A DNA stretch of 64,000 bases, from assembly GCF_000234665.1 (NCBI RefSeq), contig NC_018334.1, positions 806,001 to 870,000 of the forward strand. Reading direction: 5' to 3'. The stretch is from Leishmania mexicana MHOM/GT/2001/U1103 (Eukaryota; Euglenozoa; Kinetoplastea; Trypanosomatida; Trypanosomatidae). Of the stretch, positions 1 through 64,000 are shown in pieces; position 1 is the stretch's first letter, and every line of letters starts with the position of its first letter. The notes under the pieces are model-generated. The model did no database searches and was not told the origin of the DNA. It worked only from the letters and a program-made list of their open reading frames with translations. Both the position numbers and the translations under genes were made by a program.

Positions 1-428
1 AGCAGGGAGTCGTTGCTGCTGCCATAGTCTCGCGGTTACCTGTAGATTGCTTGGCCGAGCACAGCTCAGGGTTTGTTTGTATGGAGGGCCTTGAGCGCGA
101 AAGAGGACACGGCCTGCGCGGGCATGTCCACGAGAGAGAGAGAGGCGGAAGGGGAGGGGATAAGAGCAACATGCAACGCCGCCACTTCACCTGGGCCACG
201 TCTTCGGGGGTTTATCTCACGTGAGCGCCCGCATACGGGACCAGCTTATATATTTGTGCGTGTGTGTAGCGCAGGGGTTTAGTTAAGAAAAACGCTGCTT
301 GCCGCCTCCTATATTCGTGATCGCGCCGTGCCTTTAACGAAAAATAGAGGGGAGGGTGTCATCATGGGATTGGGGAGGGAGAGGAAGAGAGTAAGTGAGG
401 GTCTGAGAACTATGCCTCTCTTGATTCT
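1..428. other. Spacer downstream of the NAP gene (likely 3'UTR)
   Basis: No credible gene is visible. The stretch is mixed-composition DNA that lies immediately 3' of the minus-strand nucleosome assembly protein gene, so it probably holds its 3'UTR and the start of the next spacer. Short purine runs are present near 130-165 and 370-395. Confidence 0.5.
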
Positions 429-1652
429 CTACTGCTGCTTGCACTCCTGCTGCGGAGGCTGCTGACCTGCAGCACCACCACGCCCGCCACGGCCACCAGG
501 CGTAGCACCACCGCCGCGCTGACGGACGATGTTGCGGAAGTTCGATGCGCCAGCTGGCGCCTCGTCTTCGTCATCGTCTTCGTCCTCGTCCTTCTCCTCG
601 TCCTCGCTGTCGCTCTCCTCATCCTCACTGTTTCCAAAGCCGTACTGCTCGCGCAGCTCCTTGCCGGTCTCCACCACAGCTTCGCCAGTGTAGTAGAAGA
701 TGGCGCGCGGCACCACCGCCTGCGTCAGCGCCGTCCCGACCTCGACGTCCATCTCCATCTCTTGCTCGAGGAAGTCTTCATCGTCGCCATCCTCATCATC
801 ATCATCCTTGTCTGGGTTGGGCGGGGAGAAGAAGTTGAAGAAGGACTCGCACGGATCTTCGCGCTCCACGACACGCATCTGGCCGGTCTTCTTGTTGCGC
901 TGCTTCTTCTGCTTGACGGTCACGGTCAGGTTCTTCTTCGAGGACTTCCAGTTGATGTCGCAGCCAACCACGTCTGTGATGCGCGGCTCGCCGTGGTCCT
1001 CGTCGTACTCGGTGTGGTATTCCTTCGTGAGCGTTTCATTTGTGAAGTAATCGTTGGGAGAAAAGTGGAAGACGAGGCGGTCGCCCTTCTCCGGGTCACC
1101 CTCGACAAACCCGCGCTCGATGTCAGTAAGGTGCATGAGGGCGTCACGGTCCTTCTCAGTAATCATGCTGTTCACGGCTTCCGAGTTGCTCATGGCGGTC
1201 AGCCAAAACGCCGGGATGCCGCCGGACGGGCTCGCCGCCGCCTTAGCCAGTGCGCTGTTCTGCTTCTCATCCACCGGATCGACAAACTTCACACCCTTCT
1301 TCGCCGGAGCAGCATCGTCCTTCTTCTCCGGCTCGGTGGGCGCCGCCGTGCAACCAATGCCCTGCAGCTCCTCCTCCGTGATGTCGCGTGTGCCCGTGAC
1401 TATTTCCTTGCGAACAGCGAAGAGCTTCTGGTTCTCTGCGGCGCACTCGTTGGCCAGCGCCGCAATCTCAGCACGCAGGCGCTGGCGCACCTCGTAGTAC
1501 TCCTTCAGTAGGCCCTGCAGCGCGTACACGCGGCGGCGCTCTGCGACGGTCATCTCTGTCATGACGGCAACCATGTCCACCTCACTGCTGCTCGCCTCCG
1601 AGGTATCGGTGGCGGTGCGCGCCATCGGGTCCACGTGCACCTGAGATGGCAT
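429..1652 (-). CDS. Nucleosome assembly protein (NAP family histone chaperone)
   Basis: The 407-aa product is a NAP/SET-family histone chaperone, expected to bind H2A-H2B or H3-H4 and act in chromatin assembly and histone shuttling. An N-terminal helix (about residues 35-75, with the run LLKEYYEVRQRLRAEI) matches the long NAP dimerisation helix. The NAP fold covers about 120-330 and includes IPAFWLTAMSNSE, the earmuff segment around DYFTNETLTKEY, and FFNFFSPPNPD. A strongly acidic tail follows from about residue 339, then an RGG-rich end (GGRGGRGG) before the stop. The acidic tail is typical of the family; the RGG end is less usual and hints at RNA binding or arginine methylation. Length is normal for NAP1-like proteins. 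I kept the first Met; internal Mets at about residues 10, 27 and 31 are alternatives. A likely spliced-leader acceptor lies about 80 nt upstream. Confidence 0.93.
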   Translation of the reverse strand: MPSQVHVDPMARTATDTSEASSSEVDMVAVMTEMTVAERRRVYALQGLLKEYYEVRQRLRAEIAALANECAAENQKLFAVRKEIVTGTRDITEEELQGIGCTAAPTEPEKKDDAAPAKKGVKFVDPVDEKQNSALAKAAASPSGGIPAFWLTAMSNSEAVNSMITEKDRDALMHLTDIERGFVEGDPEKGDRLVFHFSPNDYFTNETLTKEYHTEYDEDHGEPRITDVVGCDINWKSSKKNLTVTVKQKKQRNKKTGQMRVVEREDPCESFFNFFSPPNPDKDDDDEDGDDEDFLEQEMEMDVEVGTALTQAVVPRAIFYYTGEAVVETGKELREQYGFGNSEDEESDSEDEEKDEDEDDDEDEAPAGASNFRNIVRQRGGGATPGGRGGRGGAAGQQPPQQECKQQ

Positions 1653-4600
1653 CGTTACCGGTGCTGAAGTGATGGGTAGGAGGCTTGGACAGTCGAGGAA
1701 AAGGGAAAGCTGAGGCGCCCAGACAAGAGGTGCTGAGCGCGTAGGACGGAGGAGGAAATCAAGAGAAGAAAAAGAGAGAGAGAGCTGCAGACGACAGAGA
1801 GGGGAAGGAGGGGGCGCAAGAGAATGGCAAGAGGTGAGCAGATGAGAATGGTGGTGGTAGCGGTGGTGGGGAGGGATACGATGAGGGACATAGGCAAGCC
1901 AGCTCTGTGCTGTGTGGGCAGGAAAAGGATATGCGGGCGCGATTCAAATCGCACCACCACTCCATCGGCGGTTGCACACGTCCCATCAGTATCCATCGGA
2001 GGCCCTTTCGGGTGGTCCGGCATGTCTCGCACCGACAGGGCAAGGGAGGGAGGGTGGTGGTGGCGGTGAACAAGTGCGCACACGTACTTTGTCATTCACC
2101 TCCCCCACTCCTCTTCGAACACAGAGCCAAGTTAGGCAACGCATCAGCTTACCGCGAGGGTACATGGTCCTACGGTGGATGGTGACCGCTCCGAATAAGC
2201 GGCAGGGTCGTGGCGCCCTCGCCGTTTGACAGACCATCAGGCTCTCCACACAAATGAGGAGCACCTCTGATATTTTTCTGGCTTTGTGCTCATTACTCAG
2301 CAGGCGCGTGTGCCGAGGACCGTCAGGGTTCGCCCATGCGCGAGCGAGCGTAAGAAGCAGAGAAGGGAAGAACGCCTCTCGGCCAGCGAAGATAAGAGAG
2401 AGAGTGTACAAGAAGATCTACAGCCAACTCACGTGCAGGTCCGCATTGACAGGCCACATCAGGAGGAAGATGCTCATGCGCCGGAAGGGCAAAGCGAGAG
2501 AGAGGGTGAGGAATGAGCACAACGCAGCGGGACAACACGCGATCATGGGCGAGGCGGAAACACTTGCGTATCACTCCAAGCAACGAATATATATATATAT
2601 ATGCATGTAGGTATACACACGAGAAGGGCGCTCTACACACGCACGCGCATAGGGGAAAACGCAGACAAGTCGAAGGACGAGGGACAAAGCAGCGGCGAAT
2701 CAAAGGATCATCTAGACACCTACTACAGATATATATATATAGAGAGAAAGGGAAAGCATGGAGTAAGCGGGGAAGGGTTTGGGGAGGGAGGGGAAAGGGA
2801 AGTCGATCAAGAGACACAGCACAGGAGTGCAATATACATATATATATAAAGGTAAACACACACACACATCAATGAGAGAGGGATCACAGCAGTGCTGTTG
2901 ATTCGCTTCCGATGCACGCACACATGTACCCCAACGAGGACACCTAGCAGAGGGTGGGGGGGGGACAAAGCAGAAAAAAATAGGAGAGACACCGATGGGA
3001 TGTCTCAGAGGTATCCTGTAGGCGCAGGCAGACAACGTCATACTCGTTACATGGCCGATGTAGACGAGAAGCGAAGGGGAAAAGAGAGGTGGGGGGGGGG
3101 AAGAGCAACGCGAGAGCCGGGGGAAACTACGGGGGAAAATCACCTGGTGAGGACCGGGTAACGGGGAGAGAGAATGGGGGCAAGGAAAAAAAAGAAGGTC
3201 ATCACTCTGTTGAGGGGTTCCATCACCACCCACTGGTCTGTGATGGGGGACGTCACAAACCTTTTAGACGTCTCCAGGTAGGGGGAGGGGGCTGTCTTCT
3301 GTGCTCTGCCCCTACGGAACCGCTGCTTGTCTTCTCGATGCCCTCTACCAAAGCGCAGGGTCCGCCCTTCCTTATCCACCATATCTCTTACCCGGGGGCT
3401 GGCGTGATGGCGGTTGGCCGGGATGGTGCTGGACTGGAGCGCACACACGAGGCAGTAAAACTAGTTGCCATCTTCCCCAGCAAAGGAGAGAAGACAGGGA
3501 TCCGCCAAGCAAACATACGCACACACACACACGCGCACACAACCATACAAAGAGATAAAGGAAAACATCAACAGGAGTGAAGATGAGCCATGTCAAACCG
3601 GAAGAAGGGAGCGGGTCCTACCGTCCTCACGCGCTTGTATGGACGTACCGAGGAAGATGGGGTGAGGGTGAGGGTGAGGGAGGGGGGGGGTGCAGAGGTG
3701 GTGAGGCAGTTGTGTTGCACAGGGGGGGGGGCAGCACAGCTCACCGTGGGGTCACAAGAAAAGACACAGTTGCGCGCTTATGCATGGGTGCTTGTGTGCG
3801 GCTGACGCAAGAGTGTGCGTGGGGTTTTCAGGATTTCTCCCTGCTCAACCTCCCTCCATCCAGCACCGCCATACCATGGTCGCACACCTGAGATCCACAC
3901 CTACACTTATACGGTCAAGCGCTCTTAGTTACAACCGTTGTCGGGACGAGCAGGACGGAGAGCGAGTAGAGATAGAGAGAAAGAAAACATGAAGATCAAC
4001 ACACCCGCGCGTACACACACACAGAGACAGAGGGGAGAGTAGCTATGAGGCAAACCCGCAGACACACGCAGGCATTCCGGGTCGAGAATTCAAGAGAAAA
4101 GGATAGGAAGACGCCACACGTGTACGGGGCATCAACACAGTCTTTCATGCTACACAGCCCTCCACCTCCATCAAAGGCGGTGACGTGGTGGTTGCTACAC
4201 CGTCGAGTGCGAAGGACGGTGCTGCGTGAAAAGCACGCGGAATCGGAAGAGAGGGAATCTCCAGGTGCGGGTGGGCTCCTCTGCTGTGGAGCTCAGCTCA
4301 CTTTATTCGTCTCTCTCTCCGCGGTTCTAGCATGTGCCAGGGAAGCCAACGGGTGATGAGAGAGGTGCCACAACGCAACCACAGCGCTGCGGCCGCACAA
4401 AGGTGTGTGTGTGTGGGTGGACAGTGTCAGAAGGAGAACGAGAAACAGACGGAGGGCAATCAAACAGTCGCAACGGAGGCGTTTGAAAATTCGAAAATAA
4501 AAGAGGCACGAGACGAGTGCGGACTCAGGGAGGGCCATCCCACGTACAAGAAGCAGCGAAGAGAAGAGGGGAGGACACCGCGCCGTGAACCATCCACAAT

Positions 4601-6485
4601 CGACAGGTAAGCGAAAACAACGAAAAAGACAACAAAGCAATGGAGAGGGGAGGGGGAGGGGAGGGTGAGCACACGGTGTACAACACGCCGATAGATGGGG
4701 CGCATAGCACGCACACACAATCATGAAAAACCAAACAACAAACAACAAAAAAACGGATGTGAACAAGAAGAGGGGAGCGGTGAGAAAAGGACCTTTAAAA
4801 AAATTCCCCCACCCCCATGTTTTTCCTATACGTATACACATATATATATACACATATGTGTGTGTGTGTTGTACCATGACTACGCATGCACGTAGAGCCC
4901 GTATTATGGTCACGGAGGGGGGATGGGGGAAAGGGACTGTACATGAGGAATGACACGTAAGCTATAAGACACACAAGCGTACATGGCACAGAAACAATAC
5001 ACACACACAACGACAGAGAGAGGAGGGACCGTGGCAGGCGTCACTACAACCAATGGAAGAGGTCCGAAGACCCCCATCATTCCTGAGTACATATGGGCTA
5101 TCATATAGAGACAGACAGAGGGATGGAGAGTGAGAATGTGCCCGGGGGGCGTATAAATGCGCACGCGTGCTCGCTGTCCCAACGGACACAGCAAAGCAGT
5201 AACGGCAACAACGAAGAAACAAAAAACAGTATCCTTATGTGCGAGCATGTCTTTCTCTGCTTTGCTCTCACGCTCCCTGCTAGGCCACGGCGCGGGCATG
5301 AGCGCGCATATGTGTGTCTGTGTGCAAGCACTCCCGCGTCTTCGCCAGCGTGAGAAAAAGGGGGAGAGATATGGAAGAAAGGAAAGGGGGAGTTACACTG
5401 AGGCCATTGAGCGAGTCAGCACATTCGCCTCCATCGGTCCAACATCGGGCACGCGTGCGGTCGTGCCGCGCACACCGAGGCCATGCCGGCAGGAATAGAG
5501 CGCGCCTTTCCTACAAAACAGTACAGATGCGTCCCTATATGCCGGTGCTTGTGTACAGGCGAGAGTGCGGGGCCGACTGCCCTTCCAGCTTCCGGTCGCA
5601 CCGGATGGGGACATGAAGGGGGCTGTGTGGGTGAGGCTTACTCTGTAGACACGGGCAGTGGAAACAACGAGAGAGGGGGCCACAAGGTCACTGCGGCCCG
5701 TTCGCAGCCAAAACGGAGACGAGAAGGAACACTCACAGGCAGAGCAAAGAGCGCGCCTCCACCGGTGCAGGAAAAGAAAGGCCCCAGCGTGTCCCCCCCG
5801 GATCTCGTCGCACCGTTGTGCACCGAGAAAAGCGTGCGTGGGATGCACACAGCGAAGAGATGAGTGGTTCGCCTCCCGCATGGACCGGTGCACTCACTCA
5901 CTGGCGTGGGACGGAGGAGGGGAGGGCGGAGAGGGAGTCCGCAGCACTCACACTGCCCAAGGAGCGCCTTCACGCTAGTATACATAGATGTATACATGTA
6001 TAGGTGTATACTGGCGAGGGTGGGGGTGGGGTACACATCAGAGAGCGGAAACAGAGAAACCAAGAAGGAAAAGCCGACACAGAAAAGAAAGGAACACACA
6101 GCAGAAGATTACGAGCGTAGAGAGAGAGCATGGGAGGCAAGGCAGAAGTCAGAGGTGGCGATGGGGAAGCATCAGAGCGGAGGGCCGGTCAAATTGTCAG
6201 ACGATCACCATCGAATGGGACTGGGATAGATACAAAGAGCGCGAGAGAGAGAGAGAGGGCGGGGGAAGATAAGGGACGGGCGCGTTGACGGGTAGACACG
6301 GACCTTTCTGATTCATCTCTCCACCTCCTTGGAAAAACAAAACGAGAGAAGGGATGGACTCGATACATAGACACCGGGAGTCTATATATATATATATAAC
6401 GCACAAGGGCAAACACAGGCATGGGCACTCGCTCTGACCGTTGTAGGGAGCATGCGTATGAGAGTGTCTGTACCTGTGAGTGCAC
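1653..6485. other. Long intergenic region (5'UTR of NAP and 3'UTR of the 375-aa gene)
   Basis: I see no supportable gene in 4.8 kb. The DNA is a patchwork of GA-rich runs, CA/TG microsatellites and short TA runs (about 2588-2603, 2730-2742, 2833-2849, 4838-4857, 6383-6399) plus G-runs (3092-3101, 3685-3694, 3721-3731). Open frames here are low-complexity (Ser/Pro/Leu, or His/Thr) and look like by-products of the repeats. A less repetitive GC-richer patch at about 5400-5960 has no recognisable product. Confidence 0.6.
1733..1734 (-). promoter_or_regulatory. Predicted spliced-leader acceptor AG for the NAP gene
   Basis: On the minus strand a polypyrimidine tract (about 1742-1785) is followed by the first AG here, about 80 nt before the ATG at 1652. 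This fits the trypanosomatid trans-splicing pattern. Prediction only. Confidence 0.4.
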
Positions 6486-7613
6486 TCACCTGTACGGGAC
6501 AGACTGGCCGTAGACCTCCTCAGACAGCGTGCGCCGGTGAAGCAGCGCCGCGCGGCGGTCGGCGCGCTGCTCAGCCGTCAGGAGTAGGGGGTCTTGCGCA
6601 AGATCTTGGTATGTGAAGGGCACCCCGGGATGCGGGAAGCTGACAGTTGGCGCCGTAGTTGGCGACAACGCCTTTTTGGAAGTCCCCTTGCCCTTCTTGT
6701 ACTTCGGGATACTCTTGCCGCTGTGGATATCCGACAGCTCGTCTAGCGTCATGGTAGCCTGCACGACAGCAGGGACTACCACTCCGGTCGGAACCGCGTT
6801 GATGCGCTTCTGCAGAACGCTCATGCGGTACTGGAAGACGCTGCTGATGTACTCCGCTTGAGGGATGGCGCGCGTGCAAAGACCAGCTACGATGTTCGCC
6901 ACATTGGCATGCACAGTCGGCGAGGCGACAGTTGCAACGGTGGGGCTCGCCTTTTCCATCTGTTCCAAATCGCCATCGTTCAGAAGATTTGAAACCAGGT
7001 CATTCATCCTCACCAGCACCGGTGCATGCGGGCTGCCGCGCTGCCTGCGCAGGTACTCACGCTGCTGCATGCGCATTGCACTCACCTCTTTCGTGGTCCA
7101 GGTGAAGTCGAAGACGTCGCCGCGTGGATGGTCGACCTTGGCATTCGCTTCACAGTCGGTGCTCACAGAGACACCCGCATTCTCTGCTGCCAGCTCGTTG
7201 TCGCCGCAGCTGGCGAGGGAGTCTGCTCGCTGGTTCGGCGAGCGTCGAGTCTCGTCCGCCTGGCGGTAGAGGCGATGTATCGGCGGCGGAAGCACAACCA
7301 CCTTCTTGGTTGCACGTTCTGCCATGAACGGGACCATGATGCTGCTGCGGCACAAGAAGCGGCGGATAGCCGACAAAGTGGAGACAGGGGACGGCTGAGG
7401 GGAAGCGTGGGTGTCATCCGTCACCGGTGCCATCGGCGCTGATCCTTTTGCAAGAGTGCACAGCGTCGCTACGGGCGCTTTCGGGGTGGGGGTAGCGTGC
7501 GTAGCAGATGACGTCGTAATCGCCCACTCCTCATCGATCTTTACCGGGGATGTGAGCGTTCTCGGGCACGTAAAGAGCTGGGACGTCCCGGAGGAGGGGG
7601 CGGCGCACGCCAT
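6486..7613 (-). CDS. Conserved-looking hypothetical protein, 375 aa
   Basis: I do not recognise a family. Choosing the ATG at 7613 (protein begins MACAAPSSGTSQ) gives 375 aa; the frame stays open upstream to 7889, but that extension is low-complexity Ser/Pro and lies beyond a likely splice acceptor at 7742. The protein is hydrophilic with no clear signal peptide or membrane span. The first 120 residues are Ser/Thr/Ala/Pro-rich and look disordered. A more ordered part follows, with charged helical text (MRMQQREYLRRQRGSP; LVRMNDLVSNLLNDGDLEQMEK) and a basic patch (KYKKGKGTSKK). The last 40 residues (LTAEQRADRRAALLHRRTLSEEVYGQ) are again helical. Balanced amino-acid use and a sharp break from the flanking repeats support a real gene. 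Function unknown. Confidence 0.7.
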   Translation of the reverse strand: MACAAPSSGTSQLFTCPRTLTSPVKIDEEWAITTSSATHATPTPKAPVATLCTLAKGSAPMAPVTDDTHASPQPSPVSTLSAIRRFLCRSSIMVPFMAERATKKVVVLPPPIHRLYRQADETRRSPNQRADSLASCGDNELAAENAGVSVSTDCEANAKVDHPRGDVFDFTWTTKEVSAMRMQQREYLRRQRGSPHAPVLVRMNDLVSNLLNDGDLEQMEKASPTVATVASPTVHANVANIVAGLCTRAIPQAEYISSVFQYRMSVLQKRINAVPTGVVVPAVVQATMTLDELSDIHSGKSIPKYKKGKGTSKKALSPTTAPTVSFPHPGVPFTYQDLAQDPLLLTAEQRADRRAALLHRRTLSEEVYGQSVPYR

Positions 7614-10027
7614 TTGTGAGAGCGAGAGAGTGGGCGGAGAAGAGAAGGTAGAGCCGGCGAGGCGGGGGCGTGGGTGGGCAGGGGAGGCGAAGCGTAGAGA
7701 GGTGTGCCAAAGTTCGTGCGTGTCTACGTGTGTTGATGTGTCTCGAAAAAATTCGACACGTGAAATCGACACAGCGGGGGAGGGAGTAAGTGAGGAGGAG
7801 CAAGACACAGGGGGCAAAAGAGAGAAAGCATAGGAAAGTGTTGGCCGCAACAGAGAAGGCACAAAACGGCAAGACGCGTTAGACTGCAAGAGAGAGAGAG
7901 ATGGATGGATACATGTATACGTCTGCGAGCGCGTGTGCGCGTGGTGTTAGCACTCGCGCCTGCCGTTATCTATTCCTGACAATGGACGTGTGGTAATGGC
8001 TTAGACGAGAAGCGGTAAGGAGAGACAGTAGAAACGGCAGAAATCAGCATTCACCGCGGTGACGTGATGAGGGGGGGGGGAGGGCTTCGAGACGAGGAGA
8101 GCGGGAAGGGAGGCTGTGGTGCGTGGGGCGAGGCCAAGACCACTTGCCAGTCTCTCCGTGGCGCGCTCTCACACCGGTCTCTCCCTCCCTCCATAAGCGT
8201 CTCGATGTGTTTGTATAGTGTCGACGGCTTCAGATGTACCGGAAGGAAATGAGCACGCCGAGAAAAGGTTCGTGCCCGTGATGAGGGAGTGCAGGAAAAA
8301 CGGCGCGCAGAGCACCAGAGAGAGAGAGAGGAAAAAGGGTAGAAAGAAAAAGACCGCGGCACGATATTGCAGGCGCACACACATACACGCACACGGACAG
8401 ACATGGACAGACTCACGCACCCAACACAGACAAACACCGATACAAAAGAACAAAAGAACGCCAGTGAAGAGAGAATGGGGGGGGGTGAGTTTAGCATTAC
8501 AGAACGCACTAGCGCGAGGAAGGAGGACGACACATTTATACATACATACACACACATACATATCCATATATATATATATATATATGTACATGTGCTCGTA
8601 TGCCAACACCCACACAGAAAAGATGGAGGAGAACGCAATGGGGGAGATTGGTAACAGGGGCGTCGACTAAGGTAACGGTGGTGTTTGTGTGTCACTCGTG
8701 TATGAACAGCCCCCCCCCCTCCTCCCCCCACACACACATCTACACACATATATATATATATATACATATGCATACACATATACATGAACGAGAGGGAGGA
8801 GAGGGGGAAGGGAGGGAGAGTAAGAGACGAAGAGCGAGAAAACAAAAACAACAACGTCAAAAGTGAAATAGATCGCACACACACACACACATACATACAC
8901 ACATTACACGCTCATACACACACACACACATTAAAATGAAAGCGCTGACGTGAAAAGATAATACTAATAAAAAAAATAGGCGACCGAGGCGTGGAGGGAT
9001 TCAAAAACGGAAACGCACGCATTACGCACACACACACACGCACGAGTGTGCGAGGAGTGGCGAATTCGGATGCGCACCACAGGTGCCCGAACACTGGAAA
9101 AAATAAGAAACGTGAAGACGCCAGCGGAAAACTGTGTGTGTGTGTCTGGGTGGGCTGGGGGGGGGCACATTGGACACCATCGAATGGATGGGTGCAGGAT
9201 GGAAATCTCCAAGAGACAGAGCGCAGGTCTCAGACTTGCTCGCGTGCTCGCTCTCTCTCCCTCTGCCACGCGTGCCCACAGACGCGCGGCCATTTTACGC
9301 GTATGGAGGCGAAGGCTGCAAGACAAAAGGAGAGGGGGTAGAGCGAACATTAGGAGAGAGTCAGAGAGCTACAGTTGCTTGCCATGATACACACACACAC
9401 CCACACAGACACACAGACACACGGAGAAGCATACGCACGCACTAAATCACAAGCGAATGTACACACCTTTACACTCACATCACAACAAAAAAACCCGAAG
9501 AAAAAAATACAGGCAGGTATGCGCTTACGTGGATTCCTCCGCTCACGTGCGTGCGTGAGCGACAGTCAGTGCGAGAGCACCGAAACAAAGGGAACACAAA
9601 GAAGGGGAGAGGGGGAGGGGGGATGAAAGCGCGACCTCCCGAGACCATTGACAAGTGAACAGGGAATTATAGGCAGCGGAGCAACGCAACAACAGCGACA
9701 CAAAGAACCCGGAAAACAACGACGAGAGAGAGGGAGAAGGAAGAGGAGGAAGGCATACCAAGAGAGAGAGGGAACAGCACCTTGTACCGCCTTGCATCTG
9801 AAAGGGGACAGGAATTAAAGGCCAAACATGAAAGCTGATGCGATACTTGCAGAGGAGTCACACCAAACGAATACATACAGACACACTACATGGCGAGCAG
9901 CTAAATACACACGCACAGAGGCCACCAGGGAAAAAATCAACAGTGTGCCAAGCCACGCAGAGGGAGAGAGAGCGAGCGAGCGAAATACAGACTACGGGAC
10001 AAGAGAGACCTGAACATGCTGGCTTCT
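7614..10027. other. Intergenic region rich in microsatellites
   Basis: No gene is supported in 2.4 kb. Visible content: TA/CATA runs at about 8540-8590 and 8740-8780, CA runs at about 8875-8930 and 9020-9040, G-runs and GA-rich tracts. The largest frame (8051-8902, minus) is cysteine/valine and serine repeat text arising from these microsatellites. Confidence 0.6.
7742..7743 (-). promoter_or_regulatory. Predicted spliced-leader acceptor AG for the 375-aa gene
   Basis: A pyrimidine-rich stretch on the minus strand (about 7770-7825) and a T-run (7745-7751) are followed by this AG, about 130 nt before the ATG at 7613. It favours the shorter 375-aa protein over the longer open frame. Confidence 0.35.
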
Positions 10028-13000
10028 CTACCACAGCCATTTTCGTTCAACAACAAAATCTAGCGCCACAACCACAACCACGCACGCAAGGGAGAGTGAC
10101 ATGAGTGCCGCATGACCAGCACTCAGCACATAGCGGTTGGATAGAGTGTCACCGTTGCGAAACTGTAGACCCGCCCTGCCGCTCGCTGATACACCAGACA
10201 GCTGCAGCCCAGTGCACACCAGCGCAAGCACCAGCGCCATCAACACCGCTGCCTTCGCATAAAACAACAGCTTGGTCAGAACGCGCACCTGCTTGCAGTA
10301 CAGGCGTGTGTAGGACTTTCGAGCGCGCAGCAGAAAGAGGTCGATGGTGCGCTCGCCGGGAGAGTTCTCCGGGAGCACGTAGTCGGCTAAAGGCAGTCTG
10401 TCGTCGCTGTCCAGTCCGCGTTCACTGTCGCTGCCAGGCCAGTTGCCGGGCATCGACACACCCGCCGCATTCCGCTCCTCCGCGGTGCGCGCCGAGGAAA
10501 AGCTCTCCTCCAGCATGCTCTGGCTCACGATGCGTCGGTTCCGCGCAAACATCCAGTCCGTCGTCGCCGACACTGGCATCAGCGGCTCCGGGTGGTGGCC
10601 TCTGGCGGGCAAAGCACCGGGCACCGCCGGGACCCACATTGGCGCCATCGCACAGCCAATGCCGCTGCCAACACCGCCGCTGATCGCAGGCGGCGGAGGG
10701 GTGCTGCGCTGGCGGGCATCCTCTCGGGCCGCGTGTTCGCCGCTGTTGGCGTCCCAGTCCTCGTCGCTGCAGCTGCCGGCGTCCAAATGCGCGACGCCGG
10801 CTGTGCCACGCGTGGTGGTGCTAGGGGGTGCTGCATTTCTCGGACCGTGCTCCGGCTGAAGGTAGTATCCCTCACTGTACGGCGACGGGTGGCGGCCCAT
10901 CATAATGCCGGGCACACCCACGCTGCCGCCGCCGCTCGTCCCAGGCACCGTCATCCCGCCGGGCTTGTAGTATGGTGGCACAAGCAGCATCGCCGCGGCG
11001 GTGGTCGAGAACACTGACTGGGGGGTGTGCGCCGCTGATGGCTGCTGCTGCGGCGTCTGCATGGTCGACCGTGGGGGCGCCGTGGACGGGGAAGTGGACG
11101 ACATCGCGGATGCGTCGTTCGCTGTGGCGGCGGCGGGCTCGTCGGTGGTGTGACCAGCCTCGGTGCCAGCTTCGTGAGGTGTGCGGGGCGCTGCGGGTGC
11201 TGGTGCCGCTGTGAGCGGAATGGCCGCCGCCACGGCCCCCTGAGCGCGGTACAGGATCTCCATCGCCACGGAAGCGTCCGCATACAGCGCGGCGCGGAGG
11301 CGACGAAGCTTGGCACGCTGCACAGGGGCCATGCCTGCCGTGACCGCTATGAGGACGACGGCAAGCAGCATCCAGGCCTCGGCGAACACCAGGAGAATCG
11401 CAGATGGCGTGAGGCACGCCGGCGTCCCTGTTGCGCTGCTGGGGAAGCGAACATTGTACGGGTACACAACCATGTTCATGGCTAGCTGTGCCCTCGCGGT
11501 GAAGCGCATAGCACCTATTGCGTACGCGGTAGGCTCGTAGACGGTGATGTCGCATATGAGTACTTTCGCAGCCGTCGCAGAACCTCGGGAAGGGCTGCTG
11601 GGTGGACTGACGGGTTCTTGCCCGCACCTGTGCAGTAGGCTGGCGGGGGCTATCACAACGTAGTACCCCGTCTTGATCGCCGCGCATGCCGTGAGGTACT
11701 CGGCACAGGTGCGCATGAGGGGTTGGTACTCACGTAGCACATTTTTAGGGTCCGCGCTCGTAATAAGGTCCGCGGCGGAGATGATTTTCGAGCTGCTTGC
11801 GTCGGTGCCGTCTGGAAGGTACGCAGAGACGTCGGCATTGTGGATGATCGTGAGGTTCAGCATAGGTACCATGTTAGTGTCGCTGTCGCACGTGAGGGTG
11901 AGGGCGGCTTTTGCCCCCTGAGGGACAGAGCTGTGGAGGACGATGAGAACGTGGCTCGCATTGCCGCCATGCGGCGCCACAGCAGCGGGGGGCGCGCGCG
12001 TAGGAGCGTTGTGGCCGGGAGCATCGCTGTGCCCAGGAGCAGCAAGAGGGGGATGAGAGTGTGGCTCTCTTTCATGAGCGCGCAGGCTTTTTGAGACATT
12101 GTCCAGGCCACTGCCTCCGCTTCTCCAGCCGTGGCGCGCGTGGAGAGACAAAGCAGGAGAACTTGGGCCACGGTTGCCGGGAAAGGTGCGCCGGCCGATT
12201 GCCACGGGGGCCGCGATGCTCTGCAGCTGAGGCACCGGGTGTGTTGTTGCTGCTGGTAGATGAATGTACGAGCAGGAGCTCACGCGGGCCTGATCAATGC
12301 CGCTGTATGAGAACAGATCAGGGAACGGCGCATGCATGCCGTCGGTGATGGACCGCATCCACCCAGAGACCTGTCCCGCGGTGATCGTGTCGCACGCGTG
12401 GCTCTTGAACACGGTGCAGGGAGAAAACTCCGCATACGCGCTGATCTGCATACCGAGGACCCCTTCGATGCTGCGCTTGTAGACTGCTGAGTCTTGTACA
12501 TCCGTGACGCTGCGTGTGAAGTTCAAGTACGCTGTGCCGATCGGCGTGAAGAAGGAGCCGAGCAGCAGCCCCATTGCCGCCATGAGCACAAATAGGATGA
12601 GCGCGTAGTAGGTGCGCACCCGCTTGTCGGGGCTCGGGGGGACCGGAAGATCGAGGGAGATGGCGGGCGCGGCCTGGGCGACAACCGCGGCTGTCGTGGG
12701 GCTGGCTGGTGCGCCGGGGATGGCGTGGGGCTGGTGGGCAGGTGCGCCATCGGTGGGCTGCGGCATCATGCCCCAGGGTGCGTACACGACCGGCTGATGT
12801 ACGCGGAGGAGCCGCTGCGGTGGGTAGGGGGCGATCGGTGACGCGACAGACGGCCCCGGCGCCGCCGCCTCTCGCGGTGAGTGGAGAGAGTCATCACCGA
12901 CATACCGTTGCTCCAGCGGTCCAGGATGCGCTAGTGGCAGGATTTGAGGCGCGTGCGAATCGTACTGGTGGTAGTAGTAGCATAGATGGGCCTGCGGTTG

Positions 13001-13090
13001 TGCGGTGCGTGTGCTGCTTGTGAGAAACGTAGCATTATAAGGTGGGGGAGTGGTGTCTTCCGGTATCGGAGTCGAAGATAACAGTGACAT
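10028..13090 (-). CDS. Large multi-span membrane protein, 1020 aa, amastin-like topology (hypothetical)
   Basis: No family is recognised with certainty. The N-terminal 155 residues are Pro/Ala/Ser-rich and probably cytosolic. A first membrane span (about 160-185, YYALILFVLMAAMGLLLGSF) is followed by a loop of about 380 residues holding a CTVFKSHAC motif and several N-x-S/T sites. A second span lies near 560-585 (ILLVFAEAWMLLAVVLIAV). It is followed by a long low-complexity Ala/Pro/Ser/Thr region that looks disordered. Two further spans lie near the C-terminus (about 945-970 and 995-1015), the last ending almost at the stop. Four spans with a large first loop, a short second loop and a Cys pair soon after span 1 resemble the amastin layout, but the diagnostic amastin undecapeptide is not matched and the length is five times that of an amastin. 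Start: first Met, just below a convincing splice acceptor. Confidence 0.75.
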   Translation of the reverse strand: MSLLSSTPIPEDTTPPPYNATFLTSSTRTAQPQAHLCYYYHQYDSHAPQILPLAHPGPLEQRYVGDDSLHSPREAAAPGPSVASPIAPYPPQRLLRVHQPVVYAPWGMMPQPTDGAPAHQPHAIPGAPASPTTAAVVAQAAPAISLDLPVPPSPDKRVRTYYALILFVLMAAMGLLLGSFFTPIGTAYLNFTRSVTDVQDSAVYKRSIEGVLGMQISAYAEFSPCTVFKSHACDTITAGQVSGWMRSITDGMHAPFPDLFSYSGIDQARVSSCSYIHLPAATTHPVPQLQSIAAPVAIGRRTFPGNRGPSSPALSLHARHGWRSGGSGLDNVSKSLRAHEREPHSHPPLAAPGHSDAPGHNAPTRAPPAAVAPHGGNASHVLIVLHSSVPQGAKAALTLTCDSDTNMVPMLNLTIIHNADVSAYLPDGTDASSSKIISAADLITSADPKNVLREYQPLMRTCAEYLTACAAIKTGYYVVIAPASLLHRCGQEPVSPPSSPSRGSATAAKVLICDITVYEPTAYAIGAMRFTARAQLAMNMVVYPYNVRFPSSATGTPACLTPSAILLVFAEAWMLLAVVLIAVTAGMAPVQRAKLRRLRAALYADASVAMEILYRAQGAVAAAIPLTAAPAPAAPRTPHEAGTEAGHTTDEPAAATANDASAMSSTSPSTAPPRSTMQTPQQQPSAAHTPQSVFSTTAAAMLLVPPYYKPGGMTVPGTSGGGSVGVPGIMMGRHPSPYSEGYYLQPEHGPRNAAPPSTTTRGTAGVAHLDAGSCSDEDWDANSGEHAAREDARQRSTPPPPAISGGVGSGIGCAMAPMWVPAVPGALPARGHHPEPLMPVSATTDWMFARNRRIVSQSMLEESFSSARTAEERNAAGVSMPGNWPGSDSERGLDSDDRLPLADYVLPENSPGERTIDLFLLRARKSYTRLYCKQVRVLTKLLFYAKAAVLMALVLALVCTGLQLSGVSASGRAGLQFRNGDTLSNRYVLSAGHAALMSLSLACVVVVVALDFVVERKWLW

Positions 13091-13168
13091 AGATGGGAGT
13101 GGGGTGCGTGGCGAATGGGAACTGCAAAGCTGAGCTGACGTGTTCCGCCCCCTCGACGACAGACAGTG

Positions 13169-13170
13169 CT
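13169..13170 (-). promoter_or_regulatory. Predicted spliced-leader acceptor AG for the 1020-aa gene
   Basis: A pyrimidine-rich tract on the minus strand (about 13175-13215) precedes this AG, giving a 5'UTR of about 80 nt before the ATG at 13090. Confidence 0.4.
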
Positions 13171-14025
13171 AGTATACAAAGGCGTGAGGTGCACGGAGGT
13201 GGGGAAAGGGATGGGGCTCTGCAGAAGGCGTGTGGAGACAAAAGGCAGCAGAGGGCAAAAAACGGCAGCCACCTTGCTTGACTGTCCTTGGTGTGGTCGT
13301 GATGGGGAGTACAGCTGATAGGAGAAGTCGAGTTAAGCGGGGGAGTGCCTGTCGCCCGTGAGTTGTTGCGGCGGCCGATGGGAGTGGGTGCGAGCGAGCA
13401 ACACGAGGCGGCGAGAGAGGAGAGGAGTAGCATAGATAGAGGGACGATAAGGGAGGCGCGTACGGCAAGAGAGAAAGGTGAACGCAGTGATAATGCAGTT
13501 GCTCTCTACGCTTCATGCTAGCCGAAGCTCTAGCGTGTCTGCTGTGCAGTTGTGCATGGGGTAGGCACATGAGAGCTCGAGCGAGCCAAGGCTGTGTGAC
13601 ATGGCGCAGCGGCGTCAAGATCGCCATCGATTCTCCACGCGAGTAGTTGCGAAAGCTGCCTTTCGACTGTTTGCGCCATCGTAGGGGTGGGTGGGTGCGT
13701 CGCCGCTCCATTTCTGTTGTGCGACGCGGCGCCGGTGCTGTGCACTGAGGGAGCTTGCGAAAACGAAAGGAATAGTAAAGGTGCGCACGCAGGCGACAAA
13801 ATACAGCGCGAGGTGGCGCCATCCTCTGACACCGCGTCTTTCCGCCATTACCCGTTCACTTGCTCTTCCGCTGCCCCCCCCCATTCCCAACGAGCCTGAC
13901 TTTGCCTGCCGTTGGGCAATGACGCAGGCGACTTACGTTGTCGGCAGAACGCAAGGGTGAAAAGAAAAAAAGCGGGGGTGGGATAAAGGCGAAAAAAGGG
14001 ATACGATGCGCTCCTACAACATCCA

Positions 14026-14070
14026 ACACACACACACACACACACACACATACATCTGTGTGTGTGTGTG
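14026..14070. repeat. CA run followed directly by TG run (inverted microsatellite)
   Basis: A CA run (14026-14050) and a TG run (14057-14070) are separated by six bases, so the two arms are complementary and could fold into a hairpin in RNA or a cruciform in DNA. Confidence 0.85.
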
Positions 14071-14299
14071 TTTGTGCCTGTCCAGGGAGACAGAGGAAGT
14101 GAGGGAGAGTTTGCGCTGATTTTAGCATCGACCGGCCACCGACTGACATGTGCGAGCGCGCAGCGTTGAGCATGCGCATGCATGCGGGGCGCAGACTCTG
14201 CACCAAAGATGATAGAAAAAAACCTGACAAAAATTTCGCTTTGTGCTTTGTTCAATATGCCTACTTCTCTGTCGCAGCGCATCAGCCATAGACACACGC

Positions 14300-14670
14300 G
14301 GTACAGAAGTGCGCCGACTCAGCCATCTGAGCGCACGGCCCCTGCTTCGAGCTCTACCCATCCCCGCTGTGCATGCTGCCACCTGGTGCGTCCCCCCCCC
14401 TCGCGGTGGCCCAGGCTCTCCCACCAGTGGGCAGCGAGGGGCAGCTGCGATACCCTTGGGTCACGCTCACACGCTGTCCATCACATGGGTGGTACAAGCG
14501 TGTCCACTGTCGAAGATCTCTCCTACGCAACGCCATCCGCGGCCTCACCGCCGACATGAGTATCAATACAGCGCTCCGACATCCCCTACGTACGTGGGTG
14601 CCTGACCCTGTTACGGCCATAGGTGGTGCAGCATCGGCAGGGGATAGAGGGGCGGCTCGGCTTCCCCCCT
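14300..14670 (-). mobile_element. Degenerate SIDER-like retroposon (copy A)
   Basis: Collinear but diverged similarity to 21600-22076, 37779-38255 and 56200-56575. Shared landmarks in the same order include a block around 14331-14345 (read as ACGGCCCCTGC on the plus strand), CCACCTGG, the CCCACCAG-TGGGCAG palindrome, and an ending block around 14530-14590. Size, spacer location and degeneracy fit Leishmania SIDER2, a short non-autonomous retroposon relic commonly found in 3'UTRs and reported to affect mRNA decay. The SIDER assignment is from memory of the family; the mutual similarity is seen directly. Confidence 0.6.
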
Positions 14671-17384
14671 CCACCCTCAGGGAGGTGAAACTGATTACGG
14701 GTATATATAACGAGGAGATGCAATGGAACCTAGGGAACATGAAGCGAAGTACGCGTAGCGCAGCAGAGGCACCCGTGAAGGAAACAATACTGCTGGGGGA
14801 GGGTGGCGGTGGTGGTGAAGGGGGACACCAAGGTTGATCGAGAGCCAAGGGTAGCCGGTGAGGCGTGGGTTGCGTGAGGGCGGAGGAAGCACACAGGCCG
14901 CGAAAGACCGAGAGGAACGTATAACGAAGCCGATGCAAAGAAGGCGTCATGCCAACACTTCGCCATCTCAAGGCACAGAAAGGTGTTGAGGCCACACAGT
15001 ACGACCAGCGTCACGTGCAGGCATCGCATGCTCACATGTGGGAAGTATACAGAGTTGCGCACCGTCCCCGCGTTCACAGTGCGGGACGCGCCTTGTTCGA
15101 CGAGTTGCCCGTGTCCACACGAAGAGAGAGAGAGAGAGAATGCCAAGGCGAGAGGGAGCCCCAGTGTACCGCTAACGTGCACACAACCGGGCAACACCCC
15201 TCCCCCCCAAAAAAAAGGGGGCCAACATGAAAACAAAGAAAAAAGACACAGAGAGACGCCGACATGTGCGCAGACACGGCCAAGCGAAGATCCGTTGCAT
15301 CGCAAGTGGACTGGCGGGAGGTGGCAAATGCGACAAAGAGAGCGGGAGCCCTTCCTTGGAGAGGACGTTGGGGAGAGGTGGGAGCTGGAGGAGAGAAAGA
15401 GGAGACATGCTTGTGTGGTGGTTGGTGGCGTACCGCATCTTTCAGTTTTCACTCTTCGCGCCGCAGTGGAGATGACGGTGACAGTGAGGAGAGGAGGAGA
15501 GAGAGAGGGTGGTGTGTGTGTGTGGGGGGGGGGTAGGGTAGGGCATGACCCGACCTGCAGAGCCGCAGCTGTGGATCGACATTGGGGTCCCTTTAGCGGC
15601 ATCCAACAAGACAGCGAGGTCTCCCGCAGCTGCAGAAAAGGGGGTGGGGAGACGCACGCTCAGATCGATCGCCCGCACACCATCCCGTCTTTCCTTCATG
15701 CCTGAAGAGCACTGAAAAAGACCCAACACATGCCAGAGTGTAGAGAGAGACACGCGCAAAGGCAGATCAAGCGAGCGCGCACGTGTGGGCGCGTGCGTCG
15801 ATCGAAGGTGGCGGAGACGGGAGGATGGAAGGCCCTTCATAAGAGGGAAAAGGCCGCCAGAGGAGGAGGAGGACGAGGACGCATTGCACACCGATGAAGA
15901 GACATCACCCACACAAGCGATACAACACGGGGGTCGTGCAGAGGGGGTTAGGGGGAGGGCAGAAAGAAAGTCGTACGAGCAAGAAGTTCCATCAGGACTG
16001 CGGCTGCGACGATAACCACAACGCGGGGAGCAGAGATGACGGTAATACCGTCTGGACTGACTCCGTCAGTCCTTGCACTCTGGATGGTCGGGTTTCTGCT
16101 CCTCTTGGAACTCTTACTGTTTCTCGTTCCGTATGCGAGGATCTCCCCGGGGGTCGTGCGCATGTCTGTGCGTTGTGCGTGAGTGTTGATGGTTGATGGA
16201 ACGCGGTGTGGGTGAGGCGAGGAAAGTTCTGCTGAAAGGGAAAGAGAGAAGGGGAGCGAGTGGGGTGGCGTGGCGTGGCGCGGGGCAGAGCGGGGTCAAT
16301 GGAGTCACCGGTGAAGAAGGGAGAAAGAGTGACAGAGGCACATCGATATAGGAGGAGCAACGGAAAAGCATAAGAAAAACATCTCGAGAACAGAACAGCA
16401 TACAGACACGATGCCGGTGAGTCCAGATCCACTGACACGCAAGTGTACGAAGACAGACGCCCACACACACACACACACACACACTCACGCGCGTGCGGAA
16501 AAAAATAAATACGCAGAAAGATGGCACACTCTGTGTGAGCACTGGTTACGTGTCATGGATTGGTAGGGGTGCACCGATAAGGTGGTGATGGGGAAGCAGG
16601 AGAGAGGCGTTGGACAGCATATGCGGAGAGGAATGGTAGAAGGCAGTGAGAACACGAATTGCACACGTAGAAGACCCGGTTGGCCATGGAGAGAGGGGGA
16701 GGAGGAGGGGCGGCGGAATGATGACAGACATCGGGAGTCGTCTGATGGAAAAGGGGGGAGGGAGAAATGCCGGAGAGAGAGAGAGCAAGACGATGCAGGG
16801 GCTCACAAAATTTGATGCGGGGGGTTTCGGAAAAATGCCTTCGCAGCATAGTGACTAGGGACAGACTTGTCGGCATGACGCTGCTTCTGACAACGCGTAG
16901 ATGCACACCACGTGAGAGACCCCAGGAAAACACAATCTGGGCTTTAAGAGAAGTGAGTCTCGCACGTCCCGACAGCATGTTTGTGTGCCGCTGCACGCGA
17001 TTCAAACCCCCGAGTAGCCGATTGCGACAGACTCTACCTTCTTTTCCTTTTTTAAAGATGCAGTTGATGATGACTACGCAGAGAACTCTCCAAGCGTTAA
17101 GGGAGGGGCGAGTCTGTGGCAGCACCATGAACAAAAGAAGGGCGCATGCCCACCAGTGCGAACCGCAGCAGACCCAATTTAGGCCTACAAGCGAGCTGAA
17201 CACGCTCACTAGCAATTCAGGTGGCTACATAATGGATCGTTGTCGCAGCATATTTAGAGTCCTACTCACACTCGGGTGAGTACTTCCACCAGTGCACGTA
17301 TACGCCACTAATCGGGCAGGCATAGTACCAGGCGCACGGTGGAAGACGAAGAAAATACAAAGAACAAAACCAGCCGACCAACAA

Positions 17385-17385
<1 letters not shown>

Positions 17386-17421
<36 letters not shown>
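17386..17421. repeat. (CA)18 microsatellite
   Basis: An uninterrupted CA dinucleotide run of 36 bases. It is TG-rich, not a pyrimidine tract, on the transcribed strand. Confidence 0.95.
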
Positions 17422-17423
<2 letters not shown>

Positions 17424-18208
17424 GGAGAGAACGAGGAGCACAGAGGTGAGAAAAGCATAGCGGAATGGCTGGCAGGCGGTATGGGAATACGCATCGAATC
17501 CGCGCGCACAATGAAAGTAAAAGAAAAGAAAAGGTAGGAGGCGCTTTTTTCGTCTCCCGCTCCCTCTCTCGCTCTACCGCTCTCCCGCTGTCGACGCTTT
17601 CACCTCTCCGCCCACATCCGAGGCCGCCGCCGCTGGCGCTCGCACACGCTCAAACAAAAAACAAGGGCACCGCATAATAAAATAAAGTCAGCAAAGCCGC
17701 GCAGTCCCTCTACGGACAGACTCTCCGCTCATTAGTGCCTATACAAGTGGTGATCCGACGCACGCGTATACTTGCCGATGCGCCCGCGGGTGCTTGTGCG
17801 CCTGGCGGTCTGTCTGCCGATCTAAACAGCCCTTTCGACAACGAGAAGACCAGAAGATGTGTGGTGGTCGTGGTGGCAATGGCAAGACGGATCTAAAGAA
17901 ACACAAAGGAGCCGTGCCAGGTCGCGGTGGCCTCTCTCTCTGTGTATGTGCCAGCAGATTGCCCTCTCTCCCCTCCCCCACCCCCTCCAACCGTTACCGC
18001 CGGCTACTTTATGAAGCAAGCAAAACAAACGGATAAGAATAAAATAAAGACATCACAACACATCACATCACATCACCCGAGGCACACAAGCGCACGAGCC
18101 GCGGAGGAGTCGACTCGCTCGCTGTCGACAGCGGAGATGAAAGCCTCTTGGCACCTGCCGTTGTGCATGTTTCTTTCTTTTGTTGTTGTGTTGCTGTTCG
18201 TCTTTCGA

Positions 18209-19660
18209 CTATTCCTTCCGCTTGGAGGAGCCGCGGCGCTGCGAGCGGTTGCGAGTCGACGTGAGGGATGAAGACAAGGACGGCGCGGCTGTGTGCTCGC
18301 GCGTTACATTGCGGTGTTGCATGCCTTTGCCTTCCTGAGCGGCGGTGGGGCCGTTCGATTCCGTCAGCAACCTCTCATGGGCACACGAGGGGCACTCAGA
18401 ATCCTCTTCATCGTCAGAGCGGATGTCCTTTAGCTCTTCACCCTTCGCCATAGACAGTACCAAAACAAAGATGAGGACGGCCCAGTACACATGCAGCCCC
18501 TGCAGCGCCACGTTCAGCAGGAAGACGAGCATCCACATGTTGAAGTTTCCGTGACGTACCTTGGGGGACATGCGGATTGTTGCCTTGCCCATAAAAGGCA
18601 AGCAGTAGAGTCGAAAGAAGCAGAAGAACACAACAAAAGCGGCAAAGCAGAGGTTTAAGCACATCTCTGTTGCGATGTACCTCTGCAGGAACGACTTCCG
18701 GGGCGCCTTGCTGTCCTTCTCGGCGTTCTTAGTGTTGTGGGGATCCTGACGCGCAGTCTTCTCCTGCCGCATGTAGTGGAGGGACTTGCTGACAGACAGC
18801 ATGATGTCGGAGGCATCGTGGATGAAGAGCACGTAAGCGCCAAAGCGGTGCTCGAGACCAATGTGGGAGCAGAGAATGAGCAGGAGCGTCGTGGTGTGGT
18901 GCACTACGTACTCCAAAAAGTCGGACCTCTTCATGTGGCGCTCAATGATGAAGAGGGAGCACAGCTCGGCAAAGTAGAAGGCCAGACCGTAGTGGTAGTA
19001 CATGATCAGCTCCTCTGGCGGGTTGTACGGGTGCGGCAGCAGGAGGTGCAAGCTAGCCTCGTCGTCGAGCGGCAGTTTGAACCAGGGCTGATCACGCTGG
19101 ACGTAGTAACCGAAGCAGGAGGAGGCAACGTAGAACATCGACAGCCACATCTGGTTCTGAAACTTCATGATCTTTTTCCGATCGCGTGGCGAGAGGGAGT
19201 CCATGCCACGCCTGCCGGAAGCAATGCCGCGATGGTGGCATGTGGATTTCTCTGTGACAACGCCCATGTAGATGCCAAAGCGTGCGAACGGCTCGCGGCA
19301 GAGGTAGCGGATCAGCATAATACCCAGGAACCAGTACACAGCCGGGTACAGCACCGTGAGCAAGCTCATATCCATTCCCCAGCCGCTGCAGCCCACACCG
19401 ACTTTGTCTTGGTAAGCCTTGATGTTGAGGAAGGCGCTTGGAAGCTCCGACCAACCCAGTGTGGTGCGTGCAGTGTTCAGGGTGCGGCGGGATGCGTTGG
19501 TTGGATCAGGTATATAGAGCTCCCCCAGAGATGAGTACGGACTGCCGATTCCCTGAACCCGCATGATCTCCGTAGAATATCGAAGCGCCATGATGCTCAG
19601 CAGCAGCTGCGCGGGGATGAAAAACAAAAACAGAGTGTAGCGAGGCAGAGAAAGGGACAA
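18209..19660 (-). CDS. LAG1: Ceramide synthase (LAG1/TLC-domain sphingoid base N-acyltransferase)
   Basis: The 483-aa membrane protein carries the TLC domain (about residues 165-390). The Lag1 signature is clear: FLEYVVHHTTTLLLILCSH with the paired histidines near residue 252, followed by FIHDASDIMLSVSKSLHYM with the HDxxD motif near 280. These are the catalytic residues of the family. It should acylate sphinganine with fatty acyl-CoA in the ER to make the (dihydro)ceramide used for inositol phosphorylceramide. An N-terminal hydrophobic segment (about 8-27), several further spans (for example VFFCFFRLYCLPF and FNMWMLVFLLNVALQGLHVYWAVLIFVLVLSM) and a hydrophilic Ser/Arg-rich tail are visible. 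TLC also occurs in TRAM and CLN8, but HH plus HDxxD favours ceramide synthase. A second Met (MALRYS, residue 24) is an alternative start. Confidence 0.88.
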   Translation of the reverse strand: MSLSLPRYTLFLFFIPAQLLLSIMALRYSTEIMRVQGIGSPYSSLGELYIPDPTNASRRTLNTARTTLGWSELPSAFLNIKAYQDKVGVGCSGWGMDMSLLTVLYPAVYWFLGIMLIRYLCREPFARFGIYMGVVTEKSTCHHRGIASGRRGMDSLSPRDRKKIMKFQNQMWLSMFYVASSCFGYYVQRDQPWFKLPLDDEASLHLLLPHPYNPPEELIMYYHYGLAFYFAELCSLFIIERHMKRSDFLEYVVHHTTTLLLILCSHIGLEHRFGAYVLFIHDASDIMLSVSKSLHYMRQEKTARQDPHNTKNAEKDSKAPRKSFLQRYIATEMCLNLCFAAFVVFFCFFRLYCLPFMGKATIRMSPKVRHGNFNMWMLVFLLNVALQGLHVYWAVLIFVLVLSMAKGEELKDIRSDDEEDSECPSCAHERLLTESNGPTAAQEGKGMQHRNVTREHTAAPSLSSSLTSTRNRSQRRGSSKRKE

Positions 19661-19831
19661 AGGTAATCAAGAGCACAGCCGCAGCGCACCAGAAGAGCTA
19701 CACAAAGTCAGGGGCGACTATGCATGTGGGCGGTCTGCTGCACGGGGATAGACGAGGAGGCAGCACAGCGACAAACGGAAATGTCAAAGCCGTAAGGTAT
19801 GTGATAGTGAGAAAGGACGGAAAACAGTCCG

Positions 19832-19833
19832 CT
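19832..19833 (-). promoter_or_regulatory. Predicted spliced-leader acceptor AG for LAG1
   Basis: On the minus strand a pyrimidine tract with seven or more T residues (about 19834-19850) ends in this AG, about 170 nt before the ATG at 19660. It is among the strongest-looking tract/AG pairs in the window. Confidence 0.5.
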
Positions 19834-20038
19834 AAAAAAAGGGGCGAGGGTGCTTGGCAGGAAAAAGCGATGCGAGGGACGCGGGCTGAGTCGACCACAG
19901 AAACACACACACACTCCTCTCCTGAGACTGTGAAACGGGAGAGGGAGAGAGAGAGGGGGGATGGAGGGAGTAATGCACAAGAGCGAGTGGGCGATTAGGC
20001 GACGGTTATCACTCGGAGACCGAGAAACGACCACGTTG

Positions 20039-20081
20039 CATATATATATATATATGATATATATTTAGTATATATATATAT
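20039..20081. repeat. TA-rich near-palindrome
   Basis: A TA run, a short centre (GATATATATTTAG) and a second TA run form a near-perfect inverted repeat about 40 bp before the assembly gap. Confidence 0.85.
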
Positions 20082-20122
20082 GCGCGGGTTAGGAGCGGAG
20101 GAGGTAAAGATGGGCAGAGAAA

Positions 20123-20222
20123 NNNNNNNNNNNNNNNNNNNNNNNNNNNNNNNNNNNNNNNNNNNNNNNNNNNNNNNNNNNNNNNNNNNNNNNNNNNNNN
20201 NNNNNNNNNNNNNNNNNNNNNN
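20123..20222. other. Assembly gap (100 N)
   Basis: One hundred N residues, a placeholder-sized gap. It ends exactly where the duplicated cassette begins, so the gap probably marks a repeat-collapsed junction. Confidence 0.99.
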
Positions 20223-22076
20223 CGGCGTTACGTCGATGCAGCGCCGAGGCAGTCCATCATCCAACCCACCTCACACGGGCTCTTCGTCAGCTTCCACAAT
20301 GCCGGCAACGCCACCGTGAGGGAGCAGCTCGGTACAGAGATGCCAACGCCGCTCCACCTTGCAGCCCAGGTCCAGGCCGCCCCGTAAACGGCGCCTGCTC
20401 GCAAAAGCTGTGACGCCTGGAGGCACAGCGCCAGCCCCCTCGCGCGCCCAGCAAGACCCCCGCTGCACGTTCAGCCAACACTTTACGATGCCGCAGAGCA
20501 CGGGAGGCGGCGTCACCAGCACGACAGACAAACACCCCAGCTCACGCTGCACCACAGCGCGCAAAGACATCCGCAAAGGGAGATGGGGGACACAGCCGGC
20601 CGAGGGGCTGTACCTGCCAAAGCGAGCCGCTGCCCTGCGCACGGCAGCACCCGACCCCCAGCCGCCAGCTGCAAATCCACGCGCCTCGACACAGTACGTG
20701 GAGACACCGCCACCGGCCCGCCTGCCACTGGCACGCTACCGCGCACCGGGTGTCTACAGGGAACACGCGCACACAGCGCTGCCGTCCAGCCGCCCGCTCG
20801 CCTGCTGCGCGGAAGAGGGGCTTCGTAGCGCGCGGGGGCAGGCGTATGCTGTGCGACGCGAGTGGCGGAGGTGATGGAGCCGTGTCGGTGCGCTATGTGT
20901 GCTGCCGCCATCCAGGGGCGAGGCGGGCGCTCTCCCTGGCAGTCCGAGGCGAGAAGCGAAGGGCACGCGGGCCGCTGTCGGCGTCAGCGAGTCGTGGGTA
21001 GCCGCTGCTACGAAGGGGGATCGAGCGGGTGGGCGAATGGGGATTGTGTGAGGTGCGGGGTGCGCTACACGTGGCGGGCAAAGGTCGCAGCGCTTCGGTG
21101 ACGGCGGCCAGCGCACCCCTGCGAAGAGACAGCTCGGTTCCTGAAGGGCGTTCCCTCCGCGCATTTGTTTGCGGCTGACCGGACTACGTGTGAAGGCGTG
21201 TTTCAGGCGCCGCCTTGCGCCCCCGCGCCGCTGTGGCACACACGCAAGGGGCGCAGGCGGCTAGCAGGCAAGCCAGAAGAAAGGGGAAGAGCAGTTGGCG
21301 GTGCCGGAAGAGATGCGCCCAGGGCTGCAGGTGCTTGATACCACCTTGGGCGTAGCGAAGAGGGGGTGGGACAGGTGCCTGCACGCCCTCCAGCGCGCCT
21401 GCACTCACCTGCGTCGCAGTGGGACACACACTTGCACACACACCGACACCTGCATACCAAAGCGCGGGTCGTGAGCGGGCGAGGAGCTTGGGCGTGATGA
21501 GAGACAGGAGAGGGAGGGTGGGGGCATGCGCGGCGTGGCTTAGTGACGTTTGCTCTCGCAGCGTGTCCATTCGGCCATAGTGCCTAGGGTCAGTCTACCG
21601 GGCCTGCCACAGGCCCGATCGCCCGGTGCGAGGCGGCCGCTGACACAGGCGTGAAGGCAATGCCGCCACAGCCGTCTGAGAGCACGGCCCTGCCCCACAC
21701 TCTACCCACGCCACGCCTCTCAGGTCGCCTCACAGCCGCTCCCATTATGCCGGCCGCCACCTGGCGCATTGCTTGGGGCGGCTCAGGCTTCCCACCAGGT
21801 GGGCAGTGTGAGGCCCGGGCGAGATGCGTTCGAGCCACACCGTCGGTACATACGTGTCGACGGTCGCGGGCCGCGCCGACGCAACGCCGTCCAGGGCCCG
21901 ACTGCCGGCATCAGTAGCGATACACCGCTCTGACATCGCCACGTCGTAGGTACCCGGCCCTGCCGCCACCAGAAGCGGCTCTACAGTGGTCGGGGATAGG
22001 GACTCCTTGGCGTCCACCCACACGGAGAGAGAGTGTGGTGCTGGGCAACAATACCGCGCGCTGACGCACCCGCCTG
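20223..22076. repeat. 1854-bp duplicated cassette, copy 1 (direct repeat of 36402-38255)
   Basis: Collinear with 36402-38255 at a constant offset of 16179, with no indels and only two base differences noticed (near 20380 and 21713). The cassette is GC-rich and has no recognisable gene; minus-strand frames such as 20271-20642 are open but look unlike any family I know. Its last 480 bp are a SIDER-like element. Its left edge is hidden by the gap, so the true repeat may be longer. Confidence 0.93.
21600..22076 (-). mobile_element. SIDER-like retroposon (copy B1)
   Basis: The least degenerate form in the window together with its twin at 37779-38255. It shares ordered blocks with copies A (14300-14670) and C (56200-56575), including the CCCACCAG-TGGGCAG palindrome and a block at about 21884-21945. 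It lies in the likely 3'UTR of transporter 1, oriented with the gene. The SIDER2 name rests on memory of the family. Confidence 0.6.
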
Positions 22077-23940
22077 TCACCAGGGAGCTAGTGCTATTTT
22101 AGGAAACGGAGGACAGGAAGACAGATCAATGGGTCGATGAGAAAGGCGACGCACTTACACACGACGCGTGTGGCACAGGCGCATGTGCCGACAGGAAGGA
22201 GTGCGGGCATGATCAGCTGCACGTGTTCAGCACCGGGGAGGCTGTCGTCACCTCGCGATTCGACTTTTCACTCTGTGCGCACGTGGGGGTGCTCGATTCG
22301 GAATCGACGCTCCCGCATGTGGAGAGACCGCAGCGCACTCTCCGCACTTGGCCAACGTCCTTGTCGCATCCTCGCCAGAAAACAAAATGGGAAAATACAC
22401 AGCGAAGGCGCTTGGCGACGTCGTCGGTGCTGGAGTCGTGCGGACCCCCTGTCAGTTTCTCCGGCTTCCAGGCTCGCGCTTCTTGCAGCGAGCAGCCCTC
22501 GTACTGCACGTGCTCATCATGACCTCAAGGCGGCTATACAGAAGCCGTTAGAGGCAAATGAGAGCACCACGGCCAAGGGTCAGGCCCTTCAGTCTTTCTA
22601 CATTCGCCGCGCCGCGTGTTGCTTGCGTCCAACTCACAAGCTGCCACTTCCTTCACCCGATGAAGGCTGCTCGCCTCTTGCTCATGACCGTCTGAACACG
22701 TGACTCGATGCTCTCCAGCGACGGGAGTCCATATCCGCACGCGGCAGTCGTAGACAAGCGTTGCGCACGTGAGCGGTGAGGGGGCCTAACATACCGGGGC
22801 GAGAGGAAGGGCTGCACGGACGTGGGTGTGCGGAGAGAAGGTAGCTGAGACGCGCTCCTGTGCGGAACGAGAACAGACGGGCTTGCGCGATTCCGTCGCG
22901 CAAAACACACGCGCGCACGCTCTCACTCGCAGGCGCCCTGCTCACGTCCGCACGCACGCCCTCTCAAGAATCCATGAACAAATAGAAAGGTGGGGTGTTT
23001 CAAGTTCCCAGAGAGGAGAGGGGCGCTTCGAGCCGCATCAGGCCGCCGCTCACCGCTGCCCCCTTACTTTACATGTTCACGGAAGATATGCGTTCGATGG
23101 TTTATCAGATAATCCTGTGCTGTACAACACTACAAAACGTTAGGGAAACGAAACAAAGGGTAAAACGAAAAACCACACGTTGCCGATGGTGCAGGCGAGG
23201 GGCATCCGCCTCAGCGTCGGATGCGCGGAGGATGACGGACTGTCGTGTCAGACCTCACAGACAAAAAAGCGCCCAAAGGAAAAAGGATACCGACACGGTT
23301 AGCATTATGGTGTCGGGAGGGGCACGTGGGGGCGGGGAGGAAAGGCAAACGGAGGCAGAGGGCCGGGAGGCAAAGGGCGGATCTCTGAGTGCATCGTCTC
23401 TCTGCCTCACTGTCTTCCCCCTCCTCCCCCCTCAAGCCACGCGCGCACACACCTACATGCACACGGCGGATCTGCTAGAGGTCCAAGCACTCGCGGACCG
23501 AGGGGGTGGGGTCGGGGGCACTCAGGATTCGGCCCCCTGCAGTTCGCCCGTGCGCACATCTCCGCTGGCCTACACGCCGTCGCCGGACGCCGAGCACGAC
23601 CGCAGGGGCTCTCTGGAAACAAAACAAAAAAAGCGATCGAAAGCCTCGCCGCGTGAGCGACAGTGATTACCTCACGAACGGAGGACAATGGTGGCGGAAA
23701 ACAAAACATTTTTATTACTTTATGTTCGTCTGCTGGTAGTCGGCGTGCGTGCACAGAGGCGCGCAGACGTTCAGGCACCGCTGCCCGTCAGCCGGGAAAG
23801 CCGAAAGTCGACGGCGCCGTCCGTCCCTTCCCCCGACTTCGCTTTTGGTGCACGCGCACGAGAGCGTCTTCGCCGCACCTTCGCCGCCTGCGCCTCCGGA
23901 GAACGTATCAATACCAGCCGCAAAAACCGCACCCACGCGC

Positions 23941-25683
23941 TCAAACAGTTTCGTAGATGGTGCCGCCGGTGCCGAAGACAATGCCCACAACACCGCAGAT
24001 CAGCAGCAGGTACGTGTTCAGGTACGTGAACCATCCCACCTGCGCCACCGTGAAGTTGCCCGAGTACATGACGAAGAGCGCGGGGAAGACAAAGGCGATG
24101 AAGCCGCCGCTGATCGCGCCGGCGAAGCCGAAGACGGTGTTGATGTTCGGGATGAACAGGCCACACAGCAGCGACGCGCCGGAGAGCGCAAGCACGACGA
24201 GCAGGTGCTGCCAGAACGGGATGTTGTCCACGTACGTCGTGTCCTCGGCGGTCTCCTCCACGTCCTCACCCTCTTCGTAGCCCTCATCGACGGGTTGGGA
24301 GGGACTGTGGACCTTCGTTGTCCCCTCCGGGCCGTGGTCGCTGTCCACCCCGTCCAGCTTGCCGGACTGGACAACGTCACTGTCGGCCGCCGCCGCGGTC
24401 GGATTTGCCCCCTGCTGGACGGCGGCGTCGCCAGCGACGAAGCCGAGCTCCTCCGCGACTGCAGCCTCGGTGCGGTTGCGGTAGCGGTGCTGGAAGCCGA
24501 TCAGGTAGTACAGGGAGTTGCGCGCTGCAATGCTGAGTAGCGCGTAGGAGACGCATACCTTGATCATGACGGCAACGTAGGCGATCATGATGTTGGCCTC
24601 CTCGAGCGGGTTGAACATGAGCAGCAGCGACTTGCCCAGCAGCTTCTTGCTGCCAAAGTCGAAGTAGCCGAACACGGACGCCAGCATGTACAGCGTGGTG
24701 CACAGCATCATTCCAATGAACGCCGACACCGTGAAGGTCTTCGACGTGCGAATCTCGGGCCTCAAATCCCACAGAACCTCCTGCGCGTTGATTTGGCACA
24801 CGTACGCGAAAACAAAGATGCCGACGGAGTGGATTACGGAGTTGCCGGTGCGAAAAAGAAAGACCGTGTTGTGCTCCAGCTTGTCATCGTCCACCTGGTT
24901 GCCGGACAGCTTCACGTGCTTCGACATTTCCGCCAGTCCGTTGCGGCAGCTGTGTGCGACAACCACGAAGACGAAGTACACCATAAATGTCACCGCGATG
25001 GCGGAGGCGTAGCGCAGTGAGTCGATGTGCTTCGGAATAACCAGCGGCAGCATCACGAAGAGCCAAACGATGACGGTGAGCACGCGGTTGCCCTGCGTGG
25101 TGGCGAAGAACTGGATGGCTTTGTTGTCGGGGTGCTGCTCTGCGGCGCCGGTGAAGATGGGACCAAGGCAGTTGCCCACGCTGATGACGTAGGCGACGCA
25201 GCCGGAGAAGCCGTGGAAAAGCCGGATGAACGCGGCCCAGTATGAGAAGGCATATCTTCTCGCTGGGAAGAGCCACCGCGCCAAGCCCTCGAAGGTCTTG
25301 ATGCGCGTATTCTCCGATGCGAGTGCCAGGATGTACATGGAGAACACGGAGAAGTACGTGATGACGACGAGGAAGATCATGGCGGGGATGATGCCTGCAG
25401 AGTCGGTCGCCGCGGGCAGGCCAAGGATGCCGGCGCCGATGGAGGAGCTCGCCATGTTGAAGGCGCCGGAGAGAATGCCGCCGGGCGGCACGATCACGTA
25501 CACCGCTTTGATGACGGCGTCGCGGATGCCCTGGAGCACACCAAGACATCCGGTGCGGCGCGGCTGCGCGTGCGACGGCGGCACTGCTCCGTTGTGAGCG
25601 CGGTGTGCATCCTTGGTGGTGGACTGGGCAGGGCTGCATGGCCGCTGTGCGCCATCGCCCCGCATACTGGGGCGGTGGGACAT
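23941..25683 (-). CDS. AAAP-family amino acid transporter 1
   Basis: A 580-aa polytopic permease of the amino acid/auxin permease family (APC superfamily), expected at the plasma membrane or an internal membrane as a proton- or gradient-coupled amino acid importer. TM1 carries the family motif (NMASSSIGAGILGLPAA, about residues 70-86), followed by roughly ten more spans. A hydrophilic, acidic loop of about 75 residues (about 408-484) lies before the last three spans. The frame is open to an upstream Met at 26271, but that extension is low-complexity and shared with nothing, so I chose MSHRPSMRGDG at 25683, just before the homology to the paralogue begins. It is nearly identical to 33995-35824, with differences clustered in a few membrane segments. 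Substrate cannot be told from sequence; Leishmania transporters of this class carry Pro, Ala, Arg or Lys. Confidence 0.88.
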   Translation of the reverse strand: MSHRPSMRGDGAQRPCSPAQSTTKDAHRAHNGAVPPSHAQPRRTGCLGVLQGIRDAVIKAVYVIVPPGGILSGAFNMASSSIGAGILGLPAATDSAGIIPAMIFLVVITYFSVFSMYILALASENTRIKTFEGLARWLFPARRYAFSYWAAFIRLFHGFSGCVAYVISVGNCLGPIFTGAAEQHPDNKAIQFFATTQGNRVLTVIVWLFVMLPLVIPKHIDSLRYASAIAVTFMVYFVFVVVAHSCRNGLAEMSKHVKLSGNQVDDDKLEHNTVFLFRTGNSVIHSVGIFVFAYVCQINAQEVLWDLRPEIRTSKTFTVSAFIGMMLCTTLYMLASVFGYFDFGSKKLLGKSLLLMFNPLEEANIMIAYVAVMIKVCVSYALLSIAARNSLYYLIGFQHRYRNRTEAAVAEELGFVAGDAAVQQGANPTAAAADSDVVQSGKLDGVDSDHGPEGTTKVHSPSQPVDEGYEEGEDVEETAEDTTYVDNIPFWQHLLVVLALSGASLLCGLFIPNINTVFGFAGAISGGFIAFVFPALFVMYSGNFTVAQVGWFTYLNTYLLLICGVVGIVFGTGGTIYETV

Positions 25684-26613
25684 CTGAGGCTGTGGGACAG
25701 GTAAAATGGTGTCTTGTGGTGCGTGGGTAGAAAGGGATTCGCGTGGGGCGAGCGGCAAGCGGAGAAAGATCGAGGAAGGCGGGGGCCCAAGGCGAAAGAG
25801 GCCCCAAATATGTACCGCTGGGGATGGCTCGACGGACGGCGGAGGAGGGGTGCGATGACGAGAGAGTTCAGAACAAGAGACGGCCAAAGAAGTGACGAAT
25901 TCGAGTGAGGGTGGGGGAGGGGGCCGGTGCGCGAGAGAGAGCCGACGGGTTCGGCGGATGCGGGACGCGCGTAACGTGTCAGCTGTCGCGTGGTGTGTGT
26001 GCGTGTGAAGCAGTCGAGCAATGCGTGCCTGTTGCGTCCGCGTGAAGGTCGCTCGCGAAGCGCGTGGCAAGAGCAGAAGAGCAGCAGTGGTCGCAAAACG
26101 GCAGAGGAGGGGATGGGGGAGGGGAGAGACGCGTGAAAATAGGGGAGAGGGGGAGCGCCACGGGCGAGGGCTGCGCACCTGTCGGACAGCTATAGATGTA
26201 CCGAGAGGCGTGTGTGTGTATGCATGCGAGAGGGAAACATGTTCGCCCCCCTCCCCCGCGCAACGCACCATAGGGTTGCGCTCCTCCGCTTCTGCCTTTG
26301 CGCTTCCGCACTCTCCGTGGTACTCGTCTGGAGTAGATGGCGAATATGGAGAGGTGGAGGCTGGCTATGCAATGCGCTCCTCCCCCGCAAGGGGGGATAC
26401 CCCGAGCACACACCGACGAGGATGACGAGGACAACGGCGAAACGGTCTCACTTGGCTGAAGCGCTTGGTGGCTGGGGTGGGGGCGGTGTGTGTGTGGGGA
26501 GAACGAAGAGAAGTCCGCTGGCACAGCATCCCTGTGGCCTGAAAGCGCGATGCCGCCCTGCGTCTTCACCGGGCTGTGCACGAGAGTCGCCTCGACACCG
26601 GCGAACCGCAGGC

Positions 26614-27793
26614 GCTCCTTTGTGTATCCTGCAAGCTGGGCGTTGGCGTTGCGGCTGACGGTGCTGAAGGCGATGAGCTTGGCGAGCCGCTGGCTGCAGA
26701 CGTTTGGGCAGGAAAGGGCGGCTCTGGGAGAACGAAAAAGGAGCTTGGGCCCAGTGAGGTAAGGGTGCAGTGAGTGGTGGTAGCAATGACAACAGAGGGG
26801 GGAGGAGCGGTCGACGACGAGGCTGTGACGTGCTGCGCGCGTGACTTTCAGCAACGGCGCATGGCTATGCGTGCACGTGCAATGTGGCCGCAGTGCCTGC
26901 GAGAGGAACTGGTCGTGGTGAGATGCAGGGTGGGGGAGGCATGGGCGCAGGCGGAGGGGGGAAGGGGGAATGCTGAAAACGAAGCGAAGGGGGCGAGAAG
27001 AGGAGTCGACTCTGGAGCAGCGCAAAGGCGACGGCTGCGACGGGCCGACCGTGACCATCGCATGGGGGGGGGGAGACACGCAAGGTAAGTCAGCGGCATC
27101 GCAGAAAGAGCAGGAATGCGCGGCGTCACGCGCCACATTGGACAGCCGCCGCAGTACGCAGGAGAGAAAAGGGCTGAGGGGTGCTAGTCTGCAGCGCGCA
27201 TAGTGCATGGCGCCGGGGTGTGCAAGGGAGAGAAACGGGGGGGGGTGGAATGCATGGCGTAGCGGGCGTACAGGAAGGCTCGTGCACGCAGGAAAAACGG
27301 AGTGGGCTGGCGGGGACGACGGGAAGAGGGGGGCAGCGACGCATGAGATGCCCACCACAACGAGAGGTTGGGGTGGAGAGGGAATGGGGGAGGAGGCCAG
27401 AGAAGCGAATGGCAACGAGACGGACGCCCATACACGCAGCCAAACCAAAAGAGTACGCGTATGGTGAATCAACGGTGCCGACAACACACAGCACGCGCAC
27501 TCGGATAAACCGTCACGCAGGCAGACGACATCCCTTCGGCACACAGAGACACACGCGGTTGCCCTCCGCTCTCCGCAGAGGAGGAAGAGGGGTGAGGGGA
27601 GGGAGAAGCAAGACAAGAAGACATGCGCGATGGAAACGGGGATGTGGCGCCACGCCCACGTACACACATGCTCAACACAAAACGTCATACATACGTGTGT
27701 GTGTTGTGTGCACACCTACATCGATCATGATGGGCTTCTTCGCCTAGTGCCACAACGCCGGCCAGGTGCCAAAATGAGGGCCAGGAATCGGGT
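26614..27793. repeat. 1.18-kb repeat, copy 1
   Basis: Nearly identical to 28328-29506. I noticed one length change in a G-run (10 G near 27064 against 9 G near 28778) and one base change near 27140/28854. No gene is recognised inside. Confidence 0.93.
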
Positions 27794-28227
27794 TAGAGGC
27801 ATGGAGGGAGAGGGAGAAGGGCGCAAGCCTCGGCACGAGGAGCACTACAAAGGGGGAGACACACACACACAGTGCTCCAGCAAAAAGCGGAAAAAAGAAA
27901 ACTCGAGCACGCGGGGGTACAGGCGTGCAGGTACACCAGCCGGCTGCGCTGCTACCCGAGGACAAGACACAAACACTCATGGCTGTGGTCGAGGCCATTC
28001 GCCAAATAGCGCGACATGAGCAGGGGAGGGGAGTGGGCCTAGAGAGGCACAGCAGCAGAGGACAGATGCAAGCCACTGGGGGAGGAGGAAGCCTGCCCCT
28101 CCCCCTCTCCACAATTCACCGTTTTCCCGCGGTGGTGCACTTCATGCCAGGCCAACACAACACACACGCGCACGCGCTGCAGCAACGAAAAAAAGCGACG
28201 AGGCCTCCGGCACAAACCAGTGTTGTG

Positions 28228-28327
28228 NNNNNNNNNNNNNNNNNNNNNNNNNNNNNNNNNNNNNNNNNNNNNNNNNNNNNNNNNNNNNNNNNNNNNNNNN
28301 NNNNNNNNNNNNNNNNNNNNNNNNNNN
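28228..28327. other. Assembly gap (100 N)
   Basis: One hundred N residues placed directly before the second copy of the 1.18-kb repeat. Confidence 0.99.
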
Positions 28328-29506
28328 GCTCCTTTGTGTATCCTGCAAGCTGGGCGTTGGCGTTGCGGCTGACGGTGCTGAAGGCGATGAGCTTGGCGAG
28401 CCGCTGGCTGCAGACGTTTGGGCAGGAAAGGGCGGCTCTGGGAGAACGAAAAAGGAGCTTGGGCCCAGTGAGGTAAGGGTGCAGTGAGTGGTGGTAGCAA
28501 TGACAACAGAGGGGGGAGGAGCGGTCGACGACGAGGCTGTGACGTGCTGCGCGCGTGACTTTCAGCAACGGCGCATGGCTATGCGTGCACGTGCAATGTG
28601 GCCGCAGTGCCTGCGAGAGGAACTGGTCGTGGTGAGATGCAGGGTGGGGGAGGCATGGGCGCAGGCGGAGGGGGGAAGGGGGAATGCTGAAAACGAAGCG
28701 AAGGGGGCGAGAAGAGGAGTCGACTCTGGAGCAGCGCAAAGGCGACGGCTGCGACGGGCCGACCGTGACCATCGCATGGGGGGGGGAGACACGCAAGGTA
28801 AGTCAGCGGCATCGCAGAAAGAGCAGGAATGCGCGGCGTCACGCGCCACATTGGGCAGCCGCCGCAGTACGCAGGAGAGAAAAGGGCTGAGGGGTGCTAG
28901 TCTGCAGCGCGCATAGTGCATGGCGCCGGGGTGTGCAAGGGAGAGAAACGGGGGGGGGTGGAATGCATGGCGTAGCGGGCGTACAGGAAGGCTCGTGCAC
29001 GCAGGAAAAACGGAGTGGGCTGGCGGGGACGACGGGAAGAGGGGGGCAGCGACGCATGAGATGCCCACCACAACGAGAGGTTGGGGTGGAGAGGGAATGG
29101 GGGAGGAGGCCAGAGAAGCGAATGGCAACGAGACGGACGCCCATACACGCAGCCAAACCAAAAGAGTACGCGTATGGTGAATCAACGGTGCCGACAACAC
29201 ACAGCACGCGCACTCGGATAAACCGTCACGCAGGCAGACGACATCCCTTCGGCACACAGAGACACACGCGGTTGCCCTCCGCTCTCCGCAGAGGAGGAAG
29301 AGGGGTGAGGGGAGGGAGAAGCAAGACAAGAAGACATGCGCGATGGAAACGGGGATGTGGCGCCACGCCCACGTACACACATGCTCAACACAAAACGTCA
29401 TACATACGTGTGTGTGTTGTGTGCACACCTACATCGATCATGATGGGCTTCTTCGCCTAGTGCCACAACGCCGGCCAGGTGCCAAAATGAGGGCCAGGAA
29501 TCGGGT
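28328..29506. repeat. 1.18-kb repeat, copy 2, isolated between two gaps
   Basis: Matches 26614-27793 over its whole length with one indel and one substitution noticed. It is bounded on both sides by N gaps, so the entire contig is a repeat copy. It may be a real tandem duplicate or a redundant contig placed by scaffolding. Confidence 0.93.
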
Positions 29507-29606
29507 NNNNNNNNNNNNNNNNNNNNNNNNNNNNNNNNNNNNNNNNNNNNNNNNNNNNNNNNNNNNNNNNNNNNNNNNNNNNNNNNNNNNNNNNNNNNNN
29601 NNNNNN
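29507..29606. other. Assembly gap (100 N)
   Basis: One hundred N residues placed directly after the second copy of the 1.18-kb repeat. Confidence 0.99.
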
Positions 29607-30510
29607 GGGGGAGGTCGTAGGCGCGTCCGAATAAAGAGGAAAGGCTTCCTTCAACGCGGGGGGGGGGGACGGACAGGACCACGGCGAGGAAGGGGAGAAG
29701 TAGCCGTGAGATTCTCTGGAATTCCGCATGTAAGAGGAAAAAGTGACGTGGACGGCGCTCATCGGTTCGCTATCACATGCGGCGGTGCAGTGCGGAAAAA
29801 AATGGAGTCTTTGTTGCTGTTCTGACTACTACACAGACCCTCTCTTCCTCTGTGGACATGTAACACCCGTTGAGGGGAAGAGGCGGAAGGGGTAGTGCTG
29901 CTCCCTCTCGCTCTCCGTTCATCAGCTCGTTGTGCCCGCGAGAGAAGCGAGGGGGGGAGGTTGTGTCTTACGCTGATGGAATTCTGTGTACAGGGTGCGT
30001 GCACGTGTGTGCCACCTGTAGAGGCATGGGGCACAGGGCCGCAAGTCACATCGATCCCCGCGTGCAAGTCCCCTCCCCCCTCTCCCACAACAACGACAAA
30101 AAATAAAACAAAGAAACCGTGAGGCGGGTGCCACGTTCTCTTTCCCATTTCGCTCGTCGGCGTTGACAGCGCAAGTGGTGCGGGCAGCTAAGCGCTGCAC
30201 CACGGGACAACACAGCAAGCCGGGAAAAAGAAAGGAGATGCGAGTGCTCTTGTCAGCGAAGTAAATCGAATCAGAGCGAGGAGAAAAAAAAATGGAAGCC
30301 GAGATGATGATGGAGGAGGAAGCAGCAGCAGCACGGGCAATGACGGTGTGGCGGAGGCAGGAGACACGTGATCATGATGTGCATCATGGGCAGCTCTTCT
30401 CTCATCGGTAAGTCTCCTCCTCCTCCTCCACATCGCAGTATCCCGACACGGACAGCAGCGTAGTGGGCAGGAAAAAGAAGACGCCATCGCATGGGGCAGA
30501 GGCATGTGCA

Positions 30511-30608
30511 CCCACCCACCCACCCACCCATCCACCCACCCATCCACCCACTCATCCACCCACCCATCCACCCACTCATCCACCCACCCATCCACCCACA
30601 CACCCACA
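30511..30608. repeat. CCCAYC-type tandem array
   Basis: About 98 bp built from CCCA, CCCATC and CCCACTCATC units in a higher-order pattern. The transcribed (minus) strand reads as regularly spaced GGG triplets, so an RNA or DNA G-quadruplex is possible. Confidence 0.9.
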
Positions 30609-32099
30609 ACACGGCTCGTGGATTTAGAGTCCGCTTCTCTGAGGGAGGACGAGAGAAGGGAGCTACACACGCCTACGCCCAGCTGCGCACGAGTTGCACA
30701 TACATGAGAGAAAGGGTGTGGCGTGCTGCGAGCAGAGTGACGGCGAGACATCCACCGAGGCCAGACAAGGTCAGGGACAGAGACCGAGACATTCACTGGT
30801 AAGAAGGTGAGGGGACGCACAAGAGGACACTGTGGATACGGATGTGTGCGTCACACAGGGGCGCGGAATAGTGAGAGAGAGAGAGAGAGGGGGGGAGAGA
30901 GGGGGGGGGCAAGCACCAACAAGCGAAGCGGTATGTATACGTGTATTTCTGTCGAACCACCTACCAGAGAAGAACAGAGAATAACCCCCCCTCCACGCAT
31001 ATCGGCACCACACTGTGCCATACGTTGCCGCTAGCGGTTTCCAGCGCGTACACACAGTCGCGCATTGCATGTCCACAGGCGCCGACGAGACGGCCATGGG
31101 GGATGGGAGGGGCGTGAGGACAGAGTCAGGCATCAAGTGCGACACAATAGAAGAGGCGACGAGACCGAGAGAGGATGCACATGAGCCGAAAACAAAAAAC
31201 GAAGAAAGAGGGAGGCAAGTCCACGCAGACCGCTGCTGATGGAGAGAGTCGCACTCCCACCCCCTCCCAGACAACACAGAGGACGCAGAACATAAAATAA
31301 GGACAACAGAGACTGACGCAGAAGAGGCCCAAGAACAACAATAAAGGGAAAACACACAACACTAAAGGCGTCAGGCGCAGCGAATGATTTGGACGCTCTG
31401 CCAACTCCCCTGCATGCGGTTCCTCCTTTTCCTTGCTCCACCTCAAGCTCGCTACCGCGTCCTGCATACTATCGGATTTCCTCATGTCAGTGCTGCTCTT
31501 GTGGTAGGAGATCAGGGCTCATCGATGATGGGCTTCACCCATTCCCCCTGTCCACAGAGGGACGAAGTCTTCCTCGGCTCTTCTAGTTCAATTCGCTCTC
31601 ACAGTACACACGCAACGTGCGTAAAGGCGTGCAGCAAGCTTCTCCATCATGCGCACACGCACAACAACGAGAGAAAAAAATGCCACATTCTCCCAAAATC
31701 AAAAGAGATCCAAAAGAGAAATTGGTCCACATCGATGCGATCACTTGTGCGCGCGTGTGTGTGTGCGTGTGGCCTCGCAAGGATGCCTGCTCGACAAGAG
31801 TCGGGGACGATGGCCAGTGCGTTTCTCTCCACCTCAGCGCACCACACCGATGAGGCGCAAGAGAGCAGGAAAAACGCTGGAAACGGAAGCCTCCGACAAC
31901 ACCAGCAGAATAAAATCCACAAGGACTGTCGCGCAACTACACAGCGAAGACAGACAAGAGAAAACCCTCAAAGACTGCACAACTACCCACGACACCTTCC
32001 CTCACGCACCAGGCGCAGCAAGCGAAGGAAACACACACAACCACGGCAACAAAAGATTATCTTGTTGTCGATCTCCCAGCGGAAATCGGCGAACGGAGA

Positions 32100-32590
32100 G
32101 TGGAAGGAGCGCAGTGCCCGAGGGGAGGGGGGGCACAGGGGGGGGCCAGGCGCGTGCACACAGACGCATCCCCCCTTGCCGACCCCCGCGGGAGGTGGAG
32201 AGAGAAAACGGTGTTGAGGGCCTCGCCCGGCCACCCGGGGACAGTGGTGCGACATGCCCGTGAATGCCCAGGGAGCACCCCCTGACGCTTGGTGGGTCTG
32301 CGCGCGCAGCGGCAGTCGCAGGCCTCGCCTCCAACGCACCCCTTCGTGTGCACCACCCCTCCGCCCTGCCCGGTGCGCCAAGTCCCCCAGGGTGTCCCCG
32401 GGTGCGCTCGTCGAGGGAGACCCCCTCGCCATCGGGTCCGCAGACCGTGCGCGTGTGACCGCCCATCCAGACCCGGGCCCGGCACGCGCACACCGAGCGC
32501 GACGCGTGGCATCCGGAGGTATGCGGCCAAGCTGCGCCGCGACACCGACCACTCGTCGGGTGTGTACTGCACCATCTGCTCTTGATGGGT
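32100..32590. other. GC-rich island without simple repeats, identity unknown
   Basis: This block is markedly GC-rich and almost free of microsatellites, unlike the flanking spacer. Long frames stay open on both strands, as expected for GC-rich DNA, but no product is recognised. It could be a decayed retroposon or gene. No close match to the SIDER-like copies elsewhere in the window was seen. Confidence 0.5.
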
Positions 32591-33994
32591 GCGAGAGGTG
32601 CGGACATTGTCCCCTATATGTGTGTGTGTGCGAGTGCTCGCGGCCAGGGTACTTCGGCGTGTGAGGTGTGGGTGGGGCCCACAGGCGATTAGCCCACGCG
32701 GGAAGGCGTGCCTTGCGGCTGCCAAGGGGGACAGAAGCAGAGAGGGAGGTGAGGGTGAGCACAAGGCGCTACGGATTGCATCGATGAGGCGCTTGAAGGC
32801 CGCTGCCGTTCGTTTTGGCTTCCACGACTTCTCTCGTCGTCACAACGGTTGGGGAGTTCACCGCTCAGGCCAACAGAGAAACAAAGCTGGCAAGCATAAA
32901 AGCAGGCCATCGCACGATAAAGACGCCGCCACGGAGGCACCAGCGGCCCGCTGGACAGCCAAGCACAGGCGCGACCGATAAGTTGCAGCAACACAAAAAA
33001 TGGTTAAGGGAAACAAAGGAGAAAGTAGAAGAGAGGCACCTCACCTGTGCGTATGTGTACACACTCGACGAGATGGTGGTGAGGAGGCCGGACAAGGAGG
33101 AGAGAGCGGTGGGCACAGCGGCGGCTCATGGGAGTGATGCTGCTCTTCGTGGTTGATTCTGCTCGATACGGCGTGCGTGCGCGCCCGCATAGCGATGCGG
33201 GGACCGACAAAACGGGCTTACGCGAGGCAGAGTGCACTCGCAACGCAGACAGTGTCTTCACAACGAGCGCACAACGCGAGAAGAGAAGCGCCACCCCACT
33301 GACAGCGCACCGTCCTTACCTCATGCTTCACATCACCAGGTTAAGCACCTTGCCCGCCGCATCCACCAACACGATCTGTATCTCTCATTCACGCAGTCGC
33401 ACATATACACGCACTAGCCGCGATGCGCGCACACGTGCACAGAGAGGGGCGTAAAGAAAGGAAAGGGAGATGCACGCGCTGGGGTCAGCGCATACGGAGA
33501 CGCGCACGTATTAGGTCCAGCGGAGCCTCATAACGCTATCAAAAGTGAGAAAAACAAAGAGGGGGCCAACAGACACACACGCGTGCGCACACCCCGAGAG
33601 GTGCTGCGATGGCAGAAGCGCTCACTCGCCTTCCGTCGGGTGCCTTTGGGCGCTCGTGCGCTTGGAGGCCGCCACAATGCCGGCGCTGCATGCGGCCTCA
33701 CGCGCCGCCCGCAACGCCGTGCCGCTCCCCGCCACATGTAGCGCTCAGCACCCCTCAACTTCCCCGTCGGCCCACGGCACTCGGCCGACAAGAGAGGGGA
33801 GGTAGTGTGCAGTGCGCGCACCTCTGACGCACCAAGGCAGGCAGCCCACCAACGAGCCTTCCGCTGAGCGCGCCTCCGGTCAGCGTCACGACAGCGAGGA
33901 TCGCTTGCAGATCGTGGAAGAATATGAGAATGGAAAAAGCCGGCGCCCGCACAGCTGCTCGCGCGGTGGGCTACAACGCAGACACCTCCGTCGC

Positions 33995-35824
33995 CTAGAT
34001 CGTAACGTAGATGGTGCCGCCGGTGCCGAAGACAATGCCCACAACACCGCAGATCAGCAGCAGGTACGTGTTCAGGTACGTGAACCATCCCACCTGCGCC
34101 ACCGTGAAGTTGCCCGAGTACATGACGAAGAGCGCGGGGAAGACAAAGGCGATGAAGCCGCCGCTGATCGCGCCGGCGAAGCCGAAGACGGTGTTGATGT
34201 TCGGGATGAACAGGCCACACAGCAGCGACGCGACGGAGAGCGCAAGCACGACGAGCAGGTGCTGCCAGAACGGGATGTTGTCCACGTACGTCGTGTCCTC
34301 GGCGGTCTCCTCCACGTCCTCACCCTCTTCGTAGCCCTCATCGACGGGTTGGGAGGGACTGTGGACCTTCGTTGTCCCCTCCGGGCCGTGGTCGCTGTCC
34401 ACCCCGTCCAGCTTGCCGGACTGGACAACGTCACTATCGGCCGCCGCCGCGGTCGGATTTGCCCCCTGCTGGACGGCGGCGTCGCCAGCGACGAAGCCGA
34501 GCTCCTCCGCGACAGCAGCCTCGGTGCGGTTGCGGTAGCGGTGCTGGAAGCCGATCAGGTAGTACAGGGAGTTGCGCGCTGCAATGGTGACTAACGCGTA
34601 GGCCACGCATAGCTTGATCATGACGGCAACGTAGGCGATCATGATGTCCGCCTCCTCGAGCGGGTTGAACATGAGCAGCAGCGACTTGCCCAGCAGCTTC
34701 TTGCTGCCAAAGTCGAAGTAGCCGAACACGGACACTAGCACGTACAGCGTGCCGCAGAGCATCATTCCAATGAACGCCGACATCGTGAAGGTCTTCGACG
34801 TGCGAATCTCGGGCCTCAAATCCCACAGAACCTCCTGCGCGTTGATTTGGCACACGTACGCGAAAACAAAGATGCCGACGGAGTGGATTACGGAGTTGCC
34901 GGTGCGAAAAAGAAAGACCGTGTTGTGCTCCAGCTTGTCATCGTCCACCTGGTTGCCGGACAGCTTCACGTGCTTCGACGTTTCCGCCAGTCCGTTGCGG
35001 CAGCTGTGTGCGACAACCACGAAGACGAAGTACACCATAAATGCCACCGCGATGGCGGAGGCGTAGCGCAGTGAGTCGATGTGCTTCGGAATAACCAGCG
35101 GCAGCATCACGAAGAGCCAAACGATGACGGTGAGCACGCGGTTGCCCTGCGTGGTGGCGAAGAACTGGATGGCTTTGTTGTCGGGGTGCTGCTCTGCGGC
35201 GCCGGTGAAGATAGCACCAAAACAGTTGCCCAGGCTGATGACGTAGGCGACGCAGCCGGAGAAGCCGTAGAACCATCTGACGAACGCGGCCCAGTATGAG
35301 AAGGCATATCTTCTCGCTGGGAAGAGCCACCGCGCCAAGCCCTCGAAGGTCTTGATGCGCGTATTCTCCGATGCGAGTGCCAGGATGTACATGGAGAACA
35401 CGGAGAAGTACGTGATGACGACGAGGAAGATCATGGCGGGGATGATGCCTGCTGAGTCGGTCGCCGCGGGCAGGCCAAGGATGCCGGCGCCGATGGAAGA
35501 GCTCGCCATGTTGAAGGCGCCGGAGAGAATGCCGCCGGGCGGCACGATCACGTACACCGCTTTGATGACGGCGTCGCGGATGCCCTGGAGCACACCAAGA
35601 CATCCGGTGCGGCGCGGCTGCGCGTTCGACTGGCACTGAGAGCGCTGCCCTGCACTCCGCGACGTCGCCGTCGGCTTGGCCTTGCGCACCGCACCTACGG
35701 CCATCTTTGTTCTGCTGGGAGAGTCCAGCGTGGCGCCGCCGCAGGTGCTGGCGTGGTCGAGGTACTCCTCGCGCTGTTGCCCTCGACAGGTGTGAGAGCG
35801 GCTATCGGCTGATCGGTTTGACAT
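33995..35824 (-). CDS. AAAP-family amino acid transporter 2
   Basis: A 609-aa paralogue of the transporter at 23941-25683; the two share nearly all sequence from NAQPRRTGCLGVLQG (about residue 66) to the final three codons. The same TM1 motif (SSIGAGILGLP) and acidic loop before the last three spans are present. Differences cluster: WFYGFSG against LFHGFSG, GNCFGAIF against GNCLGPIF, MIKLCVAYALVTI against MIKVCVSYALLSI, and CGTLYVLVSVFG against CTTLYMLASVFG, all in predicted spans. The N-terminus is unrelated to that of paralogue 1. The start at 35824 is favoured by a pyrimidine tract and AG only 22 nt upstream; a second Met (MAVGAVRKAKP, 35704) would give 569 aa. Likely a plasma-membrane amino acid importer with different substrate or affinity from its neighbour; substrate unknown. 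Confidence 0.88.
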   Translation of the reverse strand: MSNRSADSRSHTCRGQQREEYLDHASTCGGATLDSPSRTKMAVGAVRKAKPTATSRSAGQRSQCQSNAQPRRTGCLGVLQGIRDAVIKAVYVIVPPGGILSGAFNMASSSIGAGILGLPAATDSAGIIPAMIFLVVITYFSVFSMYILALASENTRIKTFEGLARWLFPARRYAFSYWAAFVRWFYGFSGCVAYVISLGNCFGAIFTGAAEQHPDNKAIQFFATTQGNRVLTVIVWLFVMLPLVIPKHIDSLRYASAIAVAFMVYFVFVVVAHSCRNGLAETSKHVKLSGNQVDDDKLEHNTVFLFRTGNSVIHSVGIFVFAYVCQINAQEVLWDLRPEIRTSKTFTMSAFIGMMLCGTLYVLVSVFGYFDFGSKKLLGKSLLLMFNPLEEADIMIAYVAVMIKLCVAYALVTIAARNSLYYLIGFQHRYRNRTEAAVAEELGFVAGDAAVQQGANPTAAAADSDVVQSGKLDGVDSDHGPEGTTKVHSPSQPVDEGYEEGEDVEETAEDTTYVDNIPFWQHLLVVLALSVASLLCGLFIPNINTVFGFAGAISGGFIAFVFPALFVMYSGNFTVAQVGWFTYLNTYLLLICGVVGIVFGTGGTIYVTI

Positions 35825-35845
35825 GAGCCGCCCGATGTGTCGAAG

Positions 35846-35847
35846 CT
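35846..35847 (-). promoter_or_regulatory. Predicted spliced-leader acceptor AG for transporter 2
   Basis: A strong pyrimidine tract on the minus strand (about 35855-35885, including CTTCTTTTT) ends in this AG, leaving a 22-nt leader before the ATG at 35824. It supports the 609-aa start. Confidence 0.5.
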
Positions 35848-36401
35848 AACACACAAAAAGAAGCAGAGGAGGTGGGAGAGGGCCCTGGGTGGGGCGTGCG
35901 CAGATGATGCTGGTGGCGCGCAATAGCAGGAGACACGCGGAGGGCAGAGGGTGGAGGTGGTGGTGTCGAGGGCGACGGTGGCGAGATGGGAGAGCCGAGC
36001 AGCGCACATCACCGTTGTCGCGCGTAGCAGGAGCTCAAGGGTGCAGGGGCGCACGCAACGGGAGTGGCGAAGCCCCGCAGCGAGTAGAACACAAAGGGGA
36101 GCATGAGAGGCCAGGGAGAGAGACCGCTGCGCCGACATCCGCCGCGCAGCACAGCGTCACTGTTGTAACGCGTGAAGCACCGGCCGGGTGCGTCCTTTGG
36201 CAATGAGAAGGCGCAGCACCGAGAAAGCCGCTGACGGCGCTGAGCCGTGAGGCAACCACCACCGCGCCCGACCTTCGTGCGTATCCAGCAGCACGCCGTG
36301 CCTTCTCGTCTGCCAAAGAGATCCTCATCGCGGCGTAGTGGAGACACAACGGCACCGCCGCTGAGGAGAAGCCGTGCATACCCACGGCCAGCAGGCATGC
36401 T

Positions 36402-38255
36402 CGGCGTTACGTCGATGCAGCGCCGAGGCAGTCCATCATCCAACCCACCTCACACGGGCTCTTCGTCAGCTTCCACAATGCCGGCAACGCCACCGTGAGG
36501 GAGCAGCTCGGTACAGAGATGCCAACGCCGCTCCACCTTGCAGCCCAGGTCCAGGCTGCCCCGTAAACGGCGCCTGCTCGCAAAAGCTGTGACGCCTGGA
36601 GGCACAGCGCCAGCCCCCTCGCGCGCCCAGCAAGACCCCCGCTGCACGTTCAGCCAACACTTTACGATGCCGCAGAGCACGGGAGGCGGCGTCACCAGCA
36701 CGACAGACAAACACCCCAGCTCACGCTGCACCACAGCGCGCAAAGACATCCGCAAAGGGAGATGGGGGACACAGCCGGCCGAGGGGCTGTACCTGCCAAA
36801 GCGAGCCGCTGCCCTGCGCACGGCAGCACCCGACCCCCAGCCGCCAGCTGCAAATCCACGCGCCTCGACACAGTACGTGGAGACACCGCCACCGGCCCGC
36901 CTGCCACTGGCACGCTACCGCGCACCGGGTGTCTACAGGGAACACGCGCACACAGCGCTGCCGTCCAGCCGCCCGCTCGCCTGCTGCGCGGAAGAGGGGC
37001 TTCGTAGCGCGCGGGGGCAGGCGTATGCTGTGCGACGCGAGTGGCGGAGGTGATGGAGCCGTGTCGGTGCGCTATGTGTGCTGCCGCCATCCAGGGGCGA
37101 GGCGGGCGCTCTCCCTGGCAGTCCGAGGCGAGAAGCGAAGGGCACGCGGGCCGCTGTCGGCGTCAGCGAGTCGTGGGTAGCCGCTGCTACGAAGGGGGAT
37201 CGAGCGGGTGGGCGAATGGGGATTGTGTGAGGTGCGGGGTGCGCTACACGTGGCGGGCAAAGGTCGCAGCGCTTCGGTGACGGCGGCCAGCGCACCCCTG
37301 CGAAGAGACAGCTCGGTTCCTGAAGGGCGTTCCCTCCGCGCATTTGTTTGCGGCTGACCGGACTACGTGTGAAGGCGTGTTTCAGGCGCCGCCTTGCGCC
37401 CCCGCGCCGCTGTGGCACACACGCAAGGGGCGCAGGCGGCTAGCAGGCAAGCCAGAAGAAAGGGGAAGAGCAGTTGGCGGTGCCGGAAGAGATGCGCCCA
37501 GGGCTGCAGGTGCTTGATACCACCTTGGGCGTAGCGAAGAGGGGGTGGGACAGGTGCCTGCACGCCCTCCAGCGCGCCTGCACTCACCTGCGTCGCAGTG
37601 GGACACACACTTGCACACACACCGACACCTGCATACCAAAGCGCGGGTCGTGAGCGGGCGAGGAGCTTGGGCGTGATGAGAGACAGGAGAGGGAGGGTGG
37701 GGGCATGCGCGGCGTGGCTTAGTGACGTTTGCTCTCGCAGCGTGTCCATTCGGCCATAGTGCCTAGGGTCAGTCTACCGGGCCTGCCACAGGCCCGATCG
37801 CCCGGTGCGAGGCGGCCGCTGACACAGGCGTGAAGGCAATGCCGCCACAGCCGTCTGAGAGCACGGCCCTGCCCCACACTCTACCCACGCCACACCTCTC
37901 AGGTCGCCTCACAGCCGCTCCCATTATGCCGGCCGCCACCTGGCGCATTGCTTGGGGCGGCTCAGGCTTCCCACCAGGTGGGCAGTGTGAGGCCCGGGCG
38001 AGATGCGTTCGAGCCACACCGTCGGTACATACGTGTCGACGGTCGCGGGCCGCGCCGACGCAACGCCGTCCAGGGCCCGACTGCCGGCATCAGTAGCGAT
38101 ACACCGCTCTGACATCGCCACGTCGTAGGTACCCGGCCCTGCCGCCACCAGAAGCGGCTCTACAGTGGTCGGGGATAGGGACTCCTTGGCGTCCACCCAC
38201 ACGGAGAGAGAGTGTGGTGCTGGGCAACAATACCGCGCGCTGACGCACCCGCCTG
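36402..38255. repeat. 1854-bp duplicated cassette, copy 2 (direct repeat of 20223-22076)
   Basis: Same orientation as copy 1, at a constant offset of 16179. This copy has intact flanks: similarity stops abruptly after 38255. The left limit is unknown because copy 1 starts at a gap. The two copies bracket both amino acid transporter genes. Confidence 0.93.
37779..38255 (-). mobile_element. SIDER-like retroposon (copy B2)
   Basis: Twin of 21600-22076 with one base difference noticed. It lies at the right end of the duplicated cassette, in the likely 3'UTR of the receptor-like gene at 39937-44031 and in the sense orientation. Confidence 0.6.
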
Positions 38256-39936
38256 GACTCCCGTTATCATGCAGCGCAGAGGAGAACAAAAAAAGAGAAA
38301 GAAGACAACGAAGGAGAGAGGCGAAAATGTTTGCTTAGAACGCACCGGGTCACGTCGTGGCGGCAGCACAGGTGACGTGAGTGCTGTCGCAGCGGTGTGT
38401 CGGCGGAGGGGGGGTGGGGAAGGCAAGGGAAAAGCAGAAGTGCGGAACAGGAGTGGCAGCGTGAGAGGGGGGGGGGGTGGAGATGAAGAGACAACGAGTA
38501 AAGTGCTGTAGGAGGAGAGGCTGGGCCACTGTAGAAGAGAGTCTGAGAGGCGTGGAGCAGGGTGATGGGGAAAGGCAGGGGTTGGGTGGTGGTGGGAGGG
38601 AGGGGGGAGTCCATCGGTCTGTCTCACCAGGGACGTACCAAACGAAGTAGAAGAAGGAGCGCCGTATGCTTTTTTTTGTTTCTGTGTTTTCATGGAAGGT
38701 AGGCACCCCACACCGATGGTGGGCATGCGTGAGAGACGGCGAGGACAGAGGAGAGCGGGGTGTTTGTTTCCTTGACCGTGTACTCCTCTTGAGGGGCGCA
38801 GTCACGCTTCTGCGTGTGTGCGCGAGAAGGGAGGCATGCAAGGTGACATGAGCGTAGCAGTACCGGGCAGCACGGCAAACGCGTGAAGAAATAAAAAAAC
38901 AGAAGAAGTGTGGGTGGGTATATATATATATATGGGGATACGGAGCGGATGGCACGCAAAGTGGAGGGGGGGGGATGTGTGTGTGTGTGTGTGTGCATGT
39001 GCGTGCAGTGGCGTCAAAGGAAAAAGAAAAGGGTTACACACACACACACACACACAGAGGTGGGACGCGCATATGCGCACATAGACGTCGGCATGCGTAT
39101 TGGTATACTTGTACACACGCCGAACCAAACGAATAAAAAATGCCTTCATTGGACAAAAAAAGGGAGATCTGTGCCGAGAATAAACGACAAAACAAAAGCC
39201 GCCGAAGTGAACGCAGGACCCAAACCCTCCCCCCGAACCAAGTCTTTCTCACGACACCTCGAGAGAGAGGGAGAGAGGGAGAGAGGGAGCTTCATGAGGC
39301 ATGAAAAACGTACGCGCGCGTGCACAGGGCAAGAGAGACACCGACATCCAGAGGGCTGCGAAAGCAAAGAAAAAAAAGTTCGACGAAGGGAATAATAACA
39401 AAGTAAACGTAGAAAAGGGACGAATAAGGAGAGGGAATGGGGGGGGGGGAGGCTTGCCCAGGCACACGACTTGCGGGCTGCGCGTGGGCCGAATCTGGAG
39501 AACCGAAGAAACAACAAAAAATGAACAGAAACGTTGAAAGGAAACTGAAATATCGAGATCCAGTCAGCGCCCTCCGCCCCCTCCTGTGGCCGCATGCGCA
39601 TCTCTCTTCGTATGCACAGCGATCCAGTGACACTCGTCGATGCGACTGGCGGCGAAGCTACGGAAGCGAGAAGCACGAGAAGACAAAACAACAAGAGCGC
39701 TATACTTTTGACGGACAAAGCGGGCATGCATACGTGGCACCAACCCTAGCCCTCCACCCAAAGACCTACCCGCGGAGGCCCGTCGCCTTTCAAAGACAAG
39801 ACCACCCTGGACTTAGGTCAGGTGAGATGGAGGTCTTGTAGATAAAAAAAGATGAGCCTTTGCGAGCTGTTCCAGTGGCATTCTCCGCTCGGCTATCGAG
39901 CAGCCTGTTTTGCCGGCTAGGCCATTCCCCGGAATG

Positions 39937-42900
39937 TCAATCACGCATCATCAGCGGAAAAGAGGCCGCCAATTCGTCCTCCTCCAACGTGAGCCCGGCC
40001 TGCAGCAGCATTTCCTTGCTCGCCTCCCGTACCTGCATCGCAGTCGGGCGTTCGGCAGGGTCCAGTGAGAGGCAACGAATGAGGGACTCAACGACACGGT
40101 TGCTGTATTTGCTGGCCACGCTTGCCCCTCTCAGCGGGTCCACGTTCACCACGACCCGGCCCTGCACCAGCGCACTGCTGAAGGTCGTCCCGCCAGCCTT
40201 CATCAGCTCCGCGAGCTCTGCCGGAGTCCCGAGCGGCTGCCCGTCATCGCCAGTGGCCCACTTCCACGCCGGCTGCTTTGTCAGTGCCTCGAGAGCGCCT
40301 AGGCCTATGCAGAACATGTCGCACTGTGGAGTAGGCAGCGCGCCGGTGGCCATCAGAGGGCTCATAAAACACGTTTGCCGCATGTGGAAGAGTTCGCATG
40401 CTGCTTCATTGTCGCCTGAGTGTCCAGTCAAGCGGCATTTTCCATCTGCACTCACGAGCACGTTGTCGAGGCGCACGCTGCCGTGGGCCACTCCCCGCTC
40501 GTGTAAATATGACAGAGCGGTGAGAATTTGAAGACCGAAGCGGTTGATGGTGACCGGCTTCACGTTTGGATAGCGGAAGATGAGTTCACGCAGCGTACCG
40601 CCAGGGCTGAACTCCCAGAGGAGCACGACGCCACCCTCTAGTGACTCGGAGAAGCCGAGGAAGGAGAGGAGGTTTGGATGGCGCAGCTGCTGGTGCCTTT
40701 TGATCAACCGCCGCACCGCAGCCGCCTGGCGTGAGGAGGGCCCACAGACGGGGGTGGCGCTGCGCAGTGCGTCCGACATCGGGCCCGGTGGTGCGTTTCT
40801 GATAGCCTTGGCTACCACAGGGTGCACCTCACGATATATCAAGTAGTTCACGGAGCACAGCGCTCCAGCAGAGCCGAGGGCCAGCACCCTCCTATGCCAC
40901 ATGAGCTCTGGGGTCAGCTCGCCGTTGATTGGACAACGTGCAATATGCCAGTGCAGCCCATGCTCGTCGCGCATCCATGAAGGCATCGATGGCACCACGC
41001 ACCGGAGGGTGCTGGTGCTCTCCTTCACTGCTAAAACATAGCGTTCCTGTACCCTCGGAAACCGCTGCGTCGATATCCGCGAAAAGCCACTGTGATTCGC
41101 CTCCCTCCCACGAACATTCTGAGGTATACGAACATCTTCCTCAGTCGGAGACAGCGCACCTGGGCAACGCCCTCCGGTTCCGTTACCCAGCGGTTTCGAG
41201 TCGCGTCGGACTGCGTCGATTCCTAGCGGACAGAAGCGCACCTTGCACAGCGGCTCCGTGATCCGCAGTCGCACGCGGCGCTCACACTCGCGCATCAGCC
41301 GCGCCGCCTGCACCGACACGGCACCACCCGTCACGGCGCTGGCCGCCGCCTCGCGGCGCATGGCCGCCGGCAGCAGCCCGGGCTCCAGGTCCGCGATCTC
41401 GGCGACGCCGCGGTAGGCGGCCAGCGCGCCAGCGTAGTCGCCGCGCAGCATGTGCTCGAAGCCGTCGCAGCAGCAGCGTGCGTACTGCTGCCACGCCGCG
41501 TCGCCGGCCACACGCCCGGGCAGAGCCTCGTACAGCACCACCACATCGCCGTCCAGCCCCGCGCGGCCCGTGCGCAGCACATCCACTGGGATCTGCCGCA
41601 CGCCAGCGTCCACATGGCCGCGGCCCCGGCCGCCGCTATCGTCGTCCGCGCGCAGCAGCGTCGCCGTCTCCTCCGTCATGGCCACGCGCACGCCGATGCG
41701 CTGCGGCACGCGGCCCAGATCGCGCTGCACGTCGCGGCCAAGCGCCACCTGCAGCGTCTGCTCGCTGCCGGCGGGGCGGTACTGCCCGCACGTGAACATG
41801 CTCGTGTCCAGCAGCGCGCGCACGTCGGGCATGGCCGACGCGCCGTCCGTTTGTGCGCTTTCGCCGCTGCCGCCCTGCGCGGCCGTCCAGCTCACCAGGT
41901 CCAGCGCGAAGGCCGCGGCGCTGCGTGCGTCCTGCGCCGCGCGGCGCCTCATCTCCTCCTGCCGCGTGGCGCGCGGTGGCCTCGGCTGCGGTGCCGACTG
42001 CGCAGCGGGGACACCATGCCTCGGAGCGGGTGCAGGGGGCGCCGCCGCCGCGCTAGCGTCTCCCGGCCCACGCGAAAGGTGCGCGCGCACCGCGCTGTTG
42101 AAGTGCAGCACGCATGCGTCGGGGCAGAGGCGGTGCAGCGTGCCGTGGTGCGTGTGGCACAGCTCGTACACGGCGGTGATGAATGCTGTCAGTGCGGCTG
42201 GTGTGGGAAAGGGGCCGCTGTTGGCGGTGTTGGCTGCCTGCGCCGTTTGCTCGGCCGCCGCGATGAGTCGCTGACCGCGAATCTGGCGAGATTCTTGTTC
42301 TTCGAGGCTTCGTGGTTGCAGCGACAAGAATTGGTCGGTGGTGTGAGATGCTGTAGCGCTTACTGAGAGGTATACGACAGTCGAGAGGTGCACGGACAGC
42401 GGAGTGCCTTTCAATTTCGGTGGCTTGCCGTTATTGAATAGGCATGAGAGGCGCCGCGTGGGGACATCGTTGTTTTGGTGGGCAGAAGCGCCCGGGACAC
42501 GCAGTCGCAGCCCCTCCGGGATGAAGGCGTCGACATTGCGCAGCTGCTGCATCGTCTTATTGTGTGCCTGAATGAGTGCATCGACCTCCGTGAAGCGGAC
42601 GAGATTGCTCTCTCTAGGATAATAGAGTTGGCGGTCACCGTGCTCGACGCTGGCAAGCATGCTCGCTCGCACGCCGTTGAGCGGATGCGAGATGGTGCGG
42701 TGGATGAGGCGCCAGAAAATGAGACTGAAGATGAGCACGGCGGCGACCATGATGCCGTTGCCCATATCGTGGATGAGCGTATGCGGCACGGTGATGTTCT
42801 CCTGCACGCTGGCGTAGACGAGAGGCAGGGAAAGGCCCTTGGACGTTGTGTAAGCCCACGCGGTGACCATCGCGGGTGCGCCGTTGTGCTGGAAGTCAAC

Positions 42901-44031
42901 AGTGCTCCGGCTGGCCTGGTTCTGCAGTGCCGCGAGATCGACGTGCTTGAGTGCGGCACGCATGAGCGGATCATGGACATCGCTGGCCTTGAGGTAGGTG
43001 ACACTGGTGTTGACCAGCGGCGCGTGGATGACGGAGTTGATCAAGTGCTGGCCCCAGTTGTTGGACATAATGGCGGGGTCGCCGTCGGTGAGGGTTTGGT
43101 TAACGAAGAGTGCGATACGGGCACCAATGTGGTGCATGCCGTCGGGCTCGCGTAGAAGCCTCGAACCGTTGATGCGCAGGAGAGCGTAGTCGGTGATGGG
43201 GGTGGTCAACGACATGGTGGGGCCCCCGTACACCATGCCCACTGGTGCGTTGAGCTCCATGAGGTGCGGAAGAATAGGGTTCACACGCCACGCGTTTCGA
43301 ATGTCGATGTCGGAGTTGCGGCCGGCCGCGAGCTCGTTGACGAGCGCGAAGATGGGGACGGCGTTCATGTTCTCGTCTATAGCGCTCGAGATGTTGCGTG
43401 CTTCAAGTGGCCACTCCATCGCCATGCGCAGCGGACGCTGGAAGCGATAGGTAGCCTTGTCGACGTAGTTGGTGGCGTTGACGGTGTGGTTGTAGGATAC
43501 ATACCCGGAGAGGCTGTCCGTCAACGCGCCGTCCGTGAGTCCGTGCATGCAGGTGACCGTCTCACGGAGCTCGAGAGAGACTAAGGATAATGCGGCGAGG
43601 AGCATGTCCTCGTCGTACCCCGCGAGGATGGAGCAGAGTGTTGCGAGAGTGTCTTCGGACTGCATTTGAAATAGGTAGCGCGCCTGCAGTAGGAGCATGT
43701 CGGCGGCCATGTTGTAGGCGGCACTTATCTGGTGATCCAGCCGCTTTCTGATGACGTCTGCGTGAAGGTTGTGCACGGTGCGCCACGATTCGAGCACCGC
43801 GGCGGAGACGATTGCCTGTGTGACGACGGAGCTGCAGGTACCGACAATGGCGAGGAGGGCGAAGAAGAGGATGGCCCAGAGGATGTCGACGCGGCACAAG
43901 AAGTCGAACCATGCGGCGCGGGGCCTATTCTGCTTGCGTACGTACAGCCGCGGAGGCGTCTCTGCTCGTGATTTTTCACTGCAAGAAGCCCGCATTTTGG
44001 TGTGCGGCGTGGCGGTGAGAGGGGGCTCCAT
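39937..44031 (-). CDS. Receptor-like transmembrane protein with degenerate cyclase-like and pseudokinase domains (receptor A)
   Basis: 1364 aa. A short basic N-terminus leads into membrane span 1 (about 50-72). A 350-residue extracellular domain with several N-x-S/T sites and a Cache-like size follows, then span 2 (about 422-442). After a linker helix, residues about 500-850 resemble a class III nucleotide cyclase domain: FIPEGLRL opens it, and one metal-type Asp survives in CPDACVLHF (Asp638). The first metal Asp is replaced (STVVYLSVS), and the usual Asn/Arg of the active site is not evident. Residues about 1050-1350 are a protein kinase fold: VVAKAI keeps Lys1075, but HRD is HGS (1183-1185) and DFG is GHS (Gly1203), so it should be a pseudokinase. 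Residues 597-930 are identical to the paralogue at 49058-53125. Likely role: a membrane sensor signalling by scaffolding or allostery; this is inference. Confidence 0.85.
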   Translation of the reverse strand: MEPPLTATPHTKMRASCSEKSRAETPPRLYVRKQNRPRAAWFDFLCRVDILWAILFFALLAIVGTCSSVVTQAIVSAAVLESWRTVHNLHADVIRKRLDHQISAAYNMAADMLLLQARYLFQMQSEDTLATLCSILAGYDEDMLLAALSLVSLELRETVTCMHGLTDGALTDSLSGYVSYNHTVNATNYVDKATYRFQRPLRMAMEWPLEARNISSAIDENMNAVPIFALVNELAAGRNSDIDIRNAWRVNPILPHLMELNAPVGMVYGGPTMSLTTPITDYALLRINGSRLLREPDGMHHIGARIALFVNQTLTDGDPAIMSNNWGQHLINSVIHAPLVNTSVTYLKASDVHDPLMRAALKHVDLAALQNQASRSTVDFQHNGAPAMVTAWAYTTSKGLSLPLVYASVQENITVPHTLIHDMGNGIMVAAVLIFSLIFWRLIHRTISHPLNGVRASMLASVEHGDRQLYYPRESNLVRFTEVDALIQAHNKTMQQLRNVDAFIPEGLRLRVPGASAHQNNDVPTRRLSCLFNNGKPPKLKGTPLSVHLSTVVYLSVSATASHTTDQFLSLQPRSLEEQESRQIRGQRLIAAAEQTAQAANTANSGPFPTPAALTAFITAVYELCHTHHGTLHRLCPDACVLHFNSAVRAHLSRGPGDASAAAAPPAPAPRHGVPAAQSAPQPRPPRATRQEEMRRRAAQDARSAAAFALDLVSWTAAQGGSGESAQTDGASAMPDVRALLDTSMFTCGQYRPAGSEQTLQVALGRDVQRDLGRVPQRIGVRVAMTEETATLLRADDDSGGRGRGHVDAGVRQIPVDVLRTGRAGLDGDVVVLYEALPGRVAGDAAWQQYARCCCDGFEHMLRGDYAGALAAYRGVAEIADLEPGLLPAAMRREAAASAVTGGAVSVQAARLMRECERRVRLRITEPLCKVRFCPLGIDAVRRDSKPLGNGTGGRCPGALSPTEEDVRIPQNVRGREANHSGFSRISTQRFPRVQERYVLAVKESTSTLRCVVPSMPSWMRDEHGLHWHIARCPINGELTPELMWHRRVLALGSAGALCSVNYLIYREVHPVVAKAIRNAPPGPMSDALRSATPVCGPSSRQAAAVRRLIKRHQQLRHPNLLSFLGFSESLEGGVVLLWEFSPGGTLRELIFRYPNVKPVTINRFGLQILTALSYLHERGVAHGSVRLDNVLVSADGKCRLTGHSGDNEAACELFHMRQTCFMSPLMATGALPTPQCDMFCIGLGALEALTKQPAWKWATGDDGQPLGTPAELAELMKAGGTTFSSALVQGRVVVNVDPLRGASVASKYSNRVVESLIRCLSLDPAERPTAMQVREASKEMLLQAGLTLEEDELAASFPLMMRD

Positions 44032-44056
44032 GGTGTACTGGATGAGCAGCAGAGGA

Positions 44057-44058
44057 CT
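44057..44058 (-). promoter_or_regulatory. Predicted spliced-leader acceptor AG for receptor A
   Basis: A moderately pyrimidine-rich stretch on the minus strand (about 44060-44100) precedes this AG, 26 nt before the ATG at 44031. Confidence 0.4.
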
Positions 44059-45589
44059 ATGGGAGTGAGGGATGGAAACGTCGCAAAGGGAGGAGTGACT
44101 GATGTTGCGGACGCATGCGCGGGATATAGGTGCCCACGCGTGAGTGCGACTATGCTATGTGGGCAAGGAGACTGCGTCCCCGATGAAGATGCCTCGTGCT
44201 GAGAAGCGAAGAGAGGGTCGAAAACGGGGGGAGGGAGGGAGGGAGAGGGGGAGGGCGTAAAGCGAGGTATCCCAGCTTGGAGGAGGGAAGGGTGGCGGAC
44301 GTCGTGGGACACACCGAGGCGATCAACAAGAGAGTAGAGAACGGCCCTTTTGTGCTACGTGACGGTGCGTGGAGCAGAACTACCCCACTCCGCACCTCAG
44401 GAGCGCCTCGTGAACCACTATGCTTACCAGGCGCCCGATTCCCCGAGTTGAGTGCTGCATGGGACTTGCTTTCTCATGCGTGGTATAGTGTAGATGGCGC
44501 TGTGCAAGGAACGCGAGCTCGCGACAGTGACGAACACTGCCACTGACCCATTCCATCAGAGGCCTAAGGAAGAAGTGGGGGGAGAGAGGGGCGGGAATGG
44601 GAATACATACACGCATACATACATACGCCTGTATATATATATATTTATTTATATAGGATGTGGATGTACGCAGCATCAGCGGAGGCGTGCATGCCGCAAG
44701 CAGAATTACATAAAGCACCGCAGCCGAGGCCTCAAGAGCAGAACACCGCAGCCACGCCCCGCCTCCTAACACACAGCGGCGATGAGGGGCGTTTTCTGCT
44801 TCTTTTGATGACACTGCCTCAGCGCGGGCGTGTGTGTGTATGTGCCTATGTGGATGTGGGGAGGGCGCTGGTGGAACAGAGAGAGAGAGGTAGAAGGAAG
44901 AAAAAAGGTGCCGGAAAACAGTCCACCTTGTGGAGTAGACACCGCCGCACACATCGACAGGGAGAACGGCAAAAGAGGACGCTACCAGCCAACCGTCCAC
45001 CCAAAAAACCCAATGACGACTACACGGGCATGCGGGCCCACTCGTGCGATGGGGGCTGAGTAGAGGCAGCTCAAGGGACTAGGTGAGCCGGGAGATGAGA
45101 AGAGGGGGAGGGGGAGGGAGGGAGGAGAGCGACAGAGAAGGTGACGCAGAATACCGTTCCACGACTCAATCGCAAAACCCAGAACGCCCTCGACGCGCCA
45201 TGTGACCCAATCAACGATATGATCCTAATAAGCACCTCGCAACGGTGATGGACTGCAACCGCGTATATAGAAAAAGAGCAGTGTAGGCGCGTGCATCTGT
45301 GCTCATGTGTCTGTGGGCATCGGTATACGACGAAGAGGGGGAGAAGGTGCAGTGGCCTGTTCGATGCACTGGTGACGAGCACACTCCATTCCTTATATCA
45401 TCGGTGTTGGTGGCCGTGGAGAGGGATGCTGGGGGGGGGGGAGCACTCGGGCAGGTTTTCTGATACAACCGCGATAGAAAAAAAACGAAGACCCAAGCAA
45501 CACATGTAGTGAATACATATATTTGTATAACGTGTCATTCCACCTCGAGCAAGCCAGAAAAGGTATACGCCTTCAACCACAGCGCACCT

Positions 45590-46260
45590 ACCTCTGTCGC
45601 ACTGTGGCTACATCCACATCGTCTCGGATGAGCAGTCCTGCCGTCGAGTCGAGCCATGCGCCTAACGGGTTCTTCTCATCTTTCCTCGTCCCTTCCGCGG
45701 ATACGTGCTGCGCGATCGGCGTCGCAGGGGCCTGGCTGGACTGCATACCTTGATCCGAGTCGATCCCCTCCGGGGTCCTGCTCGAGGCCGGAGGCGATGG
45801 CGCTTGTGGTGCGGGTAATAAGGAGGTGGCCCAGGTGCATGCTGGATGAGGCCAACGAGGAAGTTGCCCAGCCTCAGGTAAAGGGCCCGCTGAGACCCTC
45901 TGCCCACCCCGCCTGTATGCCACGCTTCCCCTTGAGTGGCCTCAAGACGCGGCATTCCTCACTGGGGTGCAGAGACTCTTCACATGGGGGTCTGGAGGAC
46001 TCCGATGGTGCAACTCGGGGTGTCCCTGTCACGCTTCCGGCATCTGTGCTTCATCAGCCCACCCGGTCAGATGTAGGAGATGCCGCACATTCCGCACACA
46101 TGTAGCTTGGGGAGTTGATTAATATGAATCTCTTCGCGCCTTGTTCGTCCATCACTCATGTTCCACTCACATCTGCATGCTTCACCTGGATGCGGTACAC
46201 CATGCCAGCTGTGCTTGACAGTCCTTGCGCCCAGTGCTCTCATTATTGCATCTTGAGGCC
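45590..46260 (-). pseudogene. Decayed coding trace with a zinc-finger-like motif (possible non-LTR retroposon relic)
   Basis: On the minus strand a frame is readable from about 46245 down to 46070 and contains HVCGMCGISYI, a stop, then PGGLMKHRCRKRD. This is a C2H2-type layout (C-x2-C ... H-x-C) interrupted by one stop. Further down, shorter frames continue with frame changes to about 45595. A C-terminal zinc finger of this kind is known in ingi/DIRE and SLACS-type trypanosomatid retroposons. No reverse transcriptase motif is visible, so a decayed host gene is equally possible. Confidence 0.35.
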
Positions 46261-47735
46261 TGCGTCAGGGCGGCGTTGGTGTCGGGGGAGGGGAGTGCTC
46301 TTCGTCTTCATCGCCCTTTTTCCGGTGGTGCTACCGGGAGGAGAAGGAGGATGGGGGGGGGCGTGCCTGCATGGCTTGCCCCGCATGTGCCGCGACACAC
46401 GGAAAGGCAAAGGGGGAAGCATAGACCCGAACGGTAAAGAAAAAGACAGACCCGGCGCCTTGGCCGCTTCTCTTAGGGCTGCGGCGAAATCGCGGTTGCC
46501 GCGAAGGCGCGCGCGTCGACGGGCCGAGTAGCAGCCCGGTGAACAGAGCAGAAGCGCACAACGGCAGCAGGGGGGAGGGACAAAGCGCATGAGAAGTCCA
46601 TTCCCTTTCCGTTCACGAGGAGAGGGAGATGTGCATGTGGGCAGACGGGATGGAGAAGACACACCTGTGCTTCAGCGGCCCATGACGAGCACGCAGCGAG
46701 CTGCGTAAGGTGAAGACGTGCCAGCTGGCCTCTACACTCGTGGCAGGGACGAAATGCGTGTGCCTGTGCGGGAATGGATCAAGGCCGCTGCAAAACGAGA
46801 CGGCCGCAGACATAGTACATAAGCGTCGCGCTCGTATAGAAGGAGGAGCAGAGCGCCCCCCCCCCCTCCCCCCCCTCTCCAAAATTAAAAAAAAAAGGAG
46901 ACGGAACCGATCAGACCTTCACTCGAGTGACCGTGCAGGCATACGTTTATGGGTCTACCAGTGGGTTAGCGGCGGGACGGCGGGTGCGGAGGAAAAGGGG
47001 GTGGGGGTGGGTGGGCGCAGTTTGACACCTTAACAGGGCAAACCGTGGAGAAGGGCAAAGACGGGGTACACACACTCTTTCAATTTTTCTTTTTCTCGAG
47101 TGAGGGTCAGCACAGAGAAATGACCAGCGAAGAAGAGTTCGATGTGCGGATGATGATGATGAGGGAGGAGGGTGGTGGGCCTTTACGTGTCGTGAGTGGT
47201 TGCCAACGGTGCATGCCTCGGTCGGTCAGGAGAAGGAGAAGGAGTGTGTGTGTGAGAGAGAGGGGGGGGTGAAATAATAAAAATAAATAAATATGTGGAC
47301 ACACCATGAAGAGATCGGGAGGCGGAATGCAGAGGAATAGAATGCAGTGGGGCAGCCACCTATGGTGAAGAACCAGAAGAAAAGGAAAAGGGGTGCACGC
47401 GTAAAAGGAGGGGGAGGAGGGGAGGGGTGAGGGGTGAGGCGGGGGGCGGAGTTATAAACAGCGGTTGCACCTCCGGAATGCTGCACGGCTTGTGGAGAGG
47501 GGTTTGCGGATGGTATAGACGAAACCAAGGTTTGGGGGGGGGGGGAGGTGCCGTCGCGTCCCGTGGGGGGGGGGGACACACTGCCACCATGTCTCCGGAA
47601 GCTATTCAAAGGCGGAGGCACACAGTAGAACAAGTGCAGAGGACGAGGTCGCAAGTCGGAGACAGATGAATCGAAACGACAACGCTAACACAACAGCGCA
47701 AACAACAACAACCGCGTAGAGAGAGGGGGTGGGGG

Positions 47736-47835
47736 NNNNNNNNNNNNNNNNNNNNNNNNNNNNNNNNNNNNNNNNNNNNNNNNNNNNNNNNNNNNNNNNN
47801 NNNNNNNNNNNNNNNNNNNNNNNNNNNNNNNNNNN
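47736..47835. other. Assembly gap (100 N)
   Basis: One hundred N residues, entered from a G-rich low-complexity run. Confidence 0.99.
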
Positions 47836-49057
47836 CGCCTATATATTTATATTGGAGACGAGAAGGGAAGAAGGAAGGCATGCCTGCCGACGGCCGACAT
47901 GAGCTGAGCAGCTAGCACACTCGAACACAGATGAAAAGAGAACCACACGTGGTGTGCACGAGGAGAGAGAGAGGTGCGTAAGAGGCATGCATCCGGACCA
48001 CCATCCGACGTTGCCGGAACGTCTCTGTGTGAGTGCACGTGCGTGAAAGGGAGGATGCACGATGCCGACCAAAGGTGTGTATGTGCGCCACGCCACAGAG
48101 AGGTACAACAGAGGTGTCCTACACATCAGAGAATGTGGCACCAAACGGGGGTGAAGACGCAAGCAAGCAATCGAACAACAACCAAAGGAAAAAATGAGCA
48201 AAGGTAGCATGAGAGTAGCAAAGACAGACAAGTTCGCAGAAAGGCACGAGAGAAGACACAGAGGGGGAAGGGGGGGGGGCAGCTCAGCCTTCCTGCGCGC
48301 TTACATCGATGTATGTTGGTGTGACCGAGTCCAATCAAATCCAGAGATGTGCCGGGAAGAAACGGAGGAAGGGGGTTGAAAGACCAAAGGATACGCAAGG
48401 CGTTGCTCCAGCGGGTAGCGGCCAAGCCGAGCTGCCGAGATCAACGAGGAGCGCCAGAGAGAGGGGGGAGGAACTAGGACGGAGAAAACGTTCTCCGGGA
48501 TGTAATGTATACAGCTGCCTTTCCTTCTCAGCTTCCTCGTCTCCACCCCCATTCTCTGCGCATCTGACAACACCCGCTCCCCACCCCCCGCTGCTGCGCC
48601 GCTGTCTCGTACGTTTCGGGCAGAAAAAGCAGCGACAACACGCAGTGAAAAAAAAACGTGTTGAGCCGCAAGAGACCACTCATCACACAGCATCAAAAAA
48701 CCGCGACAAGCACGCGGCTACGCAGACGGCTAGGCATGCGCCAGTTTAGGCATCAGCGCGGGCGTAGGGGGAGGGGGGCTGAACAGGGAAGACGAAGCCA
48801 GAGAAAAGAGTAAGGGCGATGCATCATTGTTCGGGGGGCTCTCTCCCCGCTAAACAGCACGTGGAAGGCAGCGACACAGAACAGTGCTCGTAGTATCCCC
48901 GTTCGCCACCCTGATCATCAGAGACTCAAAAAAACGCACGCACACACCCACACACACCGACACAGACTGAACGGGAACCGAGCCAGTTGACCTTGGACGC
49001 TGCTCGCCAAGGGATGCGAGGGAGAAGAGCGAAAAAAAAAAGATCCCCCAAAGCTCC

Positions 49058-52000
49058 TCAGACCTCGTCCTCTTCGCAGGCCAGCCCACCTTCACTAAGA
49101 AGTATCTTGACGATATTTCGCACCTCCACCGCCGTCGGCCGCTCGGACGGGGTGTGGGAGACGCAGCTGCGCAGTGTGCTCCGTGCAAGCTCATTGTATT
49201 TCTCGGCAAACATCGGTGTGTCGAACGCTTCCGCGTTCGCCACCACGCGTCCCTGCACCACCGCCTCACAGAACGCGTGTCCGCCGTTCTTCATGAGGTC
49301 GGGCAACTCCAGGGTAGCGCCGTATGGCTCTCCATCTTCCTTCGTTGCCCATCTCCAGCAGGGCTGCCGCGTGAGCCCTTCTAGAGCCCCGAGACCGTAG
49401 CAGAACACATCGCAGGCGGGCGTTGGCAGCGCACCGGTGGCCATCAGGGGGCTTATGTAGTGGGTCTGAGGAAGCGCGAAGGGAAGCCGCTCATGCGTGT
49501 ACAGCCCCACTAAGCGGCAGCTTCCGTCCGAGTTGACCATGACAGTGTCAAGGTTAAGGTTTCCGTGAGCGATGTTGTTCTCGTGAAGGAAAGACAGCGC
49601 AGACAAGGCGTGCAGCCCAAACCGTATTGTTGTTATCGCCGGCAGCCGCCCGTACCGATTCAGCAGTTCGCGCAGCGTGCCACCGGGGCTGAACTCCCAG
49701 ATCAGTACCACCCCGCCCTCAAGCGAGTGCGAGTAGCCGATGAGGGAGACAATGTTGGGATGGCGGAGGTGCTGGTGCATGAGAAGGGTGCCTTTCATGA
49801 AGGCCTCCTGTTCTGAGGAGGGACCACAGACAGGCGTGGCGCTGCGCAGTGCGTCCGACATCGGGCCCGGTGGTGCATCACGAATGGATTTCGCCACGAC
49901 CGGATGAAGATCGCGGAATGTAGAAAAGCTCACGGATGCGATGAAGCCGGCGGAGCCGAGGGCCATCTGCATGCCATTCCAGACTGGGGTCGCTTCATCG
50001 TTGTCATGGCTGCGTGAGAGATGCCAGCACAACCCCATATGATCACGAATCCACCTGGGCGCCGAGGGCAGCACGCACCGGAGGGTAACCTGCCTCTCCT
50101 GAAAGTGCACGACGCAACGGTAGCGAACCTCTGGATACTTCACGAGTTCTCCGAAGCTCTGCGCGCTCCTCCTAGAGTTCCGCCTCGGTCGCCCATCCGC
50201 GATGCTTTTATCCACCTCCACTACTGCCTCCTGTGCGTACTTGGGATGACTGCCTTCGGCCACATCTTCAAGGGCCCACTTACTTAACACCTGATCGACA
50301 CCGAGGAGGCTGGAGATGGCATTGCACAGCGGCTCCGTGATCCGCAGTCGCACGCGGCGCTCACACTCGCGCATCAGCCGCGCCGCCTGCACCGACACGG
50401 CACCACCCGTCACGGCGCTGGCCGCCGCCTCGCGGCGCATGGCCGCCGGCAGCAGCCCGGGCTCCAGGTCCGCGATCTCGGCGACGCCGCGGTAGGCGGC
50501 CAGCGCGCCAGCGTAGTCGCCGCGCAGCATGTGCTCGAAGCCGTCGCAGCAGCAGCGTGCGTACTGCTGCCACGCCGCGTCGCCGGCCACACGCCCGGGC
50601 AGAGCCTCGTACAGCACCACCACATCGCCGTCCAGCCCCGCGCGGCCCGTGCGCAGCACATCCACTGGGATCTGCCGCACGCCAGCGTCCACATGGCCGC
50701 GGCCCCGGCCGCCGCTATCGTCGTCCGCGCGCAGCAGCGTCGCCGTCTCCTCCGTCATGGCCACGCGCACGCCGATGCGCTGCGGCACGCGGCCCAGATC
50801 ACGCTGCACGTCGCGGCCAAGCGCCACCTGCAGCGTCTGCTCGCTGCCGGCGGGGCGGTACTGCCCGCACGTGAACATGCTCGTGTCCAGCAGCGCGCGC
50901 ACGTCGGGCATGGCCGACGCGCCGTCCGTTTGTGCGCTTTCGCCGCTGCCGCCCTGCGCGGCCGTCCAGCTCACCAGGTCCAGCGCGAAGGCCGCGGCGC
51001 TGCGTGCGTCCTGCGCCGCGCGGCGCCTCATCTCCTCCTGCCGCGTGGCGCGCGGTGGCCTCGGCTGCGGTGCCGACTGCGCAGCGGGGACACCATGCCT
51101 CGGAGCGGGTGCAGGGGGCGCCGCCGCCGCGCTAGCGTCTCCCGGCCCACGCGAAAGGTGCGCGCGCACCGCGCTGTTGAAGTGCAGCACGCATGCGTCG
51201 GGGCAGAGGCGGTGCAGCGTGCCGTGGTGCGTGTGGCACAGCTCGTACACGGCGGTGATGAATGCTGTCAGTGCGGCTGGTGTGGGAAAGGGGCCGCTGT
51301 TGGCGGTGTTGGCTGCCTGCGCTGCGTGCCGGACAACGCTTACCAAGCGCTGGCCGCGCAGGGGTTTTTGCTCGCCGTGTTCGGCTAGGATGGGGGGTGG
51401 TGCCGCGGTCAGCGACAGGACTGCTTGACTACCGGAGGGTGCCGAAGGGGGTTGAATGATGAGAAACACGGCTGTGGAGAGGTGCGTCGCAAGACAGCGA
51501 CTTCCGAGTTTCGTCCCTTTTCGCCCCTGTGAGGTGCCCATGGAGGACGCTATGTTGGATACGCTGCTGGTCGTGCGCTGCGCTCTGCCCTCGGCACTGA
51601 GTTCATCGAGCACGAAGGCGTCGATCTCTCGCAGCTGCTGCATCGCGGCATTGTGTGCCTTGATGAGCGCGTGCACCTCTGTCAATTGGAGCAGTGTGCT
51701 GCTCGTTGTGGTGTAGAAGAGCGCACGCCGACCAGCACTCATACTCGCCAGCATGAGCGCCGTTATGCGCCGCAGCGGCTGCGAGATCAGGCATCGCGCA
51801 CTGTTAAAGGAAGCTCCAGTGAGCAAGAGGATCACGGCAGCTAAGATGGCGTCGAATATGCGCATGAGGAGCAGGTATGGTGTCGTGATGGCGGCGTGGC
51901 TGCTGGCGACCACCAGCGGCACAACGAGACCCTGCGCGGTGGTGTACGCGTACGCTGTGACGAAAGCGGCGGCGCCGGCGTACTCGAAGTTGACGGAGCG

Positions 52001-53125
52001 CCTGTAGCCCTCCTCCTGCAGTGCTGCGAGGTCGACGTGCTTGAGTGCGGCACGCATGAGCGGGTCACTAATATTGCTCGCCTTAAGGTACGTAACTGGC
52101 ACTGCCGTGAAAATGGAGTAGATGCTGTCGTTACTGACGGAGGGTTGACCCCAGCTGTTGGAGAGCACGAGGGGATCGTCGTCAGCGAGGCTCTGGTTGA
52201 TGAAGGCGGCCATGGCGAGCCCCGGCGCCTCCACAAAGTCGTAGTCCAGCAGCATGCGAGAGCCGTCGAGTAGCACCTGCGTGAAGTCGGTGTAGCTCAT
52301 GCCGCTGATATCCGTGCGACCACGGGCGAGGTAGCCGACCGGCAGGATGTAGCAGATGATGTGCGGCATGATTTCGGGGAGGATCCAGTGGTGGCGCGAG
52401 TCAACGCTGCCGACACTGCCATCGAGGTAGGCAGGCAGCAGCTCAAGGATGGGCGCGCCGCTGTACGTTGTCGTCGTGGCAGCGGAGATGTTACGCGCCG
52501 ACTCCGGCCACTCCGCCACCATCTGCAGTGGTTGCACGAAGTCGTACGTCCCGTTATCGATGAGGTAGGTGCCGTTGATCATGTTGTTGTACGAGACGTA
52601 GCCGGTAAGGGTGCGCATGGAGTCCATGGTGGGGATGCCATGGATACAGCTTATGGTGCTCTCGGTCTCTAGAGACACCAACGAGAGTGCACGAAAGCGC
52701 GTCAGCTTGTCATAGTTGTCGAGCGAGGAGCAGAGGTTCTCCATGAGGTCGTGGTCGGTGTAGCTGCGCTCGCCCAGTATATTGAGTGCCATGAAGCCGT
52801 TGGCGATGTTGTGCACGCTTATGGTGCTGATGGAGATGCGCTCCGTGATGTAGTACACACGCGTGTTGTGCACGGTGCGCCACGAGGTGACCAGCGTGCG
52901 CGTGAGGTAGACCTGCGACACGACGACGACGGGCACGGCGACGCAGAGGAGTATGAGGAGGTAGGCGATAGACAAGGAGACGTCGACGCGCAGGAGGAAA
53001 CCCTTCAACACAGCAAGACGGCAGCGCATCCTCGTTTTGGCAGGGCGGCCGGGTGAAGGCATGCCACGGTGGAGCTGCTTCGGCGCCGCCACACCGCTGG
53101 ACGGACGAGAGCTCTGCAGGTGCAT
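49058..53125 (-). CDS. Receptor-like transmembrane protein with degenerate cyclase-like and pseudokinase domains (receptor B)
   Basis: 1355 aa, paralogue of 39937-44031 with the same plan. Span 1 lies at about 50-72 (LSIAYLLILLCVAVPVVVVS), an extracellular domain at about 75-420, and span 2 at about 422-440. A cyclase-like region follows at about 505-855 with the surviving Asp643 in CPDACVLHF, but the first metal Asp is lost (STAVFLIIQ). The C-terminal kinase fold is at about 1055-1340. VVAKSI keeps Lys1079, HRD is HGN (1187-1189), the catalytic-loop Asn is Thr1194, and DFG is GLY (Gly1207). Loss of the catalytic Asp, the loop Asn and the DFG Asp makes phosphotransfer very unlikely. Residues 602-935 match receptor A exactly while the extracellular and kinase parts differ widely. 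Short leader: a likely splice acceptor lies 24 nt upstream of the ATG. Ligand and output unknown. Confidence 0.85.
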   Translation of the reverse strand: MHLQSSRPSSGVAAPKQLHRGMPSPGRPAKTRMRCRLAVLKGFLLRVDVSLSIAYLLILLCVAVPVVVVSQVYLTRTLVTSWRTVHNTRVYYITERISISTISVHNIANGFMALNILGERSYTDHDLMENLCSSLDNYDKLTRFRALSLVSLETESTISCIHGIPTMDSMRTLTGYVSYNNMINGTYLIDNGTYDFVQPLQMVAEWPESARNISAATTTTYSGAPILELLPAYLDGSVGSVDSRHHWILPEIMPHIICYILPVGYLARGRTDISGMSYTDFTQVLLDGSRMLLDYDFVEAPGLAMAAFINQSLADDDPLVLSNSWGQPSVSNDSIYSIFTAVPVTYLKASNISDPLMRAALKHVDLAALQEEGYRRSVNFEYAGAAAFVTAYAYTTAQGLVVPLVVASSHAAITTPYLLLMRIFDAILAAVILLLTGASFNSARCLISQPLRRITALMLASMSAGRRALFYTTTSSTLLQLTEVHALIKAHNAAMQQLREIDAFVLDELSAEGRAQRTTSSVSNIASSMGTSQGRKGTKLGSRCLATHLSTAVFLIIQPPSAPSGSQAVLSLTAAPPPILAEHGEQKPLRGQRLVSVVRHAAQAANTANSGPFPTPAALTAFITAVYELCHTHHGTLHRLCPDACVLHFNSAVRAHLSRGPGDASAAAAPPAPAPRHGVPAAQSAPQPRPPRATRQEEMRRRAAQDARSAAAFALDLVSWTAAQGGSGESAQTDGASAMPDVRALLDTSMFTCGQYRPAGSEQTLQVALGRDVQRDLGRVPQRIGVRVAMTEETATLLRADDDSGGRGRGHVDAGVRQIPVDVLRTGRAGLDGDVVVLYEALPGRVAGDAAWQQYARCCCDGFEHMLRGDYAGALAAYRGVAEIADLEPGLLPAAMRREAAASAVTGGAVSVQAARLMRECERRVRLRITEPLCNAISSLLGVDQVLSKWALEDVAEGSHPKYAQEAVVEVDKSIADGRPRRNSRRSAQSFGELVKYPEVRYRCVVHFQERQVTLRCVLPSAPRWIRDHMGLCWHLSRSHDNDEATPVWNGMQMALGSAGFIASVSFSTFRDLHPVVAKSIRDAPPGPMSDALRSATPVCGPSSEQEAFMKGTLLMHQHLRHPNIVSLIGYSHSLEGGVVLIWEFSPGGTLRELLNRYGRLPAITTIRFGLHALSALSFLHENNIAHGNLNLDTVMVNSDGSCRLVGLYTHERLPFALPQTHYISPLMATGALPTPACDVFCYGLGALEGLTRQPCWRWATKEDGEPYGATLELPDLMKNGGHAFCEAVVQGRVVANAEAFDTPMFAEKYNELARSTLRSCVSHTPSERPTAVEVRNIVKILLSEGGLACEEDEV

Positions 53126-53148
53126 GTGTAGGAATAGCTGCCGATGCC

Positions 53149-53150
53149 CT
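53149..53150 (-). promoter_or_regulatory. Predicted spliced-leader acceptor AG for receptor B
   Basis: A C-rich pyrimidine run on the minus strand (about 53151-53165) ends in this AG, 24 nt before the ATG at 53125. Confidence 0.45.
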
Positions 53151-55499
53151 GGGAGGGGGGGGGGTCACTTACCTGCCTTGGCGGGCAATGCACAGGATGT
53201 GGTATGTGCACCTGACGGCGGAGGGGTAATTATCGTCTTGAAACAGGAGGAGTGGGATGGATATGGATGAAAGGAGAGTGTCGCTGTGGAGCTCAGCGAA
53301 GGATCGGAGATAATGTGTGTGTGTGCGTGGGGAACAAAACTAACAAAAAGCAGGATGGATGCGCGTATATGTGGCGCGTGCGCCAATGGGGCTGCAGCGG
53401 CTCCTTCGTATATATATATATATGTTTTCCGTTGAGTGAGTCTGCAGGAGTGCACGCTTACGTGCGTCGGCCAGCGGTGATGACGCTCACAGGAGAGAAC
53501 AAACAACAAGAGACGTAAGAGACAGGTGAGGTATGACAGCAGTGCCCCCTCCCCCCGCTGCGAAGCCAACAGCAGGCGAGGGGGAGGGCTTGAAAAGCGG
53601 CAATGAAGGAGGGGGGGGGTAGTGCGCCTGCTTAACGAACGGCGACAGGGTAGCCGCAGTATTGCTCTACCGGTCGTTTGGCGAGAGTGCTGTGTTGGTT
53701 GGCTGGCCACACAGAGAGAGGTTGCACTGGCACGGCAACACCTTCCGTTCTCTTGTAGACGAAAAACGGAAAAGGGGCTTCACGGATTCTCAGCGCCAAG
53801 AGCGCCGACTGCTAGACGGACTTCACCACAGTTGTGACGGTTTCCTGCGTGCCTGACGCGCTGAGAGGCGACAACAGCAAAAAAACGTGACCGAGGTGTG
53901 TTGCCGCGGCTACGGGAGAAGGGCGCCGAAAGACACTTTGTTCATCGAGGCCTCGAATGGCACAGCGTCGCTCCTATACGGGGAATTCGTCACGGGGGAA
54001 GGAGGCTCAGAGCTCTTCGCGCAACTTCATTTCTCTTCCCTGCCAGGAGACGACTCTCAGGGCATGGACAGAGCCGGGTGCAAGAGCATGAGAAATGCGG
54101 GGAAGGAGGCAAACACAGGCGCGAGAAAATAGCGTCACTGCAGCCCCGCAGCCTCCAAAGGACTTGCCCCGTCCCCCTCTAACCTTCCCACACGTGCGTG
54201 TCCGCGAGAGACCCTGGGAGGGCGACGGGGGATCGCGACTCTTCCCCTGGGTCGTGCAGATCGTCGACTGACGCCCCACACGATGAAGAGCCGCGGCGAA
54301 GAGCGCACACAAGAAAGTAGGAAACAATAAAAAGGCAAAGGCATGAGGGGAGGAGGGGGGAGACGTCGTCGACAGCGCCCCCCCCCCCCACACACAGTGA
54401 GATGTGAAGGCGAGAAGAGGGCGTCCAGCAGATGAAGAGGATGAGCGAGGCGGAGCGTTCCACGCGAATAATTATAAAAGAAAAAAAGAACGACAAGCAG
54501 CCGTCGTGCATGTGAGGGTGGCGGGGATGGGAGAGGGTGCTAGGAAAAAACCTGAGTAGAAGGCCGGTGAGCGCGTAGGGCTCGAAGAGGCGGAGGCGAC
54601 ATGGATTCGTGTTGCGGAGGCGAATGAAGGATCGCTGAGGGCGAGTTCGAGTGGGGTGGGAGGGGGGGGGAAGGTGCTTTGAACAACATAGACAGGGGAA
54701 TACGTAGCGAGCGCGAAGCGGCCACCACGAGAATAGGGGAGAAGGAAACGCAAGACGACACCCTCCCCACGGGCTTGCAGACGCAGAAGAAGAAGGCTGG
54801 GCGCGAAGGGGCGTGAGACGAATAAACGAACGGGCGCGCACACAGCCCCAAGCAGACAAGGACGTATTGAGAGAAAACAAACAAACAAACGCATCCGTCA
54901 AAACGCAAGGCTGGATGACCGTAATATGGACGCCGTCATCGACGACCACCCCACACGGACAGTCGCGTCGTGCATGCGAGCCACACACAAACATGCGCAC
55001 GCCTACCGAGTTGCATAACGAACAAACGACAGTGGGACGAGCACGCAGGATGGAAACAGAAAGGACACGCACGGCTGACGGCGAGAGAAGAGTGGAGAGG
55101 CGAAAGACGCACTCGGCTGCGGCGGCTCAGGATGAGCAGGTGACCAGGCGCTGCGATCCGTTCGCGCCGTTGACGGCCACAAGACAAAACGGTGCGCTTG
55201 AACAAACAAACGCACGCGCCGCCCATGGAGAGGCCCATTGCACGCACCTCCTCCCCTCCCCTCCCCGAAAGGCAGGAGATGAAAGATGCGCAGCCGTCGT
55301 CCTTTACTTCTTCATTGTCATATGTACTGCACAGTGTCATTGACATTCCGTCAGACGATGGAATTCCTCGTCCGCTGGTGCACCGCCTGCACTAGCGGCG
55401 ATACGCTCAATCCCCGTACCTACTGCATCGTGGGAACGTTGCAGCGGATCAGGCAACAACAAGCCACGCCCCATTGCCGCTGTGGGCACGCTATAGAAA

Positions 55500-56035
55500 T
55501 GTAAGAACCCGGGTGTACCCAACATATCCCGCGCTCACCACCACGCGGCGCTGAGATCCCTCCAACCTGCCTTCATTAGCACCGCCAGCTCCGAAGCAGT
55601 ACTCAGAGGTCGACCGTCCGTCGCAGTTGCCCACCTCTAACATAGTTAGGGAGCGGCAGCTTCAAGGGCCATGGGCCCACAAACGAACATACCGAGTGCC
55701 GGAGTTGGCGATGCCCTTGTTGCCCTCAGATGACTGATGTAACCCGTTCGCGAGAGCTAGAACAGCTCTCGTGCCAATGGCCGGTTGGCAGATCGGCCTG
55801 CCAGACGACAGGGGCCGTCGGCACTTACCAGAACGTTACCGAAGCACGAAAAGCTCTCACGTGCCAGGCACGCCACCGTCGACAAACCAAGGAGCTCGAC
55901 GCGATCTGCGCCACCGAACCGCACCACAAGTGCAGTACTTTACCGCTCCATTACGATTCGCTCATCTGCCGTAGCGCTCCACCAGGGGCTGAGCACGGAA
56001 ACGGGCACCACCTCGCCTGACAGAGATTCGACATC
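55500..56035 (-). pseudogene. Decayed C-terminal kinase-domain relic of a third receptor-like paralogue
   Basis: This stretch aligns in order with the part of receptor A from about 40140 to 40650 (pseudokinase C-lobe to hinge). Landmarks on the plus strand: TGCCTTCATTAGCACCGCCA (55568-55587) against the matching piece near 40194; a GTCGACCGTCC-type block; CCGAGTGCCGGAGTTGGCGATG against the GTAGGCAGC block near 40330; and CACCAGGGGCTGAGCAC (55979-55995) against the CCAGGGCTGAAC block near 40602. Stops and frame changes break every frame. No extracellular or cyclase-like part was found, so only the 3' end of the old gene remains. Receptors A and B differ from it about equally by eye. Confidence 0.6.
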
Positions 56036-56199
56036 AGCACCAAAAAAGGGCGGCGGCGGGAGCATGCTTGGGTGTCGTAGCCGCACTTCATCCGCTTGAT
56101 ATGACTGTGAATGGCCGCGTCTGGTGTGGTTGTTTCGATTACCGGGTAAATGCTGCGGTGCAGACGGTTTAGTTCACAGATGAGGTCGTACCAGCGGAG

Positions 56200-56575
56200 C
56201 CACGACCGGTCACAGGCCCGACCGTGTGGTGCAAAACAGCCGTAGAGACGCCAAGTACAGCAATGCGCAGACTCAGCCACCTGAGCGCGGGCCCCTGCCT
56301 CGAACTCTGCACATCATGTGGATGGCGCAAGCGTGTTCACCGTCACAGGTTACTCCAGCACCACGCCATTCAGGACCTGACCGCCGGCATTAGTGGCGAT
56401 CCACGGCTCTGACCCCTCGACATCGTAGATACCTGGCCATGTCACGACCAGAAGTGGCTTGGCATTGGCAGTGATAAGAGGGATGCTTGGCTTCTCCACA
56501 GAGAATGTGGTGTGAGTGTGTGTGTGTGTGTACTGGACGCTGATGTACCACGCACTGAGGGGTATGGGCCCCAAC
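56200..56575 (-). mobile_element. Degenerate SIDER-like retroposon (copy C)
   Basis: Collinear with copies A, B1 and B2: it shares the CAGGCCCGA block (56214-56222), GCGCAGACTCAGCCACCTGAG (near 56262), GGGCCCCTGCCTCGAACTC, and GCCATTCAGGACCTGACCGC (56365-56384), followed by CCAGAAGTGGCTT. It appears to lack part of the centre, including the CCCACCAG palindrome. It sits directly beside the kinase relic. Confidence 0.58.
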
Positions 56576-56704
56576 CATCACTGGGGTAAGGTGTCAAGAG
56601 AGAGAGAAAGAGCATGGGAGGAGGAGGGGTGCGGGTTGGGGTGGGGTGGCTTCATAACAGTGCTCAGGCACACAGCAGAATGGCCAAGCGGTTGGGTGCA
56701 GACA

Positions 56705-56705
<1 letters not shown>

Positions 56706-56740
<35 letters not shown>
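56706..56740. repeat. (CA)n microsatellite
   Basis: An uninterrupted CA run of about 35 bases. Confidence 0.95.
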
Positions 56741-56743
<3 letters not shown>

Positions 56744-57136
56744 GCAGATAGAAAGCGGGTCTGCGGAGACACGAGGAGGTCTGGCACTAAGCATTCTTTG
56801 GATGCGACCGCTGTCCGCACTGCCTGACCAAGATACAGAGGCGAAGGGGGGAGGGTTCACGTTCGTGCGCACGAGAGCACAGCAATAGAGTAAGAGGGGC
56901 ATCTGGTAGTACATGCTCCTCCGCCGGCTGTATGCCATACCCGGGAAAGCAGAGAGGGGAGAATAATAATGAAAAAACAAAAGTGTGGGGTCCTGCGACG
57001 GTTTAGGCAACGCAGCAGCGAGTTGCTACGAGGCAGACTGACGAAAAAAGACCCACCTCGCCGGGGGCAACACGAAGGCGGATCAGTGGCGCAGCAGACG
57101 ATTCGTGCGTTAGCGTCCAAAATGTGGTAGCGCTGC

Positions 57137-57595
57137 TCACCTGAGCGCTGGATCTTCTTTGCCGGCACCCACTTCCGCTGCGGGCGACAGCTCCTCCGCT
57201 GCTATCTCTAGAGCAGCAGCTCCGCCATCCTCCTGGCGATTCAGGTACGTGGACTCGCCGTAGTGGACTTGCTCTGGCAGCACAGGCATGCACCCGTTTG
57301 CGCCCGGTACAACGGCACCCTCACACGGCTCGTTGAGGTTCGTGCTCAGGCCCCCTTCCGCGCCAAGAACGATGACGTCGATGGGGGCCGTAGCGTCCCT
57401 GGAGGCGCCTGTTCTGCGCCGAGAGCTTCTCGGCCGGCTATCGGACCGTGCGGCGGCTGCCTGCGCACGCTCTCGGGCCTCCAACTCCTCGGCTCGGTGC
57501 AGCGATCGACGTTCACAGTAGTCGAAGCAGGCGTGCAGGCAGACGTACACAAGCCACAGGAAAATGATGATCAAGGTATCACTGTCCGTAGCCAT
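57137..57595 (-). CDS. Small single-span membrane protein, 152 aa (hypothetical)
   Basis: Chosen start is MATDSDTLIIIFLWLVYVCL at 57595; the frame is open to 58021, but the extension is low-complexity and lies beyond a likely splice acceptor. One hydrophobic span (about residues 7-26) acts as a signal anchor. A Cys/Arg-rich juxtamembrane part (FDYCERRSLHRAEELEARER) and an Ala/Arg/Ser-rich stretch follow. The C-terminal part holds the motif QVHYGESTYLNR. The neighbour at 59520-59990 has the same plan and a similar motif (PVEYGEAVYLSR), so the two may form a small family. No function is recognised. Normal amino-acid use over the hydrophilic part supports a real gene. Confidence 0.6.
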   Translation of the reverse strand: MATDSDTLIIIFLWLVYVCLHACFDYCERRSLHRAEELEARERAQAAAARSDSRPRSSRRRTGASRDATAPIDVIVLGAEGGLSTNLNEPCEGAVVPGANGCMPVLPEQVHYGESTYLNRQEDGGAAALEIAAEELSPAAEVGAGKEDPALR

Positions 57596-57703
57596 TTTGT
57601 ACGCCCCATCGACGATGAGGGCGCGGGTGTGATGGCGCTGTGGAGGCGACGGGATAATGCGCGGTGCTGGTGGATGACAGAACTCTGTCGTCAGCTGGAG
57701 ATG

Positions 57704-57705
57704 CT
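57704..57705 (-). promoter_or_regulatory. Predicted spliced-leader acceptor AG for the 152-aa gene
   Basis: A clean pyrimidine tract on the minus strand (about 57707-57728) ends in this AG, about 110 nt before the ATG at 57595. Confidence 0.5.
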
Positions 57706-59405
57706 GCGAGGAGGAGGGAGGGAGGGGTCTCGAATTGGGGTGCGACCAAGGGTTGCGTTGGTGGAGGGCGGGGATGGCGAGGCTTCTGGAAAGCAGAGCA
57801 GTAAAGGCTGGCAACGAAAACAACACGAAGCGAATTAGGTGAGGTGCTGTGGCGAGCCTTCGTTGTGTGGATTCAAGTGCGTGCGCGTGAAACACTTCGT
57901 ACGTATAAAGCGTTGCAGGGTGGGAGGATAACGCGGGGAGAGAGGGAGAGAGAGAGCGCGTAGACGGACAAGAAACTAAAATGCGGAGCACGCGTGAGGT
58001 AGAATGCGACACCATGAGCACATCGATATCCTTCTTTTTGCCTGCTGTTCAAGCACCCAAGATGATGCATGGAGCGATTTAACTGAGTATACTTTCTGTA
58101 AAGACCCGTAGCAGGCGGAGTGGTGCCGATGCTGAGCTGTGACCTTGCGGTAGAAGATAGAGGGTCATGGGAGGAATCAGGCAGCGGCATCCCGTCTACC
58201 ATACGGTCCGAAACGGCGCTGTGTCGTGAGCCTGTTGAGGGACAGGCCACCTTCTCGGACAACTTTGCGGTGCTCTCCAAGAGGTGGCGCTGCGCAGGGG
58301 ATGCCCTCTTTTGTTGATTACCAGCCATGCGTAGACTGTAGGTGCTACTCTTTTTTTCCATTTTTCTTCTGCTAGCACTATCCCGCCGTACCAGGAAAAG
58401 GCACACACACACGGGCATACGCACACACGCACAGACAGAGCCCTCCCTCCCCACATCCTGTTTAGCAGCAACAAAACGGCGAGGAGAGGGGGCAGGAGAC
58501 ACCATTCCGTCCCACGCGCACCCTCCCCTCTACAAGAGACACGTGAAAGAAAGCTCGAATCGAGCCCTCAGACGTATATATATATATAAAGGAAAAAGGC
58601 GGAGTCGAACAGCTGCGCAGACGTACCGGTGGGGAAGCATTGCTTTTCTCTCTCATGCGGGGAGGGAGTGCGGGCAAGCAGAGCCGCCGCAGCAGCAGAA
58701 AACATGACGCCGAGAGCCGACTTGGTTCTTTAGAGACAAGCGACAGCGCGCTTGACTGCCAGGGATACCACGAAGTGGCGAAGCAGAGAGAAGGGAGCCC
58801 GCCATGAACATTGCAACAACCAAACCCCGAGTAGCGCCGCGACGGACACTTGCCTGGGCGAGCACCACCACAGAGATGACCCGCATAGGGCCCACTGCCG
58901 CATGAAAAATAGAAAGCAGACAGCGACGCGCTGCGGCATAGACATACCCCATTGGGACCCAGCAGAGACGTTCATGCCGGCGGGTGACCACGGCTGTGGC
59001 ACGCATCATGCTATTCGTACGCTCGCTTGGTTTGCTTTTATGATATGTGGGAGGAGGAGGAGGAGGGGGTGGGCCATTGCTGCACTTTGGCTTAGCCAGA
59101 GAATGGGCTGCTGTTTATAACGGTAACTGTGAGAAGGAGCACGTGTATGCGTGTGCGTGAGCTGGAAGATAATCATGAGAAGCAGAACAGGTACAGAGGA
59201 GAAACCCATAAGCAGTGGAGAGGTGCATGGCACCTAGTGCGAAGCCAGCACACAAGACACAAAGGCCAAATCTCATCAGAGATGAACGACAACCAACGAA
59301 AATAATAGAGAGTATCAACACCACCACCACCACCGCCACCGCCATCACCAGCAGCCGCCGCACGCGAGCGAAAGAAGTAGATACCCAGCAGCAGAGCACC
59401 AGGTA

Positions 59406-59406
<1 letters not shown>

Positions 59407-59439
<33 letters not shown>
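59407..59439. repeat. (CA)n microsatellite
   Basis: An uninterrupted CA run of about 33 bases. Confidence 0.95.
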
Positions 59440-59441
<2 letters not shown>

Positions 59442-59519
59442 GGGTCTTGACAGGTACACGGGAATCGAGAGGGGGTGAGAGACCAGCTGAGAAAGAACGT
59501 TCTATTCAAAGCGCCGGCA

Positions 59520-59990
59520 CTACTTGCACGCGTCACGGTCGTCCCTCACACCCTTTCTGCGGTCGGAAACTTTTTTGGTGTGATCGCTATCAGGTCGTGA
59601 CAGATAGACGGCTTCACCGTACTCGACTGGCTCTTGACGGGTTGATGCTGCACCACCCTGATTGGCCGCTACCACCATTCCGACGCATGGCCGCGGACTT
59701 GCCACGACCGCCATCAACGGCCCGTCGTGGCCGTAAAGGAGTCCGGGGTGCTGCTGGTACACACCGTAGTAGCCATTCGGGTATTGTGGCTCGTATCGCG
59801 TTCGGGGGTTGCTGTAGCTATGCCCGAGTATGTTGCCTGATTCCAGCGCTGGCGTCCCTTCACGGCCTCCTCCGCCATGCACCTCGTGGCCCCTTTTCAG
59901 GATGCAGCTAGAGACGGTGCAGAGAAAGATGGAAAAGCAAATGGAAGCGCAGAAAAAGGAAAAGATGAAGAGAAATATGTGATCCAGCAT
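59520..59990 (-). CDS. Small single-span membrane protein, 156 aa (hypothetical)
   Basis: The product begins MLDHIFLFIFSFFCASICFS and has one strongly hydrophobic N-terminal span (about residues 4-30, Phe/Cys-rich), likely a signal anchor. A Gly/Glu-rich linker and a Tyr/Pro-rich central part (YEPQYPNGYYGVYQQHPG) follow, then a hydrophobic stretch (about 90-108) and a charged tail with PVEYGEAVYLSRPDSD. The tail motif resembles that of the protein at 57137-57595, whose gene lies next in transcription order. No catalytic motif is seen. The only start in frame is used. Function unknown. Confidence 0.55.
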   Translation of the reverse strand: MLDHIFLFIFSFFCASICFSIFLCTVSSCILKRGHEVHGGGGREGTPALESGNILGHSYSNPRTRYEPQYPNGYYGVYQQHPGLLYGHDGPLMAVVASPRPCVGMVVAANQGGAASTRQEPVEYGEAVYLSRPDSDHTKKVSDRRKGVRDDRDACK

Positions 59991-60119
59991 TGCCGCAGTT
60001 CATTGCACCGCGCGGAGGGGGGGGGACGGGGAGTGGGGCGGAGGTGGAAGAGGCGTGACAGCGAGGAAGCCGCCAATAGCGAGAGGGGGAGGGGGGGGGA
60101 GATGGTACACGAACACAAA

Positions 60120-60121
60120 CT
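60120..60121 (-). promoter_or_regulatory. Predicted spliced-leader acceptor AG for the 156-aa gene
   Basis: A pyrimidine tract ending in a T-run on the minus strand (about 60122-60135) leads into this AG, about 130 nt before the ATG at 59990. A second pyrimidine-rich block lies between the AG and the ATG without an AG of its own. Confidence 0.4.
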
Positions 60122-63092
60122 AAAAAGGGGGAGGCGGTGGGCGGCACGGCTGCATCTCAGCTACGACTTTGAGGGAGCGAACCCAGTGGGCCTGGTCCGT
60201 GCCGCTTCTGCACCTGTGCGAGCAACACTTCGCTTTGCATGAACCACTTGCTGTGATCCCGCTGCTGATGTCTTCTACTCGAGATGGAGGCTGTGATAGA
60301 GACATGCATGCGATGACGGAGAGAAAAGAAAGGGGAAGGTCGCGAGGAGAGGCAACACCAACACCGTAGAGAGAGGCACACACGCAAGGCCACAGAGCAG
60401 GGTCCTTCGCGCGAACTAGTCGTGCGCAAGGGTTCCCCAATCGCTCTCAGAGAGGAAATACCATGGAGTCTGCGCATGAGCGCCAAAGGGGATGGGGGAC
60501 ATGCGGATTCGGTTTCGGCTGGATTAGCCGACAGACTCGATTCACCGCTGAAGCGAGCCGCGGCTGGAGAGACAGGGAGTCGCTGGGGGAGGAAAGAGGT
60601 AAACACAGGGTAAGCAGAACAGGGAGGCGCACGGGGATGGGAAAGGCTGCGTGCATCGGCTTGCGGATTGCGGTACGGGAACCTCCGTTCACCTTTCCAT
60701 ACATGCACACATGCGCGATGCACACACACGTGCACGCGCACATCGAGTGTGTTTCGATAGAAAACGCCTACAATACGAGTGGCCGCGCAACAACAAAAGA
60801 AAAAAGTATAGGCGGACTCGCACAGACACGCGCGCACACCTATGCGCACGATGGAGTGGAACGTGCAGGAAGGGACGCCTCCCTCCCCCCAAAACGGGAA
60901 GAGGTCGTGCGCAAAAGCTCAAGTCGAGGGAGAGAGGGGAAGAGAAAGCATCTTATTGGATCGCAAGAGTTGCTGGCGCAAGCGCGTGAGCTTCAGGTGT
61001 CGTGCACGCGTCCGCCTGCAGTGGCTTCCATACGCTCCCTCCAAAGTCAGGTCACGTCGACGAGGGAGGCTGTCGAGCCGAAAGAAACACGTGCACGGAG
61101 ACACATGTGCAGAGGCCCGCGCACCGGTGCGGAAAAATAAGGAGGCAGCGATAAGGGGAAGGCAACGCGAGCGTCGTCGCTGCTGTGAATGGAATCGACG
61201 TGACGATGAAGAGCGCCGCGTGTCACATACGCACTGACATACACAGCACAATCTACGAAGGGGTACCTGAAAAAAAAAACTAAGGGAAGCTCAAGTGCTG
61301 CAGAGGAGCGCGCGCACGTGGGGCGTCGATGCCGCACACACAAGCACACATACAATGCGATATATAAATATATATATATATATATTTATTTATATATGGA
61401 CCATGTAAGTACACCAGCAGGCACGTTCGCCCCCTTCCACGCAAGACCCTTCAGGGGCGGCGGCCACTGTGGGAGTCGACGGGTGGCGAGGCCACGCACA
61501 GACAAAGAAAATCGAAGATGGCGAAGAGACGCACAACGCCCCATCCCCGTCACATCATGCAGTGCCGACAACAGCAGGACAGAAGAGGCGGACACTCCGC
61601 AGCGGAGCAGCGGCTGCCGTCCCTCCACTACCCTTGTCGAGCTCGCGCCAACCGGGGCGGCGACATCTCCGCAGATCGCCGACTCTGGAAAGACAAACGG
61701 CATCGACGTGGCACCGTTGCCGGCGCGCCCAGCGGCAGGGAGAGAAGGATTCTACGTGGGCTTGGAACGCTCCACCGAGGGGAAAGAGTATGATATGGGA
61801 CGGTGCGACAAGGATCACTCACTCTGACTCTGCTGCACACTCTGCGCACCGTCACGGAGAGAAGCTGTGGGCCTACGGATGCGTTGTCAGATAGCTGCGC
61901 ACTCACTCTTGGGCTTGTGCAGCGATCGCCGTCTGACAGGTGTCCGCCACCGCTACTCCAGCGGCCCTCACCCTCCTCTCCGTACACCATAAAGGGCTGC
62001 GAGCCGTTTGCCTCCGCTAGCACGAGTGCGTGACCTCTCCCTAGCGAGTTAGCTGGCTGTATGCCGTTGCTGCTGCAGTTCGCCGGCGTGTGTGGGAGGG
62101 GGAGGGGGCTGTTTAATTCACGAGCGCACTTACAGGCACCCCACATGACTGAAGTGTCCCCGACTCGCGCGTGCGGCGTTCACGCTTGTCGGCTCCGAGC
62201 TCCCCGGCGCGACGCCGGCCATCGCCGTGTGTCGGTCGAGAGAAGCCGCGAATGGACAGAAGGACGCTTGGCGCGGCAGCAACGATCGTCGCAGGCGCAC
62301 AAAGCGCAAGAGTCGCGTAGTTCGTGGCGATGACGAGGAGGGGAGGACGGTCACAAGAAGACGTGCTGACGGTGCGTGCAGGCGAGGCATATTGTGCCCG
62401 GAATAGGGAGTGTGCGGTGCCACTTCCAGCAAATGGGCACGCACACGTGTGTGTGTGTGTGCTGCATCGATGGTGGGAGAGCTCACTGCACGACGCCCCG
62501 TACTTCTCTATGGAAAGGCCGGTGGTAGGCGGAGATGCGCTTTTTCCTTGCTCGGCCACACAAGGTCACCGCTGACATGGAGCGCTTGCAGCATGGGGCG
62601 GAGAGGAGAGTGCCGAGGCCGGGAAGGGTGTTCGTGTGAGACAAGGGGTAAAGCCGTGTGATTGATGCGGCGTTCATGCGTGCGCTGACGGTGGAAAACG
62701 AAGAAGGAAATACTGACCCTGCCCATGTATGCCGTGATCACTCGCATGCGCCGAGGGAGAGGGGCAAGGTTGCAGGTAGCGCAGGAAGCTCACTAGGCAT
62801 ACTTGGCCGCCGAAACGGTCCGCACCTTTGGATGATGCAGCCTAGGATAGCCTGCCAAGCGTATGCGGACCGGTGCTGCGAGTTCATGAAGAGGCGTTGT
62901 GCGTGCTGGAGGGTGAAGGGAGCAACGCCAGAAGGAGGAGAGGGATGGAGGCATGCGGGAGGAATATGTTCAGCCCACACAGCGTGCTGCATGCGATGCT
63001 GGCGTTAGATCTGGTTCCGCAGTAGGTGCACCGCACTCCTCTCCCCCTACTCTTTCTTGCACTACGGTGCTGGCACAGCGCGCAGGGAAGTA

Positions 63093-63102
63093 GTGTGTGC
63101 GT

Positions 63103-63133
<31 letters not shown>

Positions 63134-63163
63134 GGTGTGGGTGTGGGGGTGGGTGTGGGTGTG
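63093..63163. repeat. TG / GGGTGT repeat tract
   Basis: A TG run grades into GGGTGT-type units. The plus strand has several GGG triplets; the minus strand reads as ACACCC-type repeats. Confidence 0.9.
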
Positions 63164-64000
63164 GAAGGAGTGTTTGGGCCCACGTGCTACTTATGCTTGA
63201 TTCCTTGCCCTGACAAAGTTTTAGAGGGTTAGGCGGACGTCGTGGGACGTGCTGGGGACTGAGGCTTGAGTTTCTGGATGCCATGACTGACTGCTGTCGA
63301 GAGTCGAGTAGCTGCAATGGGGTACAGATAGAAGCCAAGGCGTAGAGGTGCAGAGGTATGAGGAAGTGGAGGGGTGGGTGGGGTGGGGAGAAGATAAACG
63401 GAGAGCGGTCCCGGTAAGCAACAAGAGAACCAAACGACAACAACAACGAGAAGGAAAAGGAAAGAGAAGTGTTTGCCTGGGAGGGCGAAGTGAGGAGACG
63501 ACGACGACGCCAGCGAGGGCGCGCGCGATGTCCGGAGAAAACAAAGAGAAGGGAAGACGCACATGTTCGAAAGAACAGCACCAGGTGGGGTGGAAGGGGG
63601 GAGGCAGAGGGGGGAGAGGAGGAGGGTTACATGCATATAAGATATAGTGTATTGCTCAGCATGCAGCCGCTGAAAGGAACACGGAAAGATGGAGAGAAAC
63701 AAAACAAGGAATTTGCGGCCAGCGGCATTACACGCACACACACACACACTCTCGTCAGACTTATCGAGGCCCCCCCAGCCAGCGGCAGTCCTACCTTGGA
63801 TAACCCGAGTGGCGGCTCACAAACACACAGATTCAAAGAATCAGGACTCATCCATGCATATAGCGTTGACTGACACACACACACACACACCGGCGGGCAC
63901 ACGCATGAGGAGGTGTGCGTCAGCTAGGCGCGAGAGTGCAAGCACCGACACGCAAAAGAGGCCACGCGCGGGGAACAACACAAAAGGCGGACACCTCTGT

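What the first reader, a model, noticed from the sequence alone, without database searches (positions are those of the whole stretch)
39937..53125. Tandem receptor-like proteins with a sensor domain, a cyclase-like domain and a kinase fold, both enzyme domains apparently dead
Both proteins read span - extracellular domain - span - class III cyclase-like region - kinase fold. The kinase folds lack the HRD Asp (HGS and HGN) and the DFG Asp (Gly1203, Gly1207) but keep the VAK Lys. The cyclase-like regions keep one metal-type Asp (638 and 643) and lose the other. The domain order is the reverse of receptor guanylyl cyclases, where a kinase-like domain precedes the cyclase. HGN in the catalytic loop is also seen in the JAK pseudokinase domain. 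A doubly pseudo-enzymatic receptor would be an unusual sensor design in a parasite with few classical receptors. I cannot tell whether the family has been described already.
Basis: partly seen in the sequence, partly recalled or inferred. Interest (0 to 1): 0.85.

Follow-up and report, generated by a model that had tools for sequence, protein, structure and literature searches.

The report
Dead RDK1-type sensor kinases, recombining pair
Two neighbouring Leishmania genes encode membrane sensors built like a known parasite differentiation kinase but with both enzyme parts apparently dead, and recombination keeps rewriting a shared middle piece while their sensor and output ends diverge.

The parts
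39937..44031 (-). Gene A, 1364 aa: span - dCache-like - span - HAMP-like - cyclase-like - helical (TPR-like) - pseudokinase
49058..53125 (-). Gene B, 1355 aa, same architecture; 91% identical to an L. donovani protein (P0002)
43843..43899 (-). A: first predicted membrane span, residues 45-63
   Evidence: hydropathy
42751..43827 (-). A: double-Cache-like ectodomain, residues about 69-427
42700..42756 (-). A: second predicted span, residues 426-444
42517..42699 (-). A: HAMP-like helical linker, residues about 445-505 (pattern recalled; no Pfam HAMP match)
   Evidence: secondary structure; one search gave no Pfam match
41509..42402 (-). A: class III cyclase-like domain, residues about 544-841; second metal-type Asp638 kept, first lost
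41347..41499 (-). A: helical pair after the cyclase-like fold (TPR-like by eye), residues about 845-895
   Evidence: no Pfam match; aligned to the same stretch in P0028
39991..40965 (-). A: pseudokinase domain, residues about 1023-1347
   Evidence: bounds carried over from B
40477..40485 (-). A: HGS in place of HRD
40417..40425 (-). A: Gly-His-Ser in place of DFG (residues 1203-1205)
52919..52975 (-). B: first predicted span, residues 51-69
51848..52924 (-). B: ectodomain, residues about 68-426 (dCache fold inferred from A by alignment)
51818..51874 (-). B: second predicted span, residues 418-436
50588..51493 (-). B: cyclase-like domain, residues about 545-846; Asp643 kept
49559..49567 (-). 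B: HGN in place of HRD
49499..49507 (-). B: Gly-Leu-Tyr in place of DFG (residues 1207-1209)
41243..42243 (-). A copy of the homogenised 1001-bp block
   Evidence: 1 difference in 1001; adjoining 60 bp 24 and 27 of 60 identical
50322..51322 (-). B copy of the homogenised 1001-bp block
55364..56083 (-). Decayed fragment of a further family member (kinase C-lobe), with in-frame stops

Best explanation
A and B are membrane sensor proteins of the RDK1 type (dCache-like ectodomain between two spans, HAMP-like linker, cyclase-like domain, helical linker, C-terminal kinase fold) whose kinase domain has lost its catalytic residues. With a paralogue on contig C8 they form a pseudokinase branch whose named records here are all Leishmania, Novymonas, Lotmaria or Leptomonas. 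Proposed mechanism: (i) the dCache domain binds a small ligand outside the cell or in an organelle lumen (inferred from fold); (ii) the second span and HAMP-like helices pass a shift to the cyclase-like domain, which makes no cyclic nucleotide but dimerises and couples sensor to output (inferred; each of the seven L. mexicana proteins read lacks at least one metal Asp, by eye); (iii) the pseudokinase acts by contact, as an allosteric partner or scaffold for a catalytically intact family member such as RDK1 or for a downstream MAP-kinase-type kinase (inferred by analogy with RAF/KSR and JAK JH2, recalled). The middle block is kept near-identical in the tandem genes by repeated gene conversion (shown by sequence), which would keep the coupling interface interchangeable while sensors and outputs diverge (inferred).
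For: Identity: profile comparison without kinase domains gives hhalign probability 98.2 (E 4.7e-14) to the RDK1 family and 98.7 (E 2e-16) to the C32 family; 12 of 12 reversed-alignment controls gave 0.1-0.2. A member of the RDK1-family set is named 'Repressor of differentiation kinase 1' (P0044). Folds. Dead kinase: HRD Asp 0 of 26, DFG Asp 0 of 26, against 13 of 13 in the RDK1 family, 10 of 11 in the C32 family (the other is gapped there), and both further kinases C20 and C21. Constraint: the pseudokinase domain is 94.7% (B, L. mexicana-L. donovani) and 94.2% (A, L. mexicana-L. infantum) identical, against 77% for the low-confidence linker and 88-91% for the ectodomain. Conversion: 319 of 320 identical degenerate residues inside the block use the same codon (133 expected from codon usage), 206 of 420 outside; block identity of A/B pairs is 98% (L. 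mexicana), 98% (L. tarentolae), 96% (L. donovani B against L. infantum A) and 98% (L. braziliensis), against 34-39% in the ectodomain part and 48-51% in the kinase part.
Against: No interaction, ligand, localisation or expression evidence for A or B was found. The HAMP and TPR labels have no Pfam match. Sequence profiles gave no match between the cyclase-like region and genuine Leishmania cyclases. The A/B profile does not match C20 or C21 directly (0.7, 0.5). Models are of moderate quality (mean pLDDT 67.1 and 72.0, pTM 0.46). The T. brucei RDK1 sequence itself was not aligned here; the link goes through a source's own name and papers. Jensen 2021 puts tagged RDK1 in the ER, another paper at the cell membrane, so 'outside the cell' is open.
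Confidence: 0.6

Rival explanations
1. A and B are decoys: they bind the same ligand as an active sensor kinase, or pair with it non-productively, and so damp its signal; the kinase fold is a passive leftover.
For: Colinear architecture with kinase-intact relatives; catalytic Asps absent.
Against: The pseudokinase domain is at least as conserved as the ectodomain in six of six orthologue pairs, which a passive leftover would not be; ectodomains of A, B and the C8 paralogue are only 35-38% identical, so one shared ligand is not likely.
Confidence: 0.15
2. The genes are drifting towards loss.
For: A decayed relative lies at 55364-56083 with stops; L. shawi P0011 is frame-disturbed in the block. 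The dead kinase domain is less conserved than that of RDK1 (91-95% against 97.4%, L. mexicana-L. donovani/infantum).
Against: 24 of 26 members are 1253-1431 residues long; pseudokinase identity between species is 84-95% and is higher than that of the linker in six of six pairs.
Confidence: 0.05
3. The kinase fold is still active by an unusual route (as recalled for WNK, CASK or SelO).
For: The catalytic-loop Asn is kept in 13 of 26 and a Lys in a VxAK-like context in 19 of 26; two members carry Glu at the HRD Asp column.
Against: HRD Asp and DFG Asp are absent in 26 of 26, the DFG Gly is absent in 26 of 26, and the two glycine-loop columns are Gly in only 5 and 2 of 26 in that alignment; the Lys is lost in 7 of 26.
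Confidence: 0.08
4. The near-identical block is an assembly artefact rather than gene conversion.
For: Identical tandem stretches collapse easily; mosaics P0007 and P0011 change over inside the block, and P0011 is frame-disturbed there.
Against: The block is homogenised, with a sequence of its own each time, in records of L. mexicana, L. tarentolae, the L. donovani complex and L. braziliensis; the L. mexicana copies differ at one base and have unlike flanks; mosaic P0006 is joined upstream of the block.
Confidence: 0.06
5. Strong purifying selection, not conversion, keeps the block alike.
For: The block covers a folded domain.
Against: Codons are identical at 319 of 320 sites against 133 expected; the block tree groups by species or complex while both ends group by paralogue; the C8 paralogue is only 55-56% identical to A and B in the block.
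Confidence: 0.02

Closest known systems
RDK1 (repressor of differentiation kinase 1; T. brucei Tb927.11.14070; L. mexicana family member on contig C31)
   Same: Two spans, sensor ectodomain, cyclase-like domain, C-terminal kinase fold in the same order (PMC8519429 section 15). Linked in print to differentiation (PMC3894213, passages); the L. mexicana null loses fitness in macrophages and mice (PMC7902614, passages).
   Different: RDK1 keeps VAIK, HRD and DFG residues (13 of 13) and, by eye, the first cyclase metal Asp but not the second; A/B lack HRD and DFG Asps and keep the second metal Asp. RDK1 is not part of this tandem, conversion-prone pair.
Second kinase-intact family on contig C32 (P0028, named 'putative protein kinase')
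   Same: Two spans, colinear ectodomain, cyclase-like and helical linker; like A/B it keeps the second metal-type Asp and lacks the first (by eye).
   Different: Kinase residues intact; 1980 aa, with the kinase domain matched in two stretches.
Receptor guanylyl cyclases (metazoan)
   Same: Sensor, span, kinase-like and cyclase folds in one chain (recalled).
   Different: Kinase-like domain precedes the cyclase and the cyclase is active (recalled); here the order is reversed and a metal Asp is missing. Convergent at most.
JAK JH2 and KSR/RAF pseudokinases
   Same: Non-catalytic kinase fold acting by contact is the proposed working principle (recalled); the top structural matches of the B kinase fold are RAF kinases.
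   Different: No evidence of common descent beyond the kinase fold; no adjoining active kinase domain as in JAKs.
LmjF.08.0660-named family ('protein kinase')
   Same: The third full paralogue in L. mexicana (P0016, contig C8) falls in this group by the name given to its L. donovani relative P0015; it also lacks HRD and DFG Asps.
   Different: Not homogenised with A/B: block 55-56% identical.

Membership tests
RDK1-type sensor kinases | Two membrane spans flanking a bacterial-type sensor ectodomain | tested here: met
   ecto-only profile 94.6 to the RDK1 family, 94.8 to the C32 family, reversed 0.1
RDK1-type sensor kinases | Cyclase-like domain between second span and kinase | tested here: met
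RDK1-type sensor kinases | Catalytically competent C-terminal protein kinase | tested here: not met
   HRD Asp 0 of 26, DFG Asp 0 of 26. Hence filed as a pseudokinase branch, not as RDK1 itself
Pseudokinases | Kinase fold with loss of VAIK Lys, HRD Asp or DFG Asp | tested here: met
   the Lys is ambiguous
Class III nucleotide cyclases (enzymes) | Both metal-binding Asps and the transition-state Asn/Arg | tested here: not met
   No Asp in nine first-strand columns in 26 of 26; second Asp 24 of 26, 1 Glu, 1 gap; GRDVQRDLG in place of the recalled GxxVNxAxR (by eye)
dCache chemosensory domains | Double-Cache fold flanked by spans | tested here: met
dCache chemosensory domains | A known ligand-binding motif | not tested
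   A D-x-R-x-x-W stretch (D 20, R 20, W 23 of 23 members counted) recalls dCache amino-acid motifs from memory only
HAMP and TPR domains | Match to the Pfam model | tested here: inconclusive
   no HAMP or TPR match on fragments of A, B, RDK1 or C32; helical pattern only
Receptor guanylyl cyclases | Kinase-like domain followed by active cyclase | tested here: not met
   order reversed, first metal Asp absent

The most novel reading that the evidence does not exclude
The tandem pair is a receptor-shuffling locus. Recurrent conversion keeps a common coupling module interchangeable, and recombination in or near it trades sensor ends against pseudokinase output ends, making new sensor-output pairs: A-sensor/B-output in L. 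braziliensis, B-sensor/A-output in L. shawi and L. sp. Namibia, the two reciprocal types that an unequal crossover would give. This would be a case, outside antigenic variation, in which recombination in a parasite diversifies the wiring of signal reception.
Probability: 0.25. Interest if true: 0.75.

Novelty: new variant of a known kind. Interest (0 to 1): 0.55.

Why it matters
Trypanosomatids have few membrane kinases (PMC8519429 counts ten in T. brucei) and I know of no ligand for RDK1. A dead branch of that kind of protein, conserved in Leishmania and relatives, gives a direct test of whether these kinases work in pairs. A homogenised middle module with diverging ends, and natural mosaics, would show which part couples sensor to output. 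It also warns that 'protein kinase' annotations of these genes are misleading.

Tried and rejected
Pfam detection of a cyclase, HAMP, TPR or Cache domain: none found in the ten whole proteins or nine fragments scanned. Profile comparison of the cyclase-like region with genuine Leishmania cyclases (seven PF00211 loci): no match (0.1-0.3; reversed controls 0.2-0.6), so sequence profiles alone do not show cyclase homology; the cyclase profile was shallow (3 of 7 sequences kept by hhalign).

The next-nearest kinases of the genome were checked as further members. C20 (1498 aa, spans 150-168 and 530-548) matches the C32 profile at 96.1, the RDK1 profile at 78.2 and the A/B profile at 0.7; C21 (1692 aa, spans near 291-309 and 619-637) at 55.7, 5.7 and 0.5; loci on C2, C6, C5 and C17 gave nothing above 0.6. 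LmxM.08.0530, an 'endomembrane' kinase that could not be deleted (PMC7902614, PMC11684651; passages), was considered as the C8 paralogue, but its identity could not be established. Searches with guessed gene numbers found 3 papers for six numbers and none for six others; the systematic names of A and B were not found. Supplements of the kinome papers were not available, so whether A and B are in their lists is unknown. Other paper searches: (no paper). In one search none of the 15 papers listed of 12,636 held 'dCache'; papers with dCache and only one of the two genus names could be hidden below. None of the titles and abstract openings listed describes this branch, but only seven papers were opened and only as passages or sections, so absence from print is not established.

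Species-level dN/dS could not be computed: only proteins of other species were available. Foldseek of the B model listed only kinases in the 50 rows shown, so the cyclase and sensor folds were tested on the A model.
Full report
What is there. Two intact ORFs lie on the minus strand at 39937-44031 (A, 1364 aa) and 49058-53125 (B, 1355 aa). The window is G000:C30:806001-870000 of a 32.03-Mb, 545-contig genome. Contig lengths of C8 (1,671,993), C31 (1,524,016) and C32 (1,407,111) equal those given for proteins named Leishmania mexicana MHOM/GT/2001/U1103 (P0016; P0040; P0028), so I take this to be that genome. It holds a third full-length relative on C8 and a decayed fragment at window 55364-56083.

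Catalytic residues. In 26 family members, A and B included, the HRD Asp and the DFG Asp are absent in 26 of 26. In kinase-intact relatives they are present: 13 of 13 in the RDK1 family, 10 of 11 in the C32 family (the other is gapped), and in C20 and C21. A motif-by-eye alignment would still allow it, so this is unresolved but doubtful. The second cyclase metal-type Asp is Asp in 24 of 26, with 1 Glu and 1 gap; no Asp occurs in nine columns of the first strand in 26 of 26. In kinase-intact relatives at least one metal-type Asp is also missing: by eye, RDK1 keeps the first and lacks the second, C32 and C21 the reverse, C20 lacks both (sequences; second-Asp columns aligned). So the cyclase fold looks non-catalytic in all seven L. 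mexicana proteins read, including those whose kinase looks active.

Relatives. With kinase domains removed, the A/B-family profile matches the RDK1 family (98.2, E 4.7e-14) and the C32 family (98.7, E 2e-16), and those match each other (99.8); each part (ectodomain, cytosolic part, cyclase-to-helical part) matches on its own at 94-99, while 12 of 12 reversed controls score 0.1-0.2. One member of the RDK1-family set is named 'Repressor of differentiation kinase 1' by its source (P0044). C20 and C21 also have two spans; their sequences match the C32 profile at 96.1 and 55.7 but the A/B profile only at 0.7 and 0.5. So L. mexicana has five proteins firmly of this build (A, B, C8, RDK1, C32), a sixth probable (C20) and a seventh possible (C21); four of the seven have intact kinase residues and three do not. 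The double-Cache fold was modelled for A only.

Published background. Jensen et al. 2021 (PMC8519429; abstract, passages, sections 12, 15, 22 and 25) report by HHpred that T. brucei RDK1 has a TlpQ-like sensor region, a span, a cyclase-like region and a kinase, an organisation conserved in other trypanosomatids and Bodo saltans, and that three other T. brucei membrane kinases have cyclase-like domains. PMC3894213 (passages) describes RDK1 as a membrane-associated repressor of differentiation. PMC7902614 (passages) reports 11 L. mexicana pseudokinases lacking all three catalytic residues, 40 kinases lacking one or two, and an rdk1 null that loses fitness in macrophages and mice. Parsons et al. 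2005 (PMC1266030; passages) predicted about 8% of the kinases inactive and noted a T. cruzi kinase with HAMP and TPR motifs. I did not see A or B named in the passages read. PMC7618733, PMC11684651 and PMC9539739 were seen as passages too.

The homogenised block. A 1001-bp stretch (41243-42243 and 50322-51322) differs at one base; the adjoining 60 bp match at 24 and 27 of 60. Inside, 319 of 320 identical degenerate residues use the same codon against 133 expected from codon usage; outside, 206 of 420. A self-comparison of 36000-60000 found no intergenic match between the two genes' surroundings, so this is not a recent whole-gene duplication. In 17 of the 26 members, ectodomain and kinase trees group by paralogue (A with A, B with B), while the block tree groups L. 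mexicana A with B (support 0.992), the two L. tarentolae copies (1.000), the L. braziliensis copies (1.000, with L. shawi) and puts L. donovani B beside L. infantum A. Thirty-residue windows show the block between residues 601 and 930 in L. mexicana, the L. donovani complex, L. tarentolae and L. braziliensis alike. Repeated gene conversion in separate lineages is the simplest reading. The block covers most of the cyclase-like domain and the helical linker, but not its first strand.

Mosaics. L. braziliensis P0007 has an A-type sensor end (60% to L. mexicana A and 35% to B; 99% to the overlapping part of P0013) and a B-type kinase end (100% to P0004); it changes over inside the block. L. shawi P0011 is B-type up to residue 600 (99-100% to P0004), disturbed over 601-900, and A-type from 931 (97-100% to P0013). 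L. sp. Namibia P0006 has a B-type sensor end (82% to L. enriettii P0005) and an A-type kinase end (74-75% to L. mexicana and L. infantum A, 52-53% to B). In P0006 the B-type ectodomain, span and HAMP-like helix run straight into an A-type stretch that holds a further span-like stretch and a second HAMP-like helix, upstream of the block, in keeping with its 1431 residues (read by eye). A collapse at the identical block does not explain P0006; assembly error is open for all three. A-sensor/B-output and B-sensor/A-output are the two reciprocal types that unequal recombination between neighbours would give.

Is it functional? Between L. mexicana and L. donovani or L. infantum (B, A and C8 pairs) the pseudokinase domain is 91-95% identical, the ectodomain 88-91%, the linker 77-85%; the kinase domain of RDK1 is 97.4% identical. 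The dead kinase domain is thus constrained, though less than an active one. In the ectodomain two Cys, two Asp and a Trp are invariant in 23 of 23 members counted.

Mechanism, likelihoods. Non-catalytic sensor protein of RDK1 build: from sequence and models, about 0.9. Repeated conversion of the block: about 0.95. Partner or scaffold for active kinases: inferred, about 0.5. Ligand decoy: about 0.15. Receptor shuffling as an adaptive system: about 0.25.

Verdict. The architecture is known from RDK1; the dead branch is a variant of it. The recombination pattern is the part that would surprise a specialist.

Noticed in passing
window 23941-26271 and 33995-35824 (-): Two amino-acid transporter genes (Aa_trans, 143.6 and 141.6 bits) lie downstream on the same strand as the sensor pair; with a dCache ectodomain a shared amino-acid theme is tempting but untested.
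   Followed up: no
window 55364-56083 (-): Decayed kinase C-lobe of a further family member upstream of B, so the array once had at least three copies.
   Followed up: partly
L014 (C20) and L015 (C21): Two further two-span kinases with intact kinase motifs, related to the C32 family by profile (96.1 and 55.7); possible counterparts of the cyclase-bearing membrane kinases of T. brucei in PMC8519429 (not tested).
   Followed up: partly
protein P0006 (L. sp. Namibia record): Carries, by eye, an extra membrane-span-like stretch and a second HAMP-like helix at the join of B-type and A-type parts: a natural three-span sensor if the record is right.
   Followed up: partly
window 432-1652 (-) and 18212-19591 (-): A nucleosome assembly protein and a TLC-domain protein.
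   Followed up: no
G000 C17:41318-82107: Five clustered class III cyclase genes with TDIE and GDS motifs, a contrast set for the dead cyclase folds.
   Followed up: partly
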